Below are positions 1 to 64,000 of a DNA stretch of 64,000 nt, piece after piece. The notes below the pieces were generated by a model. The model saw nothing but the letters and a program-made list of their open reading frames with translations, made no database searches and was not told where the DNA came from. A program made the translations under genes and the position numbers. How positions within the stretch are numbered: position 1 is the stretch's first letter; every line of letters begins with the position of its first letter. Source of the stretch: Citrus sinensis (Eukaryota; Streptophyta; Magnoliopsida; Sapindales; Rutaceae); the NCBI RefSeq assembly GCF_022201045.2, contig NC_068558.1, positions 4,183,501-4,247,500 of the forward strand. Direction: 5' to 3'.

Positions 1-235
1 ATGAACAACTTAAAATAATAAACAATCTTAGACGGTAAAAAGTACCGATGGTCATATCTTGAATAACAAAATTGTAAAAGATTGGTTCTTAAGAGTCTGA
101 ATTCCCTTTCTTTCGCTGAGAAATAAGATTATAAGGATATTTGTGGAATTAAAAAGGGTGTAATTACTAAGAAAAAATTTATAATTAGTTTTCCAATGGG
201 TGTATTTAAAACAAAGGTTTTATAAGAGTAATAAA

Positions 236-337
236 AGGGTGCTAATAGCTCCACTCAAACGTATTCAATATCCAACAACTCTTTGTGACTCAAAAATAAA
301 TGAGTCATTAATTTTTAAGTTGGACTATTAGCACCTC
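236..337. mobile_element. Short MITE-like foldback element
   Basis: The two ends are inverted copies: the left end reads GGGTGCTAATAGCTCCAC and the reverse complement of the right end reads GAGGTGCTAATAGTCCAAC. The element is about 100 bp, has no coding capacity, and contains a smaller internal palindrome (TGACTC...GAGTCA). This is typical of a non-autonomous DNA transposon. The target duplication could not be fixed, so the superfamily is not assigned and the ends may be off by a few bases. Confidence 0.5.
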
Positions 338-653
338 TTAAAAAACGTCTTGAAATCCCTTTGTATATTTTTACAATTTTGACCTTTATTGAAATTACAT
401 GAAATGATAAATATGTATCTAATTAATTCCATACATTAACCGGAAATACTTTTCTTTTGTTGAAAACTCTCCACACCCATACATACACTTAGTTTCTTGT
501 GTGTGTGTGTGTGTTCTAATTAGGAATCTCTTACTACATTAAAGTTAGTGACAATTTTTTTTTTAAAAAAAAAACACAGACATTATGTAGAGTTTTTGTC
601 CTTTAATATATTGAAATCTGCATTTTTGTTTTGTTAATTTATCATTGACTTTA

Positions 654-1431
654 TGTTGCGTTTATTTCCCAGATTAGGGAATCAAAATCCCTAACAGTGT
701 TTACTTCGTAAAATAGAGCCGGGAATCAGAATTAGAATCATGAGCCCCACCACAATTTGAAAATGAGGAATGAGAGACTTATTCCTAAAGGAGAGGTGGG
801 AATAAGCCTTCCATTCCCAGTAATAACTATTTCGCCCTCCCTCAAAATTTAAAATGCCCATATTGTCCTCATTTATAATTAATTAATTAATATATTATTA
901 ACAATAATTATTAATAATGATAATTTTTGATAAATAATCACAATAATTAATATACTATTATAATAATAACTAATATGAGTATTTTAATTAATTCATAAAT
1001 TATTATTATTAATTAGTTAATATAATATTATAATAATTATTACTATTAATTATAGTTTTTGAATAAATAATCACTTTAATTAATATATTTTTATAACAGT
1101 AATTAATATAATTATTATAATTAATTTGTATATTATTTTAATTAATTAATTAAAAATTTTACAATTAATAAACTATTGACAATAATTAATATTAATAATA
1201 TTTTTTTGAATAAATAATCACTATAATTAAAATATAAAATAATAATTATGACAATAATTCATTAAGTACTTTTTAGTAATTTGTTACAATCTAACTCATT
1301 TCAATTCTGATTTCAAGATAAAATAAATACATCAATGAGATTCCAACTTATTTCGATTTCGATTCCCTAAGTTAAGTAAACAACTTTTTTCAATTCCATC
1401 TCATTCCGATTACTGACAAGTAAACACATCA
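654..1431. mobile_element. PIF/Harbinger-like MITE with TTA target duplication
   Basis: The left end begins TGTTGCGTTTATTTCCCAG and the reverse complement of the right end begins TGATGTGTTTACTTGTCAG, an imperfect inverted repeat. TTA trinucleotides sit directly outside both ends (651-653 and 1432-1434), the target-site size of PIF/Harbinger elements. The interior is very AT-rich (ATTAATTA-type runs) with no open frame. In so AT-rich a region a 3-bp duplication is weak evidence, so the family call is tentative. Confidence 0.42.
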
Positions 1432-1434
1432 TTA

Positions 1435-2754
1435 ATATGATAAGGAATGCTTGATTTTAAACCTACTATGTATACCTCTATTTTTAACGAACTCGACCTG
1501 ATGGCATAAACAAATGAACCCTCAAGTCTGAGAACTCACAATCAATAACTTGTCCTAATCTAATAGGATAAAACAATCCAAAATCCTATTTCTCGTCAAC
1601 CTTGAATCCTACAAGATAAAATATAAGTTTTCCTATCTCAAATATACTTATGATTATTTTTCTTATACAAAAAGGCTACTACTCAATGATAGAAGGGGTT
1701 TGAGAAATAGGTAAATTGGAGGAGAATGAGGTACAATATCCTCCAAGTCTTTCTTTTATTATATTTTCTCTCTCTAATTATTTATTTGTTATTGTATCAT
1801 TTTTAATATCTGACTTAAGCATCAAAAGATCTACGCAGGTATTAATAATCCTCAAGTTTTGCATTCCCGCATTAAAGCCATTAATATTATCAAAAGTTGA
1901 ACTTGAATCATTTTAATATTATCAAAATGAAGATCATGTTGTACATGCTTCCTCATATAATAATACAATGTTATGATTACGATGACATAATTGCTATTAG
2001 CATAATTTAATTTTGGTAGTAATGTGATACCTAATAGTTCATATATTAAGATTTAAAAAAAAACATAATTATTTTTATTAGAACATTGAAATTATAAAAG
2101 AAATTTTAAAATGATATAATTACTTATTTAATAAGTTGTTATAAAAAAAGTTCCTTATTTAAAAAAAAAAAAAAAACTACTATCAAAACAGAAAAAATTA
2201 TGAACAATTTGTCAAATTTCAACCTCAGTCTCCAACTAAACCTGATTCATAGATGCTGGTATACGTGAGAGACAAGAACTCGCAAATCTCGATTATTAAA
2301 TTTTATTTGGTGATGAGAAACACAAGTTTTAGTGGAGAATCCAATCATGTGCTACTGCGCTTATGGTGTAGTTCGGTCACTAAATGGGCACCGGGGGACC
2401 CGAACCAATCGCAACAATATAATAATGTGTCCATTTTCTGAAAAATTATAACGACCAACCACTGAGAGAATCAAAGACTATAACTCGTTAAATTTTAACA
2501 TAATTAAACCGCGTACAAATGTACCGTCAACCTAACCTTTTAGAATTTTAATACAACTAAGCTCGGAATTATCAGAAATATTCAACACAATTGAAACTCA
2601 CTAAAACATACCATCAACCCAACATATAAAAATTCAATACAATTTGAGCAATATAATATTTGATCATATATACTGCCAAGATATTTTTCTTCATGGGACG
2701 TAATTCCTTAGCCAATTGAATAATTCTTCACGCAAAGAAGAAAGAATCTTTAGA
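1435..2754. other. AT-rich intergenic, no gene seen
   Basis: The stretch has A/T homopolymers and short open frames with no recognisable protein similarity. No RNA gene or clear transposon end was found. Confidence 0.5.
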
Positions 2755-3296
2755 ACTTCGATCCCCATATCCTGCACCGCCAATATAATTGCTCCACAAG
2801 CACAAGATTTGTCCCATCCTTTCTTTTCAATCACTGAGCTCGACAACCAGTAAGCTTTTGGCCTTACGAGACAACACTTATTCTCACAATACGTGGGTCT
2901 AATTTTCTCCGTAATTATGAAATAATTAAATAAAAATAATTTTTTTTATAAAATATAAATAAAATAAATATCTCTCAAATATTAAAAAAATAAACATCAA
3001 ATTAAAAACAAAATCCCTAGAATATGAAAAAAATCTTAATCCCAAAAATAGGACTTCGATCCCCATATCTTGCACTGCCAATATAATTGGTCCACAACAC
3101 AAGATTTTTCCCATCTTTTCTTTTCAATCACTGAGCTCGACAACCAGTAAGCTTTTGGCCCAACAAGACAACATTTATTCTCATAATACGTCGGTTTAAT
3201 TTTCTCCGTAATTTTGAAATAATTAAATAAAAATAATTTTTTTTATAAAATATGAATAAAATAAACGTCTCTCAAATATTAAAAAAATAAAATAAA
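2755..3296. repeat. Tandem duplication of about 245 bp at 298-bp spacing
   Basis: Two direct copies start at 2755 and 3053 with ACTTCGATCCCCATAT. They share a long body including TCACTGAGCTCGACAACCAG and an AT-rich tail (ATTTTTTTTATAAAATAT). The copies differ by scattered substitutions and small indels, so the duplication is not very recent. A non-repeated stretch of about 50 bp separates them. The second copy abuts the hAT-like element that starts at 3297. No coding function is evident. Confidence 0.75.
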
Positions 3297-4036
3297 TAGG
3301 AGTGTTCAAAATTCAATCTGATCTGTTCAATCTGTCATATCACGTAAAAATATGATTTGTGGATTAGTAGATTGGATTGGATTGAAAATTTGATAATCCG
3401 CAATCAGTGGATTGAATATGAATCTACTTCTGTAAATCCGAAAAAATCCGCGAATCTACAAAAAAATAAAAAATATTTATTTAATTAAAAAATAAAACTT
3501 GTAAATATGGCATTAGTACTTACTAGTAAATAAATAAGTTAAAATATAATTATATTAATACTATATTATATCTTATCCGATAATAATATAAAATATAAAA
3601 TAATTAAATAAACAAATATACATTCCTAAATAGTTAATTCCCATGTATTAATCTAAACAAATGAGATTTTTTTTTTTATTTTGGTGCGTTATATTTTGAA
3701 ACTTTAAATGTATTTTCTTATTTTATTTAAATCTTATTTAATTTTAAATTTGATCGATAGTAAAATTATTTTTATATTAAATTTTTTATTTAGTTAGTTC
3801 ATGGATTGAACAGAATAAAAAATTTTTAGTCCGCAAACAAATCCGTAAAATAATGGATTGGATATGGATTGGGTCAAATCCGTATCCGATCCGCAGATGT
3901 ATGGATTAGATTTGGATTTAGATTGAATTTTATCAATCCGTGGATTGAATTAGATTAAAAATTTATAATCCGCAAAATTATGAATCGGATATGGATTGAT
4001 GTTCAATCTGTAAAATCCGATCCGCGAATACCCCTA
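3297..4036. mobile_element. hAT-type non-autonomous element, 740 bp, 8-bp target duplication
   Basis: The left end reads TAGGAGTGTTCA and the right end, reverse-complemented, reads TAGGGGTATTCG. Both are flanked by the identical octamer AAAATAAA (3289-3296 and 4037-4044). An 8-bp duplication with TAGGGGTGTTC-like ends is characteristic of plant hAT elements. The interior is packed with sub-terminal copies of GGATTGGAT and ATCCG motifs in both orientations, as expected for transposase binding regions. No transposase frame is present. The duplicated octamer is low-complexity, which slightly weakens the boundary call. Confidence 0.65.
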
Positions 4037-4044
4037 AAAATAAA

Positions 4045-5451
4045 TATCATATTAAAAAGAGTAAAATTAAAACAGTATTGTACAAATATCCCTCAAATAT
4101 TAAAAAAATCTTATTCTCAATAATAATAATAATAATAATCTAAAAGAAAGTAAAATAACTTCTCTCAAACCTTAAAAAGGATAAATCAAAACAATGATAT
4201 ATAAATATACCTCAAATATTAAAAAAATCTTATTCCTAATAAATATCTGCTTATAAATATCAACAATAATATCATATAACAGAAATTATAATTTGAGTAG
4301 TAACGTTATGTAATTCATCAAAAGAAAAAAAAATAATAAAAAAACACTAAGCTTGATAGACAAGCACGTATGGCTGCTCTCGGCAAACTAACAAACCATC
4401 ATCCCTGGTTTTATCCTCCAGTTTCTTTGTGGGTGTGGTTAAAGAATAAGCATGCACAGGAATATTCAAATTAAATCAAAAGATAATTTTGACGTTTGCT
4501 TGAAAACAAATCCACGAGTAAGCACGTGAAATGTACGCAGTACGCTGGCGGAAACACATGCTGCCGGCAAACACGAAATGGCATGGGTGGATAAAGCAAA
4601 AGAAACCAGTGCAGAACATGCAGCAGAGAGAGAACAGGCGGTAAAAAGAGGGAGAGGAGCTAATGGACCAATAACCGAAGCAAAGAGAGAAACTCCAATG
4701 TCCTCAAGACCACAACCACCTGTCCAGGCGCATGTTTCTCAATTCTCACGCATCAATGGGGCTCCCTCTCATAAGTCACAAGCATGGAGAGCGCACCGCG
4801 CACACCCAAATACTGCTACTGCTCTTCTTAATGGAAACAACAGGCCTTTTAGGGGAAAAAGGTGGCTTTATTAACTCAAAATAGCCTCTGAAACCAAACG
4901 ATAGCTATTCAAAATTCCAAAAATCCGCTATCAAACAACAGGCTTTAATCAACATTCAGTACGTGTTCAGTAGTTTGTTGCACGTTAAAACAATAAAAAA
5001 TTCAATAACAACAATAATGGAGGAGGAGAAAAAGCTAGTGCATAACTACATATACAAATATCAGTCACATGACATGATCAGAACCATAATATAATACCAA
5101 GCTTTTATTAATCATACAGAAAGTATCTTTAACTCTTTAACTTCGCCACTCAACATACGTGCCTTAAACCGAACTCTAGGTAATAACACTCACACAAGTA
5201 GCGTGCTGATGCAGGCTGCAGCAACAGTGAAAAGATTCACAACGCTTGGCCCTCCGAAACAGGGATGGAAAAAAAAAAAAAAGATATTTACAATTCTAAA
5301 GGTAAACTAAAAAGCTCTAAAAGTTGGCTACGTTAATGTTAATGATCCCTTGGCTTTAAGGTTTGAGATTTTTTGGTAAGTTGAGATGAAATCAGATCAG
5401 AAATGAACATATGTTATCGAACCGAGACCAGATCAGACGGCTATCGTTCAT
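4045..5451. other. Intergenic, downstream flank of the DUF7950 gene
   Basis: It contains an (AAT)n stretch near 4118-4139, homopolymer A runs and a G-box at 4513. The 98-codon open frame at 4578-4874 is low-complexity and matches no family I recognise. The part next to 5451 is presumably the 3' UTR of the DUF7950 gene on the minus strand. Confidence 0.45.
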
Positions 5452-6318
5452 TTACCGACCCAAAGAGAGAGCAGCCTTGAGGTCGAGTCTCCATGCAAAA
5501 CCACCGCCGTCCATTCTCCACACATCACACGGCAAAGTAAGCGAGTTCTTTTCCTTACCATACGAGTACTGCAGCCTCACCCTGCACGTGAAAGCCGGGT
5601 ACGTTAGCGTGGCGGTCACCGGCGCTTTCATCACCAACCAGACCACCATCTCTTCACCCTCTTCTTGGCCTACCATCTTATTGTATGCCTCATTCGTCCA
5701 CGTGACTCTACCGAATTCATCAGATATGAACCCGGGACACGTGTCTCTCCCCAGATTCGCCTTCCTCTCTCCGTCCGTACGCCCTAAACCACCGACATCC
5801 ACCCACGTGTCACTCACACATTCCACCGTAACAGACGACCCCACCACCCTCGCCGCCTGAGGTATCATCGCCACCGTCCGATCTGCTGAACCTCCTGAGA
5901 AAACCACCTGATTCTTACCCTCACCACTCTTATCAAAACTAAGCCACGTGGGCAACTTCGAGTTACGTACTTCCTTTCCCTGCGGGCCTGGCTGAGACGA
6001 TCTCGCAGGAGAATCCGGCAAGAGCGGCAGCGTAACAACAGATTCTGTTTTATCTTCACTAGAAGCCTTTCTTTTTCTGCTGTTATTACACCGCTTGTTA
6101 ACGCTGCCGTTTTCTCTCAAGTACTTCCTTTTGGCCTTACCGCCCCTAGTGAAAGGCTCACCACTGCTCTCAGTTGGAGAAACTGAACCGCCGGTGGCCG
6201 GCTTAGGTGCGATCGGCCTGAACCGGAGCATTATCCGGTCTACTTTTGACATATCGTACACGCCACCACCAGCGTACCTCGCTATACAACAACCTCCTCT
6301 ACCATCCATCTTATACAT
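5452..6318 (-). CDS. DUF7950 family protein (plant-specific, function unknown)
   Basis: This is a single-exon gene of about 288 aa starting MYKMDGRGGCCIARYAG. A more upstream in-frame ATG at 6360 would add 14 residues, and the ATG at 6309 (MDGRGG) has a better start context; family members usually begin near MDGRGG. Family hallmarks are the N-terminal block YDMSKVDRIMLRFRPIAPKP and the C-terminal block ending WRLDLKAALSLGR. Between them lie a Ser/Lys/Arg-rich stretch (KAKRKY...NSRKRKAS) that looks like a nuclear localisation signal and a conserved C-terminal domain. The family is plant-specific and its biochemical role is not known to me. The coding DNA is much more GC-rich than its surroundings and carries five CACGTG motifs. 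The long plus-strand open frames here are antisense shadows. Confidence 0.85.
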   Translation of the reverse strand: MYKMDGRGGCCIARYAGGGVYDMSKVDRIMLRFRPIAPKPATGGSVSPTESSGEPFTRGGKAKRKYLRENGSVNKRCNNSRKRKASSEDKTESVVTLPLLPDSPARSSQPGPQGKEVRNSKLPTWLSFDKSGEGKNQVVFSGGSADRTVAMIPQAARVVGSSVTVECVSDTWVDVGGLGRTDGERKANLGRDTCPGFISDEFGRVTWTNEAYNKMVGQEEGEEMVVWLVMKAPVTATLTYPAFTCRVRLQYSYGKEKNSLTLPCDVWRMDGGGFAWRLDLKAALSLGR

Positions 6319-6830
6319 TTTCTTTCTCGATAAAGGTCGGTACTTCTCTCTCTCTCTCACTCAGTTCGTGCGCTATCTTATCTGCGTTGGGGGCGTTACC
6401 CTGCGTTTAGCACTAAATGCAAAGGCCAAAGCCGTGCTAGAGTAGAATAATGGGTTAAGGCATTTATAAAGGATAATACGTCGACACGTGTGAGTACGGA
6501 CACGCGTATCAACATTAGGTTTAACAGCAGCGTTGAGACGAGATTGGTTGAAAAGCGATACGTGGCCGTTGCAGCGAGTAGGACCCGGGTGAAGAGAGAG
6601 CGAATGTGGAGTCGTGATTGGGCCCCACATTGCAGCCAATAGAAGTTGGAGAAGTGTTATGTACTGGCTCGATGATAGGGGCACGTAGGCCTTTTGCCTC
6701 GCGGACTGCGTACCGAGATCCTGTTTTTTATTCCAGAAGGAGGACACGTGGGCCAATGTTTATGGGTAGAAATTCAAATAAAAAATCGGCTTCATAATTA
6801 GTAGGGGACGGTAGCGCCACGTGGACGATC
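6319..6830 (-). promoter_or_regulatory. Promoter of the DUF7950 gene with three G-boxes
   Basis: The 5' flank on the minus strand holds three perfect CACGTG G-boxes (6485-6490, 6745-6750, 6818-6823) and a TACGTG near 6560. CACGTG is the core of ABA-responsive elements and the binding site of bZIP and bHLH factors such as ABF and PIF proteins. This is established for plant promoters, but the response of this gene is inferred. A CT-rich tract (6340-6362) lies just upstream of the likely start and is probably 5' UTR. Confidence 0.55.
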
Positions 6831-7569
6831 AGGCAACGACGCGTATCAAAGTTTAGATTGAGATTATGACCTCAGCTTCTGAGGGGCAAGTGACTTTTTC
6901 TATTGTCTCCGTGATTGGAGAGACTGTGAAAGGACCGTTTCATTCTAAATTTAATTATTTAAAAGTACATAATTGCCCATTGGAGTTCATGACGGTTCCC
7001 TCAAGTGAATGAAAAATTCGTGGGTGTTTTTGGAAAAAAGAAAAACATAGCAAACGCAAATCCAACGACGGATCGCCGTTTCTGGTTGAGTATCTCATAT
7101 CTGCCGCCGGAAGCAGAGCCCATGCCCAAGTGATACGCATATGTTGTTTTCGGGCGAAACGTGGACAATCTAGAGATTTACTATCGGATTTGCCTCAACG
7201 ACATGCGCCTGTATCATTTGAATAAGTTCATGGCTTCCCAAGTTATTTTTAGTATAATTTACGGCCAGCGAAAACAAGACACCGGCCTTACGTAATCCAT
7301 TTGCTATTATTCATTTTTCTCTTATTCTTATTGGGTGTAAGTTACACTAAACTTTAACTTAGACATTGCCTTAATTTGAGAACTTGTAATAAATACGTAC
7401 GTTACTTCCGGGGGAACATGTAAGATGATATGACCGTTTGAGGTCGAGTGTTCATGAAAATTAAATCAATCTTCGCTACAATTTAACTGGAGTGTGCGTA
7501 TAATAATTCCGTGACTGGCGTGAAAAGTGACGTGATTCAATTTTGAGACCAGCTAATAAGGCCGGGATA

Positions 7570-7600
<31 letters not shown>

Positions 7601-9131
7601 TTTAACCGTTCGTGTATGCCATGGTCGAGTGAAAATATTTTGTGGTATCCATTGACAAGCTAGGCGGCAGTGATCCTTAAAAGAGTGGAGAATATTAGGT
7701 CTACTTAAGTGTCACTGCTTTGAGGTTTGAGCTATTGGCTTTATCGTTATATATGTCTATATAGGACATTGAGTTGAGTAACTTCGTGTTCTTCATTGGC
7801 CTGTGAATGGGTATGCTGGTCCATTCTCCTTGGCTGAATTATTATATATAATGATAGCTCGGTCCCAAATGATATGGAAAAGTGACTACATCTATCAAAA
7901 TAAAGGAAACCGGGATCAATCACCTTAGGGAAGAGAAAAATAACCAAATTTATATTATTATTATTTTTAAGAAAACCTCAAGAGAGATATAATATATTAA
8001 ATAGAAAAGAAGGAACAAATTTATATTACTTATAACATATACAACGTGCCGTCCACTGCTCTCAATAGATCAAATTTCAATTAAATTCTCCTTCCATTTC
8101 GAGCTTTAGATCATTGAGTCCCTTCACGTGCCAATAGACAAACGAGATTGGGAAGAAAAAAAAAAAAAAGAGGATAATCACACACCTATGGTTGAGTACT
8201 GACTATATATAGTGGTATAAGATCAGAATGGATGTATTTAATTGAAATTCTTTATGTAAAGTGAAACGATTAATAATCGCTTCCATTGTTGTCAGAGAAT
8301 CTAGTACCAAAAGGAGAAGGTGAGAGAAGATCATCATCAATAATATGTTTTGTTTAATCTAATACGGCACATATTACAAAATTGTCACATATTATAAAAT
8401 CGATGTGCTCTCTCACTAGTGACATGGCCAAATACTTAAAAAAAAAATTATTAACCATTGTACCATATAGTTACGATAAAAATACGTTAATTGCTAGATA
8501 TGTCACCGTTACAAAACATTTGACCGGAACGACCATATTGTATTGTGCATCCTTTATGACTCGCTAAATGTGCGTGTATTGGCAACTTAAGGCGAGTACT
8601 CAAACGAGATTTTCTTTCCAGCCAAACAGAAAAGCGAGATTCCTTCTTTTTCTTTTTTCTTTTTTAAATATTAATATATTACAATCAAAATTCTACTTAT
8701 ATTTATAATTAGATAGCAATCGAAATTCTCTAAAAAATTTATTTTACCCTCAAAACAGAGAGTTAAATAAATTTCTATCAGTAAGGGACTTGAGTCCCAA
8801 AAATAGTTGGGACTTATTGGAAACCTATTGGCCGGGATTCCTTTATTTTACAGCGACCAAAGAGCAACAAATAGAGAAATACAACAAGTCACGTCAATAA
8901 TGACTATTTATTAGAACGTTAAAAATGTGGCCTTGTAAAGCATTGACAAGTGCCCTTCCTTGAGCACTGTGTAACACATATATATATATATATATAATTG
9001 AGAACTGAAGACAACATTTTTTTTTAACTTTCTCCTTTTGTCCCTGAAAGGGAGAATTGAAAACAACTTAAAACCTTTACATTGCCTCACAATCAGTGGA
9101 TGGAAATTTCATCATGAAGTGTGGGGTCTTT

Positions 9132-9229
9132 CTATCTTATATGTATGTAAGATATATTCCTCTCATATAAATAGTGTGTAAATGCACTATTTATATGAGA
9201 GGGATGTATCTTACATGTATATAAGATAG
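9132..9229. repeat. 98-bp near-perfect inverted repeat (hairpin)
   Basis: Two arms of about 45 bases pair almost completely. The left arm begins CTATCTTATATGTATGTAAG and ends CATATAAATAGTG; the right arm begins CACTATTTATATGAGAGG and ends ATATAAGATAG. The loop is only about 8 bases (TGTAAATG). It could be a very small MITE or, if transcribed, a long stem like a young miRNA or siRNA precursor. No target or promoter was identified. Confidence 0.8.
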
Positions 9230-10565
9230 TGATTGACTGAAGTGTGTAGTTGAAAATTGAGGAGGCGTAGCGTTATAGCACAGAGGGTTGGGGTGGACCC
9301 CAGTCGGTGGTACATGTGAGACTATCAAAGCGATCCCATGCACGACACATGCGATGGGGTCCACAAATCGGACGGAAGATATGTGGCGTATGTTTGATCG
9401 AATGGTACGGTGGTTAACGATTGATTGATATTAACTGACTTGTGGGTACAAAAATTGATGATAATGCAGCTTTTTGTTTGTTTGGGTGGCAGATCTTTGA
9501 CAGCAATTATATAATTATGTCTCTGCCTGTGTGTCCCGTCTCTGGACCAATAGGTGGCAATTGAAGTGACGTCATTAGCGGTATACGTTTCGGTTCTTGG
9601 AAACATGCAGATAGTGGATGTGATATGGGAATGCCATGACACCTACGACACCGAATCATTCTCTCTCATTCGGAAATTGGCTACACCTCCGAATAATTTT
9701 GGGTTCTCCTCTTGTTACGTCATGTCAATATTTCGATAGTGTTGTTGAATCTTTTGCTATTCAAGGTTTTTTAAGCTAGCCAATATTATTGTATGCTGTG
9801 AAGTATTGGTGCCATATGTTATTGCCCCTGTGATATGGTCATAATAGCATCACGCATACATGTTGGAACCTAGAAAGAAATCCAATCTGAAGCATCTATT
9901 ATCAAACCGACTTTGAATGTGAAATAATATACTGTTAAAAGCTGCAAGCCAATTGATATTTGTGACAGGAGCGATTGTTACTTTCCATACTGAAATTAAT
10001 ATATGCTATTTATTCCATCGTCATTTTTATAATAGTCTATGATTATTTTAGCATCATAATTTTATTATATTATCTTTATTTTTAAATAAATTCTTATTCA
10101 TATTTATTATAAATTAAATAAATCATATAATGAAAACTAAGATATAAATGTTATGTATTAAAATAAGAAAATATATGTTTTAGTGTGGATAAAAAATTAA
10201 TAATAAGATTTTTTTTATACTTTTTGTTATTTTTGAAACACTTTTCCCATAGTAAATATATATTTTATATTCTTATGATAAATTATCAGGTAAATGGTCT
10301 ATTTATCTCTCTTTTCTTTTAAATCTTTTGTGCCACGAGAATTTTTGGATATTATAAAAGTTGTAGGAAAGTAAGTGGTATATATTGATTTTAGTAAGGG
10401 GAAATTAAAAATCTCTCTTGTCAAAATTTGACACGTTTTATGGTCCCAATGAATTTGATGGCGCTACGTCATTTAGCACAAGCTTGGCGTTCGTCGAATA
10501 ATTAAATTGTATAAGTGCATTATTGCTTTACATATATTGGCTACTCAATGGGGAGTATCACAGTT

Positions 10566-10665
10566 AACCAAATTATGGGGTCATTTATTAAAGCAATAAT
10601 GTGCCAGTGTTAGATATTTGGTTAATTTTGATCTTCATTACAAATTATGACCCCATAACTTGGTT
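10566..10665. repeat. Foldback with 19-bp arms
   Basis: AACCAAATTATGGGGTCAT at the left is matched by ATGACCCCATAACTTGGTT at the right with one or two mismatches, spaced by about 60 bp. It is probably a decayed MITE. It has no coding content. Confidence 0.5.
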
Positions 10666-13600
10666 AATTTTGTAATTTTCATTGCTTTCATCGTGCCCTT
10701 AGAGCGATAGTTTTGCCCCTTCATTCATTCTCGATTGTTGCCATATAAAACACTCATCGCACTAGATATTTTCACTAATGGGTGGAATCAACATGTAGAC
10801 TCAATGTATTTAATCATGAAACTGGGAAGGATGCAATCTAGAATCCAAAACTGCACCCACTATCTATCTCATATCGCAATCATTCGATGATTCAAGATCA
10901 CAGCCTCAACGCCGTTATCTAAACAATCAGGAAATCTGCCACCACCAAAGATCTACATCGATGTGAACCCCCCTGCCCACGCCTCGTAGCTCCCATCGGG
11001 TGGCACGTTTACTCCAGACTAAACTTGTTGGTTGAGTGGAAAGACTTGTTAAGTGACAATGACATTTTCAATTAATATCAGGCAATTTAAGCAGCTATAC
11101 ATTTATTATTAATTTTTTCCCATATGAGATAAAAATATCGATCCCTCTTTGCCAATTATGGCACCCCCGAAGATATAAAAATAAAAATAAACTGGCAACA
11201 AGTAATCAGCTGAAGACAGAAAGCTTGCTAAACTTCCGAACCGGTGTTGTTAGGTTGAATTATATAATATAATTGTAGTTATAATTGTAGTTGGTGGTCA
11301 TTGAAAGACGGGTTTGATTGACTAGTTTAGCGGCATCATTAAAGTGATAAAGACTTGTTCAGATCTCAAGCAGACAAGATCAGGAAAATATGTCTGCTCT
11401 TTAGAATTTGTACTAATAGATCGAGTTAGGTTACCTTTCTAAGAAACGGTTGTTACTTATTATATTCCTCATGACCAGAGGGGAAGGCAAAAGACTTAAT
11501 TTAATCTATTAATAAAAGCGCTGCTGGTACTCCTTTTCTCTAATTCTCGTAGCACAAGCAAGGGGTATCAATCGCTTTAACCATGCAATAACCTTCAGCC
11601 AACTGTTGCCTTATCTCTTCTTTTTTATTCATCATATTTCTTGTCATTGTCTGCCGGATGACTCATTCGTGGAGTGCCAGTCCGCTTCATCGCACATGTG
11701 CTCACTTATTACGCATTTATACAAAATGCTAAACTAATAAAGTAATAATTAATACTCATACATGCATGTAATATATACGCATACATTATTTTAACTGAAG
11801 CATAATGTGAAATAAAACAAATAGAACAACAAATGAGATAAGAGCCATAGTGAGTTTTACTCTTCAATAAAGACATAAAAAAAAAAAATTAAACTGAAAA
11901 AAATTAAACATCAAATCATTAGCCTCTTTAATTAAAGAGAAGAGACTGAGAACGATAGGAGGCAAAGATTCCTCATCAATGAAGAGAAGTACGATGCAGC
12001 TAGGAGGTAGAAATAGGTACAACCCACGCTGAAACCATTATTATTATTTTTTAATGGGGAATATAAGGGCTTGAATTGAAATTTTACAATGTCTATGTGA
12101 AGTTTATATTTGCTCCTTTAGTTTTATCTAATTCTGTTATAATCTACTATATTTTATACTTTCTCTACCATATATATATGGCCTCCTCAATTTTACTATT
12201 CTAATTTTACGACCCAACTTACTTTATGTTTTGTCGATTATAGCCCTATTTGAACCAGATTCTGGTTTGGCCATCGGCCGCAACCCCATTTTAGCAATAA
12301 TGTCTGCTATTTGGCTATTCCATTAGTTTATTGAAAAACATGATTGCGAGTAATACAGAAGTTCATAGATCTGACAAAAATGCATGCATCGATGCATAGA
12401 CACACATAGTTGTGCTCAAATGCAGATGCCAGCACAAAAAAATTTGTGCGGATGTAGCAAAAAGGCAAAAAAAAAAATGGATTCAATACACTGTAGTCCA
12501 TTGGAATCCATCTTTTTCTTTATCTTTTATCTCTATCAATGTTTCAACAAAGTGATGATGCCACTAACAAACAAAAACAAAACATAATTTCTAATAAATT
12601 ATTTTTTTCATATTAGTGGCATCCTCGCTTTTTGTATCCTTCTCCTAAAAAATACAGATTTTAATGCACTATAAAATAAAATATATTGTTTTAGAGTTAA
12701 TATTCTTTTTTTAATATATTGTAACTAATCACTTATTTTAAAATGATCAGGGATCGTCAGTTGGACAATTTTCCTATATATTATTTTTCAAATGTAGATG
12801 TCTAAGTATAAATTCTATGTGGATTCACTATTACAACATATGACATTCTAATATTTTTGTTCAATTAACTTTTACACTGTATGTTGGAATAGCCAATCTG
12901 TACCTAGAATATCCTGATCGATATATCAATATGATGTTTTGTTTTGTCACGAATCATCATGCCGCGGCCTGCACGGCTTTTGCGTGTACATGCACATGCA
13001 CACGTACACAATTACAAATAATCTACACAAATATCATATATCAATGCAGGCCCTTTGATTTTTTATATGAAAGTTGAAGAAATTTAATTGATAGGGATGG
13101 AGTTGAATATTATCGCGTATTTGGTATTTCTTTATATCTGGAACAACCACTGTTCCCGATTTCCACCATCCAGATGGCACTCTGCCCAGCCGCTTGGACT
13201 ATTCATTATCGCATCAACTTTCGAGTTGGCCCCAATAATCTCAGTTTCTGAGATTTCGTTATCACAAAGTGAATGCATGTGAGTATACAAAAATATGTAT
13301 TTCACTAGCTGCATATGTGATAAATATGCTCAATTTACTTTCAGACAATCCAGAGACCTCCATTCATTGCTTTTCTTTTCTTTCTTGTATGATTTAATTT
13401 GTGGGGTTTTTTTTTTTCTTTTCATTTAAGTGTTCCCATCTCTGACAAATCAAATTGTATATATTTGACTTTTTCATAATGTTTGTTTGGTCATTGATAT
13501 TTGACATCTATTGGTGATTTGGTTCTTCTCTAGCCATTCATGAAATTGATAACAAGCATGCACGAATCATCCTAGCTACCGTATCAAAAAGCTCTTTTGA

Positions 13601-13738
13601 AACCGACCGCGATATTTCTTGACTTTACAATGTTGAAACTTGGAGCTAGAACTGTATTTGCTTCATGTAATTGAATTTGTATAATTAATAATTGACTTAT
13701 TTTTTCATTGATAGTATACGCTCTAGATTGTGCTCAGT

Positions 13739-13765
13739 AGTCATGGTGGAGTATACACCATGACT
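13739..13765. repeat. Perfect 10-bp stem hairpin
   Basis: AGTCATGGTG and CACCATGACT are exact inverted copies around a 7-base loop (GAGTATA). There is no adjacent T-run or gene, so no function is assigned. Confidence 0.5.
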
Positions 13766-15708
13766 TCTATCTATTATTAGAAGATATTAGTCTATTCAAG
13801 ATAATGTCAATATCATATTCTAGCTAGACATTGATTAATTATGTCCCTTAACCCTTCGTTTGTTTAAGCGAACAAGACACAAAAGCTCATTTCCCACTTT
13901 AAATATATATATATATTTTTCCATATTTAGGTAGATTAATGCTGGGCCATTCAACATGATTTGAGCATCTGCAACCAATGAAGATCCAACACATGAATTC
14001 AAACGTGAAATATTAAATTCAGATACATTACCAAGAATTCAAAACCCTAATCTCAATGCTCTCTCTAAATAATTTGATCCAATTAGCCTAACAGTTGGGA
14101 ACGGAAACAAGTGTTGGGTTTGACACGTGTTGATGTGGTCTTCATGCTACAGTAAGAGCTAAAGTCTTTTAGCCCCCTATAGCTTTTCTCATCCAAGAAA
14201 GCACTAGAACACTGCTTTTAGCGCAATTTCAAATTAATTTAAGCTGCCTCTTTGGATTATTTATTATCTTTTGAATTTTACTAGATCGAGTAACAAATAG
14301 ATTTGAAAACTAAAGCAGGTTTCTTTTCAAAGGAAACCCTAATCCTAAGTAAACCACTTTGTACAGAAGCATTTTTCTATTCTCAAAAGATATGGCACTA
14401 ATTAAGAAAGCTACAACCCACCATGCATGTTAACACGAATTCCTAAATGGGTTATTAGAGCACCGATCGAGAAGTGAGAACCATTCCACCATGCATGTTA
14501 ACACCTAAGTAAACCACTTTATGCGTGTCATGCAATTTGGAAGGGTTTTGTTTGGTTAGCTGTTTTCAAATTTCAGGAGCCATGAAAAGCCGTTCGTTTT
14601 TAATATGCTTTCAAAATTATTTTTAGGTAGCAAGCAAGAGATATGTAGACGACGGATGCATGTTAAGCAACGCAATTGTATAAGAAAATGACAAAATGGA
14701 ATACGTATATACAACTGAAAATAAAGAAAAATTTCAGAAGCTATGTCGTTTCATGTACGACATCATATTGTAATATTATAGAGGACAAGATCATCTCAAA
14801 CTATACAAAGAATGAGTCATGCAAGTATTGTTCAAATGTCGGAAACCAACATCACTTGAACTTATCTATATAACTACAAATCGTCACTTGGCACTGCCAA
14901 CCGACAGCGGAGCCGGAAGGAGCCGAACAATAATGCCATATGTGTTCTTGTTTGTTCCAAGACTTTGTCATTTCCATTCACCAAAAGAGGAAAAAAAAAA
15001 AAAAGGAAACAAAGAAAAAGAAGGGCAACTATCTATCATTTAATAAATAAAACAACCAGTTGCAGACTTGCAGCGGTTTATGGAGTTCTATTATTCCAAT
15101 CTTTGGCATCCGTAATGGAGTTAAACCTATATAATTAAATTCATCATTGCATTGTTAAAGTAAATAGTAATTAGTAAATAAACTACCTAATGTTCTTCTC
15201 AAAAAGAAAAAAAAAAGAAAAAAAAAACCGATGTTGATGTTGAGTAGTATAATTCACTAATGTAATTGGTGGTTAATAAAAAAAAAAAAATTAAATTATA
15301 ATCCTACACTAATAATAAAATATAAGTAATATAAAATTTTTAAAAACTTAAAAGAAATTAGGTCAAGATCCTGATCCAACAAGTTATTGGTGACGAATAC
15401 TATCTGGCCACGGAATTAATAAAATGAGAAAGCCTTGCTCATAAAATAACAGTGGCATTGAAAGATAAGAGTGGGTCTGAATAGTAACAGTGGCCTTATT
15501 GTTTTGGTCATTGTTGGGCGTGTTGGTCGCAAGTCAAAGAGCAGCAAAGGCATATCTAGAATCAAGATCAAGCAAACGACAGCGTTTAATTTACTAATGT
15601 CAATGGCACATTATCGTCGTAACCGAGCTGTTAAACTCTAACCGATGACATTTGTAGAAACGTTTGTTGATGGTGCTGCTTTTGTTTTTATCCTCGAGCT
15701 AGAATTAA

Positions 15709-15967
15709 ATGTCTGATATTTGGTGTGAAGTGGAACTTATTCGGCAGGATTGAAATTGATTTTTTAAGGATGCGTCTGGTATACTATATTATATTATATT
15801 ATTTTAATATAGATATATTGTATTATTCTCAATTGTATTTTAAATGTTTAATATTTGGTGTGAAGTGGTACTTATTTGGCAGGATTGAAATTGATTTTTT
15901 AAGGGTGCGTTTGACACATTATATTATATTATGTTATATTATATTATTTTAATATTGATTTATTGTA
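15709..15967. repeat. Tandem duplication, 135-bp period
   Basis: The sequence starting AATGTCTGATATTTGGTGTG at 15709 recurs at 15844 as AATGTTTAATATTTGGTGTG. The match runs through GGCAGGATTGAAATTGAT into an ATATTATATT tract. The copies differ by a few substitutions and an AT-tract length change. The second copy leads directly into the left end of the AT-rich element at about 15902, so the duplication may have involved that element's end. Confidence 0.75.
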
Positions 15968-16913
15968 TTAGCATCGTATTATAATAATATTGTACAATTT
16001 TGGTACTATATTGTACTGTATTAATTTTTTTTGATTAACTTAAATTATATATTTAGAAAATAATATTTATTAGTACCTAAAAAAAATACTAAACATAGAA
16101 GTCTTAAATTTTAGAAATTAACATTATTTTTTAGTATAAATGTTAAAAAGTATCACAATTTTTTGTAAAGATCAAAGCTTATAGCCTTATATTTTTGGTA
16201 GCATAACATTTATTTTTCAGTATTTTATAAATATATAACATGTGAAATAAAGATCAAAGTAAATAATTTAATCAAATAATTTCTAAATAATATCATAACG
16301 TAATGATATTTTATGTTATTATTTTTATTGGTATTAATTTTAAATTAATATTATTTAAATTTGTTCATATATATAAATATTTATTGTTAGTTATATTAAA
16401 TTTTAAATAATAATCAATTTTTATATATTAATTACTATAATATAATTAAATAATGTAATATTATGTTATATTTTTATTTTTATATATTATTTAAGTACTT
16501 ATTGTTAGTTATATTAACTTATTAAATATTAATCCATTTTATATATTAATTATTATATAATTAAATAATAAATTATTTAGTTATATTTTTAATCTAATAA
16601 AAATTAAAATATGAATAATAAATTATAAAATTATTAATTTATTTTAATAATTATGATGTAAAAATAAAAAAATTAATATTATATAATAATATATTAATTA
16701 AAAAGTTTTATTTATTTATTATTATTAAAAAGAGCAAAAGCGAAAAAAGAAGAAGCAAAACCCGCATTAAGCTAATAGTTGCCGCATTAGCACACCCCCT
16801 TTATCCCAATACAATATTTTTCCAAACATGATCTTGATATTAAATTAATGTGAATAATATTATAATACACTATAATCACATGCTCCAAACACACCCTAAA
16901 ATGCTTATTATGC
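15902..16913. mobile_element. AT-rich element with inverted GGGTGYGTTTG ends
   Basis: The left end reads AAGGGTGCGTTTGACACA and the reverse complement of the right end reads TAGGGTGTGTTTGGAGCA. Both are followed by long ATTATATTATA tracts. The roughly 1-kb interior is extremely AT-rich with no protein-coding frame. This resembles a non-autonomous plant DNA transposon, probably hAT-like. No target duplication could be confirmed. The left TIR-like sequence also occurs in the first 135-bp tandem copy (around 15768). Confidence 0.45.
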
Positions 16914-17308
16914 AAGTGACCTGAGTGAGTCATATAATGTACCTCACCAAAGAATTGTGACATTGGGTGTGTTTTCATGATTTCGTTGCCGATTTAGATC
17001 GACCATGTAGGATCGGTGCATTTGAGATTACACAAATTTACTCTTAATTGTTTCCTTGGTGAATGATTTAGTCTTCTAAATTGGTATAGACATCGTGTTC
17101 TGTGTTCAAATACTGATGAATAATTAATATTATTGAGGTAGCTGGCTAGCATCCGATTCTTATAAGCAGGTCTTGTTGCAATGAAAAAGCTCACACTTCC
17201 GGTAGCAAATACATAAATGAAATGTTGTTCATCCAGAACAATGCAAGTTATTTCAAACAGGTGGCTTTTCTTTTATTATCTAGTAGTAACGGATAATTAG
17301 CCATTCAT

Positions 17309-19804
17309 TCAGAGTCTGGATGATCCCTTGGGATGATGCATGACTATGCTGTTATAGGCATCCAGAGTCAGGAAATCGTCTAGTGTAGAGGCTGTGCATT
17401 GTCGAATGAACATCTTGCATGCTTCCTTGTACATTCCCTTTCTGAATTTTTCTTTGCCAACCTCTCTTTCAATCCTTGCCATCTCTTCATCCACCACTCT
17501 TCCAAAGAGTTCTCGGCTCACCTTCACTCCAAGACCATCTCCATCCAACTCCGCTTCATATTTCAGCCACTGCCAGTTCTGAACTCTGCTAATCTCGGCT
17601 GTGGCAGCATCTTCCATGAGGTTATAAAGAGGCACTGAGCCAGAGCCAGTGAGCCATGCTGCCAAGTACTGAATACCCACTCGGGTATTCAGGCGGAGTC
17701 CCTCCAAGGTACGGACTCCTCTGGGCTTCTGTAAGAGGTCTTCTCCTGTTATGTTCCCCGCATCTTCTCGCTTCATGGTTTGGATCTGGTTAGGTGCATT
17801 CCCCATGTTGTTGTTGAAGGCTTCCATGCAGGTTGGGATCAACCCTGGATGGGCAGCCCAAGTTCCATCATGTCCTGCCCTGACCTCTCTTAGCTTGTCC
17901 TTCCTTACAAGTTCCAGTGCTGCCTCATTGGCTGCTGGGTCATCTCTAATAGGAATCTGAGCTGCCTGTTTACAGGCATAGAAAGAAATAAGCATGTCGA
18001 AATAATGGAGAATAATTAAGTTAAAAAGAGAATTGGATCCCGTACCATTCCTCCCATGGCATGCACACCACGCCTATGGCATGTCCTGATAAGGAGATCA
18101 GAATAGCACTTCATAAAGTGCTGAGTCATGCCCACCTGCACCCTGTCTGGTAGTAGCCTATCTGAGTGACCTTGGAATGTCTTTACATAGCTGAAGATAT
18201 AATCCCATCGTCCACAATTCAAACCAACAGAGTGATCTCTAAGCTCATAGAGGATTTCATCCATTTGAAAGACGGCTGGAAGAGTTTCGATTAGAACCGT
18301 GGCCCTGATGCTGCCTCTTTCAATTCCTGCCATCTTCTCAGCCTTTTCAAACACACAATTCCATATTTTGGCCTCCCTGTTAGCAATAACAATTAACATA
18401 AACATTTATATCAATAGAACATCCACAAAAGTGTTGTTCCATCATCAATTGGTTTTATTTCATATATACTTCTGGCTATTTAGGGTGTTTGCCTAAGCAG
18501 CACCATAACAGGAGGACTCATAATGATCACTAGCGAAAAGAAAGTCCAAGGAAACACACATTTAGGAAAGCATTTAACTTTCTTACCTCGAGTGCTCCAT
18601 TTTAGGCAGATAGAAGAAAGGTCCGAATCCTTCACCTTGGTTGCTTCTGAATGCAGCATAATTGTGGTAAAAATAGAGGCCGAAATCCACTAGGCAACCA
18701 GTTGCTGGCTCACCATCTATGAGGATATGTGCCTCAGGTAGATGCCAGCCTCGTGGACGGACAAATAACTTAGCAGTTTGTTCATTGAGCTTGTAAACCC
18801 TGTTCCTGGCCTTATCATGGAAACTTATGGTCCCATTAACGGCATCCTTTAAGTTCACTTGGCCACTCATGAGGTTATCCCAACTAGGTGAGAGCGCATC
18901 TTCAAAGTCAGCCTATGCATTAACAACTGAAATCTCAGTTTCGACTATTCCTTGGAAGAAGAATTTATTCATGATTAATTGTTCAATATCTTGGATAGTA
19001 CCATCAGTATTACTAGTAAAGGGATGGACAAATTAATTTGATTTCTCTGTTCCTGTTACACTAGATAATTTACTTGTCAGTTTTCGAAATGGTATGATAT
19101 GAGGATTCAAGACTTATTTATGGAATTTCAAAATCGACTTGTGTGCAAACAAGAAGACCTTTTCAAATTGGTGGCTTCGGATTTATTTATTTATGTTTAT
19201 GAGGAGCGGGGGATGACTAAAGCTACTGCGTCCAGTAAGAAAATAAGTAAGCTTTCTTGCAATTGTATTCTTATGATCTTATCATACTTGCAGTTCACAA
19301 CTGCTTGATGCATATCCGTTAACTCCTGTCATGCAGATGCAAGTGGATGATCATGAAGAATTCATGCACTCGGGGAGTAGAAAGCAGAGGAATGGAAGCA
19401 GAACTCACCATGAACACTTTAGCTCCAGAGTTGAGTGCATTAATGATCATCTTCCTCTCGACAGGACCCGTAATCTCCACCCTCCGATCCGCAACAGGTG
19501 GCGGAACTAGCGCACACGTCCATTCCCCTTCCCTTATGTACCTTGTCGCAGCATCAAAACCAGGCAAGGCTCCCTCGTTGTATCTCCTTTTCGCCTCCCT
19601 ACGACACTCCATTGCATACTTGAGACGGTTCCTGAACTCCCTTTGCAAATCCGCAACAAATTGCAAAGCATCCTTGTTAAGAATCTTTGCAAACTCTTCA
19701 CTGTATCGGCCTCTAATCTCCACTCCTTCAGGGACATCATAGTGGGCACTAATCTTTTTGGTCATAGTTGGTGCAGCGTAACCATATGTGCCGAGGCCAA
19801 CCAT
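17309..19804 (-). CDS. MLS: Malate synthase, glyoxysomal
   Basis: The enzyme condenses acetyl-CoA with glyoxylate to form malate in the glyoxylate cycle of glyoxysomes/peroxisomes. Four exons (19804-19409, 18912-18587, 18376-18046, 17965-17309) join in frame with GT-AG introns to give 569 aa, the normal plant length, starting [12 protein letters not shown]. The family signature [16 protein letters not shown] is intact, as are [13 protein letters not shown] across intron 1, [30 protein letters not shown] and [19 protein letters not shown]. The C-terminus SSRL ends in SRL, a type-1 peroxisome signal. No frameshift or stop was found, so this is the one functional copy; only a 3' scrap remains in unit B. 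A TATA-like CTTTATATTT lies about 92 bp upstream. The family is normally induced in germinating oilseeds and senescing tissue. Confidence 0.96.
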
Positions 19805-20354
19805 CTTGCTTTGCTTGTGATAGATAAAACTACTGTTTCTTGCGCGTTATTTTTGAGCAGGAAAAATGTGTGACGTTAAGACGAAGATGTAGTACAAATA
19901 TAAAGGGGAAAGGGCGGCAAGTGGATAGCTATAGAGCGTCATCGTTATGGGTAGATTTTCATGATAAGGAGGTGGCTTTGAACCTTGTGCCTGCCTCGGG
20001 AACCGCAGTTTGTTAGGATAGTGTTGAATTGGAAGTGCCGGAATAGTTGATGTCAGCATGTTGGTCATGTAACAGAGAAACGGGAAGTATTGTGAATAAA
20101 ATAAATTCCACTACAAAATTCGCGCCACCAGGTGGGAACCGACATAAAAAATACGCGCTCATGCGCATACAAATTACCCAAAGAGCTCCCCAAGAACGCA
20201 AATGCGTTGACAAAGAAGCTTCGTAGCCGTTCGATATCGTTTCTGAGGGTAAGGGTTGAGATTTTGGGTTGATTTTTTTTTTCTTTGCAATATTGTATTT
20301 TTTGTTTGAGTTTGATTTTTGATTGGGAGGAGTTGGGGCTGTTAATAAAATAAT
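19805..20354. promoter_or_regulatory. Head-to-head intergenic region between MLS and the CDKG copy
   Basis: 550 bp separate the MLS start codon (minus) from the ATG of the truncated CDKG copy (plus). A minus-strand TATA-like box (CTTTATATTT, 19905-19896) serves MLS. The half nearer the CDKG copy matches 26390-27000, the flank of the intact CDKG. Relative to unit B about 350 bp are missing after GATATCGTTTC, corresponding to 26531-26881, with TTTC at the deletion junction. The ancestral arrangement was therefore divergent, with a possibly shared promoter. Confidence 0.55.
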
Positions 20355-20920
20355 ATGGCGGCAGGGCGACCTGATGTTTCAAGGAGAAGGGAGTATTATG
20401 GTTACTACAGAAAAGATGAAGAAGTTGCTCGTTACAAAAAGGTCTCTGGTTATGATGAATTGGGTCATAATGCTGGTGATCACTAGCGGAGAAATGGCTA
20501 CCCTTTTTTGTCAAACGGCTATAAGCAACGTGGTGAAGCCCGGAGAGATGATGCACCATGTATTAATAATGGTGAAGTGTCGAAGTGGGAAGATGGGATT
20601 TTCAGTTGCCTCCGAGGAAGAAATTCAAGTTTACACCCATCATATGGGACTTAGAAGAGAAGGAAGTAAGCATTTCATCTAAGAACAGAGCTGTACCTAC
20701 AACTTGTAGGCTAAGTTTGTTCAATCTTAGGAGTCTGGATTTGACTTGTTAAACAATCTTTGGACTTGCTGTATGGTCTGTTTTGACATAGTTCTAAATT
20801 TGATTTCTGATTGTTGGCTTCAAGTCCAAACCTGTGAAGGCATTTCAGTTATGGCATTTTATTGTTTTATGCAGCAAATAACAGTAGATGACGCCCTTAA
20901 TCTCGGAATAAGCAGCTGAT
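20355..20920 (+). pseudogene. Truncated CDKG kinase pseudogene (unit A copy)
   Basis: It begins with the same ATG-GCG-GCA-GGG start as the intact gene at 27001 and follows its N-terminal extension for about 350 bp. An in-frame TAG replaces an AAG codon (GATCACTAGCGG against AATAACAAGCGG), and the frame also shifts near 20595. After GAGCTGTACCTACAA the sequence jumps to the part of the gene near 29690. This removes the rest of exon 1 and exons 2-3, including the entire ATP-binding and catalytic region, a loss of about 2.35 kb. Remnants of the last two exons (GAGTCTGGATTTGACTTG; AACAGTAGATGACGCCC) follow with further small deletions. It cannot encode a kinase. Confidence 0.93.
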
Positions 20921-21910
20921 GATTTGACTTGACGTGGCATTATATAATCCAGAAAACTTTTTGATCAAGAATGTTGTTGAGGAGGCGTACTGAGAGTCTG
21001 GATTCAGAGATTGCACATTGGTGACAGTCGAAAAAAGCGCGTGTTTTCTGTCGCATGCCATTAAAGAGGCACTTCTATTAATTGCACGGGCGTGAACCAA
21101 CTACATAGACGCGTGATTGGGACTCCAAAATAGATGAGTATCATTTCATTTTTTCCCCCTTTTCTGATCTTTGTTAGGAATATTGAATTCTGTACTAATG
21201 TTTTGCGAATCCTGATGTATACATAGAAATGTAGGAGCTACCTGCTCTGTGTGAAGAGACAAAAAGGATTAAAGGAAAAGAAATGGACATTACTTCGGGT
21301 TTCTGACTGTGATCTCCAAGTCTGTATGTCAATGGAGCTCGTCTCTTTGCTTGAGTCATGGTTTCCCCCCGGTTTGATGATTAGTTTTACTAAATCATTT
21401 CTTTGTACGCATTCAATTTTGATCATTGAGAGGGAGAAAAACTGAATACTGCACAGTTTTATGATCAAAATGTTATTCCTTAGTGACTAACAGAGGAATT
21501 GATGCATATAGCAGTAAACGTGTTACAGACATCAATACATTTGAAGTAACGAAAATGCAATATTTTTCCCAGCCTTTGATAATGTACTTCAACAAAATAT
21601 GCATCACTATAATAAATTCTGTGTATCAGTCATTTTCGACTAGCAATAGGATATATCTTGACTACATTGATATATCTAAACTGTTACTAGCCTTTACTGT
21701 GTATCAGTCATTTTGGACTCCACTTGGCCTTAACTCAGTTACTGATGAAGCAGGTGTTGGGGAAATAAGAAGAGGGAAAACAGTGTGCAAAATGGTTTTT
21801 TCTTTTGGGTGGGTTTTCTGAATGATCTCGTATAAATATCATTTGGTACTAAAGCTTATGGTTTTTCCAAGCGCAAAAAAAAAAAAAAAAAAAAAAAAAA
21901 AACTAACGAA

Positions 21911-24203
21911 CAAACCAACGAGGCAGTTGGATGAAGAATATTGTATTGATGAGAGTCCAATCAATTGTCCATCCAAATACAACGGCTCCACCAGTAGTGG
22001 ATTGCAAATATGTTACTGCAGAATCAAGGAAATTAGTTCGAGTAAACATCATATGTAGATACATAATGGAGAACTACTTAAAGCTATAAAGAAAATCTTC
22101 ATGACTATGAAGGCAAGATAGATTGATGACACACCATACTAATCACAAGGCATTTTAATAGCAGACAGTGATTGAAGATGAAACGGTAACTTCACCTTTT
22201 CTTTTTCCCGGTAAATATCTCACTGACATTTTGTAGTGTGTATCAGATGAACTAAAAGGAGAAGGAAAATTTTCATGAAAAGGCATGAGAGGATATTGCA
22301 AGACTTTTATCCAGATCTATATGTCAATTTTGGGCACCTATAATATTTCTTTTGAATAAACTGAATTCAATAGAAATCTGTGTGAACCCCCGTAGTATTA
22401 CCAAGGGGTTGATAGATGCCCTGCCGACATCAAAATGAGTTTCTTTAGATCAAACCAGGTGAAAGAGAACTTATATCGGTCATTTAACTAAGACAGTCTG
22501 TACGCAGGCAAATGCAAGAGTTCTGATGCAAATATGAGACTAAAAGTTAAAACAACCCATAAAGCCCTCGACCATGTAGAATTTTCCACTTCTGAACTTC
22601 TTCCATACAATGGAGATGTACTGAAGAGGAAAATCAAGTCCCTTACTAGTAAGGTTGGCACTTGGCAGTGTCTAAGGGCAACCCTCAATGGGTAGCTGAG
22701 ATCACAAGTTCTAGACGGTGAAATTATTGTAGCAAGGCCATGAGCAGGACAAAGCTAGGGAATCATTTAATAACAATCTAACAACAGGTTCTTTGGATTA
22801 CTGATAAAATATTCAAGGAATAAGGATTCATTCAAGTCATAGGCAACTAAATCTGGAAAAATTAAAACCACATTCTTAATGTTCAACTGCAGTTAGAAAA
22901 ATATCAAGACAAAAATATTTTTAAGAAAAGTGGGTATATGTACCAAAAATCTTGCCGCTTGTGATACATGGACATGTATGAAGCCAGATGTGCATTTGTC
23001 GGGATCGGCATAAAGACAACAGACACCAGATCACTTTCGGAATAGTTTCTAGGCTATTCCTGTTATTTGTCATTCCCCAATGAGAAACATCATTGGCGCT
23101 GCATGTGACTGAAGCATGCCATCTGCGAGCAACCGATCCAAGATCCTTAATTCAGGCAAATAATTATTCCAATGAGCTCAATAATAGTGGAAACCTGCAA
23201 AAAAGAGAAATTAAGAAGCATGAGTTTGCAAAGCTAACAGAGATTTCTGAGAACTGAATTTCTAGACAGAAATTAACGAAACTTTCATTGACAATAATAT
23301 CATCCAAGTAAATCTATTTATGACTTGCAACTTTACGAACTGTTTGAGCGCTTATTGCAAAATCACCGCCATTAACAAAATTGACGGTTCCACTATTCCC
23401 TGTGGTTTCCAACAGAGCCACAAATGGAGTTGCTGTCACAACCAAGAACTCTAGAAGCAGAAATATCCAGAACCTGTGGCTTATCTTAGAGAGATTGTAT
23501 TTTAAAAGCGTGTGTTCCTCAACATATACCGAAACATATAGATCCCTTTCCAAAAGCTTGCCATAATTTTCAAAGTGAATCACCTGCAAATTGCACACAA
23601 GATGGAACAAAGCAGTGCCTGATAGATAGATTACAGTCGAGTTAGTCCATGATACAAGCAATGCAACTACTACACCAACAGATTGCCACCAGGAACTATG
23701 CATACATACAACATGAATGACCTCACGGGCAGCCTTCAAAAGGAAGCATGGCAAGACCAAAAGTACCAACAATTGAAAGAGACCTTGAACAACAAGAACA
23801 GTTGCATTACAATATAAAGTAAGAGCAGATCACACATATAATTAAAATGCACGAGCAACAGAAATGTAGTAGTGATGAAGCTTTACTACAATTAAGTTCA
23901 TGTTTGAAAACATTGGACCAAGTTTAATAAATACATAATCATACATTTCAAATAAAAAATAAATAGATAATCTTACATATCAGAACGGCCTAAACTAGAA
24001 TCTCTCAAGTCCAAAAAGTAAGAATTACTACTTCAAAGGAACAAAAATATTAAATGTTTAATACTTCTCTTCGCCGAAAAACCTTGACAGAAAAGCTGGT
24101 TAATACTCACTCACATGGATCTTTTGTAGATACTCTTCAAGAAACAGAGTCATGCAACAAGAGACTGAGACGCAAGAATTTCAAGCTCAAAGACTCCAAT
24201 TTG
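21911..24203 (-). pseudogene. DUF3537 gustatory-receptor-like pseudogene, unit A copy
   Basis: The exons match the copy at 30880-33651 and encode multi-pass membrane segments such as SWWQSVGVVVALLVSW and FLLLEFLVVTATPF. DUF3537 proteins are plant membrane proteins proposed to be distant relatives of animal gustatory receptors. This copy lacks the 5' part of exon 1, ending at the duplication breakpoint at 24203, and also has an internal deletion of about 70 bp in exon 1 (next to GAGTCATG at 24146-24153). A splice donor after GGTGATTTTGCA is mutated from GTAAGT to ATAAGC near 23357. About 30 bp are missing after TTTGCCTGAAT near 23155. It does retain TAT and AAC codons where the other copy has stops. 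It has no start codon or promoter. Confidence 0.88.
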
Positions 24204-24280
24204 TTAATTGTTAAAAACTGTTTATTTCATAATTTTTTTAATCTTGATAACTTTTAAAAAGTTAGCATGAGTTATTTTTC

Positions 24281-24366
24281 ATAAGCAGGGCTGAGTGGAT
24301 TAAAACGTCGGATTGCTAATCCAGTGTATAAGTTATTCGTACGAGGGTTCGAATCCCTGCTGCATC
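24281..24366 (+). tRNA. Degenerate plastid-like tRNA-Ser(GCU) relic
   Basis: The sequence has a D-arm GGCTGAGTGGATTAAAACG, an anticodon arm GGATTGCTAATCC with anticodon GCT, a long variable arm ending TTCGTAC, and a T-arm GAGGGTTCGAATCCC. This follows plastid trnS-GCU closely and is unlike the nuclear Ser(GCT) tRNAs I know. The acceptor stem does not pair properly, the anticodon stem has a C:A mismatch and the T-stem a G:G mismatch. It is therefore probably a dead organelle-derived insert rather than an active tRNA. Only the tRNA itself is recognisable; flanking plastid sequence was not seen. Confidence 0.6.
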
Positions 24367-24369
24367 AAA

Positions 24370-25404
24370 AATTAAATTATAAATTTTTGATAAAAATCGA
24401 GCAGTTCGAGTAATTGCGTCATTGTGCGATATATGGGGGGGGGGGGGGGTGTTCAATATTGATATGTTATTTAGTCGAGTTTCTTTATTGAGGTTCTTTA
24501 AAAGTTTTTTAATTCATTTTTTAAAGTATTTTTATGCTTTTTCTTTCTTTTCTTTGATTTGGTATGATATCTTTGGTATGCACTAATACTATTAATAAAT
24601 TAATAAATAAGATACCATATTTTTTTTAAGGTTTCTATTATAATCTTAATATTAAAAATAATAATTACGTTTTATCTTTCTAAACACCTAAGCAATTAAG
24701 TATCATATTACCACCACAACTACTGTAAGTTCTCTCCAGTATTAAAGTTTTGATCTATTAAATTCATATTTTTTATATTTTATTTTTATTTTCTATTATA
24801 TGATTTAATGAGCCTTGCATGTGATTATGTAAAATTTTTTGAATTATGAATAATTTCACATGAAAGTTAATCATGACTTTTAAATTCAATTTCACAAACA
24901 CAGCTTTTAACACTCACTCTATTTATATATATATTTTTTCTATAGTTATGATATTTATTGCAACAAGTTTAATGTGAATATAATATATATTACTTTTTAT
25001 TTTATTTGAATTATGTATTAATATAGATTTTTATCATATTTTATGTAACAAATAATGAAGTTCATCAGATTTTATTTAATTAAAATTTTGTCACTTTATG
25101 TAATTTTATATGGTTTAAAAAGGAAAAGACGTGTTTTAAAATAATTAAACATACTAAAAAAATAATTTAAAATTATATTTATTTTAATCATTATACAATA
25201 GAACAACACTTTTGTAAAAATAATTACCAAACACACGTACATTGTTTTTAAACTAACAACAACTGCAGAACACAATTTATCAAACATTAAACTATTTTTT
25301 CAATCAGCAGCTTGTTGTATCGATGCAGTAGAAACAATTTATTTAATCAACATTTGCAATCCCAAACTGACCCTCAATCTTATAAATGATATTGATCGAA
25401 ATGA
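24370..25404. other. Spacer between duplication units with a poly(G) run
   Basis: AT-rich sequence with no gene. A run of 15 consecutive G (24435-24449) is striking against the base composition. The open frame at 25096-25287 on the minus strand is low-complexity AT sequence. Confidence 0.5.
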
Positions 25405-25620
25405 TTTATACATGGTGTTATGTGTTCAAATGCTAATGAATAATATTATTGACATAGCTAGCATCTGATTCTTATAAGCAGGGTTTGTTGCAATCAAAAT
25501 GCTTTTACACCTGGTAGCAAATACATGAATGAAATGTTGTTCATCCAGAACAGTGCAATGATGAAATAACAAGCGATTGATCTTTTATTATTGCAATTCG
25601 GTTAATTGTACACACAATTA

Positions 25621-25712
25621 GCCATTTATTCAGAGTCTAGATGATCCCTTGGGATGACGCATGACTATGAATGTAGAGGCTTTGCACTGTCGGGAGAACA
25701 TCTTGCAAGCGA
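25621..25712 (-). pseudogene. Malate synthase 3'-end fragment
   Basis: This stretch matches the end of MLS exon 4 at 17301-17420, including the codons for the last residues (GATGATCCCTTGGGATGA). About 35 bp are missing after GACTATG. Similarity stops at about 25712; the rest of MLS is absent. The 3' flank (25405-25620) also matches the MLS 3' flank at 17088-17300. Confidence 0.9.
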
Positions 25713-25911
25713 CCCACAAATCTGGGTGTTTCTAGAATTAATTGGGATGTAAAAGGCATAACTTATTTCCCGGACTGCTAGATCCAACTCATTTGGGCTT
25801 CAAATTCACATCAAGCCTCATGTGTAACGAGTATATCGGACCAATTAGTGAGCAGGTCGTGGGCTAACGATTATGTTCTCAGTGTTAGAGTGAAAATAAA
25901 GTATTTTTATT

Positions 25912-26112
25912 GAATAATGATGTAGACACAAACTCTTGTATAAATTTATTTTGTACAAATTGACGAGACATTAGTTTATTGGTTGAATGAAAATATAAAT
26001 TAATAAAAATAAATCATGTGGGGCAAGTGATATTTAATTCAACTAATCTTATCATGCCATATCAGTTTGTACAAAATAAATTTGTACAAGAGTTTGTGGC
26101 TGTATCATTATC
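25912..26112. mobile_element. Mutator-type MITE, 201 bp, 9-bp target duplication
   Basis: The inverted ends are GAATAATGATGTAGACACAAAC at left and, reverse-complemented, GATAATGATACAGCCACAAAC at right. The identical nonamer ATTTTTATT flanks the element (25903-25911 and 26113-26121). A 9-bp duplication fits the Mutator superfamily. The second family member is at 51456-51820. No coding capacity. Confidence 0.8.
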
Positions 26113-26379
26113 ATTTTTATTTCTCAATTATAGTGAGGACTCTGTAAAGACTGTAATGTTCTTTTTAAAATAAAATATTGATACTTTTTTTTAGACAAAT
26201 TTAAATTACTCTGTTTAAATTTGGACGGGCTTGCAAGCCATTTGACTAAATCTTACAAAAAAAAAAATTGATGGTTATACAAGTATATATCATTATTATT
26301 TCGATTAAAAGAGAAAAGGATCTGAAACAAACAAAGCAAAGACTAAATGGGCCAGAAACAGAAACACGGAAAGTATTGT

Positions 26380-27000
26380 GGAAGGAAAAAAATTTCAGAA
26401 CAAATTCGGGCCACCAGTTCTAAACCGACATAAAAAAATACATTCTCTTGCGCCTATAAATAATCTCAAGAGATCCCCGAGAACGCAAACGCGTTGACAA
26501 AGAAGCTCCGTAGCTGTGCGATATCGTTTCGATTTGGTCCTGGTATCGTTGGTCCTGATATCGTTGGTCCTTCCCTTGTCTCTCCATCAATCTCCGGTAA
26601 GATCTTCATTACCTGTGAATTTTGAAGGAGAGACAGCCGTAAGCACCAAAATTCATCTTCTAGGGTTTTGTTTGTGCTTTGATTCGCATCTCAATTTGTT
26701 TTTTTAATTTTTACCTTCATTCATCATCATAATTTGTTTGATTTCTATACCTGATCTGTATTCTTGATCTGATTTTCGTGTTTTTGACTGTTGAAGTATT
26801 GTTGTATACTTGATTAGGGTTTTGTGGGAGGAAAAAGGGGAAATTTTAATTCGGTTTGAAATTTGTGAAACTGTTGAATTTCTGAGGATAAGGGTTGGGA
26901 TTTTGGGTTGAATTGGGTTTCTTTTTCCTTACAATACCAATATTGTATTTTTTTGTTTGAGTTTGATTTTTGATTGAGAAGAGTTGTGGTTGTTAATAAT
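26380..27000 (+). promoter_or_regulatory. Promoter and 5' UTR of CDKG
   Basis: Sequence from about 26390 is shared with the unit A copy, showing it belongs to the ancestral gene flank. A 15-bp tandem motif (GGTCCTGATATCGTT) occurs about two and a third times at 26537-26572. A possible 5'-UTR intron starts at CCG|GTAAGATC (26595), but its acceptor was not settled. A pyrimidine-rich tract and CTTTTT runs precede the start codon. Confidence 0.45.
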
Positions 27001-29962
27001 ATGGCGGCAGGGCGACCTGATGTTTCAAGGAGAAGAGAGTGTTATGGTTACTACAAAAAAGACGAACAGGTTGTTCGTTACAAAAATGGTTCTGGTTATG
27101 ATGAATTGGGTCATCATGGTGGTAATAACAAGCGGAGAAATGGGTGCCCTTTTTTGTCAAATGGGCACAAGAAACGTGGTGGAGCCCGATTAGATGATGC
27201 ACCATGTATTAGTAATGGTGAAGTGTCGAAGTGTGATGAGGGGGTTCAGTTGCCTCCGGAGAAGAAATTCAAGTTTACACCCATTATATGGGACTTAGAA
27301 GAGAAGGAAGTGAGCATTTCATCTAAAAGCAGAGCTGTACCTACAAGTGCTGCTTTATCTTGTCCTAAGTCTCCTGCAAGCTCGGTTAGTGAGGTTTTTG
27401 ATGCTGGCTCTGATGGAACATTTGCAAAAAGTCCAATCTCGGGGAACCTGGCCAAAGAATTGGACTTCTCCTCAGATAAGCTTCTTGTGGCTGGTGGATC
27501 AGCAGAATCCACAGTATCTGATTCTCGAGTGGGTATGTCTCCTTCTTTCCTTGAAGAAGCGCAGATTGGGACTGATGATCTGGATAAGATTCAGTTGGAG
27601 GAGGAGGAGTTTGTTCCAGCAAAGCATATATCAACATCACGGTGGGCATCTGATAGTGACAGTCCGATGGCCAGGTCTTTATCTGATAGGGAAGACACCC
27701 CTAAAAGGGAGGAACAGGCTTCAAAGAGGTCTACTCCTGAGAGTGGTGAGATTTTTAGAGAAAGCTCTGAAGATGAGGCCAGGCTGTTGGGATCTGATAG
27801 CGAAGTTGGGGTGCATTCAAGTGAAGATGAATATTTTGGAGATGAGTTGGAGGATAATGACGTTATGGCTATTGATAAGACAGTTGATGAGGATACTGGT
27901 GTTGACCAGTTAGAGGATGAAGAGCCTGTTGTATCCGTACAAAGAAGCATGAACATGCTTCAGGGTTGTAGGAGCGTGTTTGAATTTGAAAAACTCAACA
28001 AAATAAGTGAAGGAACTTATGGTATTGTATATAGAGCCAGGGATAAGAAGTCGGGGGAAATTGTGGCATTGAAGAAAGTGAAGATGAATGTGGGAAGAAA
28101 AGAAGATTGTTTAGAATATGGTTTCCCTATTTCATCTTTGAGGGAAATCAATATTCTCTTGTCATTTGATCACCCTTCAATTGTGAATGTAAAGGAAGTT
28201 GTTATGGATGACCATGATAGTGTTTATATGGTTATGGAGTACATGGAACACGACCTAAAGTGGTTAATGGAATCAATGAAGCAGCCTTTTAGTACGAGTG
28301 AAGTCAAATGCTTGATGCTACAGCTTTTAGAGGGCGTCAAGTATCTTCATGATAATTGGGTGCTTCACAGGGATTTGAAAACATCAAATCTTCTTTTGAA
28401 TAACCAGGGCGTTTTAAAGATTTGCGACTTTGGGATGTCACGCCAGTATGGAAGCCCGCTAAAGCCATATACATCACTGGTTGTCACATTATGGTATAGG
28501 TAAGATGCATGTTATTGTTATTCTTCCAATACATTATTTAAGCAATTAATGTCTGGGAATTGGGTCATCATAACTATGGATTATTAAACGAGTCTAATGG
28601 GCCAAAGTTAGTTTATGAATGCTTCAATTTGTATCATCAGTAGGCAGTTCTGGTTCTGTTGGCAATCTTGTGAGTTAATTTTATGTGTGATGAACTTTAT
28701 TTGTCATCATTGTTTTAGGACTCCTAAGTGTTCTGGTTCAGAGGTTATCCAGCTTGTGTGCTTCTCTGATGTTTCTGGTTTGGCTTGACAGGAAACCAGG
28801 TTTTTAGTGGTTAATGGTCGAACCATGTAGTATGGTGGTTTAAACCCTGAAGTAACCTGTCCTTCCTTTAGACCTTTCTATTAACCTTATGACTTTTTAA
28901 AAATATATATATATTTGCAGCACATAATTCTTGGATATTTGAGGAACTTTGGTTGATTAGTTTTCTTCTGATTTTTCTTGTTTTCCAATTAAACCATATA
29001 GTGTGGTGGTGTAATCATCTAGACATTTCCTTGATCCCTGTATGTAACCTGATAAGAATACAATGTGTGTGCATGCCTTCCCCCCACCCCCTTCTTTCCT
29101 GGATCAGTAAAATGTTATGGTTGTGCTAATGTTCAGCTGGTTGTTTGATTTTAATGTTGCAGAGCTCCGGAACTTCTGCTAGGAGCAAAGAAGTATTCCA
29201 CTGCAGTTGACATGTGGTCAGTTGGTTGTATAATGGCTGAACTTTTGGCCAAAAAACCATTGTTTAGTGGGACAACTGAAGTTGACCAAATTGACAAGGT
29301 AACATATTTTTTTCGTAAAGCCTTTTGTATTCTTGTTTCTTAGGAATTTCTCAGTAATTAATGTCTTTGAAATAATTGCAGATTTTCAAAACACTAGGCA
29401 CTCCAACTGAGACAATTTGGCCTGGGTTATCTGAGTTGCCAGGAGCCAAAGCAAATTTTGCTAAACAACCGTATGTCTATTTGTGCTGTTCTCTTTTTTT
29501 ATCCAGTTATTTTCGTGTTTTCTATCTTCAAGGCCAAACACAAGCTTTTCTGGATTATTATGTTGCATTTATTTTACTTGAACTCCTCACAAGATCAAAC
29601 GCCATAAATGGTAACAACTGCTTTCTTTTTACAGGTATAATCTGTTGAGGAAGAGGTTTCCTGCCGCTTCTTTTACAGGATCTCCGGTTCTCTCGGAGTC
29701 TGGATTTGATTTGTTAAACAGACTTTTGACTTATGACCCTGAGAAGGTATGGTCTGTTTTGACAAAGTTCTAAATTTGATTTCTGATTGTTGGCTTGAAG
29801 TTGAAACTGTAAAGGCATTACAGTTACGATATATTTTATTGTTTTATGCAGCGAATAACAGTAGATGATGCCCTTAATCATTATTGGTTCCGTGAGGTTC
29901 CTCTTCCCAAATCCAAGGACTTTATGCCTACCTTTCCCCCCCAGCATGCTAGGAACAAGTAG
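27001..29962 (+). CDS. CDKG: Cyclin-dependent kinase G (CDK11-like)
   Basis: This nuclear serine/threonine kinase of the CDKG/CDK11 group partners with L-type cyclins and acts in splicing and meiosis (family knowledge). Exons 27001-28499, 29163-29298, 29382-29470, 29635-29746 and 29852-29962 join in frame to 648 aa. The start is the ATG of [12 protein letters not shown]; the frame is open 9 codons further up but without an ATG. Residues 1-325 are an acidic, Ser-rich regulatory extension. The kinase domain runs from about 326: glycine loop [10 protein letters not shown], Lys358 in VALKK, C-helix PISSLRE at 376, HRDLKTSN at 456-463, DFG at 476-478, and TLWYRAPE across intron 1. All catalytic residues are present. 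In Arabidopsis I recall CDKG1 (At5g63370) next to a 4CL-like gene (At5g63380), matching the order here, so CDKG1 is the likely orthologue. Confidence 0.95.
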
Positions 29963-30879
29963 CTGATGATATGACTGAACGTGGCATTACATAATCCAGA
30001 TAACTTTTCGATCAAGAATGTTGTTGAAGAGGCATACTGAGAGTCTGGATTCAGAGATTGCACATTGGTGACAGTCGATACAAGTGCATGTTTTCTGTGG
30101 CATGTCATTGAAGAGGCTCTTCTATTAATTGCACGGATGACCCAACTGCATAGAAGCCTGATTGGGACGCAAGTATGATTTCATTTTTTTTCCTTTTCTG
30201 ATCTTTGCTAGGAATATTGAATTTTATACTAATGTCTTGCGAATCCTGATGTACATAGAAATGTAACAGCTACCTGTTCAGTGTGAAGAGACAAGGGAAA
30301 GAAATGGACATTCCTTTGGGCTTCTGACTTTAATCCCCAAGCCTCTATGTGTATGGAGCTTGTCTCTTTGCTTGAGTCATGGTTTCCCCCCAGTTTCACT
30401 GAATCATTTCTTTGTACGTATTCTGGTTAGATTATTGAGAGGGAGAAAAACTGAATACTGAAAATGTTATTTATTAGTGACCAACGAGGAATTGATGCAT
30501 TTAGCAGTGAACGTGTTACAGACATCAATATATTTGAGGTAATGAAAATGCAATATTCTTTCCCGTGATTGGTAATGCACTTCAACAAAATATGTATCAC
30601 TATAATAAATTCTCTGCATCAGTCATTTTCGACAAGCAACAGGTTATATCTTAACTGACTACATTGATGTATCTAAACTGATTACGCTAAAGCCTCAACT
30701 CCGTTTACTGACGACGCAGGTGCTGGGGACATCATCAGAAGGGGAAAAAACAGTGCGCAAAAGGTTCCCCCCCACCCTCCATCTCTTTTTTTTTTTTTTG
30801 GGTGGGTTTTCTGAATGATCTTGTATGCATATCATTTGGTAGTAAAGCTTACGGTTTTTCCAAGAACAAAAAGGACGAG

Positions 30880-33651
30880 TGACAGTTGGATGAAGAATAT
30901 GTATTGATAAGAGTCCGATCAATTGTCCATCCAAATTGCGTGGCTCCACCAGGACTGGATTGCAAATATGTTACCGCAGAATCAAAGAAATGAGCTCGAG
31001 TAAACATCATATGTAGACAGTAGATACATAATAGATAACTACCAAAAGCTACGAAGAAAATCAAGACGACTGTGAGAGCAGTGTAGATCGACGACATACT
31101 AGACTATTCACGAGGCATTTTAATAGCAGACACTGATTAAAGGGGACGCGGGGACTTAAGTTTTTATTTTACCCAGTAAATATCTCACTGATATTTTGTA
31201 GTGTGTATCAGATTAATTAAAAGGTGAAGGAAAATCTTCATGAAAAAGCATGGAAGGATATTGGAAAGGCTTTTATCCAGATCTATATGTCAATGTTGGG
31301 ACTGATAAATTTTCTTTTGAATTACCTTGAAATCTGTGCGAACCCCATTAGTAATACCAAGGGGTTGATTAGGTCTCCTGCTGATATTAAAAAGAGTTTC
31401 TTTAGATCAAATGAGGTGAAAGAGAGCACTTATATCAGTCATTAAACTAAGACGGTCTGTATGCAGGCAAATGTGGGAGTCCTGACGCAAGTAACAGACT
31501 AAGAAGTTATAACAATGCAAAAAACCTCCCCACCATGTAGAATTTTCCACTTCTGAACTTCTTCCATACAATGGAGATGTTTTGAAGAGAAAAATCAAGT
31601 CCCTTACCAGTAAGGTTGGCACTTGGCAGTGTCTAAGGGCCACTCTCAACGGGTAGCTGAGATTACAAGTTCTACAAAGTGAAATTACTGTCGGCGGTTG
31701 CCAGGACATGACAAACACATTTTGTTATAACAATCTAACAAGAGGTTCAGGAAGCACATTTTGTTACATCCTTTATCTTGGTACATGAGTATACTACCTT
31801 GCAGGTGTGGACCAGAAGATGAATTGATGTTTTGAATTACTGGTAAAATATTTAAGGCATAAGGATTCATTCAAGTCATAGGCAACTCAAATATGGAAAA
31901 ACTAAAATCACACTCTTAATGTTCAACTTGCAGTTATATCTTTAAGAAAGGTAGGTATACGTACCAAAAGCTTGCCGCTTGTGATATATGGACATGTATG
32001 AAGCCAGTTGTGCATTTGTCAGCGTTGGCACATAGTCAGCTGACTCCAGATCACTACCAGAATAGTATCTAGGTACCGAACCTGACGGATAGGCAGTCTC
32101 TAAGCTATCCATGTTATTTGTCATTCCCAAATGAGAAGCATCATAGGGGCTGCATGTGACTGAAGCATGCCATCTGCTAGCAACTGATCCAAGACCCTGA
32201 GCTCTATGTGAGATCTTTGGAGCTGCATTCAGGCAAATTACTATTCCAACAACTTCAACAATAGAGGAAACCTGCAAAAATCAAAATTAAGAAGCATGAG
32301 TTTGCAAAGCTAACACAGATTTCTGAGAACTGAATTTCTAGACAGAAATTAACGAAACTTTCATTGACAATAATATCATCCAAGTTTAATCTATTTATGA
32401 CTTGCAACTTTACAAAGTGTCTGAGCACTTACTGCACAATCACCGCCACTAACAAAATTGATGATTCCACTTTTCCCTGTGATTTCCAACAAGGCCACAA
32501 ATTGAGTTGCTGTCACAACCAAGAACTCTAGAAGCAGAAATATCCAGAACCTGTGGCTTATCTTAGAGAGATTGTATTTTAAAAGCGTGTGTTCCTACCG
32601 AAACATCTAAATCTCTTTCCAAAAGATTGCCATAATTTTCAAAGTGAATCACCTGCAAAGTGCACACAAAGTGGAACAAAGCAGTGCCTGATAGATAGAT
32701 TACAGTCTAGTAAGTCCATGATACAAGCAATGCAACTACTACACCAACAGATTGCCACCAGGAACTATGCATACATAAAACATGAATGACCTCACGGGCA
32801 GCCTTCAAAAGGAAGCATGGCAAGACTGAAAGTGCCAACAATTGAAAGAAACCCTGAACAACAAGAACAGTTGCATTACAATATAAAGTAAAGAGCAGAT
32901 CACACATAATTAAAATGCACGAGCAACAACAGAAATGTAGTGATGAAGGTTTACTACAATTAAGTTCATATTTGAAAACACTGGACCAAGATTAATAAAT
33001 ACATAATCACACATTTCAAATAAAAAATAAATAGATAATCTTACAGATCAGAACGGCCTAAACTAGTATTTCTCAAGTCCAAAGTAAGAATTACCACTTC
33101 AAAGGAACAAAAATATTAAATTTTTAGTACTTCTCTTCACCGAAAAACCTTGAAAGAAAAGCTGGGTAATACTCACTCACATGGATCTTGTGTAGTTACT
33201 CTTCAAGAAACAGAGTCATGTGACCATGATGGTGATCCACAAAGAGAAATTTACGCGCACCATACTTGCGGAGATTGTGAGAGATGCATATCATAGAAAT
33301 GGCAGCAACAAGAGACTGAGACGCAAGAATTTCAAGCTCAAAGACTCTAATTTCGTACTTGTCACAGTTGGAACAGTAAGAGAAATTGATTATGCTGAGA
33401 GGAAGAGAAACACCCAGAAGCAGACAGCAGAGCCATGAGAGAGTGAAGCTCAAGACAGAGCACTGGCAAAACCCAAGGAGTTTTAGAAAGCATTCTAAAC
33501 GGTGAAGAGATTTGGAGAGCTGGGCCTGGGTGTCTTTTAGCTCTTCTTCTTCTTCTTCTTCTTGTTCTGGTTCCTGGGATTGTGTAATAAGTGGGGTTTC
33601 GATGGTTGATGAGTTGTGTTCTGTTTCTGTATCTGTGACTGGAACTGCCAT
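30880..33651 (-). pseudogene. DUF3537 gustatory-receptor-like pseudogene, unit B copy
   Basis: Exon 1 (from 33651) starts MAVPVTDTETEHNSS, has a Glu-rich stretch and hydrophobic segments, and ends near FLFVDHHHGHMTLFLEE. There an in-frame TAA (33198-33196) replaces the TAT (Tyr) seen in unit A, seven codons before the expected GTGAGT donor. Exon 2 carries a TAG in place of Ser (SWTY-stop against SWTNS, near 32706). An 8-bp deletion near 32596 shifts the frame (TTTCGGTAGGAACAC against TTTCGGTATATGTTGAGG). The last exon has a 1-bp deletion at LINT (about 30913). Splice donors are otherwise intact. The intact ancestor would have been a multi-pass membrane protein. An upstream donor at GA|GTAACT would remove the first stop but leaves the frame wrong and does not rescue the later lesions. 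Confidence 0.88.
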
Positions 33652-33759
33652 TGATTTTGAAGTGAGAAAGAGAAGAAGTGAACTGGATTTTTATTTTCCG
33701 TAGAAAGACAATTGCCATTTGCCAGTTTGAAGTTAGCTTCATTTGACCGAACCAAAACT

Positions 33760-35343
33760 AGAAGTTACTTTTATTTAAAAATGGTGGGTAGACAGGAGCT
33801 GAGTGAGAACCGTGAGGACTGGAGACAATTGCTAATCGTGTTCTTAAGATTCATTTTATTGGTTAAAACATTTTCTTGATTACCTGTAAAAATATTTTCT
33901 TGGTCACTAGGATTGCCTTTGATTGACGGCTGATAGTAGTTTCCTTACCAAGCATTTGTATTTTCTTGAAAAAAAAAGAGTCTCAAGCTTGGTCAAAATC
34001 AAATCATGATGCTTCAATCAATGGGCTCAAGTGGCAACGCCTCAGTTTAGGGGCAGCTTGATCCGTAGCCTGGCCTGCTGTTAGTAATTAATTTATTTTA
34101 TTCTTGATACTGGAAACTGAAAATTATAAAATTGATTATTGGCAAGTAGTCTCACATTAATTATTTGTAGCTTGAAAAACCATTATTAATTATTTATTAT
34201 TAGTTCCGAGAAATTGAACTGGAAAATGATCGGTTATTAGCATCCAAAAAGTTTACAAACTCAAGAGAAGATGGAAGCAGCGGATTCGCATATCGATTAG
34301 ACTTTTGGGCAGATTTGCGCAGTGAATTGCACGGACATGTAATATAATATAATTATAAGGATATGGTTTTGTTGGAGTTAATTTAAAATAGAGCATGAAT
34401 TACAGAAAGTGATAAATAATAAAAATTTATTATAATTTTAATCGTGTGTTTACGAAAGAATATTTTAATTTAGAGCGATTTTAACATAATCAAATCTTAA
34501 TTATAAACTAACAAACAAAGTTATTAGGTAGAGTTAACACATAAAAATTGATGCATAATATTTATATTGGATCAAATATTGTTTAATTACCTCAAATAAT
34601 TAGCCCACAAGGCTAAATTGAGATTCAAATCTAACGCCAGACGAAAACGGAACTGCAGGCTCATATTAGCAGAGAATGTTAGGTGTTAAGAAGGAAGATT
34701 ACAAGATGGATTGATTTTTAATTTTCTTTGAATAAATTGTTCCTAATTAATGCGTTAATATGTCAATGTTAAAATAATACGTATTTTCATGCTCGTTGAG
34801 TCATGAGGCCATGTTCTTGGTCCTTATTTTGAGCAATGAAAGTTATCTTAATATTTTTAATTAGACGATTATCATATTATTATTACATTTCTAACAAATT
34901 TGTGAACATTAATTCAGAGATGTATTTGCAAGTAATATATAAGGGTGATTAAATTTTAGACCGTGTTGAATTCTGATTGTAAATATATCACTTGTATTCT
35001 ATCTCATTCAAAAATAAGAAATAAATGTCATTTTTTATTTTATGTATATATAACATGCCTATCTGATTCTTAGTAAGTTCCACTTATTTGATCACAACAT
35101 TAGGGGCGACTGAATGAATGATAAACGATATTCTAAAAGATTTATTGACACTCAAAAATGCAATTTTATTGACACTGTATATATAAATAGACATATTACA
35201 GGTATATTGATAATAGAAGCAGAGGCACGAGGGAACCTGGATTCTGGATGGTAATATAATAACCCCTATTGCCGTCAATTGCAACCGTGATCGGTCATCT
35301 CTCATGCCATTTTCTCAGCATCCTCGTTGTTTGACTAAATACA
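33760..35343. other. Intergenic, downstream of the first 4CL-like gene
   Basis: No gene, RNA or clear element was found. The part nearest 35343 is the 3' UTR side of the ligase gene on the minus strand. Confidence 0.45.
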
Positions 35344-38300
35344 TCATAATTTAGACAAATTGCCAGAAAGAGCATGATTCACCAGCTCTCTCCTCAAGAT
35401 CTTTCCGGCTTCAGATTTTGGAATAGAATTGACAAAAGCAACGCGTCTTATCTTCTTGTACGGTGCAACCTGCAATAGCAAATTAATCAACTCTAGTGTA
35501 TGATCTAGAACCTGAATCTGGCATTAAAACTGATATAGAAAAAGCAAATGTATAGTATGAAACAGAACAACAATTTATAGAATATAAGGCAGAGATTTTT
35601 TTTTTTTTTTTCCTGCATGGAGTTATATTTTTGAATGGGGTTTATAGCTATGAAAGTAATATTTGTAGAATGCAGTTCTTGTTTTTTCGCTCTTTCTTCA
35701 GTAACAGTCAATCAAGGACTGAAACTTCATACGTACTCTTCTATTTCACAGGAAGATGAGTTCAATGCAAAAAATTAACTAGTATGCTCCGTCTAAATAA
35801 TGTAAAGAGTCAAAATAATATTCCAAGTGCCAGTCTTAGACTTTTTACTGGTTGATTTTTTAGAGACGGAAGTGGTTCGGTAAACCAGAAGCAGACCTAG
35901 TGTCCTAATTCTAGACAATATCTCATATATATTTATTGATTCATGTCAAGAATTTGAGTGTTGATGACTCCAGTAAGTATAATTTTACCCATTTCTCTAA
36001 AAGAACCATTGGCTACTATGTAATATCTAATTCTGTATATATGTTATATATAATTTAAAGATAGACAGATATCCAACCAGGATGACAAGATGCCATTGCT
36101 ATACTATCTGTTCTTATACATCACGAGGCCATCATATTTGAGAATATTATGCGGCCATATTTACGAAATGGAAACTTATATATGCTTTGCAATCCAAAAA
36201 AACTGCTGTCTGCTTAGTTATATAATATCGATATTCAGAAACATGCCTGTTTTGCGATGAAATCCATTAATTGAGCCTCATTGATACTGCTTCCAGGTTT
36301 TCTCACCACAAAAGCCATGGGAATCTGCCCAGCTTCTTCATCAGGGTACCTGCTTGAGAATAAACCATATGGATGAGAGATAGGCACTGCTAAACCATCA
36401 TGACAGATGAACTTAATTCCATTTGAAATTGCTGAGGCAGGCTAGTCCATTTAAAGAACAATGAAACCAAAAAAGCTTACTATCAGCCCATCACCCAAAA
36501 AAAAAAAAAAAAAAACCGGATTGGATCTATTATTTCTTGATTGACACATACAAGAAAAAAAGAAGAAAGAGAGCAGTCAGTGTTATGATATTTTTGCTAA
36601 AATAGTCTATTTTCTACATCACCCATCTGATATAGTAAATTAAGTAAAAATGAAAAAGAAAATCCGGTACCCTTGATGTTGTAAACTAATCAGGAATTCT
36701 GATAAAATTTTGGATGTTAAAGAGCATAATGTTATCAAGGTAATTTGTCACTCAGGATCTACATGCACTTTTTTTCTACCTAGCATCATAGCATTCCATA
36801 AGATTTAGAACTGACATTTTAAAAAATAAAACAGGCAAATGCCTTGCAGATGTATATGAACAAGAAGATATATTCTAAATGTACGCGAAATGATGAACAG
36901 TATTCAGCAACTGTTTTAAATGGATAGCAAAACAAATTTACCATTAAGAGACATTACCCCCCTCAATCCCCCTTGTGCGGGACTTTGAAGGCATGAGTGG
37001 CAAACAAAGTATATGCAGCAAGCAAATAAAATGACACAGTTACATACGGAATCACAGCAGCATCAGCAATTTCGGGATTAGATTGAAGTAAATGTTCCAG
37101 CTCAGCAGGGGGAACCTGAAAGAACATTCCAGATAAACAAGATGAGATTATTCATCTACATCTATATATGTCTGTCATTATAGGACTGCTGGTAAAGAAT
37201 CAGAGCCACAAATCACCTGATATGCCTTATATTTTATCAATTCCTTTAACCTATCAACAATGAAGAGGAAACCATTGGAGTCAAAATAACAAAGATCCCC
37301 AGTCTTTAACCAGCCCTCTGAATCCACGGTTTCAATAGTTGCTTTGTTGTCCCCTATGTATCCTGCATATTAACACAGTCATACTGCTGACAGAACTGAG
37401 AAGATTGACGATTGTTATATTTTTTTGAAAGTTGAAATGAACTTGAATGAAAAAGATAATCCCATTATTCAAAACAGCTAAGACGTTAGATGGCCTGGCA
37501 TTGAAACTACCCGAGAAATTAAAACTTGGAACACAACTATGATAAGCTGATGCCATAAACCATACATACAGTCTTGTTATTTATATATTATCACCTTTCA
37601 TGATTGTTGGGCCCCGCAACCACAACTCCCCTTTCTGTGCTGGAGATAAAGCATCTCCAGTAACAGGATCAACAACCTTGGCTTCCATCAGTTCATGCAG
37701 ACGGCCAACAGAACCATGCCGTTTTGTCTCCTCAGAATCTCTCATACTCGAAGCTAGTCCTCCACATTCAGTCAAACCGTAGCCCTAAGATAAGAGAAAG
37801 GGAAGGAAAAAAAAAAATCAGCACTCACCAAGCACCAGCAATTCATACATTCATAGTACTAGCCATTGGCCAGCCATCTCATGTGATCTGGTTTAAGTTA
37901 TTATTTAAATACAACGATAACGAACAGGAAGAAAAATTAGAAAAATAGGAATAATTAATTAATTAACTAAAATTATTCAGTACCTGAATAATCTCGACAG
38001 AGGGAAATTTCTCCTTGAACTTGTCGGTGACCTCCTTTCCGAGCGGTGCGCCGCCACAGCTAAGATACTGAAGCGAGCTGAGGTCATACTTTTTTGTCAA
38101 CTCCGATTTAGTTAAAGCCACAACTAATGGCGGGGAGACCGGCATGCTGGTAAGTTTATACTTATCCACGGTCTTCAACATCGTCTCAAAATCAAATCTC
38201 TCCATGAAGACCGCAGTCTCACTGACAGCAACCACCCTCACTAACGCTAGGAAGCCAAAAACGTGAAACAGAGGCAGCGTTATTAACGAAACCTCACCCG

Positions 38301-39021
38301 ACGGCTGTGGTTGTTCAGTTGGATTTGCCCCGTACTCGACATGGTGGAACGACGCTACCAAGGAGATTATGTTTCGGTGAGTCAACAGCACGCCTTTGAC
38401 TTTCCCAGTGGTCCCGGAAGAGTAAAGAATGACTGCAGCGTCTGACTGGTTTACGACGGCTGGGGGAGAAATCACGACGTCGTTTTGGTGTTGAGTTGAT
38501 AACAGCGAGAGGAACTCCGGGGAGTCGACGAGGACTGTGCGGAAGTTTGGCGGGAGCTTGTGGGAGGTGCGTGACGTGGCGAAGGCGATTGAAGGTTTGC
38601 TCAGGTGGAGTTGATGAGATATTTCTGAGGTGGACCCCAGCGGGTTGGCGGGAGAGACGACCACGCCGAGGGAGAGAAGGGAGAAGTAGAGGACGGGGAT
38701 CTCGAAAGAGGAAGGGGAGAGGATGAAGGCGACGTCGTTCTTGGAGAGAGAGTAATGCTTTTGGAGGGAGAGCGTGAGGGAGTTGGTTTGGCGGAGGAAC
38801 TCAGGGTAAGTGAGGCGTCGACCGGTGGCGGCGTTCATGAGAAATGGTGCGGCGGTCGTGGTGGCTGATTTGTGGAGGATCGATAAAGTGAATTGTGTGA
38901 CGGAGAGAGGCTGAGACGATGGCGGCAGAGGAATCTTTGGTCTTACGCTGTGGAATGTTTTCGTCTGTGAACAAAAGCCGCTGTTTGGATCAATCAGACC
39001 GTTGCTGTTTGTCCCCGCCAT
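35344..39021 (-). CDS. 4CLL9: 4-coumarate-CoA ligase-like, peroxisomal (copy 1)
   Basis: This is an acyl/aryl-CoA synthetase of the ANL superfamily: ATP-dependent adenylation of a carboxylic acid, then thioester formation with CoA. Exons 39021-37984, 37784-37595, 37362-37217, 37115-37048, 36349-36247 and 35469-35344 give 556 aa. Motifs: AMP-binding [11 protein letters not shown] at 201-211, GYGLTE formed at the exon 1/2 junction, [31 protein letters not shown], and [13 protein letters not shown] with the catalytic Lys near the C-terminus. It ends NLSKL, a canonical type-1 peroxisome signal, so the substrate is probably a jasmonate-precursor, fatty or benzoic acid rather than cytosolic coumarate. 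The last intron uses a GC donor (CAG|GCATGT). The name follows similarity and remembered Arabidopsis synteny (At5g63380); the substrate is unknown. Confidence 0.92.
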
Positions 39022-40408
39022 AAATTGAGATTCAAATCGAACTGAGAGACAATAGCAGAGAAGATTTTAAGTCAAAGGATGATGATTAAACGGTGATCAT
39101 GAACCTGCGACGGCTGCTACAGATTTTTTCTTTTCATGCATGGTATCGATTATTGGCTTTTATTTTAATCTGATAAATTATTATTATTAATTTTATTTTA
39201 ACTAGCTGTTGGTCATACTTGACTATTAAATGCCAATTGTTGACCTAATTTCTTTCTTTTTTTTTTTTTAAATAACAAATATAATCAGTTCTGTAAAATG
39301 GGGCCAGGCGGGCGAGGCGTGCCGCCAGATGCTTCTCGGGTGTGGCCAGATCAGACGATGCCCCGCAGCCAACAACTCTCCTTCTAACAACTACGGAAAC
39401 CAAGTACTATCTGTTTGGATATTCTAATATTCATGTACATGGATTAACTCCTATAGTCCTATGTAGGTCAATTAGCAATAATTTCTCGGCGGACTTCCAA
39501 GAAGCTTGTCAACGAATTTCGGAGATACTGATCGTGTAATTTAGGATTGGGTTTTATTTAACATTAAGGTATTATAATAATTTTTAAACTATAACTCTTA
39601 TGAAAAAAAAAACTATGAAATAAAAGTTTATATTATATAATAAATATAATTTTTAAATAATAATTTTGATAAAATTATTAAAGACGTAATAAATTTTTCA
39701 TCATATAAGTGAAAACTCATATCAATATAATTTCTAATTTATAGTAACTAGTGTTTATCAAAAATTACAGCAGTCAAGCAGTTAATATTTACCAAATATT
39801 GTAGTGCTATAACTTTTTAACTATAATTACCCAATCTCAAATTCAAATAGATTCTTAGTTATTTTGGTCAATCGACTGTGGAAGCTTTTTCTCGAGGTGC
39901 TATTGGCCAGGTAAATATTGCTTACTCTTGTTGATGTACAATGATTTGATGTTGTATTTCACATTATTTATTAATTTAAATATAATTTTTTAATTTTGAT
40001 TTCTTTCTTTCCGGCATAGACATAAAAAGCTATCCAAAATAAATAAATAAATATGATTTTTGTCACTTAGAGCGAAATGTGCGATCTAGACACTAGCAAG
40101 GGACAACCAAGAAAAAAGAAGACGAGTGAGTTTTTTGTCCAAAGCGTTTCAAGAAAGAAAGAGCTCTGGCCTCTTGAGGATAGCCGGTTCCTTTTGACCA
40201 GTTAGATAAGCAGAGCCAAGCAGTTTTGTGCACGTGAGCTAATAAACGAAACAGTCCACGTTTGATTATTCAACTGGCGCCTACGACAACAGAATATAAC
40301 TGGAGAAAAGTAATTCAGGAGTTAGTTCTGGAAAAACATAAATAAATACAAAGACACATCTTCGGATCTTCTCACTAACTCTTGTCTGTTTGAATTCGAG
40401 TAGATGGA
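39022..40408. other. Intergenic between ligase copies 1 and 2
   Basis: The first few hundred bases are the promoter side of copy 1. The remainder is AT-rich with poly(T) and poly(A) runs. No gene is seen; the 65-codon frame at 39342-39539 has no recognisable similarity. Confidence 0.45.
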
Positions 40409-42100
40409 TCATAGTTTAGACAAATTGGCGGAGAGAGCATGAGTAACGAGCTCTCTCCCCAAGATCTCCCCGGTAGGGTATTTTTGGAATAGAATTGAAA
40501 GTAAAACTAATAAATGATAGAAGGAACTGCTAAACCGTCACAGATTGATACAAAATCACTGCAGCAGCATTGAAATAACTGTTCCAACTCAGCTGGTGGA
40601 ACCTGAAAGATTGAAATTAAATGAACATTCGGATAAAAATTAGATGACAAATTCACTTATTAGGATGAACAGCACAGCACTATTTTTTATTAGTAGTAAG
40701 TAATGAAGATTCAAAGTCTGAAAAAAAAAAATGATCTGCTGAATCAACAATGAAGATGAAACCGTCAGAGTCGGAGTAACAAAAATCCCAGGCCAATCCT
40801 TAACCAGCCCTCTGAATCCGAGGTTTCAGCAGTTGCCTTGTAGTTCCCAACATAACCTGCAGTAAACTCGGTTATTATCAAAGAAATAGAAACCTGAAAG
40901 AAAACAAAAAGTGGCCAAGGCATGCATGCATTTGTAAATTGTAAATTCATTGATTACCTTTCATAACAGTGTGGGCCGCGCAACCACAGCTTCCCTCTCT
41001 GACTTGCTGGCAAAGCTTCTCCATTTACACCATAATATCCACAGCGAAAGATATTCGATCCTTTTCTAATAACACACTTGTGCTTTGTAAATGTCTTGTC
41101 CGAAGAACCACTTTTGTCATTATACACCATACTAGTATGATGCTAGAATTGTTGACTATTCACAACAATAATTTTTCTTCTTCGAAAAAAAAATCTTTTA
41201 ATTTTCTACCCGCCAAATTTGCACAATAGGAAATTTATATCTTTCTAGCAGCCTTTTTGGCGAGCGGTCGACTCTGAGGGAGCTAATTTCATAATTTTTA
41301 GTCAACGCCAAAGTCCCCGGCAGCGAAACAGGAATGTTAGTAACTCTATACTTGTCGACAGCCATCAACATTGTTTCAAAATCAAACCACTTGATGAAAA
41401 CCAAGGTCCGGGCCACGGCAACCCCCTTCGCCAACGCGAAAAAGCCGAAACAATGGAACAGAGGAAGCATCAGTAACTCCGATTCTGTTGGAGTAACTGT
41501 AGCAGAACTCGGCAATTGAAACGAGCACGTTCTGGTGAGTCGACAGCACGTCTTTGACTTTTTTGGTAGTTCCTGAGGAGTAAAGAATCGCTGCGGAGTC
41601 TGACTGGTTTACGACGGCTGGAGGAGAAGAATAAGTGAAGCTGACGTCGTCATTTTGGCGTTGAGTTGATAACAAAGAGAGGAACTCGAGGGAGTCGATG
41701 GGGATTGTGGGCAGGTTCGGCGAGAGTTTGCGCGAGTGCGAGACGTGTGAGTTGTGACGCGGCGAAGTCGATTCAAGGCTTGCAGATTTGAATGTGGTAA
41801 GAGATATTTGATGTGACCCCCGCGGGTTGGCGGGAGAAATGTCGACGCGGAGTTTTGGGCGAGGATGAAGGTGACGTCAATTTTGGAGGGAGAAGTCGAA
41901 GGAGAAGGAGTTGATTTGACGGAGGAAGTAAGCGTACGTGCGGCGTTGATGAGAAATGTTGTGGCGGGGGAGGAGGGAGAGAGAGACAGAGTGAATTGGG
42001 TGACGGAGAGAAATTGAGATGGCGAGGGCAGAGGGATTTTTGTTCTCAAACAAAAGCCGCTGTCTGGATCGATCAGACCGTTGGTGTTTGTTCCCGCCAC
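40409..42100 (-). pseudogene. 4CL-like ligase pseudogene (copy 2)
   Basis: It starts at 42100 with MAGTNTNGLIDPDSGFC, nearly identical to copy 1, and ends with codons for LSKL at 40411, so the whole gene was once present. Exon 1 is broken by several deletions and frameshifts after residue 50. The box-I region survives as [12 protein letters not shown] in another frame, with the glycine of GTTG replaced by Lys. Exon 2 is reduced to a fragment around 41000 (the GELWLRGP region reads GKLWLRGP), and its GYGLTE start is missing. Exon 3 (40740-40860) has frameshifts after SEGWLR. The exon 4-6 remnants between 40430 and 40610 are heavily deleted. It is clearly non-functional. Confidence 0.92.
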
Positions 42101-42694
42101 AATTCAAAATCAAACGACAGATGACGAAAGAACCACCTGTAATAGCTGCAAGCGAAGATAACAACTTGCAAACTCAAAGTCTGTTTGATCGTGGAAGATG
42201 AATTACGTCCTTTGCTTATTTATAAGACGGGAAGGAATGGGTGATTGTTTAAAATGAATAATAATTTGATCCTTAAATTTGGCTCGTTTTCTTTTTCTCT
42301 TTTTTTCCAAAATAAATTATTCCTTGGATTCGCGGTCGTTGGTATACATGTCGCATGTTACCATAAGGTGCTCCGAGATCAATGATCTCAAAAATAGCTA
42401 TCCACGTGTCTCAACTAGAATAAGTTACAAGCCGGAGTGAAAATATGCAAACAATCTATCCCAAGAGAAACCGACACAATTTGAGTAGACTACATAGATA
42501 GTACACTTCCCTATTATAAATGTGTTCTTTTTTAATACTACAAATGCAATACACTGACTTTCATTTTCTTTTGACAAAAAGAAGAAAAAAACATGGGATA
42601 AAAACTAGGATGGAATTTAGGAAAAATACACTTGCCAATGTTGCATAGGATGCATTTCTCACAATGACCTTCCTCTCTTCTTTGAGAAGATGGA
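42101..42694. other. Intergenic between ligase copies 2 and 3
   Basis: It holds the former promoter of the dead copy 2 and the 3' side of copy 3. It contains one G-box (CACGTG near 42403). No gene was found. Confidence 0.45.
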
Positions 42695-45600
42695 TCATAA
42701 TTTAGACAAATTGCCAGAAATAGCATGAGTGACTAGCTCCCTCCTCAGAATCTTTCCAGCAGTAGATTTTGGAATCGAATTGATGAAAGCAACGCGTCTT
42801 ATCTTTTTGTATGGTGCAACCTAACACAAGGAAAACATCAAGTCTAGATTAAAAACAGCACTCATTCTGTGCAGAAACTAGAACATACATTAGATGATAC
42901 AGGTGCTTCATGAAATAACACACAAGAATCAAACATTAGCATGAAACTGGTGAGTACATAGAAAAAGATTTCCCATTATGAAATCACAGGCTTCATATGA
43001 AGGCATATTCATACAAATGTTTGTTTTTTTTAATTATTTATTCCTGTTTCTCATCTGTAGTCAATCAACCATACAGGCATACACAATTGAAGCCTCACAG
43101 TGATATATGCCATTTTGATGAAAAGACAACCAGCCATATGCCATGATGCTATGCTGTGAACATGGGCCATCAAACTTTGTGTTTGTGCAACATGAAATTG
43201 CCATATTACAGCATAAGATGTGGGGGGAGGGAAATGCTAACTTCAATACATGTAACTACAATAAATTTCTTTACTTTAATATAGATACTAAGGAGCATGC
43301 CTGTTTTGCAATGAAATCCATTATTTCAGCCTCAGTGATATTACTTCCAGGTTTTCTCACTACAAAAGCCATGGGAATCTGCCCTGCTTCTTCATCCGGA
43401 TACCTGCTTGAGAATAAACCAAATTGCTGAGAATTTCACATTGCTGAACAACCATGACTGATAAACCTCATTCCAATCGAAGCGCTCAGCAGGCAAGCCC
43501 ACTATAAACACTACGAAAAACTATAAAAAATAAAAAATTAGAAAATTGTACAATCAACCCTTCAGCAACTGTATCAACAAAAGTTCCCATCTGATGTACA
43601 TCACCCTTCCAATATCCGTTCTAAGGAAAGTGATATGTAAGAAAAAAAGGAAATTATTATTGTGACTTTCTTCTAGTACACCACCTCTTATACAGTAAAT
43701 CAAGCGAAAATGTAAACAGTGTTTGAGTTACCCTTCAAGATTTTTATGTGAAAGCTAGAGCACTACTAGACATCCCAAAATTTTATTCTAAAATTCATCC
43801 CAAATGATGTGACAGTTATCAAGCGGTTGATAAATGTCACATCACATGCCACATCATTTGAGATGCAAATGAGATAAAATTTTAGGATATCTATCATTAC
43901 TCAAAGTCAGTTGTTATCAGTAATTGTTATAAAGTCATACATCAAGCATGATAAATAAAGTCATACATGAAGATGTGTACAAAGTGGAAATAAAATGACA
44001 TTAAGTACGTACGGAATTACAGCAGCATCAGCAATTTCAGGATTGGAATGAAGTAAATGTTCCAACTCAACTGGGGGAACCTGAAATAATATTCCAGATT
44101 AAATGTGATGACATTATTGACCAATGACCATCTGTTGATTATGAACAACACAGTAAATATCGAGTCATTAGATCACCTGATACGCCTTGTATTTTATTAA
44201 TTCCTTTAGCCTATCAACAATGAAGAGGAAACCATTGGAGTCAAAATAACAAAGGTCCCCAGTCTTCAACCAGCCCTCCGAATGAACAGTTTCAGAAGTT
44301 GCCTTATCATCTCCAACGTAACCTGCATTAATGCCATCATTATGGTGATCAAACGACAAGCTTTGTTATTGTTTGGTTTTTCAGAAAACCGAACCAAACT
44401 AATGCAGAAACGTGAGATGGAAATATTCAGACATCAATATTGTTAAATGCCTTGCTTTCTGACTGCATAGAGATAAAAAAACTGGGGAAGAAAGTGTCAT
44501 TGCATCTATGAGACAATAGGAAATGTAAAACAGAGCGCATGTTTCTGTATGACACATCCATATTATTTCATCTGAAACTACTTTAATCAATCAATCTCTC
44601 TCAATGATCGACAACTTTTGAGAACTGGACTTATGGGATAACTTATCCTTGACAAAAAACACTAATATGTAATCCAATTGTTTACATGGGTTATCCCCAC
44701 TAATATGAACATTTTTGAGGGTGTATATTAGTTGACCAAATACAAGAGCAATAAGGCTGGGTGGTATTAAATCAAGTTCTAAAATTGATTATTATAAAAT
44801 ATAAAAGGAGGGCTGCCAGGTCTTAGCAATAACATCCATAAACTACTTATCAACCACTTGTTGCAGCTAATTACATAGAGAAGGCTCATGTGTCAACCAG
44901 CAGAGGAACTTTAGATATGAAAGCCAATTACAGGCACAATATGATAAATGGTTAGAGATCAAGGGATAAGAAATTGAGGTAACAAGTGGTAAAGGAAGCC
45001 TGAAAAATTAGAAAGCATCCTTCTTAATGCCATCAACAATTGATAGTTTGCTACACTGAACAACCCCTCCAGACACAATAGAATAACTCTGTCGATTGAG
45101 TTCTCTGCAACTAGACATGCATCTCCTAGTGCTTTGGATCTACAATGCTGTATTAAGGAATGAAAGAACATTGTACTAAATAGCCTTTAATACAACACAC
45201 AAGTCAGACAAACCCCTTTATGTAAAGAAGCGAGGCTTCTAAAACCAGCCCGTACAGCCATCTAGTTGTCCAAAAGGAAGAGAGTGTTCGCACTATTTTT
45301 CCAACAACAAAGAAGGTAGCATGTCTGATTTGCAGGGCAAATCTTGCATGGACTTCGTCTTCATTTGCTTAAACGCATGGGTGGATCTAGGGCAAAACAA
45401 GTGATAAGTGTGGTTGGTATTTTTTATTAATTGATCTTATTGAAACGAAAGTCTTCATCTTCTCTCTCCATTACCTTTCATGATTGTTGGTCCTCGCAAC
45501 CACAATTCCCCTTTCTGGCCAGGAGGTAAAGCTTCCCCTGTTGCTGGATCAACAATCTTTGCTTCCATTAGTTCAGCTAAACGACCAACAGAACCATGTC

Positions 45601-47383
45601 GCTTTGCCTCATCAGGCCCTATCACCCTTGAGCCTGCTCCTCCAGTCTCAGTTAAACCATATCCCTGATGCAAAGAAGAAAACACCAACACTAACAACCA
45701 GCAGGATTTCATACTTCTATTGCACTGATTAATTACAGTAACAACAAGCCATTACACTATAAAATGGAAAGCATTTGAAACACAAAAGTAAGTCCACGGT
45801 CCATTACAAGGCAAAACTTGTAGTCATTGGATTCCAATAGAATTTTTGTAGATATTTTATTAACATAGCACACAACAACATATAGATAATTGCGTAGGCT
45901 TCAGTTGTTCTTCCTCGAATATTATTCTTCCATACAAGCAAGCGAAAACTATGTACATAACTATGCAAAACAAAAATTCCACCCCCCACAACCAAAAGAC
46001 GTGGTGAATTTATGAACAAATCACATAATCCAATCATCACATTCCCACTTCAAAAAGGATACTGTAAATAAATAATAAGAAGACCTCATCTAGCTTTATT
46101 AAGAAAACAGTTTAAGATGTCCCCATTCTCAAGAACTAATTTATTTCACTATCAAAATTAATTGATTTTGCGACCAATAAAGTTCAAGTAGGTGACAGCA
46201 TCGAAGCGCAATATAAGAAGACACCAACATTAAAAATACAGTAATAATAGAATACCATTGAAGTGGCTTATGTAATAGCATTAAAAATAATATCTCATTA
46301 CCCCACGTAAGAAAATGATTCCCATACACCTACGAGCTGCCGTACCTGCCTAATCTCCACGTTTGGGAACTTCTCCTTGAACTTCAGAGTGACCTCCTTC
46401 CCCAGTGGTGCGCCGCCGCAGCCGAGCAACTGAAGCGAGCTCAGATCGTACTTGTCAGTCAACTTCGAATTTATAAACGCGACGATTAAAGGCGGCGAAA
46501 CCGGCATGTAAGTTACTCTATAATTCTCCACAGCCTTCAGCATTTTCTCGAAATCGAATCTCTCCATGAAAACCAGAGTCTCCCCTTTCGATGCCGCCCT
46601 CACTAACATGAAGAAACCGAACACGTGAAACATTGGCAATGTGAAGAACGAAACCGGATGCGGCGGCGGCCCTTCATTCGGATCGGTTTCCTCCGTGACA
46701 TGGTAGTATCCGGCGATTATGGCGATCACGTTGAGGTGACTTAACAGCACGCCTTTGACTTTTCCGGTGGTTCCGGAAGAGTAAAGAATGGCCGCAGGGT
46801 CGGACTGGTAAACGGTCATATTAGAATTCGCGAAGTCAGCGACGTCCTCGTTTTGGTTTAATAAGGAGATGAACTCAGGCGAGTCCATGAGGATTGTGCG
46901 AAGATTGGACGGGAGTTTGTGCGAAGTGTGTGACGTGGCAAAGGCGATGGAAGGTTTGCTGAGCTGGATTTGGTGAGACACTTCTGAGGTGGAGCTGAGC
47001 GGGTTGGCGGGGGAGATTACGACGCCGAGTGATAACAGAGAGAAGTAGAGGATGGGGACGTGGAGGGAGGCAAGGGAGAGGATGTAAGCGACGTCGTTTT
47101 TCGACAAAGAGAATCGCGTTTTGAGAGAGCGTGAGAGAGAGTGAACCTGGCGGAGGAATTCGCCGTAGCTGACGCTTTCACCGGTGGTTGCATCGACGAG
47201 AAACGTGGTGGCGGAAGTGGTGGTGGTGGAAGAGCGGAGTAAAGAGAGAGCGTATTGTGTGATGGAAAGTGGCTCCGATGGCGGCGGAAGAGGAACGTTC
47301 GGTCTCAGGCTGTAGTAAGTTTTCGTTTCTGAACAGTATCCTGTGTTCGGGTCAATCGAACGGTTCGGATTTATCTCCGCCAT
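42695..47383 (-). CDS. 4CLL9: 4-coumarate-CoA ligase-like, peroxisomal (copy 3)
   Basis: A paralogue of copy 1 with identical exon layout and lengths: exons 47383-46346, 45664-45475, 44322-44177, 44080-44013, 43403-43301 and 42820-42695, again 556 aa. It starts [17 protein letters not shown]. Motifs: [11 protein letters not shown] at 202-212, [41 protein letters not shown] formed at the exon 1/2 junction, [35 protein letters not shown] and [18 protein letters not shown]. The final SKL predicts peroxisomal import. The last intron again uses a GC donor (CAG|GCATGC). Intron 1 is about 680 bp, intron 2 about 1.15 kb, and intron 4 contains a small MITE. Greater divergence from copy 1 than copy 2 shows suggests this is the older split. 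No disabling lesion was found; the substrate is unknown. Confidence 0.92.
43769..43891. mobile_element. Small MITE in intron 4 of ligase copy 3
   Basis: The inverted ends are GACATCCCAAAATTTTAT and, reverse-complemented from the right, GATATCCTAAAATTTTAT. The dinucleotide TA flanks both sides (43767-43768, 43892-43893), compatible with a Tc1/mariner (Stowaway-like) insertion. The interior holds a second inverted pair around AAATGATGTG and CACATCATTT-like sequences, so the transcript could fold into a long stem. Confidence 0.55.
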
Positions 47384-48203
47384 GAACGCAGATTCAGATG
47401 AGAGAGAACAGTAACTGATATTAGTGCATCGTCACTATTCGTCAGTCAGTTTATGGTCGCTGTGGTACTTGCAGACGCAGAAACTGCCAAATAGAAGACG
47501 GAGTGTTCTGTAACTTCCGTTTGGCTCGTGCCTAAATTTTGAGTGGATAAATCACTTCCAATAATTAAAAATGGGTATTTGTCATTGTAGTCCAAATTCT
47601 TTTCTGAAATAAACTAAAACATAAAAATTATTAATCATTTATCAATAAAGTCCTTCCTAATTGCATCGTTTTGAGTCTTTTCACTGCCTTGCCTAGAGAG
47701 AGTGAGTAAAAAGAGTTGAATAAAACCTAAAAGTTATTTTATTAGGAGATAGCTCAGTTCACCGTAGTCAATGACTAATAAAACAAAATTGAAAATTAGG
47801 GATCCTTAAGTAATACAATTTTCAAATGTATGTTCTCTGAGTAATTTTCCGCAAACAACAAGGCTCAAATGCTAAATACGAAAACACAAAAAAAAAATTA
47901 AGAAAAAAACGGAGCTTTCTGAATACGCTGGCCCACGCGTGGGACGTTTCTGATTTTTCTGACATATAAAATTAGATCATGGCTTTTCCACGTCTTCATA
48001 GATTTCATTATGTTTATTTGATTGGCCCTACGTTTAAGAAAAATTTAGATCATCAATTTCCACATAACATAAAGGATCCTTCTCCGTTGCAACAGTTGCA
48101 ACATGCAACACCTTTTTTATCGTAGGGATTCAAAATTATCGTAGGGATTCGACGGTTGGGATTAGTCAATGAAAAAAGAAATACAATTGTTGAAGCTGGT
48201 TAT
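47384..48203. other. Upstream flank of ligase copy 3
   Basis: This is probably the promoter of the minus-strand ligase. It contains an ACGCGT-type palindrome near 47935 (CCCACGCGTGGG). No gene was found. Confidence 0.45.
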
Positions 48204-48220
48204 GTACTTAAGTAATGGCT

Positions 48221-48648
48221 TTTTTTTTTTTAATACTGATTAAACATCATATTATTATATTACACAGATATTTACAATAATTGTTATTATAACAAATATA
48301 TTACACTGATAATTACAATCAGATATACATGATTAGAACTTATAGATAATTACAATCAGATATACATGATTAGGACTTATATTATTACATTAAATTCTAT
48401 GAAGTACATGCCCAGATAAATAACCCCTCACAGAGGAAGAATGATTAAATTCTATAAAGTATATGCCCAGATAAATAACCCCTCACAGAAGAAGAATGCC
48501 TATACTCCACTCGCATTTCACAAGAGAAAATAATTTTTACATATTAAGAATATTTAGCCCCCACAATATTTTTGTGGGGGCTAGAACCGCTGCCCTCACA
48601 AGCCTTGTGAGGGCAGCAGCCCACCACTTCGGCGAAGGCCGAAGTGGC
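48221..48648 (-). mobile_element. SINE-like retroposon with 17-bp target duplication and poly(A) tail
   Basis: The exact 17-mer GTACTTAAGTAATGGCT lies on both sides (48204-48220 and 48649-48665). Read on the minus strand, the 428-bp insert starts GCCACTTCGGCC at 48648 and ends in a run of A (plus-strand T run at 48221-48231). An A-box-like CGCCGAAGTGG lies at 48634-48624 (9 of 11 to the consensus TGGCNNAGTGG) and a B-box-like GGTTCTAGCCC at 48588-48578 (one mismatch), spaced 35 bp. The A-box begins 14 bases from the 5' end, as expected of an internal pol III promoter. The 3' half holds two internal tandem duplications (periods 37 and 55 bp). No protein is encoded, so mobilisation would need a partner LINE. 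I do not recognise the family. Confidence 0.78.
48556..48647. repeat. Three consecutive perfect hairpins in the SINE-like head
   Basis: Hairpin 1 (48556-48582): AGCCCCCACA pairs with TGTGGGGGCT. Hairpin 2 (48589-48617): GCTGCCCTCACAA pairs with TTGTGAGGGCAGC, 3-base loop. Hairpin 3 (48624-48647): CCACTTCGGC pairs with GCCGAAGTGG, 4-base loop GAAG on the plus strand (CTTC on the minus). All stems are perfect and GC-rich in an AT-rich region. The A-box-like motif lies within hairpin 3 and the B-box-like motif begins in hairpin 1. Confidence 0.9.
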
Positions 48649-48665
48649 GTACTTAAGTAATGGCT

Positions 48666-49685
48666 ATTCAGGGAGTATCGGTGTGAAACTATTAATTAAT
48701 TAGGAAGAAGAACAAGTCCAATTTACTTACGAGAAAAGAGAAATAAAAAGTTGAACAAATGGCGATTTAGAAATAATTGGAAGACACCGGCATCGAAAGA
48801 AGACGAACGAATTTTTTAGGGAGAAAAATATTTGGAGGATTCACCTCCTAAGTTGGAACTTGGGGGTTGTCAGTAGAGAAAGATTTCGGTGGCGAGAGGC
48901 AAAGAAACCAGTAGGTGTAGGTGATTTTATTTAACAAATAATCAAGAAACACCGAACACAGGAGAAGCCGATCACAATTTCGTGGGGGGAAAAAGATTCC
49001 GATAATTTGTTTATGAATAGGGGCTGTCATGGGAACGAATCGGATGGCGCTTTTGAATTCTGTTTTGTTCCAAAAAAATCTCCAGTATAAATACCCAACA
49101 CTTGCATACGATCAAAACAAGAGCAATACACAATACACGGCAATCAATCTAATCAAATCTCACATTCTGTAAACAATCAATATTATTATTCTTTAATATA
49201 AATTCAAAAACATCACCTAGAAATATAATACCAAATACGTCCTTATTGTTTCGCAATATTTGAGTTAGTGAAATTATTAACAACCTTAACTAAAAATAGC
49301 TCTAATGAAATTTGACTTTTGCTCTCAGTCCCTGTCCCAGTCCCAGTCATCTCGTTTCGTTTCTCTATACTTCAGAGTGGGCCTGAATGGTGACTGTTGG
49401 CTGCTGCATTTGATCCGTTCACACAGACGAAGCATTATGTTGGTCCTTCACTCCAAATTCCAGTGCTGCATTTTTTCATCTGCCATCGCGCATTTTGTAG
49501 TCTAGTACTGTTGGAGAAATTAGTTATACCACTAAAATTGTTGGGGCTTAACATAAATAACAAAATATTAAGGGGCTCCAATGATGTATTTTTAATTAAA
49601 TCAAGGGTTTAAGGGTTTCCTTTCCCACTCTTGTAAAACAAGCACAGGAGAGAAGAAGGAAGGAACGAGCACACCGTGGAAGAAG
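48666..49685. other. Intergenic and 5' flank of the WDR74-like gene
   Basis: No gene was found. The last 150 bp include a CCTTTCCCACTC tract and purine-rich GAAGAAGG sequence before the start codon, probably the core promoter and 5' UTR. Short open frames at 49305-49612 show no family similarity. Confidence 0.45.
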
Positions 49686-52600
49686 ATGCCGCGAACCACA
49701 ACATTGGAGTGCCCCGGTTGCCCTCCGCTTCGAGCCCTAACTTTCGATTCGCTTGGTCTAATCAAAGGTGATTATATTATAAATTATACCGACCTCAAAG
49801 CTGCTGAAATAATTATCATTACATAGTTTTGAATCTTATTTTTTATTTTATTTATCAATTTTTTGGTTGGTGAATATAACAGTTATTGAAGCTCGTGGTG
49901 AACATGGAGGGGTTCCTAAGGTAGTGGAGAGATGGGGCGACCCCCATTCTTCCAATTGCGTGCTTGCGGCTTCTATTGACGACAGCCAAAACGACCCCGT
50001 ATTTGTCCTCTTTCACGTTTTATGAGTTCAAACTGCAAATTTTTGTTTCAATGTGTATTTTTTCTCGTTTGGATTTTGCCTATTACTAGCTTGTGAACCA
50101 GTGTTAAATTTTTTTTATTTTTTGGTTAAATTTGATTTTCTTCATCTTTTGGGTTGCAGTTATTAGCGGTTGCAAGGAAAAATGGTTTGGTAAGTTGGTT
50201 TCAAAATTTGTGACCATGTTTATTGGACTCAGTGTGAATTCTTCCCTAATAGTTTGAAGTTTACTGAAGCTTCTCTTGAATAAATTGTGCCAAATATTTC
50301 CTGTAGACTGATATTCTTAATCCTCTTAATGGGGATCTCCGAGTAGCGATTTCTAAGGCTGGTGATTCTGGTGCCCAACCTGAAGATGACGGTATTGTTG
50401 GTTTGCATTTGTTCAAAAGACAGAGAGAAGAGTCATCATCCAGGTATCACTTTTGCTTTATGGTTTATGTGATATAAAAAATATACGTATTTCAAGCGGC
50501 ATTTCTTTTAAATTATCTGGAATTGGTTGTGGTGGTACCGTGTTGGGCTATGTAGTTCTGAGTGACTTCTCTGTCCCCTTTTTCGGCTTTGATGTTGATC
50601 TTGGTTGAACTGGTTATTCTCAGGTCACGCACTTTGCTTACTTGTACTACAAAAGGAAAAGCTAGCATGAGGTCTATTGAGGTCACCAAAGTATCGGCAG
50701 AGTCTTCCTGTAGTACTGTCAAATCCTGGAATGTGTGTGCATCTGGTACCATTGCATTTTCTAAAGTGGATATAAGTGAAAAATTTTCCTTATTTGGAGG
50801 GTGAGTGATTCCATGTTGAATAATTTTACAATCTGCTTTAAAATTGTTCCTTGTTATTCTGTATTGCCATGTAATAGTTTCTACAAGCTTACTGGCATAG
50901 TAAAAATGGTGGATACTCTTAACTCAGGAAGGGTGTTGAAGTTAATGTGTGGGATCTTGACAAGTGTGAGAAGATCTGGACTGCAAAACCTGTGAGCCAT
51001 TTCATCATCTTCGAACATATCTTTTTGGAAAAGAATGATTATTCTTTATACTTTTTGAAATATTTCTTGTACCTTCAATTTACTTTCTTTTAATCTTATC
51101 TTTGCAGCCCCCTAAGAACAGCCTTGGTATATTTACCCCTACTTGGTTTACATCAGCGGCATTTTTGAGTATTGATGATCACCGAAAGTTTGTAGCCGGC
51201 ACTAACGACCATCAGGTAATTTCATTTATCATAGTGGATAATTTGATTTAAAATCATCTGGGAAGTTGACATGCTTGTGAGCAGCTTGTATGAACAATAA
51301 AAAAAATTCACTTACATATTGGGATATCACTCGTGTTTTCTTAGTTAGTAGGGTGATGTGTGGTGTTAGTGCAAATTTTATGATTGTGGCTAGGAGTGTG
51401 ATAACCAAAAAAGAGAAATCTCAAGTTGTATTTTATTGATATCTATTTTATTAAAGAGTAATGATACAGCCACAAACTTTTTTATACAAACAATGTTGTA
51501 CAAACTATTGTGCCTACATGATTTTGTCATGGTTGTGTTCCTCTATCATTTTTCTAATGATAACTACACAACACAATGACAAAACTGTAACAAATTTTTT
51601 GCCTTTTAGTGAATTTTGAGAATTCTTTTTAACCCTCCCAAAAAAAAAATCATTAGAGACAAATTTGTAAATTCACTAAAAAGACAAATTTTTTGACATA
51701 CTTGTGTTTCTTTATCATTTTACTTATTGTTATTTTTATAGTTTTAATCAACCAATCATATCTTGCCACATTAGTTGTACAAGATTATATGTACAAGTAT
51801 TTGTGGCTCTATAACTATTCTTTATTAAATAGATACTTTTCTGTATTCATCTTACTAAGTAGGTGAAAGAACTGTTTTATGGATGGTCATGATATGGACC
51901 TTTTTGTCTAAACTTAATAAAAAGTTCTGTTTTATAGATTATGAAATTTTTACTTCAGCAAGTTTTCCCAAATTTTTTATTCCATTTACATTTTTGAATG
52001 TGGTTTATAAATAGATATCATCGTCAGGTTGTAAACTCAACAGGGTCTGTTTCCACTCTGTTAGTTAGGATTCTTTTTGCATTTTCTTACCTCTTGGTGA
52101 CTTATTTTCCTGGTTCTGGATTAGGTTCGCCTCTATGATACTTCTGCTCAGCGGAGACCTGTTATGTCATTTGATTTCCGGGAGACCCCTATAAAAGCAG
52201 TTGCTGAAGAACCGGATAGCTTTAATATCTATATAGGGAATGGTTCTGGTGACCTTGCTTCTGTGGATATACGTACTGGTATGTGCACTTCCATGAACAC
52301 TTTAGAAATCTATGGTTCTGCATCCATGATTCTGATACCTGCATCAACTTGGTTGGGTGTTGACATAAGGGGTGAATTTCAAATTTCAGTTAAAGGTTTG
52401 AGTTTTTCTTCGTAAAGACTGCTTGCTGTATTCTGGGGACCACTGTACTTAGGTCTAAATTTTGGAGCTTGGAAGGGGGACTTTTAAGCTCATAGGGCTT
52501 CATTTGGCAATGCTGCATTATGTGTGATAATATGTAGTACAAATTATTCTTCGGGAGACTGACACGAGAATCACCTAATTTAACTATTTAGAGTGAGCTG

Positions 52601-54092
52601 TTCGTTCAGTTGGTCTCAAATCTTGTTTTCAGATCACCCCGTACAACAGGGTAAACCTGGGTTAGTTCAGGCTTTAAGATCCCATCATCGTTATTCCGCT
52701 AATTGTACCACACCACAGGTTATTCAAATGTCTTAATGCTAATATCAGGTGAGAATTATAAGTTCTGGAATGAACTAGTTGGTGCTGCTTGCTCTGATGA
52801 AGATATGAACTTCTGAACAGGACAATTGCTTCTTGTAGTGCCTAGCATTAATTAACTAATTTCTTTGAATGATGTAAAATGCTTTCTATCTGGTAATTGT
52901 GCTGAAGTGAAACAATCCTTACAGGAAAATTGCTCGGATGTTTTATTGGGAAGTGTTCTGGAAGTATCAGATCCATAGCTAGGCATCCCACGCTTCCAAT
53001 AATAGCATCATGTGGTGAGTGTATTGCAAGGTCTTCTACATTAGTACTACAATCTGTCTCACCTTTGGGTTAGCAGTTTTGGAACCAAGATTATTTCTTT
53101 TTCTATACAACTCGAGTAATAAATTGACTTGCTTTTAGGGTTGGATAGCTATTTGCGCTTTTGGGATATAAAGACACGGCAGCTTCTTTCCGCTGTATGT
53201 TCCTGAATTGCATTGTGAAAATTGTTGGCATTCACTAGTTTACAGATCTTATATTTTCTTTCATGATGGTCCTGGTAGGAGTCTACAATTTGTATTTCTA
53301 GAAGAGATTATAAAATTAGTTTTGGTTACTATTGTTTGTTATCACTGCATTTTCGTTCCTGATTGAATAACATCTAAGAAGTGTACATTTGAGTCAAAAT
53401 CAATGAAAATTTGTTGATATGGAAGATTTTTGGATTACTACTTTGAAAAGCTGGAAAATATTGAAATTGAAATTTTGTAGAACTTTAAAACAACTATAAT
53501 TTTTGTGTGCAGGTTTTCTTGAAGCAGCATCTTAACGAGGTTGTTTTTGATTCAGCTTTTGCTGATAAAGGTTAGTCCTTGCTGTTCCTTGCTAGTCATG
53601 GCTTGTCGTAGGATTTCCAAAACTTGGCTTGTCGTAGTATTTCCAAAACTGTCACATGACATGGATACTGAGATTTATTTACTAGGGGTAGGGAAGATTT
53701 GTGCACTTGGTAATTATTATGTTCTGTTATGTTTTAAACCAGTTATAGATGTGTCTTCATTTTTATTGTTTTCTTCAAAGGCATTCTTGTTTTCACCTAG
53801 GTGTTACTTCTATGTGTACGTCTGATTCTAGTGTAGCTGACTGTAATTTTGCACCTACTTTGTACAAGCAGAAGTTGCCAATGCTGCAGCAGATGCGCCG
53901 ATGCTGGAAATACAGAATGGGAATGATACTCAGGAAGATGCGACAGAAACATTGCCTGTTAAAAGAAAGGAGGCGCCTGAAGAAAAGGATAGAAGCAAAA
54001 AGAAGAAATCTAAAGAAAATGAAGAAAGCAAGAAATTAAAATCCAAGAAAAAAAGGAGAGCAAAAGGTGATATTCATGATGATGCATCATGA
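49686..54092 (+). CDS. WDR74: WD40 protein, WDR74/Nsa1-like ribosome biogenesis factor
   Basis: Family members act in the nucleolus in 60S subunit maturation with the AAA ATPase NVL/Rix7. Twelve exons (49686-49767, 49883-49998, 50160-50189, 50307-50443, 50624-50800, 50928-50991, 51108-51215, 52125-52278, 52925-53014, 53139-53194, 53513-53570, 53872-54092) join in frame to 430 aa starting MPRTTTLECPGCPPLRAL. Beta-propeller features include LLAVARKNGLTDILNP, EVNVWDLDKCEKIWTAKP, FVAGTNDHQVRLYD, NGSGDLASVDIRTG, IRSIARHPTLPIIASCG and LDSYLRFWDIKTRQLLS. The tail after residue 365 is acidic, then strongly basic (KKKKSK, KKKRRAK), as in nucleolar proteins. All introns are GT-AG. Intron 7 carries a Mutator MITE. 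The WDR74 assignment rests on propeller motifs and tail. Another nucleolar WD40 family is possible but less likely. Confidence 0.85.
51456..51820. mobile_element. Mutator-type MITE, 365 bp, in WDR74-like intron 7
   Basis: The left end GAGTAATGATACAGCCACAAAC is mirrored at the right by GAATAGTTATAGAGCCACAAAT (reverse complement). The nonamer TTTATTAAA flanks the insert exactly (51447-51455 and 51821-51829). The ends match the element at 25912-26112, so both belong to one family. The interior is longer here and also foldback-like (a second CTCTAATGATTTTTT-type internal repeat). Confidence 0.8.
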
Positions 54093-55322
54093 CTTGCTGA
54101 AGAAATACATGCTTAATGCTCATAAATTGTGCACCACTGAGGGCCAGAATTAAACCTGGTCTCCATTGTGATTGAAATGTCATGACAAAGTGTAGTTCCT
54201 TGAACTTCAGAGAGGGAACTTCTAGAATATAGGTGATTTTGATTTTTCATTCAACATAGGTTGGTTCTAGACTCGTAATCCATGTGTGGGTAAAAAACTG
54301 GTTCTGGCATATATATATTTAAATTCTGAGTCCAGCAAACCCAGATCTGTCATCAAATTTTGATCATTCTGATGTATTGTTGTGACAGCTGTTGACTTTA
54401 ATTATAGCTTTGGGAAGATGACTCTGTAGTACATTCAGATATTTGTCGAATTATATATATAGCCTGTTGATCATGCAACAAAAAAAGAAGCATGGATGCC
54501 TCTGTCACGGCTGCATACAATTTTTCAAACGCTGGGGCTGGGGTTGTCCCCAACTTTTTGTATGTATAGTTTCTGCCATTTCCATTTCTGAATTTCTTCA
54601 ACTTAAATCAAAGCATTTATTATGAGAAATTATTTCAACATAATGCTTTTAATCTTAACAAGTCATAAGTCCCCAAATTTTCGTACTTATCGTTTCTGCC
54701 TTTCATCAACTTATATCAAAGCATTTACTATGAGAAATTATTTCAACATCGTGCATTTAATCTTAAAAAATTAACTTATTTCAGTCACAGAAGGCTCGAA
54801 GGAAAATTTCCTAAAATTGTCTACACCACTTGGTCTCTCATAAGTTGTCGTTTTCCTGTTACTCCTATAATCCAAGTGGGAGAGAATAAAGGAAGAAAAT
54901 CGTGAACAAACGTTGCCTTCCAATGCGATGCAGATTGTCACAACAACTTCGATCAAATTTTGGTGCTTGATCGATGTTGTTGAACGGAGTTATATTGAAG
55001 CCAACGTAAAGTTATGGCACTCCCAAGTCTCCAATGACCAATAATAAGTTAAATAACACATGCCTCTTCTTCTGCTGAACAGCATGTAAGAAAAGGAGGT
55101 TGATTTTTAAAATTCATCATCATTTTCCAATTTGGCACTCTGATACAAACATCCTGATGACAGGATCAGATTCAATTGATAGTGATCTGCTGAGTTATCC
55201 TCGACATAGAATCAAATACAAAGTATCACAAGAAGGTGGACTTGTGAAGCCTTACTAATACTTTGCGCTTAAATCACAGCAAAAATAAAATGAAAATGGA
55301 CAGGAAAGAAAGCAGCAAGGAA
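54093..55322. other. Convergent 3' region between WDR74-like and MPC1
   Basis: Both flanking genes end here, so the stretch holds their 3' UTRs and terminators. The phrase CAAAGCATTTA.TATGAGAAATTATTTCAACAT occurs twice (about 54609-54643 and 54717-54750), a small tandem duplication of about 108-bp period. No gene was seen. Confidence 0.5.
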
Positions 55323-56849
55323 TTACTGAGACGAGGCCTCATCCTTCTTCTTCTCTGACAAATACCTACAATGAAGAAAATATGACAGAGTTCGTTACAA
55401 TTGGCTGCTTCAGTTGCCAAAGCAAGAATTGAAGGCTAGAGGAAGTCAACAAATTAAAGGATCAATTCCAATTGATATGGCCTTGGATGGAAAACAAATA
55501 AAAGTTGCTGAAAAGAAATTGGTGCAATTCCAATGTATCAATTTTGATGTGGAGAATTTTCAGAATCAGTCAAGTATTTTTCTTCTGTTCATATATTTTT
55601 TACCTTTTTCAGATTGTCCAATAAAGATATACTAAAATGTCCATGAAGCCAATCTTTTTCTCCGGCAAAATATAAGACAGGCACAAATACAAACTTACTC
55701 TGTACATTTTAACATGAAAACTAACTAGTCTTTCTTGTCCCTAATAAAGTGCAACTTTGATGACAGCAGGTGAAAGCCAACCTTGAACAACCCTCTTACC
55801 AGTTAGAACCTTATATATATATAATTTTCCAATCCGAAATTATAATCCGAGATTAAAATCCTGGACCAGTTGACAATGATATGAACATACTTTTACAACG
55901 TTGTAAAACAATTAACAACAATGTAAAATTATATTCACATTGTTGTCAATTCGTCCCGAACTTCAATAAGATCTAGGATACTGGACCAAATCACCGCTCA
56001 TATATACATAAATGTATTTAGATATATATATATAGTAGTTTTCTAGTCCAGAATTTTAAAGTGCGAAAAAGTTCGGGAGAGCTTTAAAATCCTACGATTT
56101 TAAAGCTTTAACAAAGTAAGAGATCAACTAAAAGATGAAAAAACGCAAATTCCAATACACTACGAAATAAAATACACTTTATTGGAGTGTGTGTTTATAT
56201 ATATATATTGATTGCAGAAACCTGTAAATTTTAGCATAATAAAAGATGATAAATAGAAAATTAATCAGCTACGAAAGCAATGTCTAATTGCAACCAAGTG
56301 ATTCCAAAAAATCAACAAATGCAGATGCTTACCCCTGAGACCTTGCCCAACGGGAAAGGTGATAGAGCTGTACAGTCTCATTTGAAGCATGGCATGCCAA
56401 AAGTAAATAATTGCGTGGCTGTACCATCCACGCAAACCTCATGAACAATCCTGAATAGATACACATTGCTGCACCCAATATGGAACTTATGTTTAGATCC
56501 CAGCCATGTAATATAACAAATAATTGAAATAATAAAAGACGATTTCTTCAAATAGACAATTTTTTTTTTACCTGTTGTCATGTTACCAGAAATCATTTCT
56601 GGAGGTTTCTTTAGGTCCACCAAACCCTGTAAAATTCCGAGTTTCATAAGTCAAGACTTTGCTAAAATCTGGCATAATAAGCTACACCACATCTGAACAT
56701 AACAAAACCGCTACAGATTAATTATACAATCAAATACTCAAGGTGAAGAGACATACTGCAACAACAAATCCCCAGTTGGCAACAGGTCCCCAAAAGTGAG
56801 TTGTTTTTGGACCAACCGGACTGTTCCAGAATGCTCGCACCGAAGCCAT
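55323..56849 (-). CDS. MPC1: Mitochondrial pyruvate carrier 1
   Basis: A subunit of the inner-membrane pyruvate carrier that imports cytosolic pyruvate into mitochondria; MPC1 works as a heterodimer with MPC2-type subunits. Four coding exons (56849-56757, 56626-56572, 56468-56333, 55365-55323) join to 108 aa, the usual plant length. The protein starts [20 protein letters not shown] and continues with [66 protein letters not shown] and [13 protein letters not shown]. These are the conserved membrane segments of the family, and nothing is missing. A 5'-UTR exon probably ends at 57410 (CGTCTCCG|GTAAGC), spliced to about 56883, 34 bases before the start codon. It is convergent with the WDR74-like gene. 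Confidence 0.95.
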
Positions 56850-57408
56850 GGACAAATACTTTTGACTTTGATAACTCTGCAAAACTTGCAATTTCAAATT
56901 CAGACAATCGATCGAACATACACCAAATACAAACATTATACACACAGATGGTGCAATGTATACAATTCTTCAGAGCACCGTTAACCAGCATTCATCTTGC
57001 CCAAACAATCGCTGTCTCATTAAAAAACTTGCACTAGAAAGCAGAAATTAGACCAAAATTTCGAACAAACCAGCTAATTAATGGAGGATCTTGGCTCAGT
57101 CAATGAAAATATATGTATATCTTCGCTATAACTATACCATCAACATAATCCAATGCCAGCCTTTTTGACTGATTAAACAATCCTAATAAGGGAAACTGCA
57201 AGGAGATTTTAAACCGACATCGAAAAAACTAAATCTTTAATGAATCTTGACAATCAAATTAAAAATAAATAAATTGAAAGAGGGTTAAATTGACAAAAGC
57301 TAAGAGACGAGTGTATGATATGAGTTTGTGCGATTTGACTAATTTGGGAAATAATAAACTAAATTTTACATTATATTGTCATAACGAGAGGATTTAATCT
57401 GAAGCTTA

Positions 57409-57490
57409 CCGGAGACGATGCCGTATCAGGGGATCAAGAAGAGTACCGGCTGTCTTTCGATGACACAGCGACAGAAAGGCGATGCTTGGT
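57409..57490 (-). promoter_or_regulatory. 5'-UTR exon and start region of MPC1
   Basis: On the minus strand a GC-richer stretch ends in CCGGTAAGC, a strong donor. A matching acceptor, TTTTGCAG|AGTTATC, lies near 56884. The implied 5'-UTR intron is about 525 bp. The transcription start was not determined. Confidence 0.5.
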
Positions 57491-59100
57491 CTGAGAGGGG
57501 AAGTTAAGGGAGAATGAGTTGTTTTAAGACCGTAAAACTTGTGTGAAGTCAAGAGTAGTGCAGAAAGTTATTTTGGCGAATTGTTTCGAAACACGTGGAT
57601 AACCCGATGATTTTCCCAGTGGCATTAGTTCGTAAATTGTGCTTGCCTACCGGTGATTCTGCTTTCCTCTTTTTTTTTTTTCTTTTTTTTTTCCTGGCGG
57701 ACTAATTTTGACTCGTTTGGTTTAGGTATTTAATGGCCGGGAATTCGCAAATAAAAATTTATTTAGAATTTTTAATTACTTAATTAGAAATCTTTTTTTT
57801 TTGGTGTGAATATTTTAGAAATCAATTCTATTGACACCGAGGAAAACATTTTTTTTTTCTTATTATTAGATGTAAAACTAAAATATACTTAAAAGTTTAT
57901 TTTGAAAATGTCTCTGTCTTTCTTTTTATTTAAGTATTTATTCAAAATTATCATTTAACTTAAGAATTTACTCATTAGATATTATTTAATAATGAGATCT
58001 GCAGGTTATATTTTTGGAGATCAATATCGTATGAAAAGGCTTCAGTCATTTGTTGGATTTAAAATACAGCATTGCGATTTGGACGAAAAAAATAGACGAA
58101 ATTCTGACAAAATTAGTGTGTGATCTCTTGTGAGTCTGTAGGTTGTTTTTGTCAATATTTAGTTCACAGAACGCTTTTCTTTTAGAACAAGTTTGATGCC
58201 ACTTTACCCGGATAATAATTAAAGAAAAACATTGTTATATAAAAGGTTTCTTAGTGGGCATAAGAAACTTAATGTTGAGTCAGCTTGAAAAATTGGTGTA
58301 AAATACTTCTTATGTTCTTTTCCCCCTTGAGATATTTAGGTTTGTGATTATGTTGACAGGTTGAGACACTTGAGATGGAAATATAATATGATATAAAAAA
58401 AAAAATCTTTTTATATAGAAATATTCATTTATAGAGTTATAGACTATAAGTCATTTGAGATATGAGTCTCTAATTGACATGTCATCTATGTAGTAAAGTT
58501 ATAAACATCATCTCATATAATTTTCACTTTAGAATAAATATTGTACGATATGTAATCTATGTACTGAAAATATAACCAACGTGTCACACAAGTTTGGTAA
58601 ATATTCACGACATATCATTTATGTGATGAATTTTTAAATGATATATCATACAATTTACTCCACATCAATGGCATGTTATATGTGTGATATTTCGTAAGCT
58701 TTTATGAGATGTTATCCATGTAATAAATTTCGTAAACAAAAAAAGCATACGGGTTTTAGTACTCCATATTAATGTAGTTATGACATTTCATCTATGTGCT
58801 AAAAATATAAATGATAGAAACGGCACGTCATACAAGTTTGCTAAACATAAACAATATTCTTTAAATAAAAGGAAAAATTCTTTAATTTTTATTTTTATAA
58901 AAAAAAATTGACCATATTTTCCATTCTTCCTTTCCATAAATTAATTAAATTATTCTTTAATTAAATATTCATATATTTTACATTAAATAGCAGAAGTTGA
59001 AAATTAGAAATGAATATCTGAAGGATCAATAATGTTGATGCAAAATTTTGCTCAATGTACAATGTTTGATTTGTGTTTCGGACTTTTTTTCAATTAAAGT
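57491..59100. other. AT-rich intergenic, no gene seen
   Basis: The first part is the promoter side of MPC1. The rest contains poly(T) runs and loosely repeated phrases around ATGTCATCTATGTA and ACATATCATTTATGTG (58470-58810), possibly an old tandem array. No coding sequence was recognised. Confidence 0.45.
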
Positions 59101-59589
59101 TTGTGACTTATTTTTTCATTGAGGTGGGTGTCTCGAATTACATGTCTCCTTATAGTTAATTATTCTGCTAAAAAGAAACAATTATCAGAGGGTGGCGGTG
59201 TGCCAGCGATAACCATCCGACGCTCAAGTCAGTTCTTTTTACTCAAATTTTAGAGAGATAAAATCTAGAGTGATATTGACATAGTTTTTGTACTCATTTT
59301 ATACCCCTTTTTCTCTCACATTTAAATGGGGGGTTTTGGCCTTTATATAGGCAACTTAGAATCAATTGGAGAGATCATGTGACACTTTTCTTATGACAAG
59401 TGTCAATCAAAGCTTATGCATGGAGACACATATTTTTATATGTCAAAACTTGTTCATGACAAGTAATCTTTAGACATTTGTCATGTTTTTGGACCCTTAA
59501 TCTTTAATGAACTTTAGCTTAAATTTGGCACTTATATTGGTTCTTTATAAAAAAAAAATTGATTTTATAATATTTTATTCATAGGCGCA

Positions 59590-59835
59590 TTTTGCAAAAT
59601 GTTTGTTAACCTATAGACTTATTTTGTATAATGCTTATTGGCACATTCTGTAGAATGTTTATTTGCTTGTAAGTTTATTTCATAGAATATATATTTGCAC
59701 GTATGCCCATTCCGTAAAATGTATATTTGCCCGTAGACCTATTTCATTGAATGTATATTTGATTGTAGGCACATTCTGTAGAATATATATATATATGCAC
59801 GTAGGAACATTCCATAGAATGTTTAGTAACTCATG
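59590..59835. repeat. Degenerate tandem array, about 30-bp unit
   Basis: Units of the form GCACATTCTGTAGAATGT followed by TTATTTGC and TGTAG recur about seven times with substitutions. Each unit contains the short palindrome ATTCYRTAGAAT, so the array is both tandem and locally foldback. Confidence 0.7.
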
Positions 59836-59864
59836 TGCTCTTACTTAAAATTATTTTCAAAGTG

Positions 59865-60160
59865 TTTAGATCATTATTTGTGAGAAATAGATTTAGGTCG
59901 TTCTTTGTAAAGAATTGATTTAGATCATTTTTTGTTGAATCATGTTTTTAGTACTTTATCGAAAACTCGCTCTTTGAGCATTTTACTTAGAACTATTTTA
60001 TAAGATTCTAAGTTCATTCTTTATAAAGAATGAACTTAGGTCGTTCTTTATAAAGAATGAACTTAGGTCATTTTTTATAAGAATAGACCTAAGTCATTAT
60101 TTGTAAAGAAAAGACTTGTGTCATTCTTTGTAAAGAATAGACCTAAGTCTTTTTTTGATG
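59865..60160. repeat. Tandem array, about 27-bp unit
   Basis: Units like CTTAGGTCGTTCTTTATAAA followed by GAATGAA recur with decay. Two adjacent copies (around 60012-60065) are almost identical. Each unit contains a TTCTTTATAAAGAA palindrome. It adjoins the 30-bp array and the two may share an origin. Confidence 0.75.
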
Positions 60161-60892
60161 AATCGCATTTTTTGGTGTTTTGTCGTATTTTGCATTTATA
60201 CACTTTAGTTAGAATTGTGAGTACGAGTCTTGGTTATTTTATGTAAAATATTTTTATTGAATTTATATTTTTCGTGGGTTTTTGGGTCTTTCATAATTTG
60301 GTCTAACAAATAATTATAAAAATTTGAAGTTTTCCATTACCGAAAATTAGAAATTGGAGGGGTTATACAAGCAGCTGCAACGCTGTTTATCATAGACATG
60401 TGATATGTCCCGCAAAGAATACCATATTAAGAATGATTATAATATTATATACTCGTCTGAATTGCAAAAGCCAAATTCAAATTATTACAATCAAAATGAG
60501 AGGAAACAAAATTGTTAGAACACCATTTTTTTTTTGTTTTAAAATTTGGATAAATAGATGAAAAGAAATGTTAAAAGAGCAGGGAACAGATGGCGGCGGA
60601 CTCGTGGTTAAAAAAGAATCCTAGTCCTGTTCCTCAGGACGACATTTATACTATCTTTTGACCACCGTAGAAATGCTGTGTGTGTGGGTGTGTATATATT
60701 GCGTGGGTCAAGTTCCATTAATTGATCGTAAGACTTCCTTAAGTGCCCTAACATCACAAACAAGTTGAAATCAGCTCAGTTTTATTCAATCTGCAGATTA
60801 AACCAAACTTAGTCAAGCGTCAGAAAGAATTCAGTGTCTACAAATTTATAAATTAAAATCACTCTAATCATTATTAGTATAAATTAAAGCCC

Positions 60893-63800
60893 ATGGCCTT
60901 TTCAGCACCTTTGTCATCACGCATTAGGAATTCAACACGAGCTTTACCTTCGATCTTTGCCACTGTTTATGTTTTGCTGCTTTCCTGCAGCTTGTCTGCG
61001 CAGTGTCATGGTATGTATTAATTACCATTAATTAATGTATTTATAATGTTCCGTTAATGGTTTAATTGATTTCTTCTAATCAAATTTAAATTTTCTTACA
61101 ATTTTTTTTTTCCATCTTCATTCTGCTATTTTATCAAAAGAGTTCACATCACTGTCGAAGTCGGAAGCACACACTGGCCTCAACTCCAATGTATTGAATA
61201 TCAAGAGATCCAATTTTCCAGCTAATTTCTCATTTGGAGCCTCAACTTCTGCTGCACAGGTGTGTGTGTTTGTGTGTGTATCGCATGCAAATATATAATT
61301 AACGTGAAAATTCTCAGATAGAGACATCCACACGTTATATACGGAATGCGAATGCATATGAAATAATCAAGTTAATTTATTTATAAATAATGTGTCCTAT
61401 TCATGTAGATTGAAGGAGCAACGACAGAAGATGGGAAGGGACCAAGCATTTGGGATGATTTCATTGAAAGATATCCAGGTTAAACAAATCTCAATTAACC
61501 CCTATAATATGAAAACTAATAATTCCCACTATTATTGATACCTTTGATTTGTTTTATTATTTTAAGGGAAAGTTATGAACGGAAATGACCTGATCACAGC
61601 AATAGATTCATACAGGCGCTACAAGGTGAGTAATATTATATTTATATTGATTCGTATATATGTTTTAGATTGATTTACTATTTAAATTTCCTGATGAATT
61701 GTAGGAAGATATGAAAGCTGTGAAAGAACTTGGAGTTGATTCTTACAGATTTTCCATTTCCTGGACAAGGATTCTACCCAGTTAATTTGATTTCATTTGT
61801 TTCAACCTTTGTTGTTAACCTTCTTTTTACGCAAAAATAGAAACAAAAAATAACCATCAATCTTTTTTATGTTATTAGACGGCTCATTAAGTGGTGGGGT
61901 GAACCAAATGGGTATCGATCACTACAATAGTCTCATCGACGAACTAATTAAATATGGTAACCAATTAGAAGCCCATCACACATATATATATATTAAAAAA
62001 ATTAATTTAATTTAATCAAAAACTTATTAATATGCTTGACTTCTTTGTTATAATCTAGGCATCAAACCCTTTGTTACAATCTTTCACTTTGATTCACCGC
62101 AAGGCCTGCAAGAAAAGTATGGTGGCCCCTTGAATCGATCTTTTGTGTGAGTAAATCTTCTATACAACCCTTCTCCGGAGTACAAGCTTACTGACAAATG
62201 ATAATTATCTCTGGAATTATACGATTAAAATTCTTCAACTCCATATGCCCTACAAACACAAATATTATATTGGAGTTCATATCGTTTTTTCCTTTTCTAA
62301 TATTAATAAAACATGGACGTCGGCATCATCTAATAATTAATTATAATCTTGCATATATGTAACCGTGCGTTTTATTTATTTATTTTTTCAAATAATATAA
62401 AATTGGTTTTTGATTTCAGGGATGACTTCAAGGACTACGCAGAAATTTGTTTCAAATCATTTGGGGATAGGGTTAAGAATTGGATGACAATAAATGAGCC
62501 ATTAATTGCATCAAAATATGGATATGAATCAGGAACAGCTGCACCAGGGAGATGTTCGGATAGGAACAACTGTCCAGCTGGTAATTCATCAACCGAACCT
62601 TACATCGCCTCTCACAATTTTCTGCTTGCCCATGCCGCTGCTTTTAGACTCTACGAACAAAAGTTCCGAGCAAAACAAGGTGGCCAGATTGGACTCTCCC
62701 TTGTGTCTCAATTTTATGAGCCCCTTTCAAATTCTTCCGATGATGAAGCGGCTGCAGAAAGAGCTTTGGACTTCCAGTTAGGATGGTCAGTTAATTTTCA
62801 TCACCTCTTTATATATGTGTGTGTATATTTTCAAGAAAATTCCCATGAATATTTATATGACGAACTCTCGAGTGCTGAGTTCCACAAATTTGATGGAAAA
62901 ATTATAAAAACCAATTTTATAATTTTATTTTCTTCCAATTTGAGCAATAAGTTATTTTGCTATGTTGTGTTGTAAATAATGTTATATGGCTTAAAATTTA
63001 CAGTTTAATAGTATAGACAGCTTCGTGGGATAGGATATATAAAAAATAAATTTGTCCACCATACTTTGAGTAACTATACAGACGATATAATTATTTATAG
63101 TACTATCACTTATCATAACATGAATAACATCGCTTATCATAACATGAATAATTAACATGTGTGCTAAACTAATCAATGTTGATGAAAGCAGTGTTGGTTT
63201 TGCAATCACTGCTTTTCCGTTTCAAATTTATTGTTTTTAGCTGGGAATTATGTGAAGTGGGTTGTTAATTAATTAGGTATTTAAATCCTTTGGTGTATGG
63301 AGATTATCCAAAAATCATGAGAAAGTTGGCGAGGAATAGGCTGCCAACTTTTACAGCTGAAGAGAAGAAGCTGGTCAAGGGAGCTTTTGATTTTATTGGT
63401 CTCAATTATTATACCACCAATTATGCTAAGAGCATCCCAATGAATTCAAATGACCCACCGGTCAGTGTCACTGCCGATCAATTTGTAGATTTCACAGGTA
63501 CGTAATTAAACTATGTACAAATTGTCAAATTAATTAACCCACTTTGATTTAGTTAAAAACAGGAAAAAGAAACTGCAAAATATATATTAGAAAGAGCGCA
63601 TGCAGCAATTAATGATTTATTTGCTGTGTATTGCGAATGTTGCATGCAGTGGAAAGAGATGGAGTACTTATTGGTCCAGAGGTCTGATTTCTTTTTTTAA
63701 ATTATTAAATATATAAGAAGACTACAGCAGTTTGTATAACTTCTGAAATAGTTCTTACTTGCTGCATGAAATAGGCTGAAGGGAGCGGGTACATTTACAT

Positions 63801-64000
63801 TTATCCAAAAGGGATGCAACAAGTTTTGGAGTATGTGAAGAACAATTATCAAAATCCTGCAATCTACATTACTGAGAATGGTTTGAGATTTGTTGCTAAT
63901 ATTTCTTTAATTGGTTTATCAGGAAATTTAATGGCATAAAATTAAGCATAATGTTTGCTTGTAGGGGTTACTGAACAACGAAACGACAATCTTACACTTG
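60893..64000 (+). CDS. Beta-glucosidase, glycoside hydrolase family 1 (3' end outside window)
   Basis: A secreted retaining glycosidase, probably acting on a glucosylated plant metabolite. Exons seen: 60893-61010, 61141-61259, 61409-61478, 61567-61625, 61705-61780, 61879-61956, 62059-62146, 62420-62785, 63277-63497, 63650-63681, 63775-63880 and 63965 to the edge, 456 codons in frame. Residues 1-40 form a signal peptide ([16 protein letters not shown]). GH1 motifs: [33 protein letters not shown], acid/base Glu229 in [27 protein letters not shown], and nucleophile Glu443 in YITENG. Two unusual sites: HFD (183-185) replaces the usual HWD, and GSGYIYIYP replaces the usual Trp-containing SxWLYxYP. 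Both catalytic Glu are present, so activity is plausible with altered specificity. The last exon or two lie beyond 64000. Confidence 0.93.

Follow-up and report, generated by a model that had tools for sequence, protein, structure and literature searches.

Tandem duplication of an MLS-CDKG-DUF3537 block in Citrus sinensis with complementary loss of MLS and CDKG

The window, i.e. the whole 64-kb stretch of Citrus sinensis DNA that was analysed, contains two copies of a block comprising malate synthase (MLS), a CDKG kinase gene and a DUF3537 gene; MLS is intact only in the left copy (unit A), CDKG only in the right copy (unit B), and DUF3537 is broken in both (Table 1). Overall, we consider it very probable that the block was duplicated in tandem, after which MLS and CDKG were lost in a complementary manner and the two DUF3537 copies decayed separately; gene conversion between the units probably also took place at some point.

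Self-BLAST of the window returned direct repeats in a collinear chain, adjacent and above chance, as expected of a tandem segmental duplication; the left repeat piece scored 154.6 compared to a maximum of 19.8 among 200 shuffles. This agrees with an earlier note on this DNA, which had proposed two direct, collinear copies lying side by side, except that the copies are direct neighbours in tandem but do not abut, being separated by ~1.2 kb of other DNA. The breakpoint that the note had placed at about 24203, within DUF3537 exon 1, was also confirmed, as identity ends at 24202 in unit A and at 33353 in unit B. A BLAST match reaching further to the left (16279-17381/24591-25703; 62.5%) was rejected: the AT-rich similarity of the stretches left of 17079 gave z values between -0.8 and 2.5 (200 shuffles each) and did not clearly beat the shuffles, so that the unit edge was placed near 17079.

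Table 1 Features of the two units and of the DNA between them (window positions).
Feature	Position	Strand	Remarks
Unit A	17079..24202	+	Recognisable homology to unit B
Unit B	25399..33353	+	Recognisable homology to unit A
Repeat pair 1, A/B	17079-17348/25399-25669		Self-BLAST
Repeat pair 2, A/B	20071-20243/26357-26530		Self-BLAST
Repeat pair 3, A/B	20240-20702/26879-27346		Self-BLAST
Repeat pair 4, A/B	20730-20902/29695-29879		Self-BLAST
Repeat pair 5, A/B	20902-22791/29949-31748		Self-BLAST
Repeat pair 6, A/B	22792-24154/31831-33220		Self-BLAST
Rightmost repeat pair, A/B	24154-24211/33305-33362		93% identity
Intact MLS, unit A	17309..19804	-	Exons 19409-19804, 18587-18912, 18046-18376, 17309-17965; 569 aa; ends SRL
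MLS remnant, unit B	25630..25710	-	~81 coding bases; counterpart of A 17309-17348 and 17382-17422
Replacement DNA, unit B	25711..26347	.	637 bp standing in for ~2.64 kb that covers the MLS body and its proximal upstream DNA
MITE-like inverted repeat, unit B	25914..26111	.	Arms of 79 nt each with 80% complementarity and a 40-nt spacer
CDKG remnant, unit A	20240..20902	+	Exon 1 in part (20355-20702), then a 27-bp filler (20703-20729) and the ends of exons 4 and 5
Intact CDKG (CDK11-like), unit B	27001..29962	+	Exons 27001-28499, 29163-29298, 29382-29470, 29635-29746, 29852-29962; 648 aa
DUF3537 pseudogene, unit A	21900..24202 (left end approximate)	-	Exon 1 truncated
DUF3537 pseudogene, unit B	30830..33651 (left end approximate)	-	Native 5' end present
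Low-divergence tract	A 23206..24202, counterpart B 32283-33353	.	Possible gene conversion
Inter-unit DNA	24203..25394	.	~1.2 kb; dispersed-repeat pieces and AT-rich sequence
Plastid-like chimera	24272..24411	.	Two fragments directly fused: 24272-24358 at 85%, 24358-24411 at 87%

The MLS gene of unit A has four exons and GT-AG introns, and residues 32-556 of its product match the solved malate synthase 3cux over nearly the full length (E 7.4e-186); its C-terminal SRL is a peroxisomal signal (PTS1). It is the sole MLS found in the genome, all three genome-wide matches of the MS_TIM-barrel family falling inside its exons. The unit B remnant carries a 33-bp deletion within its coding bases and has also kept the 3' flank. 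Conversely, CDKG is intact in unit B, with five exons, GT-AG introns, an open frame and a complete kinase domain whose best solved relative is CDK11B (chain 31zn_B, E 2.4e-133). No C-terminal tail exon was found for it in the window, where the tail peptide of a paralogue on contig C4 gave weak matches (best E 3.6). The unit A remnant (20240-20702 and 20730-20902 are kept) shows an in-frame TAG, a 2-bp indel and deletions of 348 bp and 2.35 kb; one A-side deletion has 4-bp microhomology and one the 27-bp filler. Nonsynonymous changes were fewer than synonymous ones in the remnant comparison, a difference that was not significant (P 0.08). The claim that each of the two genes is complete in one unit and a deletion remnant in the other was thereby upheld, and no second full MLS or CDKG was found in the deleted parts. 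A literature search did not find AT1G67570 described as a DUF3537 neighbour of Arabidopsis CDKG2, and this comparison was left aside.

DUF3537 is broken in the two units by different lesions, and neither copy in the window is a working gene with an open frame and intact splice sites. In unit A there is an 85-bp deletion at 24153/24154, the exon 2 donor GT has become AT, and exon 3 bears deletions of 26 and 31 bp. In unit B, stops are present at 33196-33198 (TAA) and 32707-32709 (TAG), together with an 8-bp deletion at 32595, a last acceptor changed from AG to GG and a 1-bp deletion near 30899; this damage was absent from the earlier note. Unit B does carry the native 5' end, as that note had stated, but this 5' end belongs to a pseudogene. 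Reciprocal loss therefore applies to two of the three genes, MLS (kept in A) and CDKG (kept in B), and the proposed fractionation after local duplication holds for these and not for every gene of the block. Furthermore, an older, paralogous block of CDKG, DUF3537 and an AMP-binding gene is present on contig C4; its DUF3537 gene is intact (449 aa) and its CDKG retains the tail exon not found in the window, so that fractionation has more than one layer here. When all window frames of at least 35 residues were compared with 185 kb of C4, no MLS frame matched. The Ks between A and B is ~0.2, compared to 1.6 to saturation for the C3-C4 layer.

Divergence between the units changes sharply at A 23206, from 13.9% of 2320 columns in the adjoining ~2.5 kb to 5.8% of 993 in the last ~1 kb (maximum chi-square 44.6; 1 of 2000 block permutations gave as high a value). 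Gene conversion between A and B, in either direction, would be the likeliest source of this step. An alternative explanation, possible though rather unlikely, is that the ~1 kb on the right has a lower rate of change, or that a later unequal exchange rearranged the units and replaced that part; the step, seen in the comparison of A with B, could have such a cause. This alternative is opposed by the presence of the step at coding and noncoding sites alike, introns included (14.1% of 1772 versus 6.3% of 459 noncoding columns; Fisher P 2.5e-6), and by its persistence after removal of CpG/CHG columns (11.4% versus 4.1%). A later unequal exchange would belong to the same family of processes as conversion. 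Ks between the units, a check suggested in the earlier note, was 0.19 for the CDKG remnant (114 codons) and 0.21 for DUF3537 exon 3 (80 codons), but with divergence this uneven a single Ks cannot date the duplication. Per block, K was 0.12-0.13 in the CDKG and DUF3537 parts, below the MLS 3' part (0.21; 261 columns) and the MLS-CDKG intergenic part (0.27; 182 columns). Under one duplication and one conversion, the higher values on the MLS side are explicable only as noise or fast evolution, which speaks against the main reading.

Between the units, dispersed repeats flank both sides of a plastid-like chimera situated ~70 bp from the edge of unit A. Its fragments align at 85% over 92 and 87% over 54 positions to contig C11, which is probably the plastid, judging from its size and gene content. 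No tRNA turned up when the full 64 kb was searched, which makes the trnS-like stretch a degenerate fragment. The plastid-like fragments could postdate the duplication, and the chances are about even that they are a chance later insertion without a part in forming it. Excerpts of two reports (PMC7037861, PMC6215612) describe plastid DNA as often entering plant nuclei, and the ~70 bp to the unit edge and the flanking dispersed repeats also leave room for chance; against a chance insertion stand its position, no more than 70 bp from the breakpoint, and its decay relative to the plastid contig (13-15%), which is comparable in size to the divergence between A and B. The inter-unit DNA could also conceal a very diverged left end of unit B. 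That the units are two haplotypes placed end to end by the assembly is highly improbable: in their deletions, their gene content and their K of 0.06-0.27 the units differ far more than haplotypes within a species are expected to.

Under the favoured history of duplication, loss and conversion, the duplicated segment would have run from just beyond the MLS 3' end, across CDKG, into DUF3537 exon 1. Aberrant double-strand-break repair is the most likely route, as no repeat common to the outer edges was seen and dispersed-repeat pieces and a plastid-like chimera lie between the units. Redundancy of the copies would then have allowed deletions to be tolerated and to accumulate: unit B lost MLS with its proximal upstream DNA, and unit A lost CDKG through the deletions described above. 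The truncated DUF3537 of A and the full one of B would have decayed separately while the intact C4 paralogue remained, and the rightmost ~1 kb of the two units was probably homogenised by conversion at some point. As a result, MLS and CDKG, presumably at one time a divergent, head-to-head pair sharing an intergenic region, now lie ~7 kb apart, and each has a remnant of that region next to it. More speculatively, and on balance doubtfully, captured plastid DNA would have sealed the junction and reciprocal loss would have split the divergent pair, each gene gaining a private promoter; if true, a tandem duplication un-coupled a bidirectional promoter and left no duplicate of MLS or CDKG.

The locus may serve as a worked example, with intact genes, remnants, foreign junction DNA and a likely conversion tract within ~16 kb. 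It also calls for caution, as the remnants may pass for additional MLS or CDKG genes and one Ks value would misdate the duplication. Tandem segmental duplication with fractionation is a known kind of event in plants, and the locus shares its collinear multi-gene copies and complementary losses by short deletions; it differs in that one of three genes was lost twice, plastid-like DNA lies near the junction and a conversion tract is possible. Blocks that each keep part of the gene set are also seen after whole-genome duplication, as excerpts of a Rutaceae comparison indicate (PMC6691040), an older layer into which the C3-C4 pair fits, whereas units A and B are neighbours and of far more recent origin. 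Complex nuclear plastid insertions, as outlined in part of PMC6215612, fuse organelle fragments from distant places in nuclear DNA, as the plastid-like chimera may do here; the chimera is small (~140 bp) and beside a tandem-duplication breakpoint. Finally, compared to the plant DUF3537/gustatory-receptor-like proteins covered in excerpts of PMC7746228, exons of Pfam PF12056 occur in both units and in the intact C4 gene, but both window copies are pseudogenes.

All comparisons were made within one genome (299.7 Mb, 11 contigs; window location G000:C3:4183501-4247500), complemented by profile and solved-structure libraries. Self-alignment of the window yielded a single collinear direct-repeat chain from 17079/25399 to 24202/33353 (units A/B), with MLS (malate synthase; - strand), CDKG (a CDK11-like kinase; +) and DUF3537 (-) following one another in each unit, which confirmed the two collinear direct copies claimed in an earlier sequence-only note. 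The right breakpoint was sharp, with the last identity at A 24202 / B 33353, roughly 300 bases downstream of the B DUF3537 start codon (33649-33651), in agreement with the break at about 24203 in DUF3537 proposed there. On the left, gapped alignment continued a few bases beyond 17079/25399, and further left only AT-rich similarity was detected, not clearly above shuffles.

Features of the duplicated units, the DNA between them and the related block on contig C4
Feature	Position	Location	Details
MLS, intact		unit A	four exons, GT-AG introns; 569 residues, C-terminal SRL
MLS remnant	equivalents of A 17309-17348 and 17382-17422	unit B	~81 coding bases, plus 3' flank
Replacement DNA, 637 bp	25711-26347	unit B	occupies place of missing ~2.64 kb
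MITE-like inverted repeat	25914-26111	unit B	within the replacement DNA
CDKG, intact		unit B	five exons, GT-AG introns; open frame, 648 residues
Stretch with numerous weak copies elsewhere	around 24200-24288	between units
Another dispersed repeat	near 24447-24610	between units
DUF3537, intact	C4:25553397-25556225	near C4 CDKG	449 residues; tail-to-tail orientation to CDKG, as in window
Match to window's AMP-binding genes	C4:25547108-25549726	near C4 CDKG

The note had also described MLS as intact only in A and CDKG only in B, and both statements held. Residues 32-556 of the A MLS align to the solved malate synthase 3cux (E 7.4e-186), and all three genome-wide matches to the malate-synthase barrel family lie within its exons; as no other MLS copy was found, the gene had to survive in one unit. 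Unit B lacks about 2.64 kb present in A (A 17423-20061), and a 33-bp deletion separates the halves of its MLS coding remnant. For the B CDKG, the top solved relative was CDK11B (E 2.4e-133). The A copy retains a partial exon 1, interrupted by an in-frame TAG and by an indel of 2 bp. A deletion at a 4-bp microhomology (TTTC) removed 348 bp of its 5' sequence, 27 bp of filler stand in for 2.35 kb of its body, and its last exon lacks 70 of 111 bases. The filler (20703-20729) starts with the reverse complement of the immediately preceding bases, as in snap-back end joining. Arabidopsis CDKG2 (At1g67580) is reported to act in splicing (PMC7683410).

DUF3537, whose state the note did not mention, is broken in both units. 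The B pieces cover Pfam profile positions 2-102, 110-166, 208-266, 260-365 and 361-387 (profile length 391), so that B formerly had nearly the whole gene. None of the five lesions in B (exon 1 TAA, exon 2 TAG, an 8-bp deletion, last acceptor AG to GG, a 1-bp deletion) is shared with the five in A (truncation, an 85-bp deletion, exon 2 donor GT to AT, 26-bp and 31-bp deletions), suggesting that the gene was probably intact when duplicated. The last intron of both pseudogenes holds a conserved frame with no Pfam match (31407-31724 and 22488-22754), perhaps an old transposable-element piece. Plant DUF3537 proteins are proposed relatives of insect gustatory receptors (PMC7746228).

Divergence between the units was uneven. 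For the CDKG remnant (114 codons) Ks was 0.19; DUF3537 exons 3, 2 and 1 (80, 136 and 30 codons) gave 0.21, 0.07 and 0. Change-point analysis of the last block located a step at position A 23206 / B 32283, with 13.9% of 2320 columns differing to its left and 5.8% of 993 to its right, a statistic equalled in 1 of 2000 block permutations; a second step within either side was unsupported (reached by 432 and 1230 of 2000). Selection on exons does not explain the step, because it persists in noncoding columns alone (14.1% of 1772 versus 6.3% of 459, P 2.5e-6) and after removal of CpG/CHG columns (11.4% versus 4.1%). Gene conversion between the units would be the simplest account, although not a proved one. 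Two pieces are still more diverged, the MLS-CDKG intergenic one (K 0.27 over 182 columns) and the one from the MLS 3' part (K 0.21 over 261 columns), which counts against a two-rate picture.

The inter-unit DNA (~1.19 kb) contains a fragment matching C11:8740-8831 (85%) fused directly to one matching C11:17323-17376 (87%), sources lying about 8.5 kb apart on opposite strands. Contig C11 is presumably the plastid, judging by its size and genes (a trnS, an rps2-like stretch). The fragments may have come in together with the duplication or afterwards. The mitochondrion-like contig C10 (632.5 kb; locus C10:258887-261978) has matches to both, spaced approximately as on C11, and apparently carries at least 8.5 kb of inserted plastid DNA. 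Beyond unit B, 35327-47399 (- strand) carries three AMP-binding (4-coumarate-CoA-ligase-like) copies in tandem; the middle one (~40.4-42.1 kb), its coding sequence divided between frames, is apparently a pseudogene, and the first exons of the outer two differ at dS 0.85.

Searching with CDKG exon 1 yielded 88 matches, the majority to other kinases, and the sole close paralogue outside the window was C4:25565858-25567228 (56% over residues 69-509). Three of the six window gene types recognised from long frames (DUF7950, MLS, CDKG, DUF3537, AMP-binding, GH1) were matched in the 185 kb of C4 that were covered, the AMP-binding gene being inverted relative to the CDKG-DUF3537 pair. Synonymous divergence between C3 and the C4 block ranged from 1.6 (CDKG exon 1) to 2.3 (AMP-binding), with the kinase part saturated, and the C3-C4 pair is therefore far older than A-B; ancient polyploidy would be its likely source. 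A C-terminal tail exon is present in the C4 CDKG, which scores 494 bits against CDK11B versus 449 for the B CDKG; no C4-type tail exon was found within the window, and its loss therefore probably preceded the tandem duplication. A 36-residue frame (39631-39738) matches C4:25551799-25551903 (74% over 35 residues), an apparently noncoding site near the paralogous DUF3537, and is perhaps a dispersed repeat.

Overall, the surviving B CDKG is a diverged paralogue of the one on C4, and DUF3537 could be dispensed with here because of the C4 copy and perhaps others. In A, 551 bases separate the MLS start codon (19804) from the CDKG start-codon position (20355), indicating that the two genes formerly had one common intergenic region; each survivor adjoins its own remnant of it, and this splitting may have altered their regulation. 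Judged by titles and abstract openings, no publication on this locus was found, which does not prove absence. Nuclear DNA with fused organelle fragments and signs of end joining has already been published (PMC6215612), and the locus itself belongs to a known kind, tandem segmental duplication followed by fractionation.
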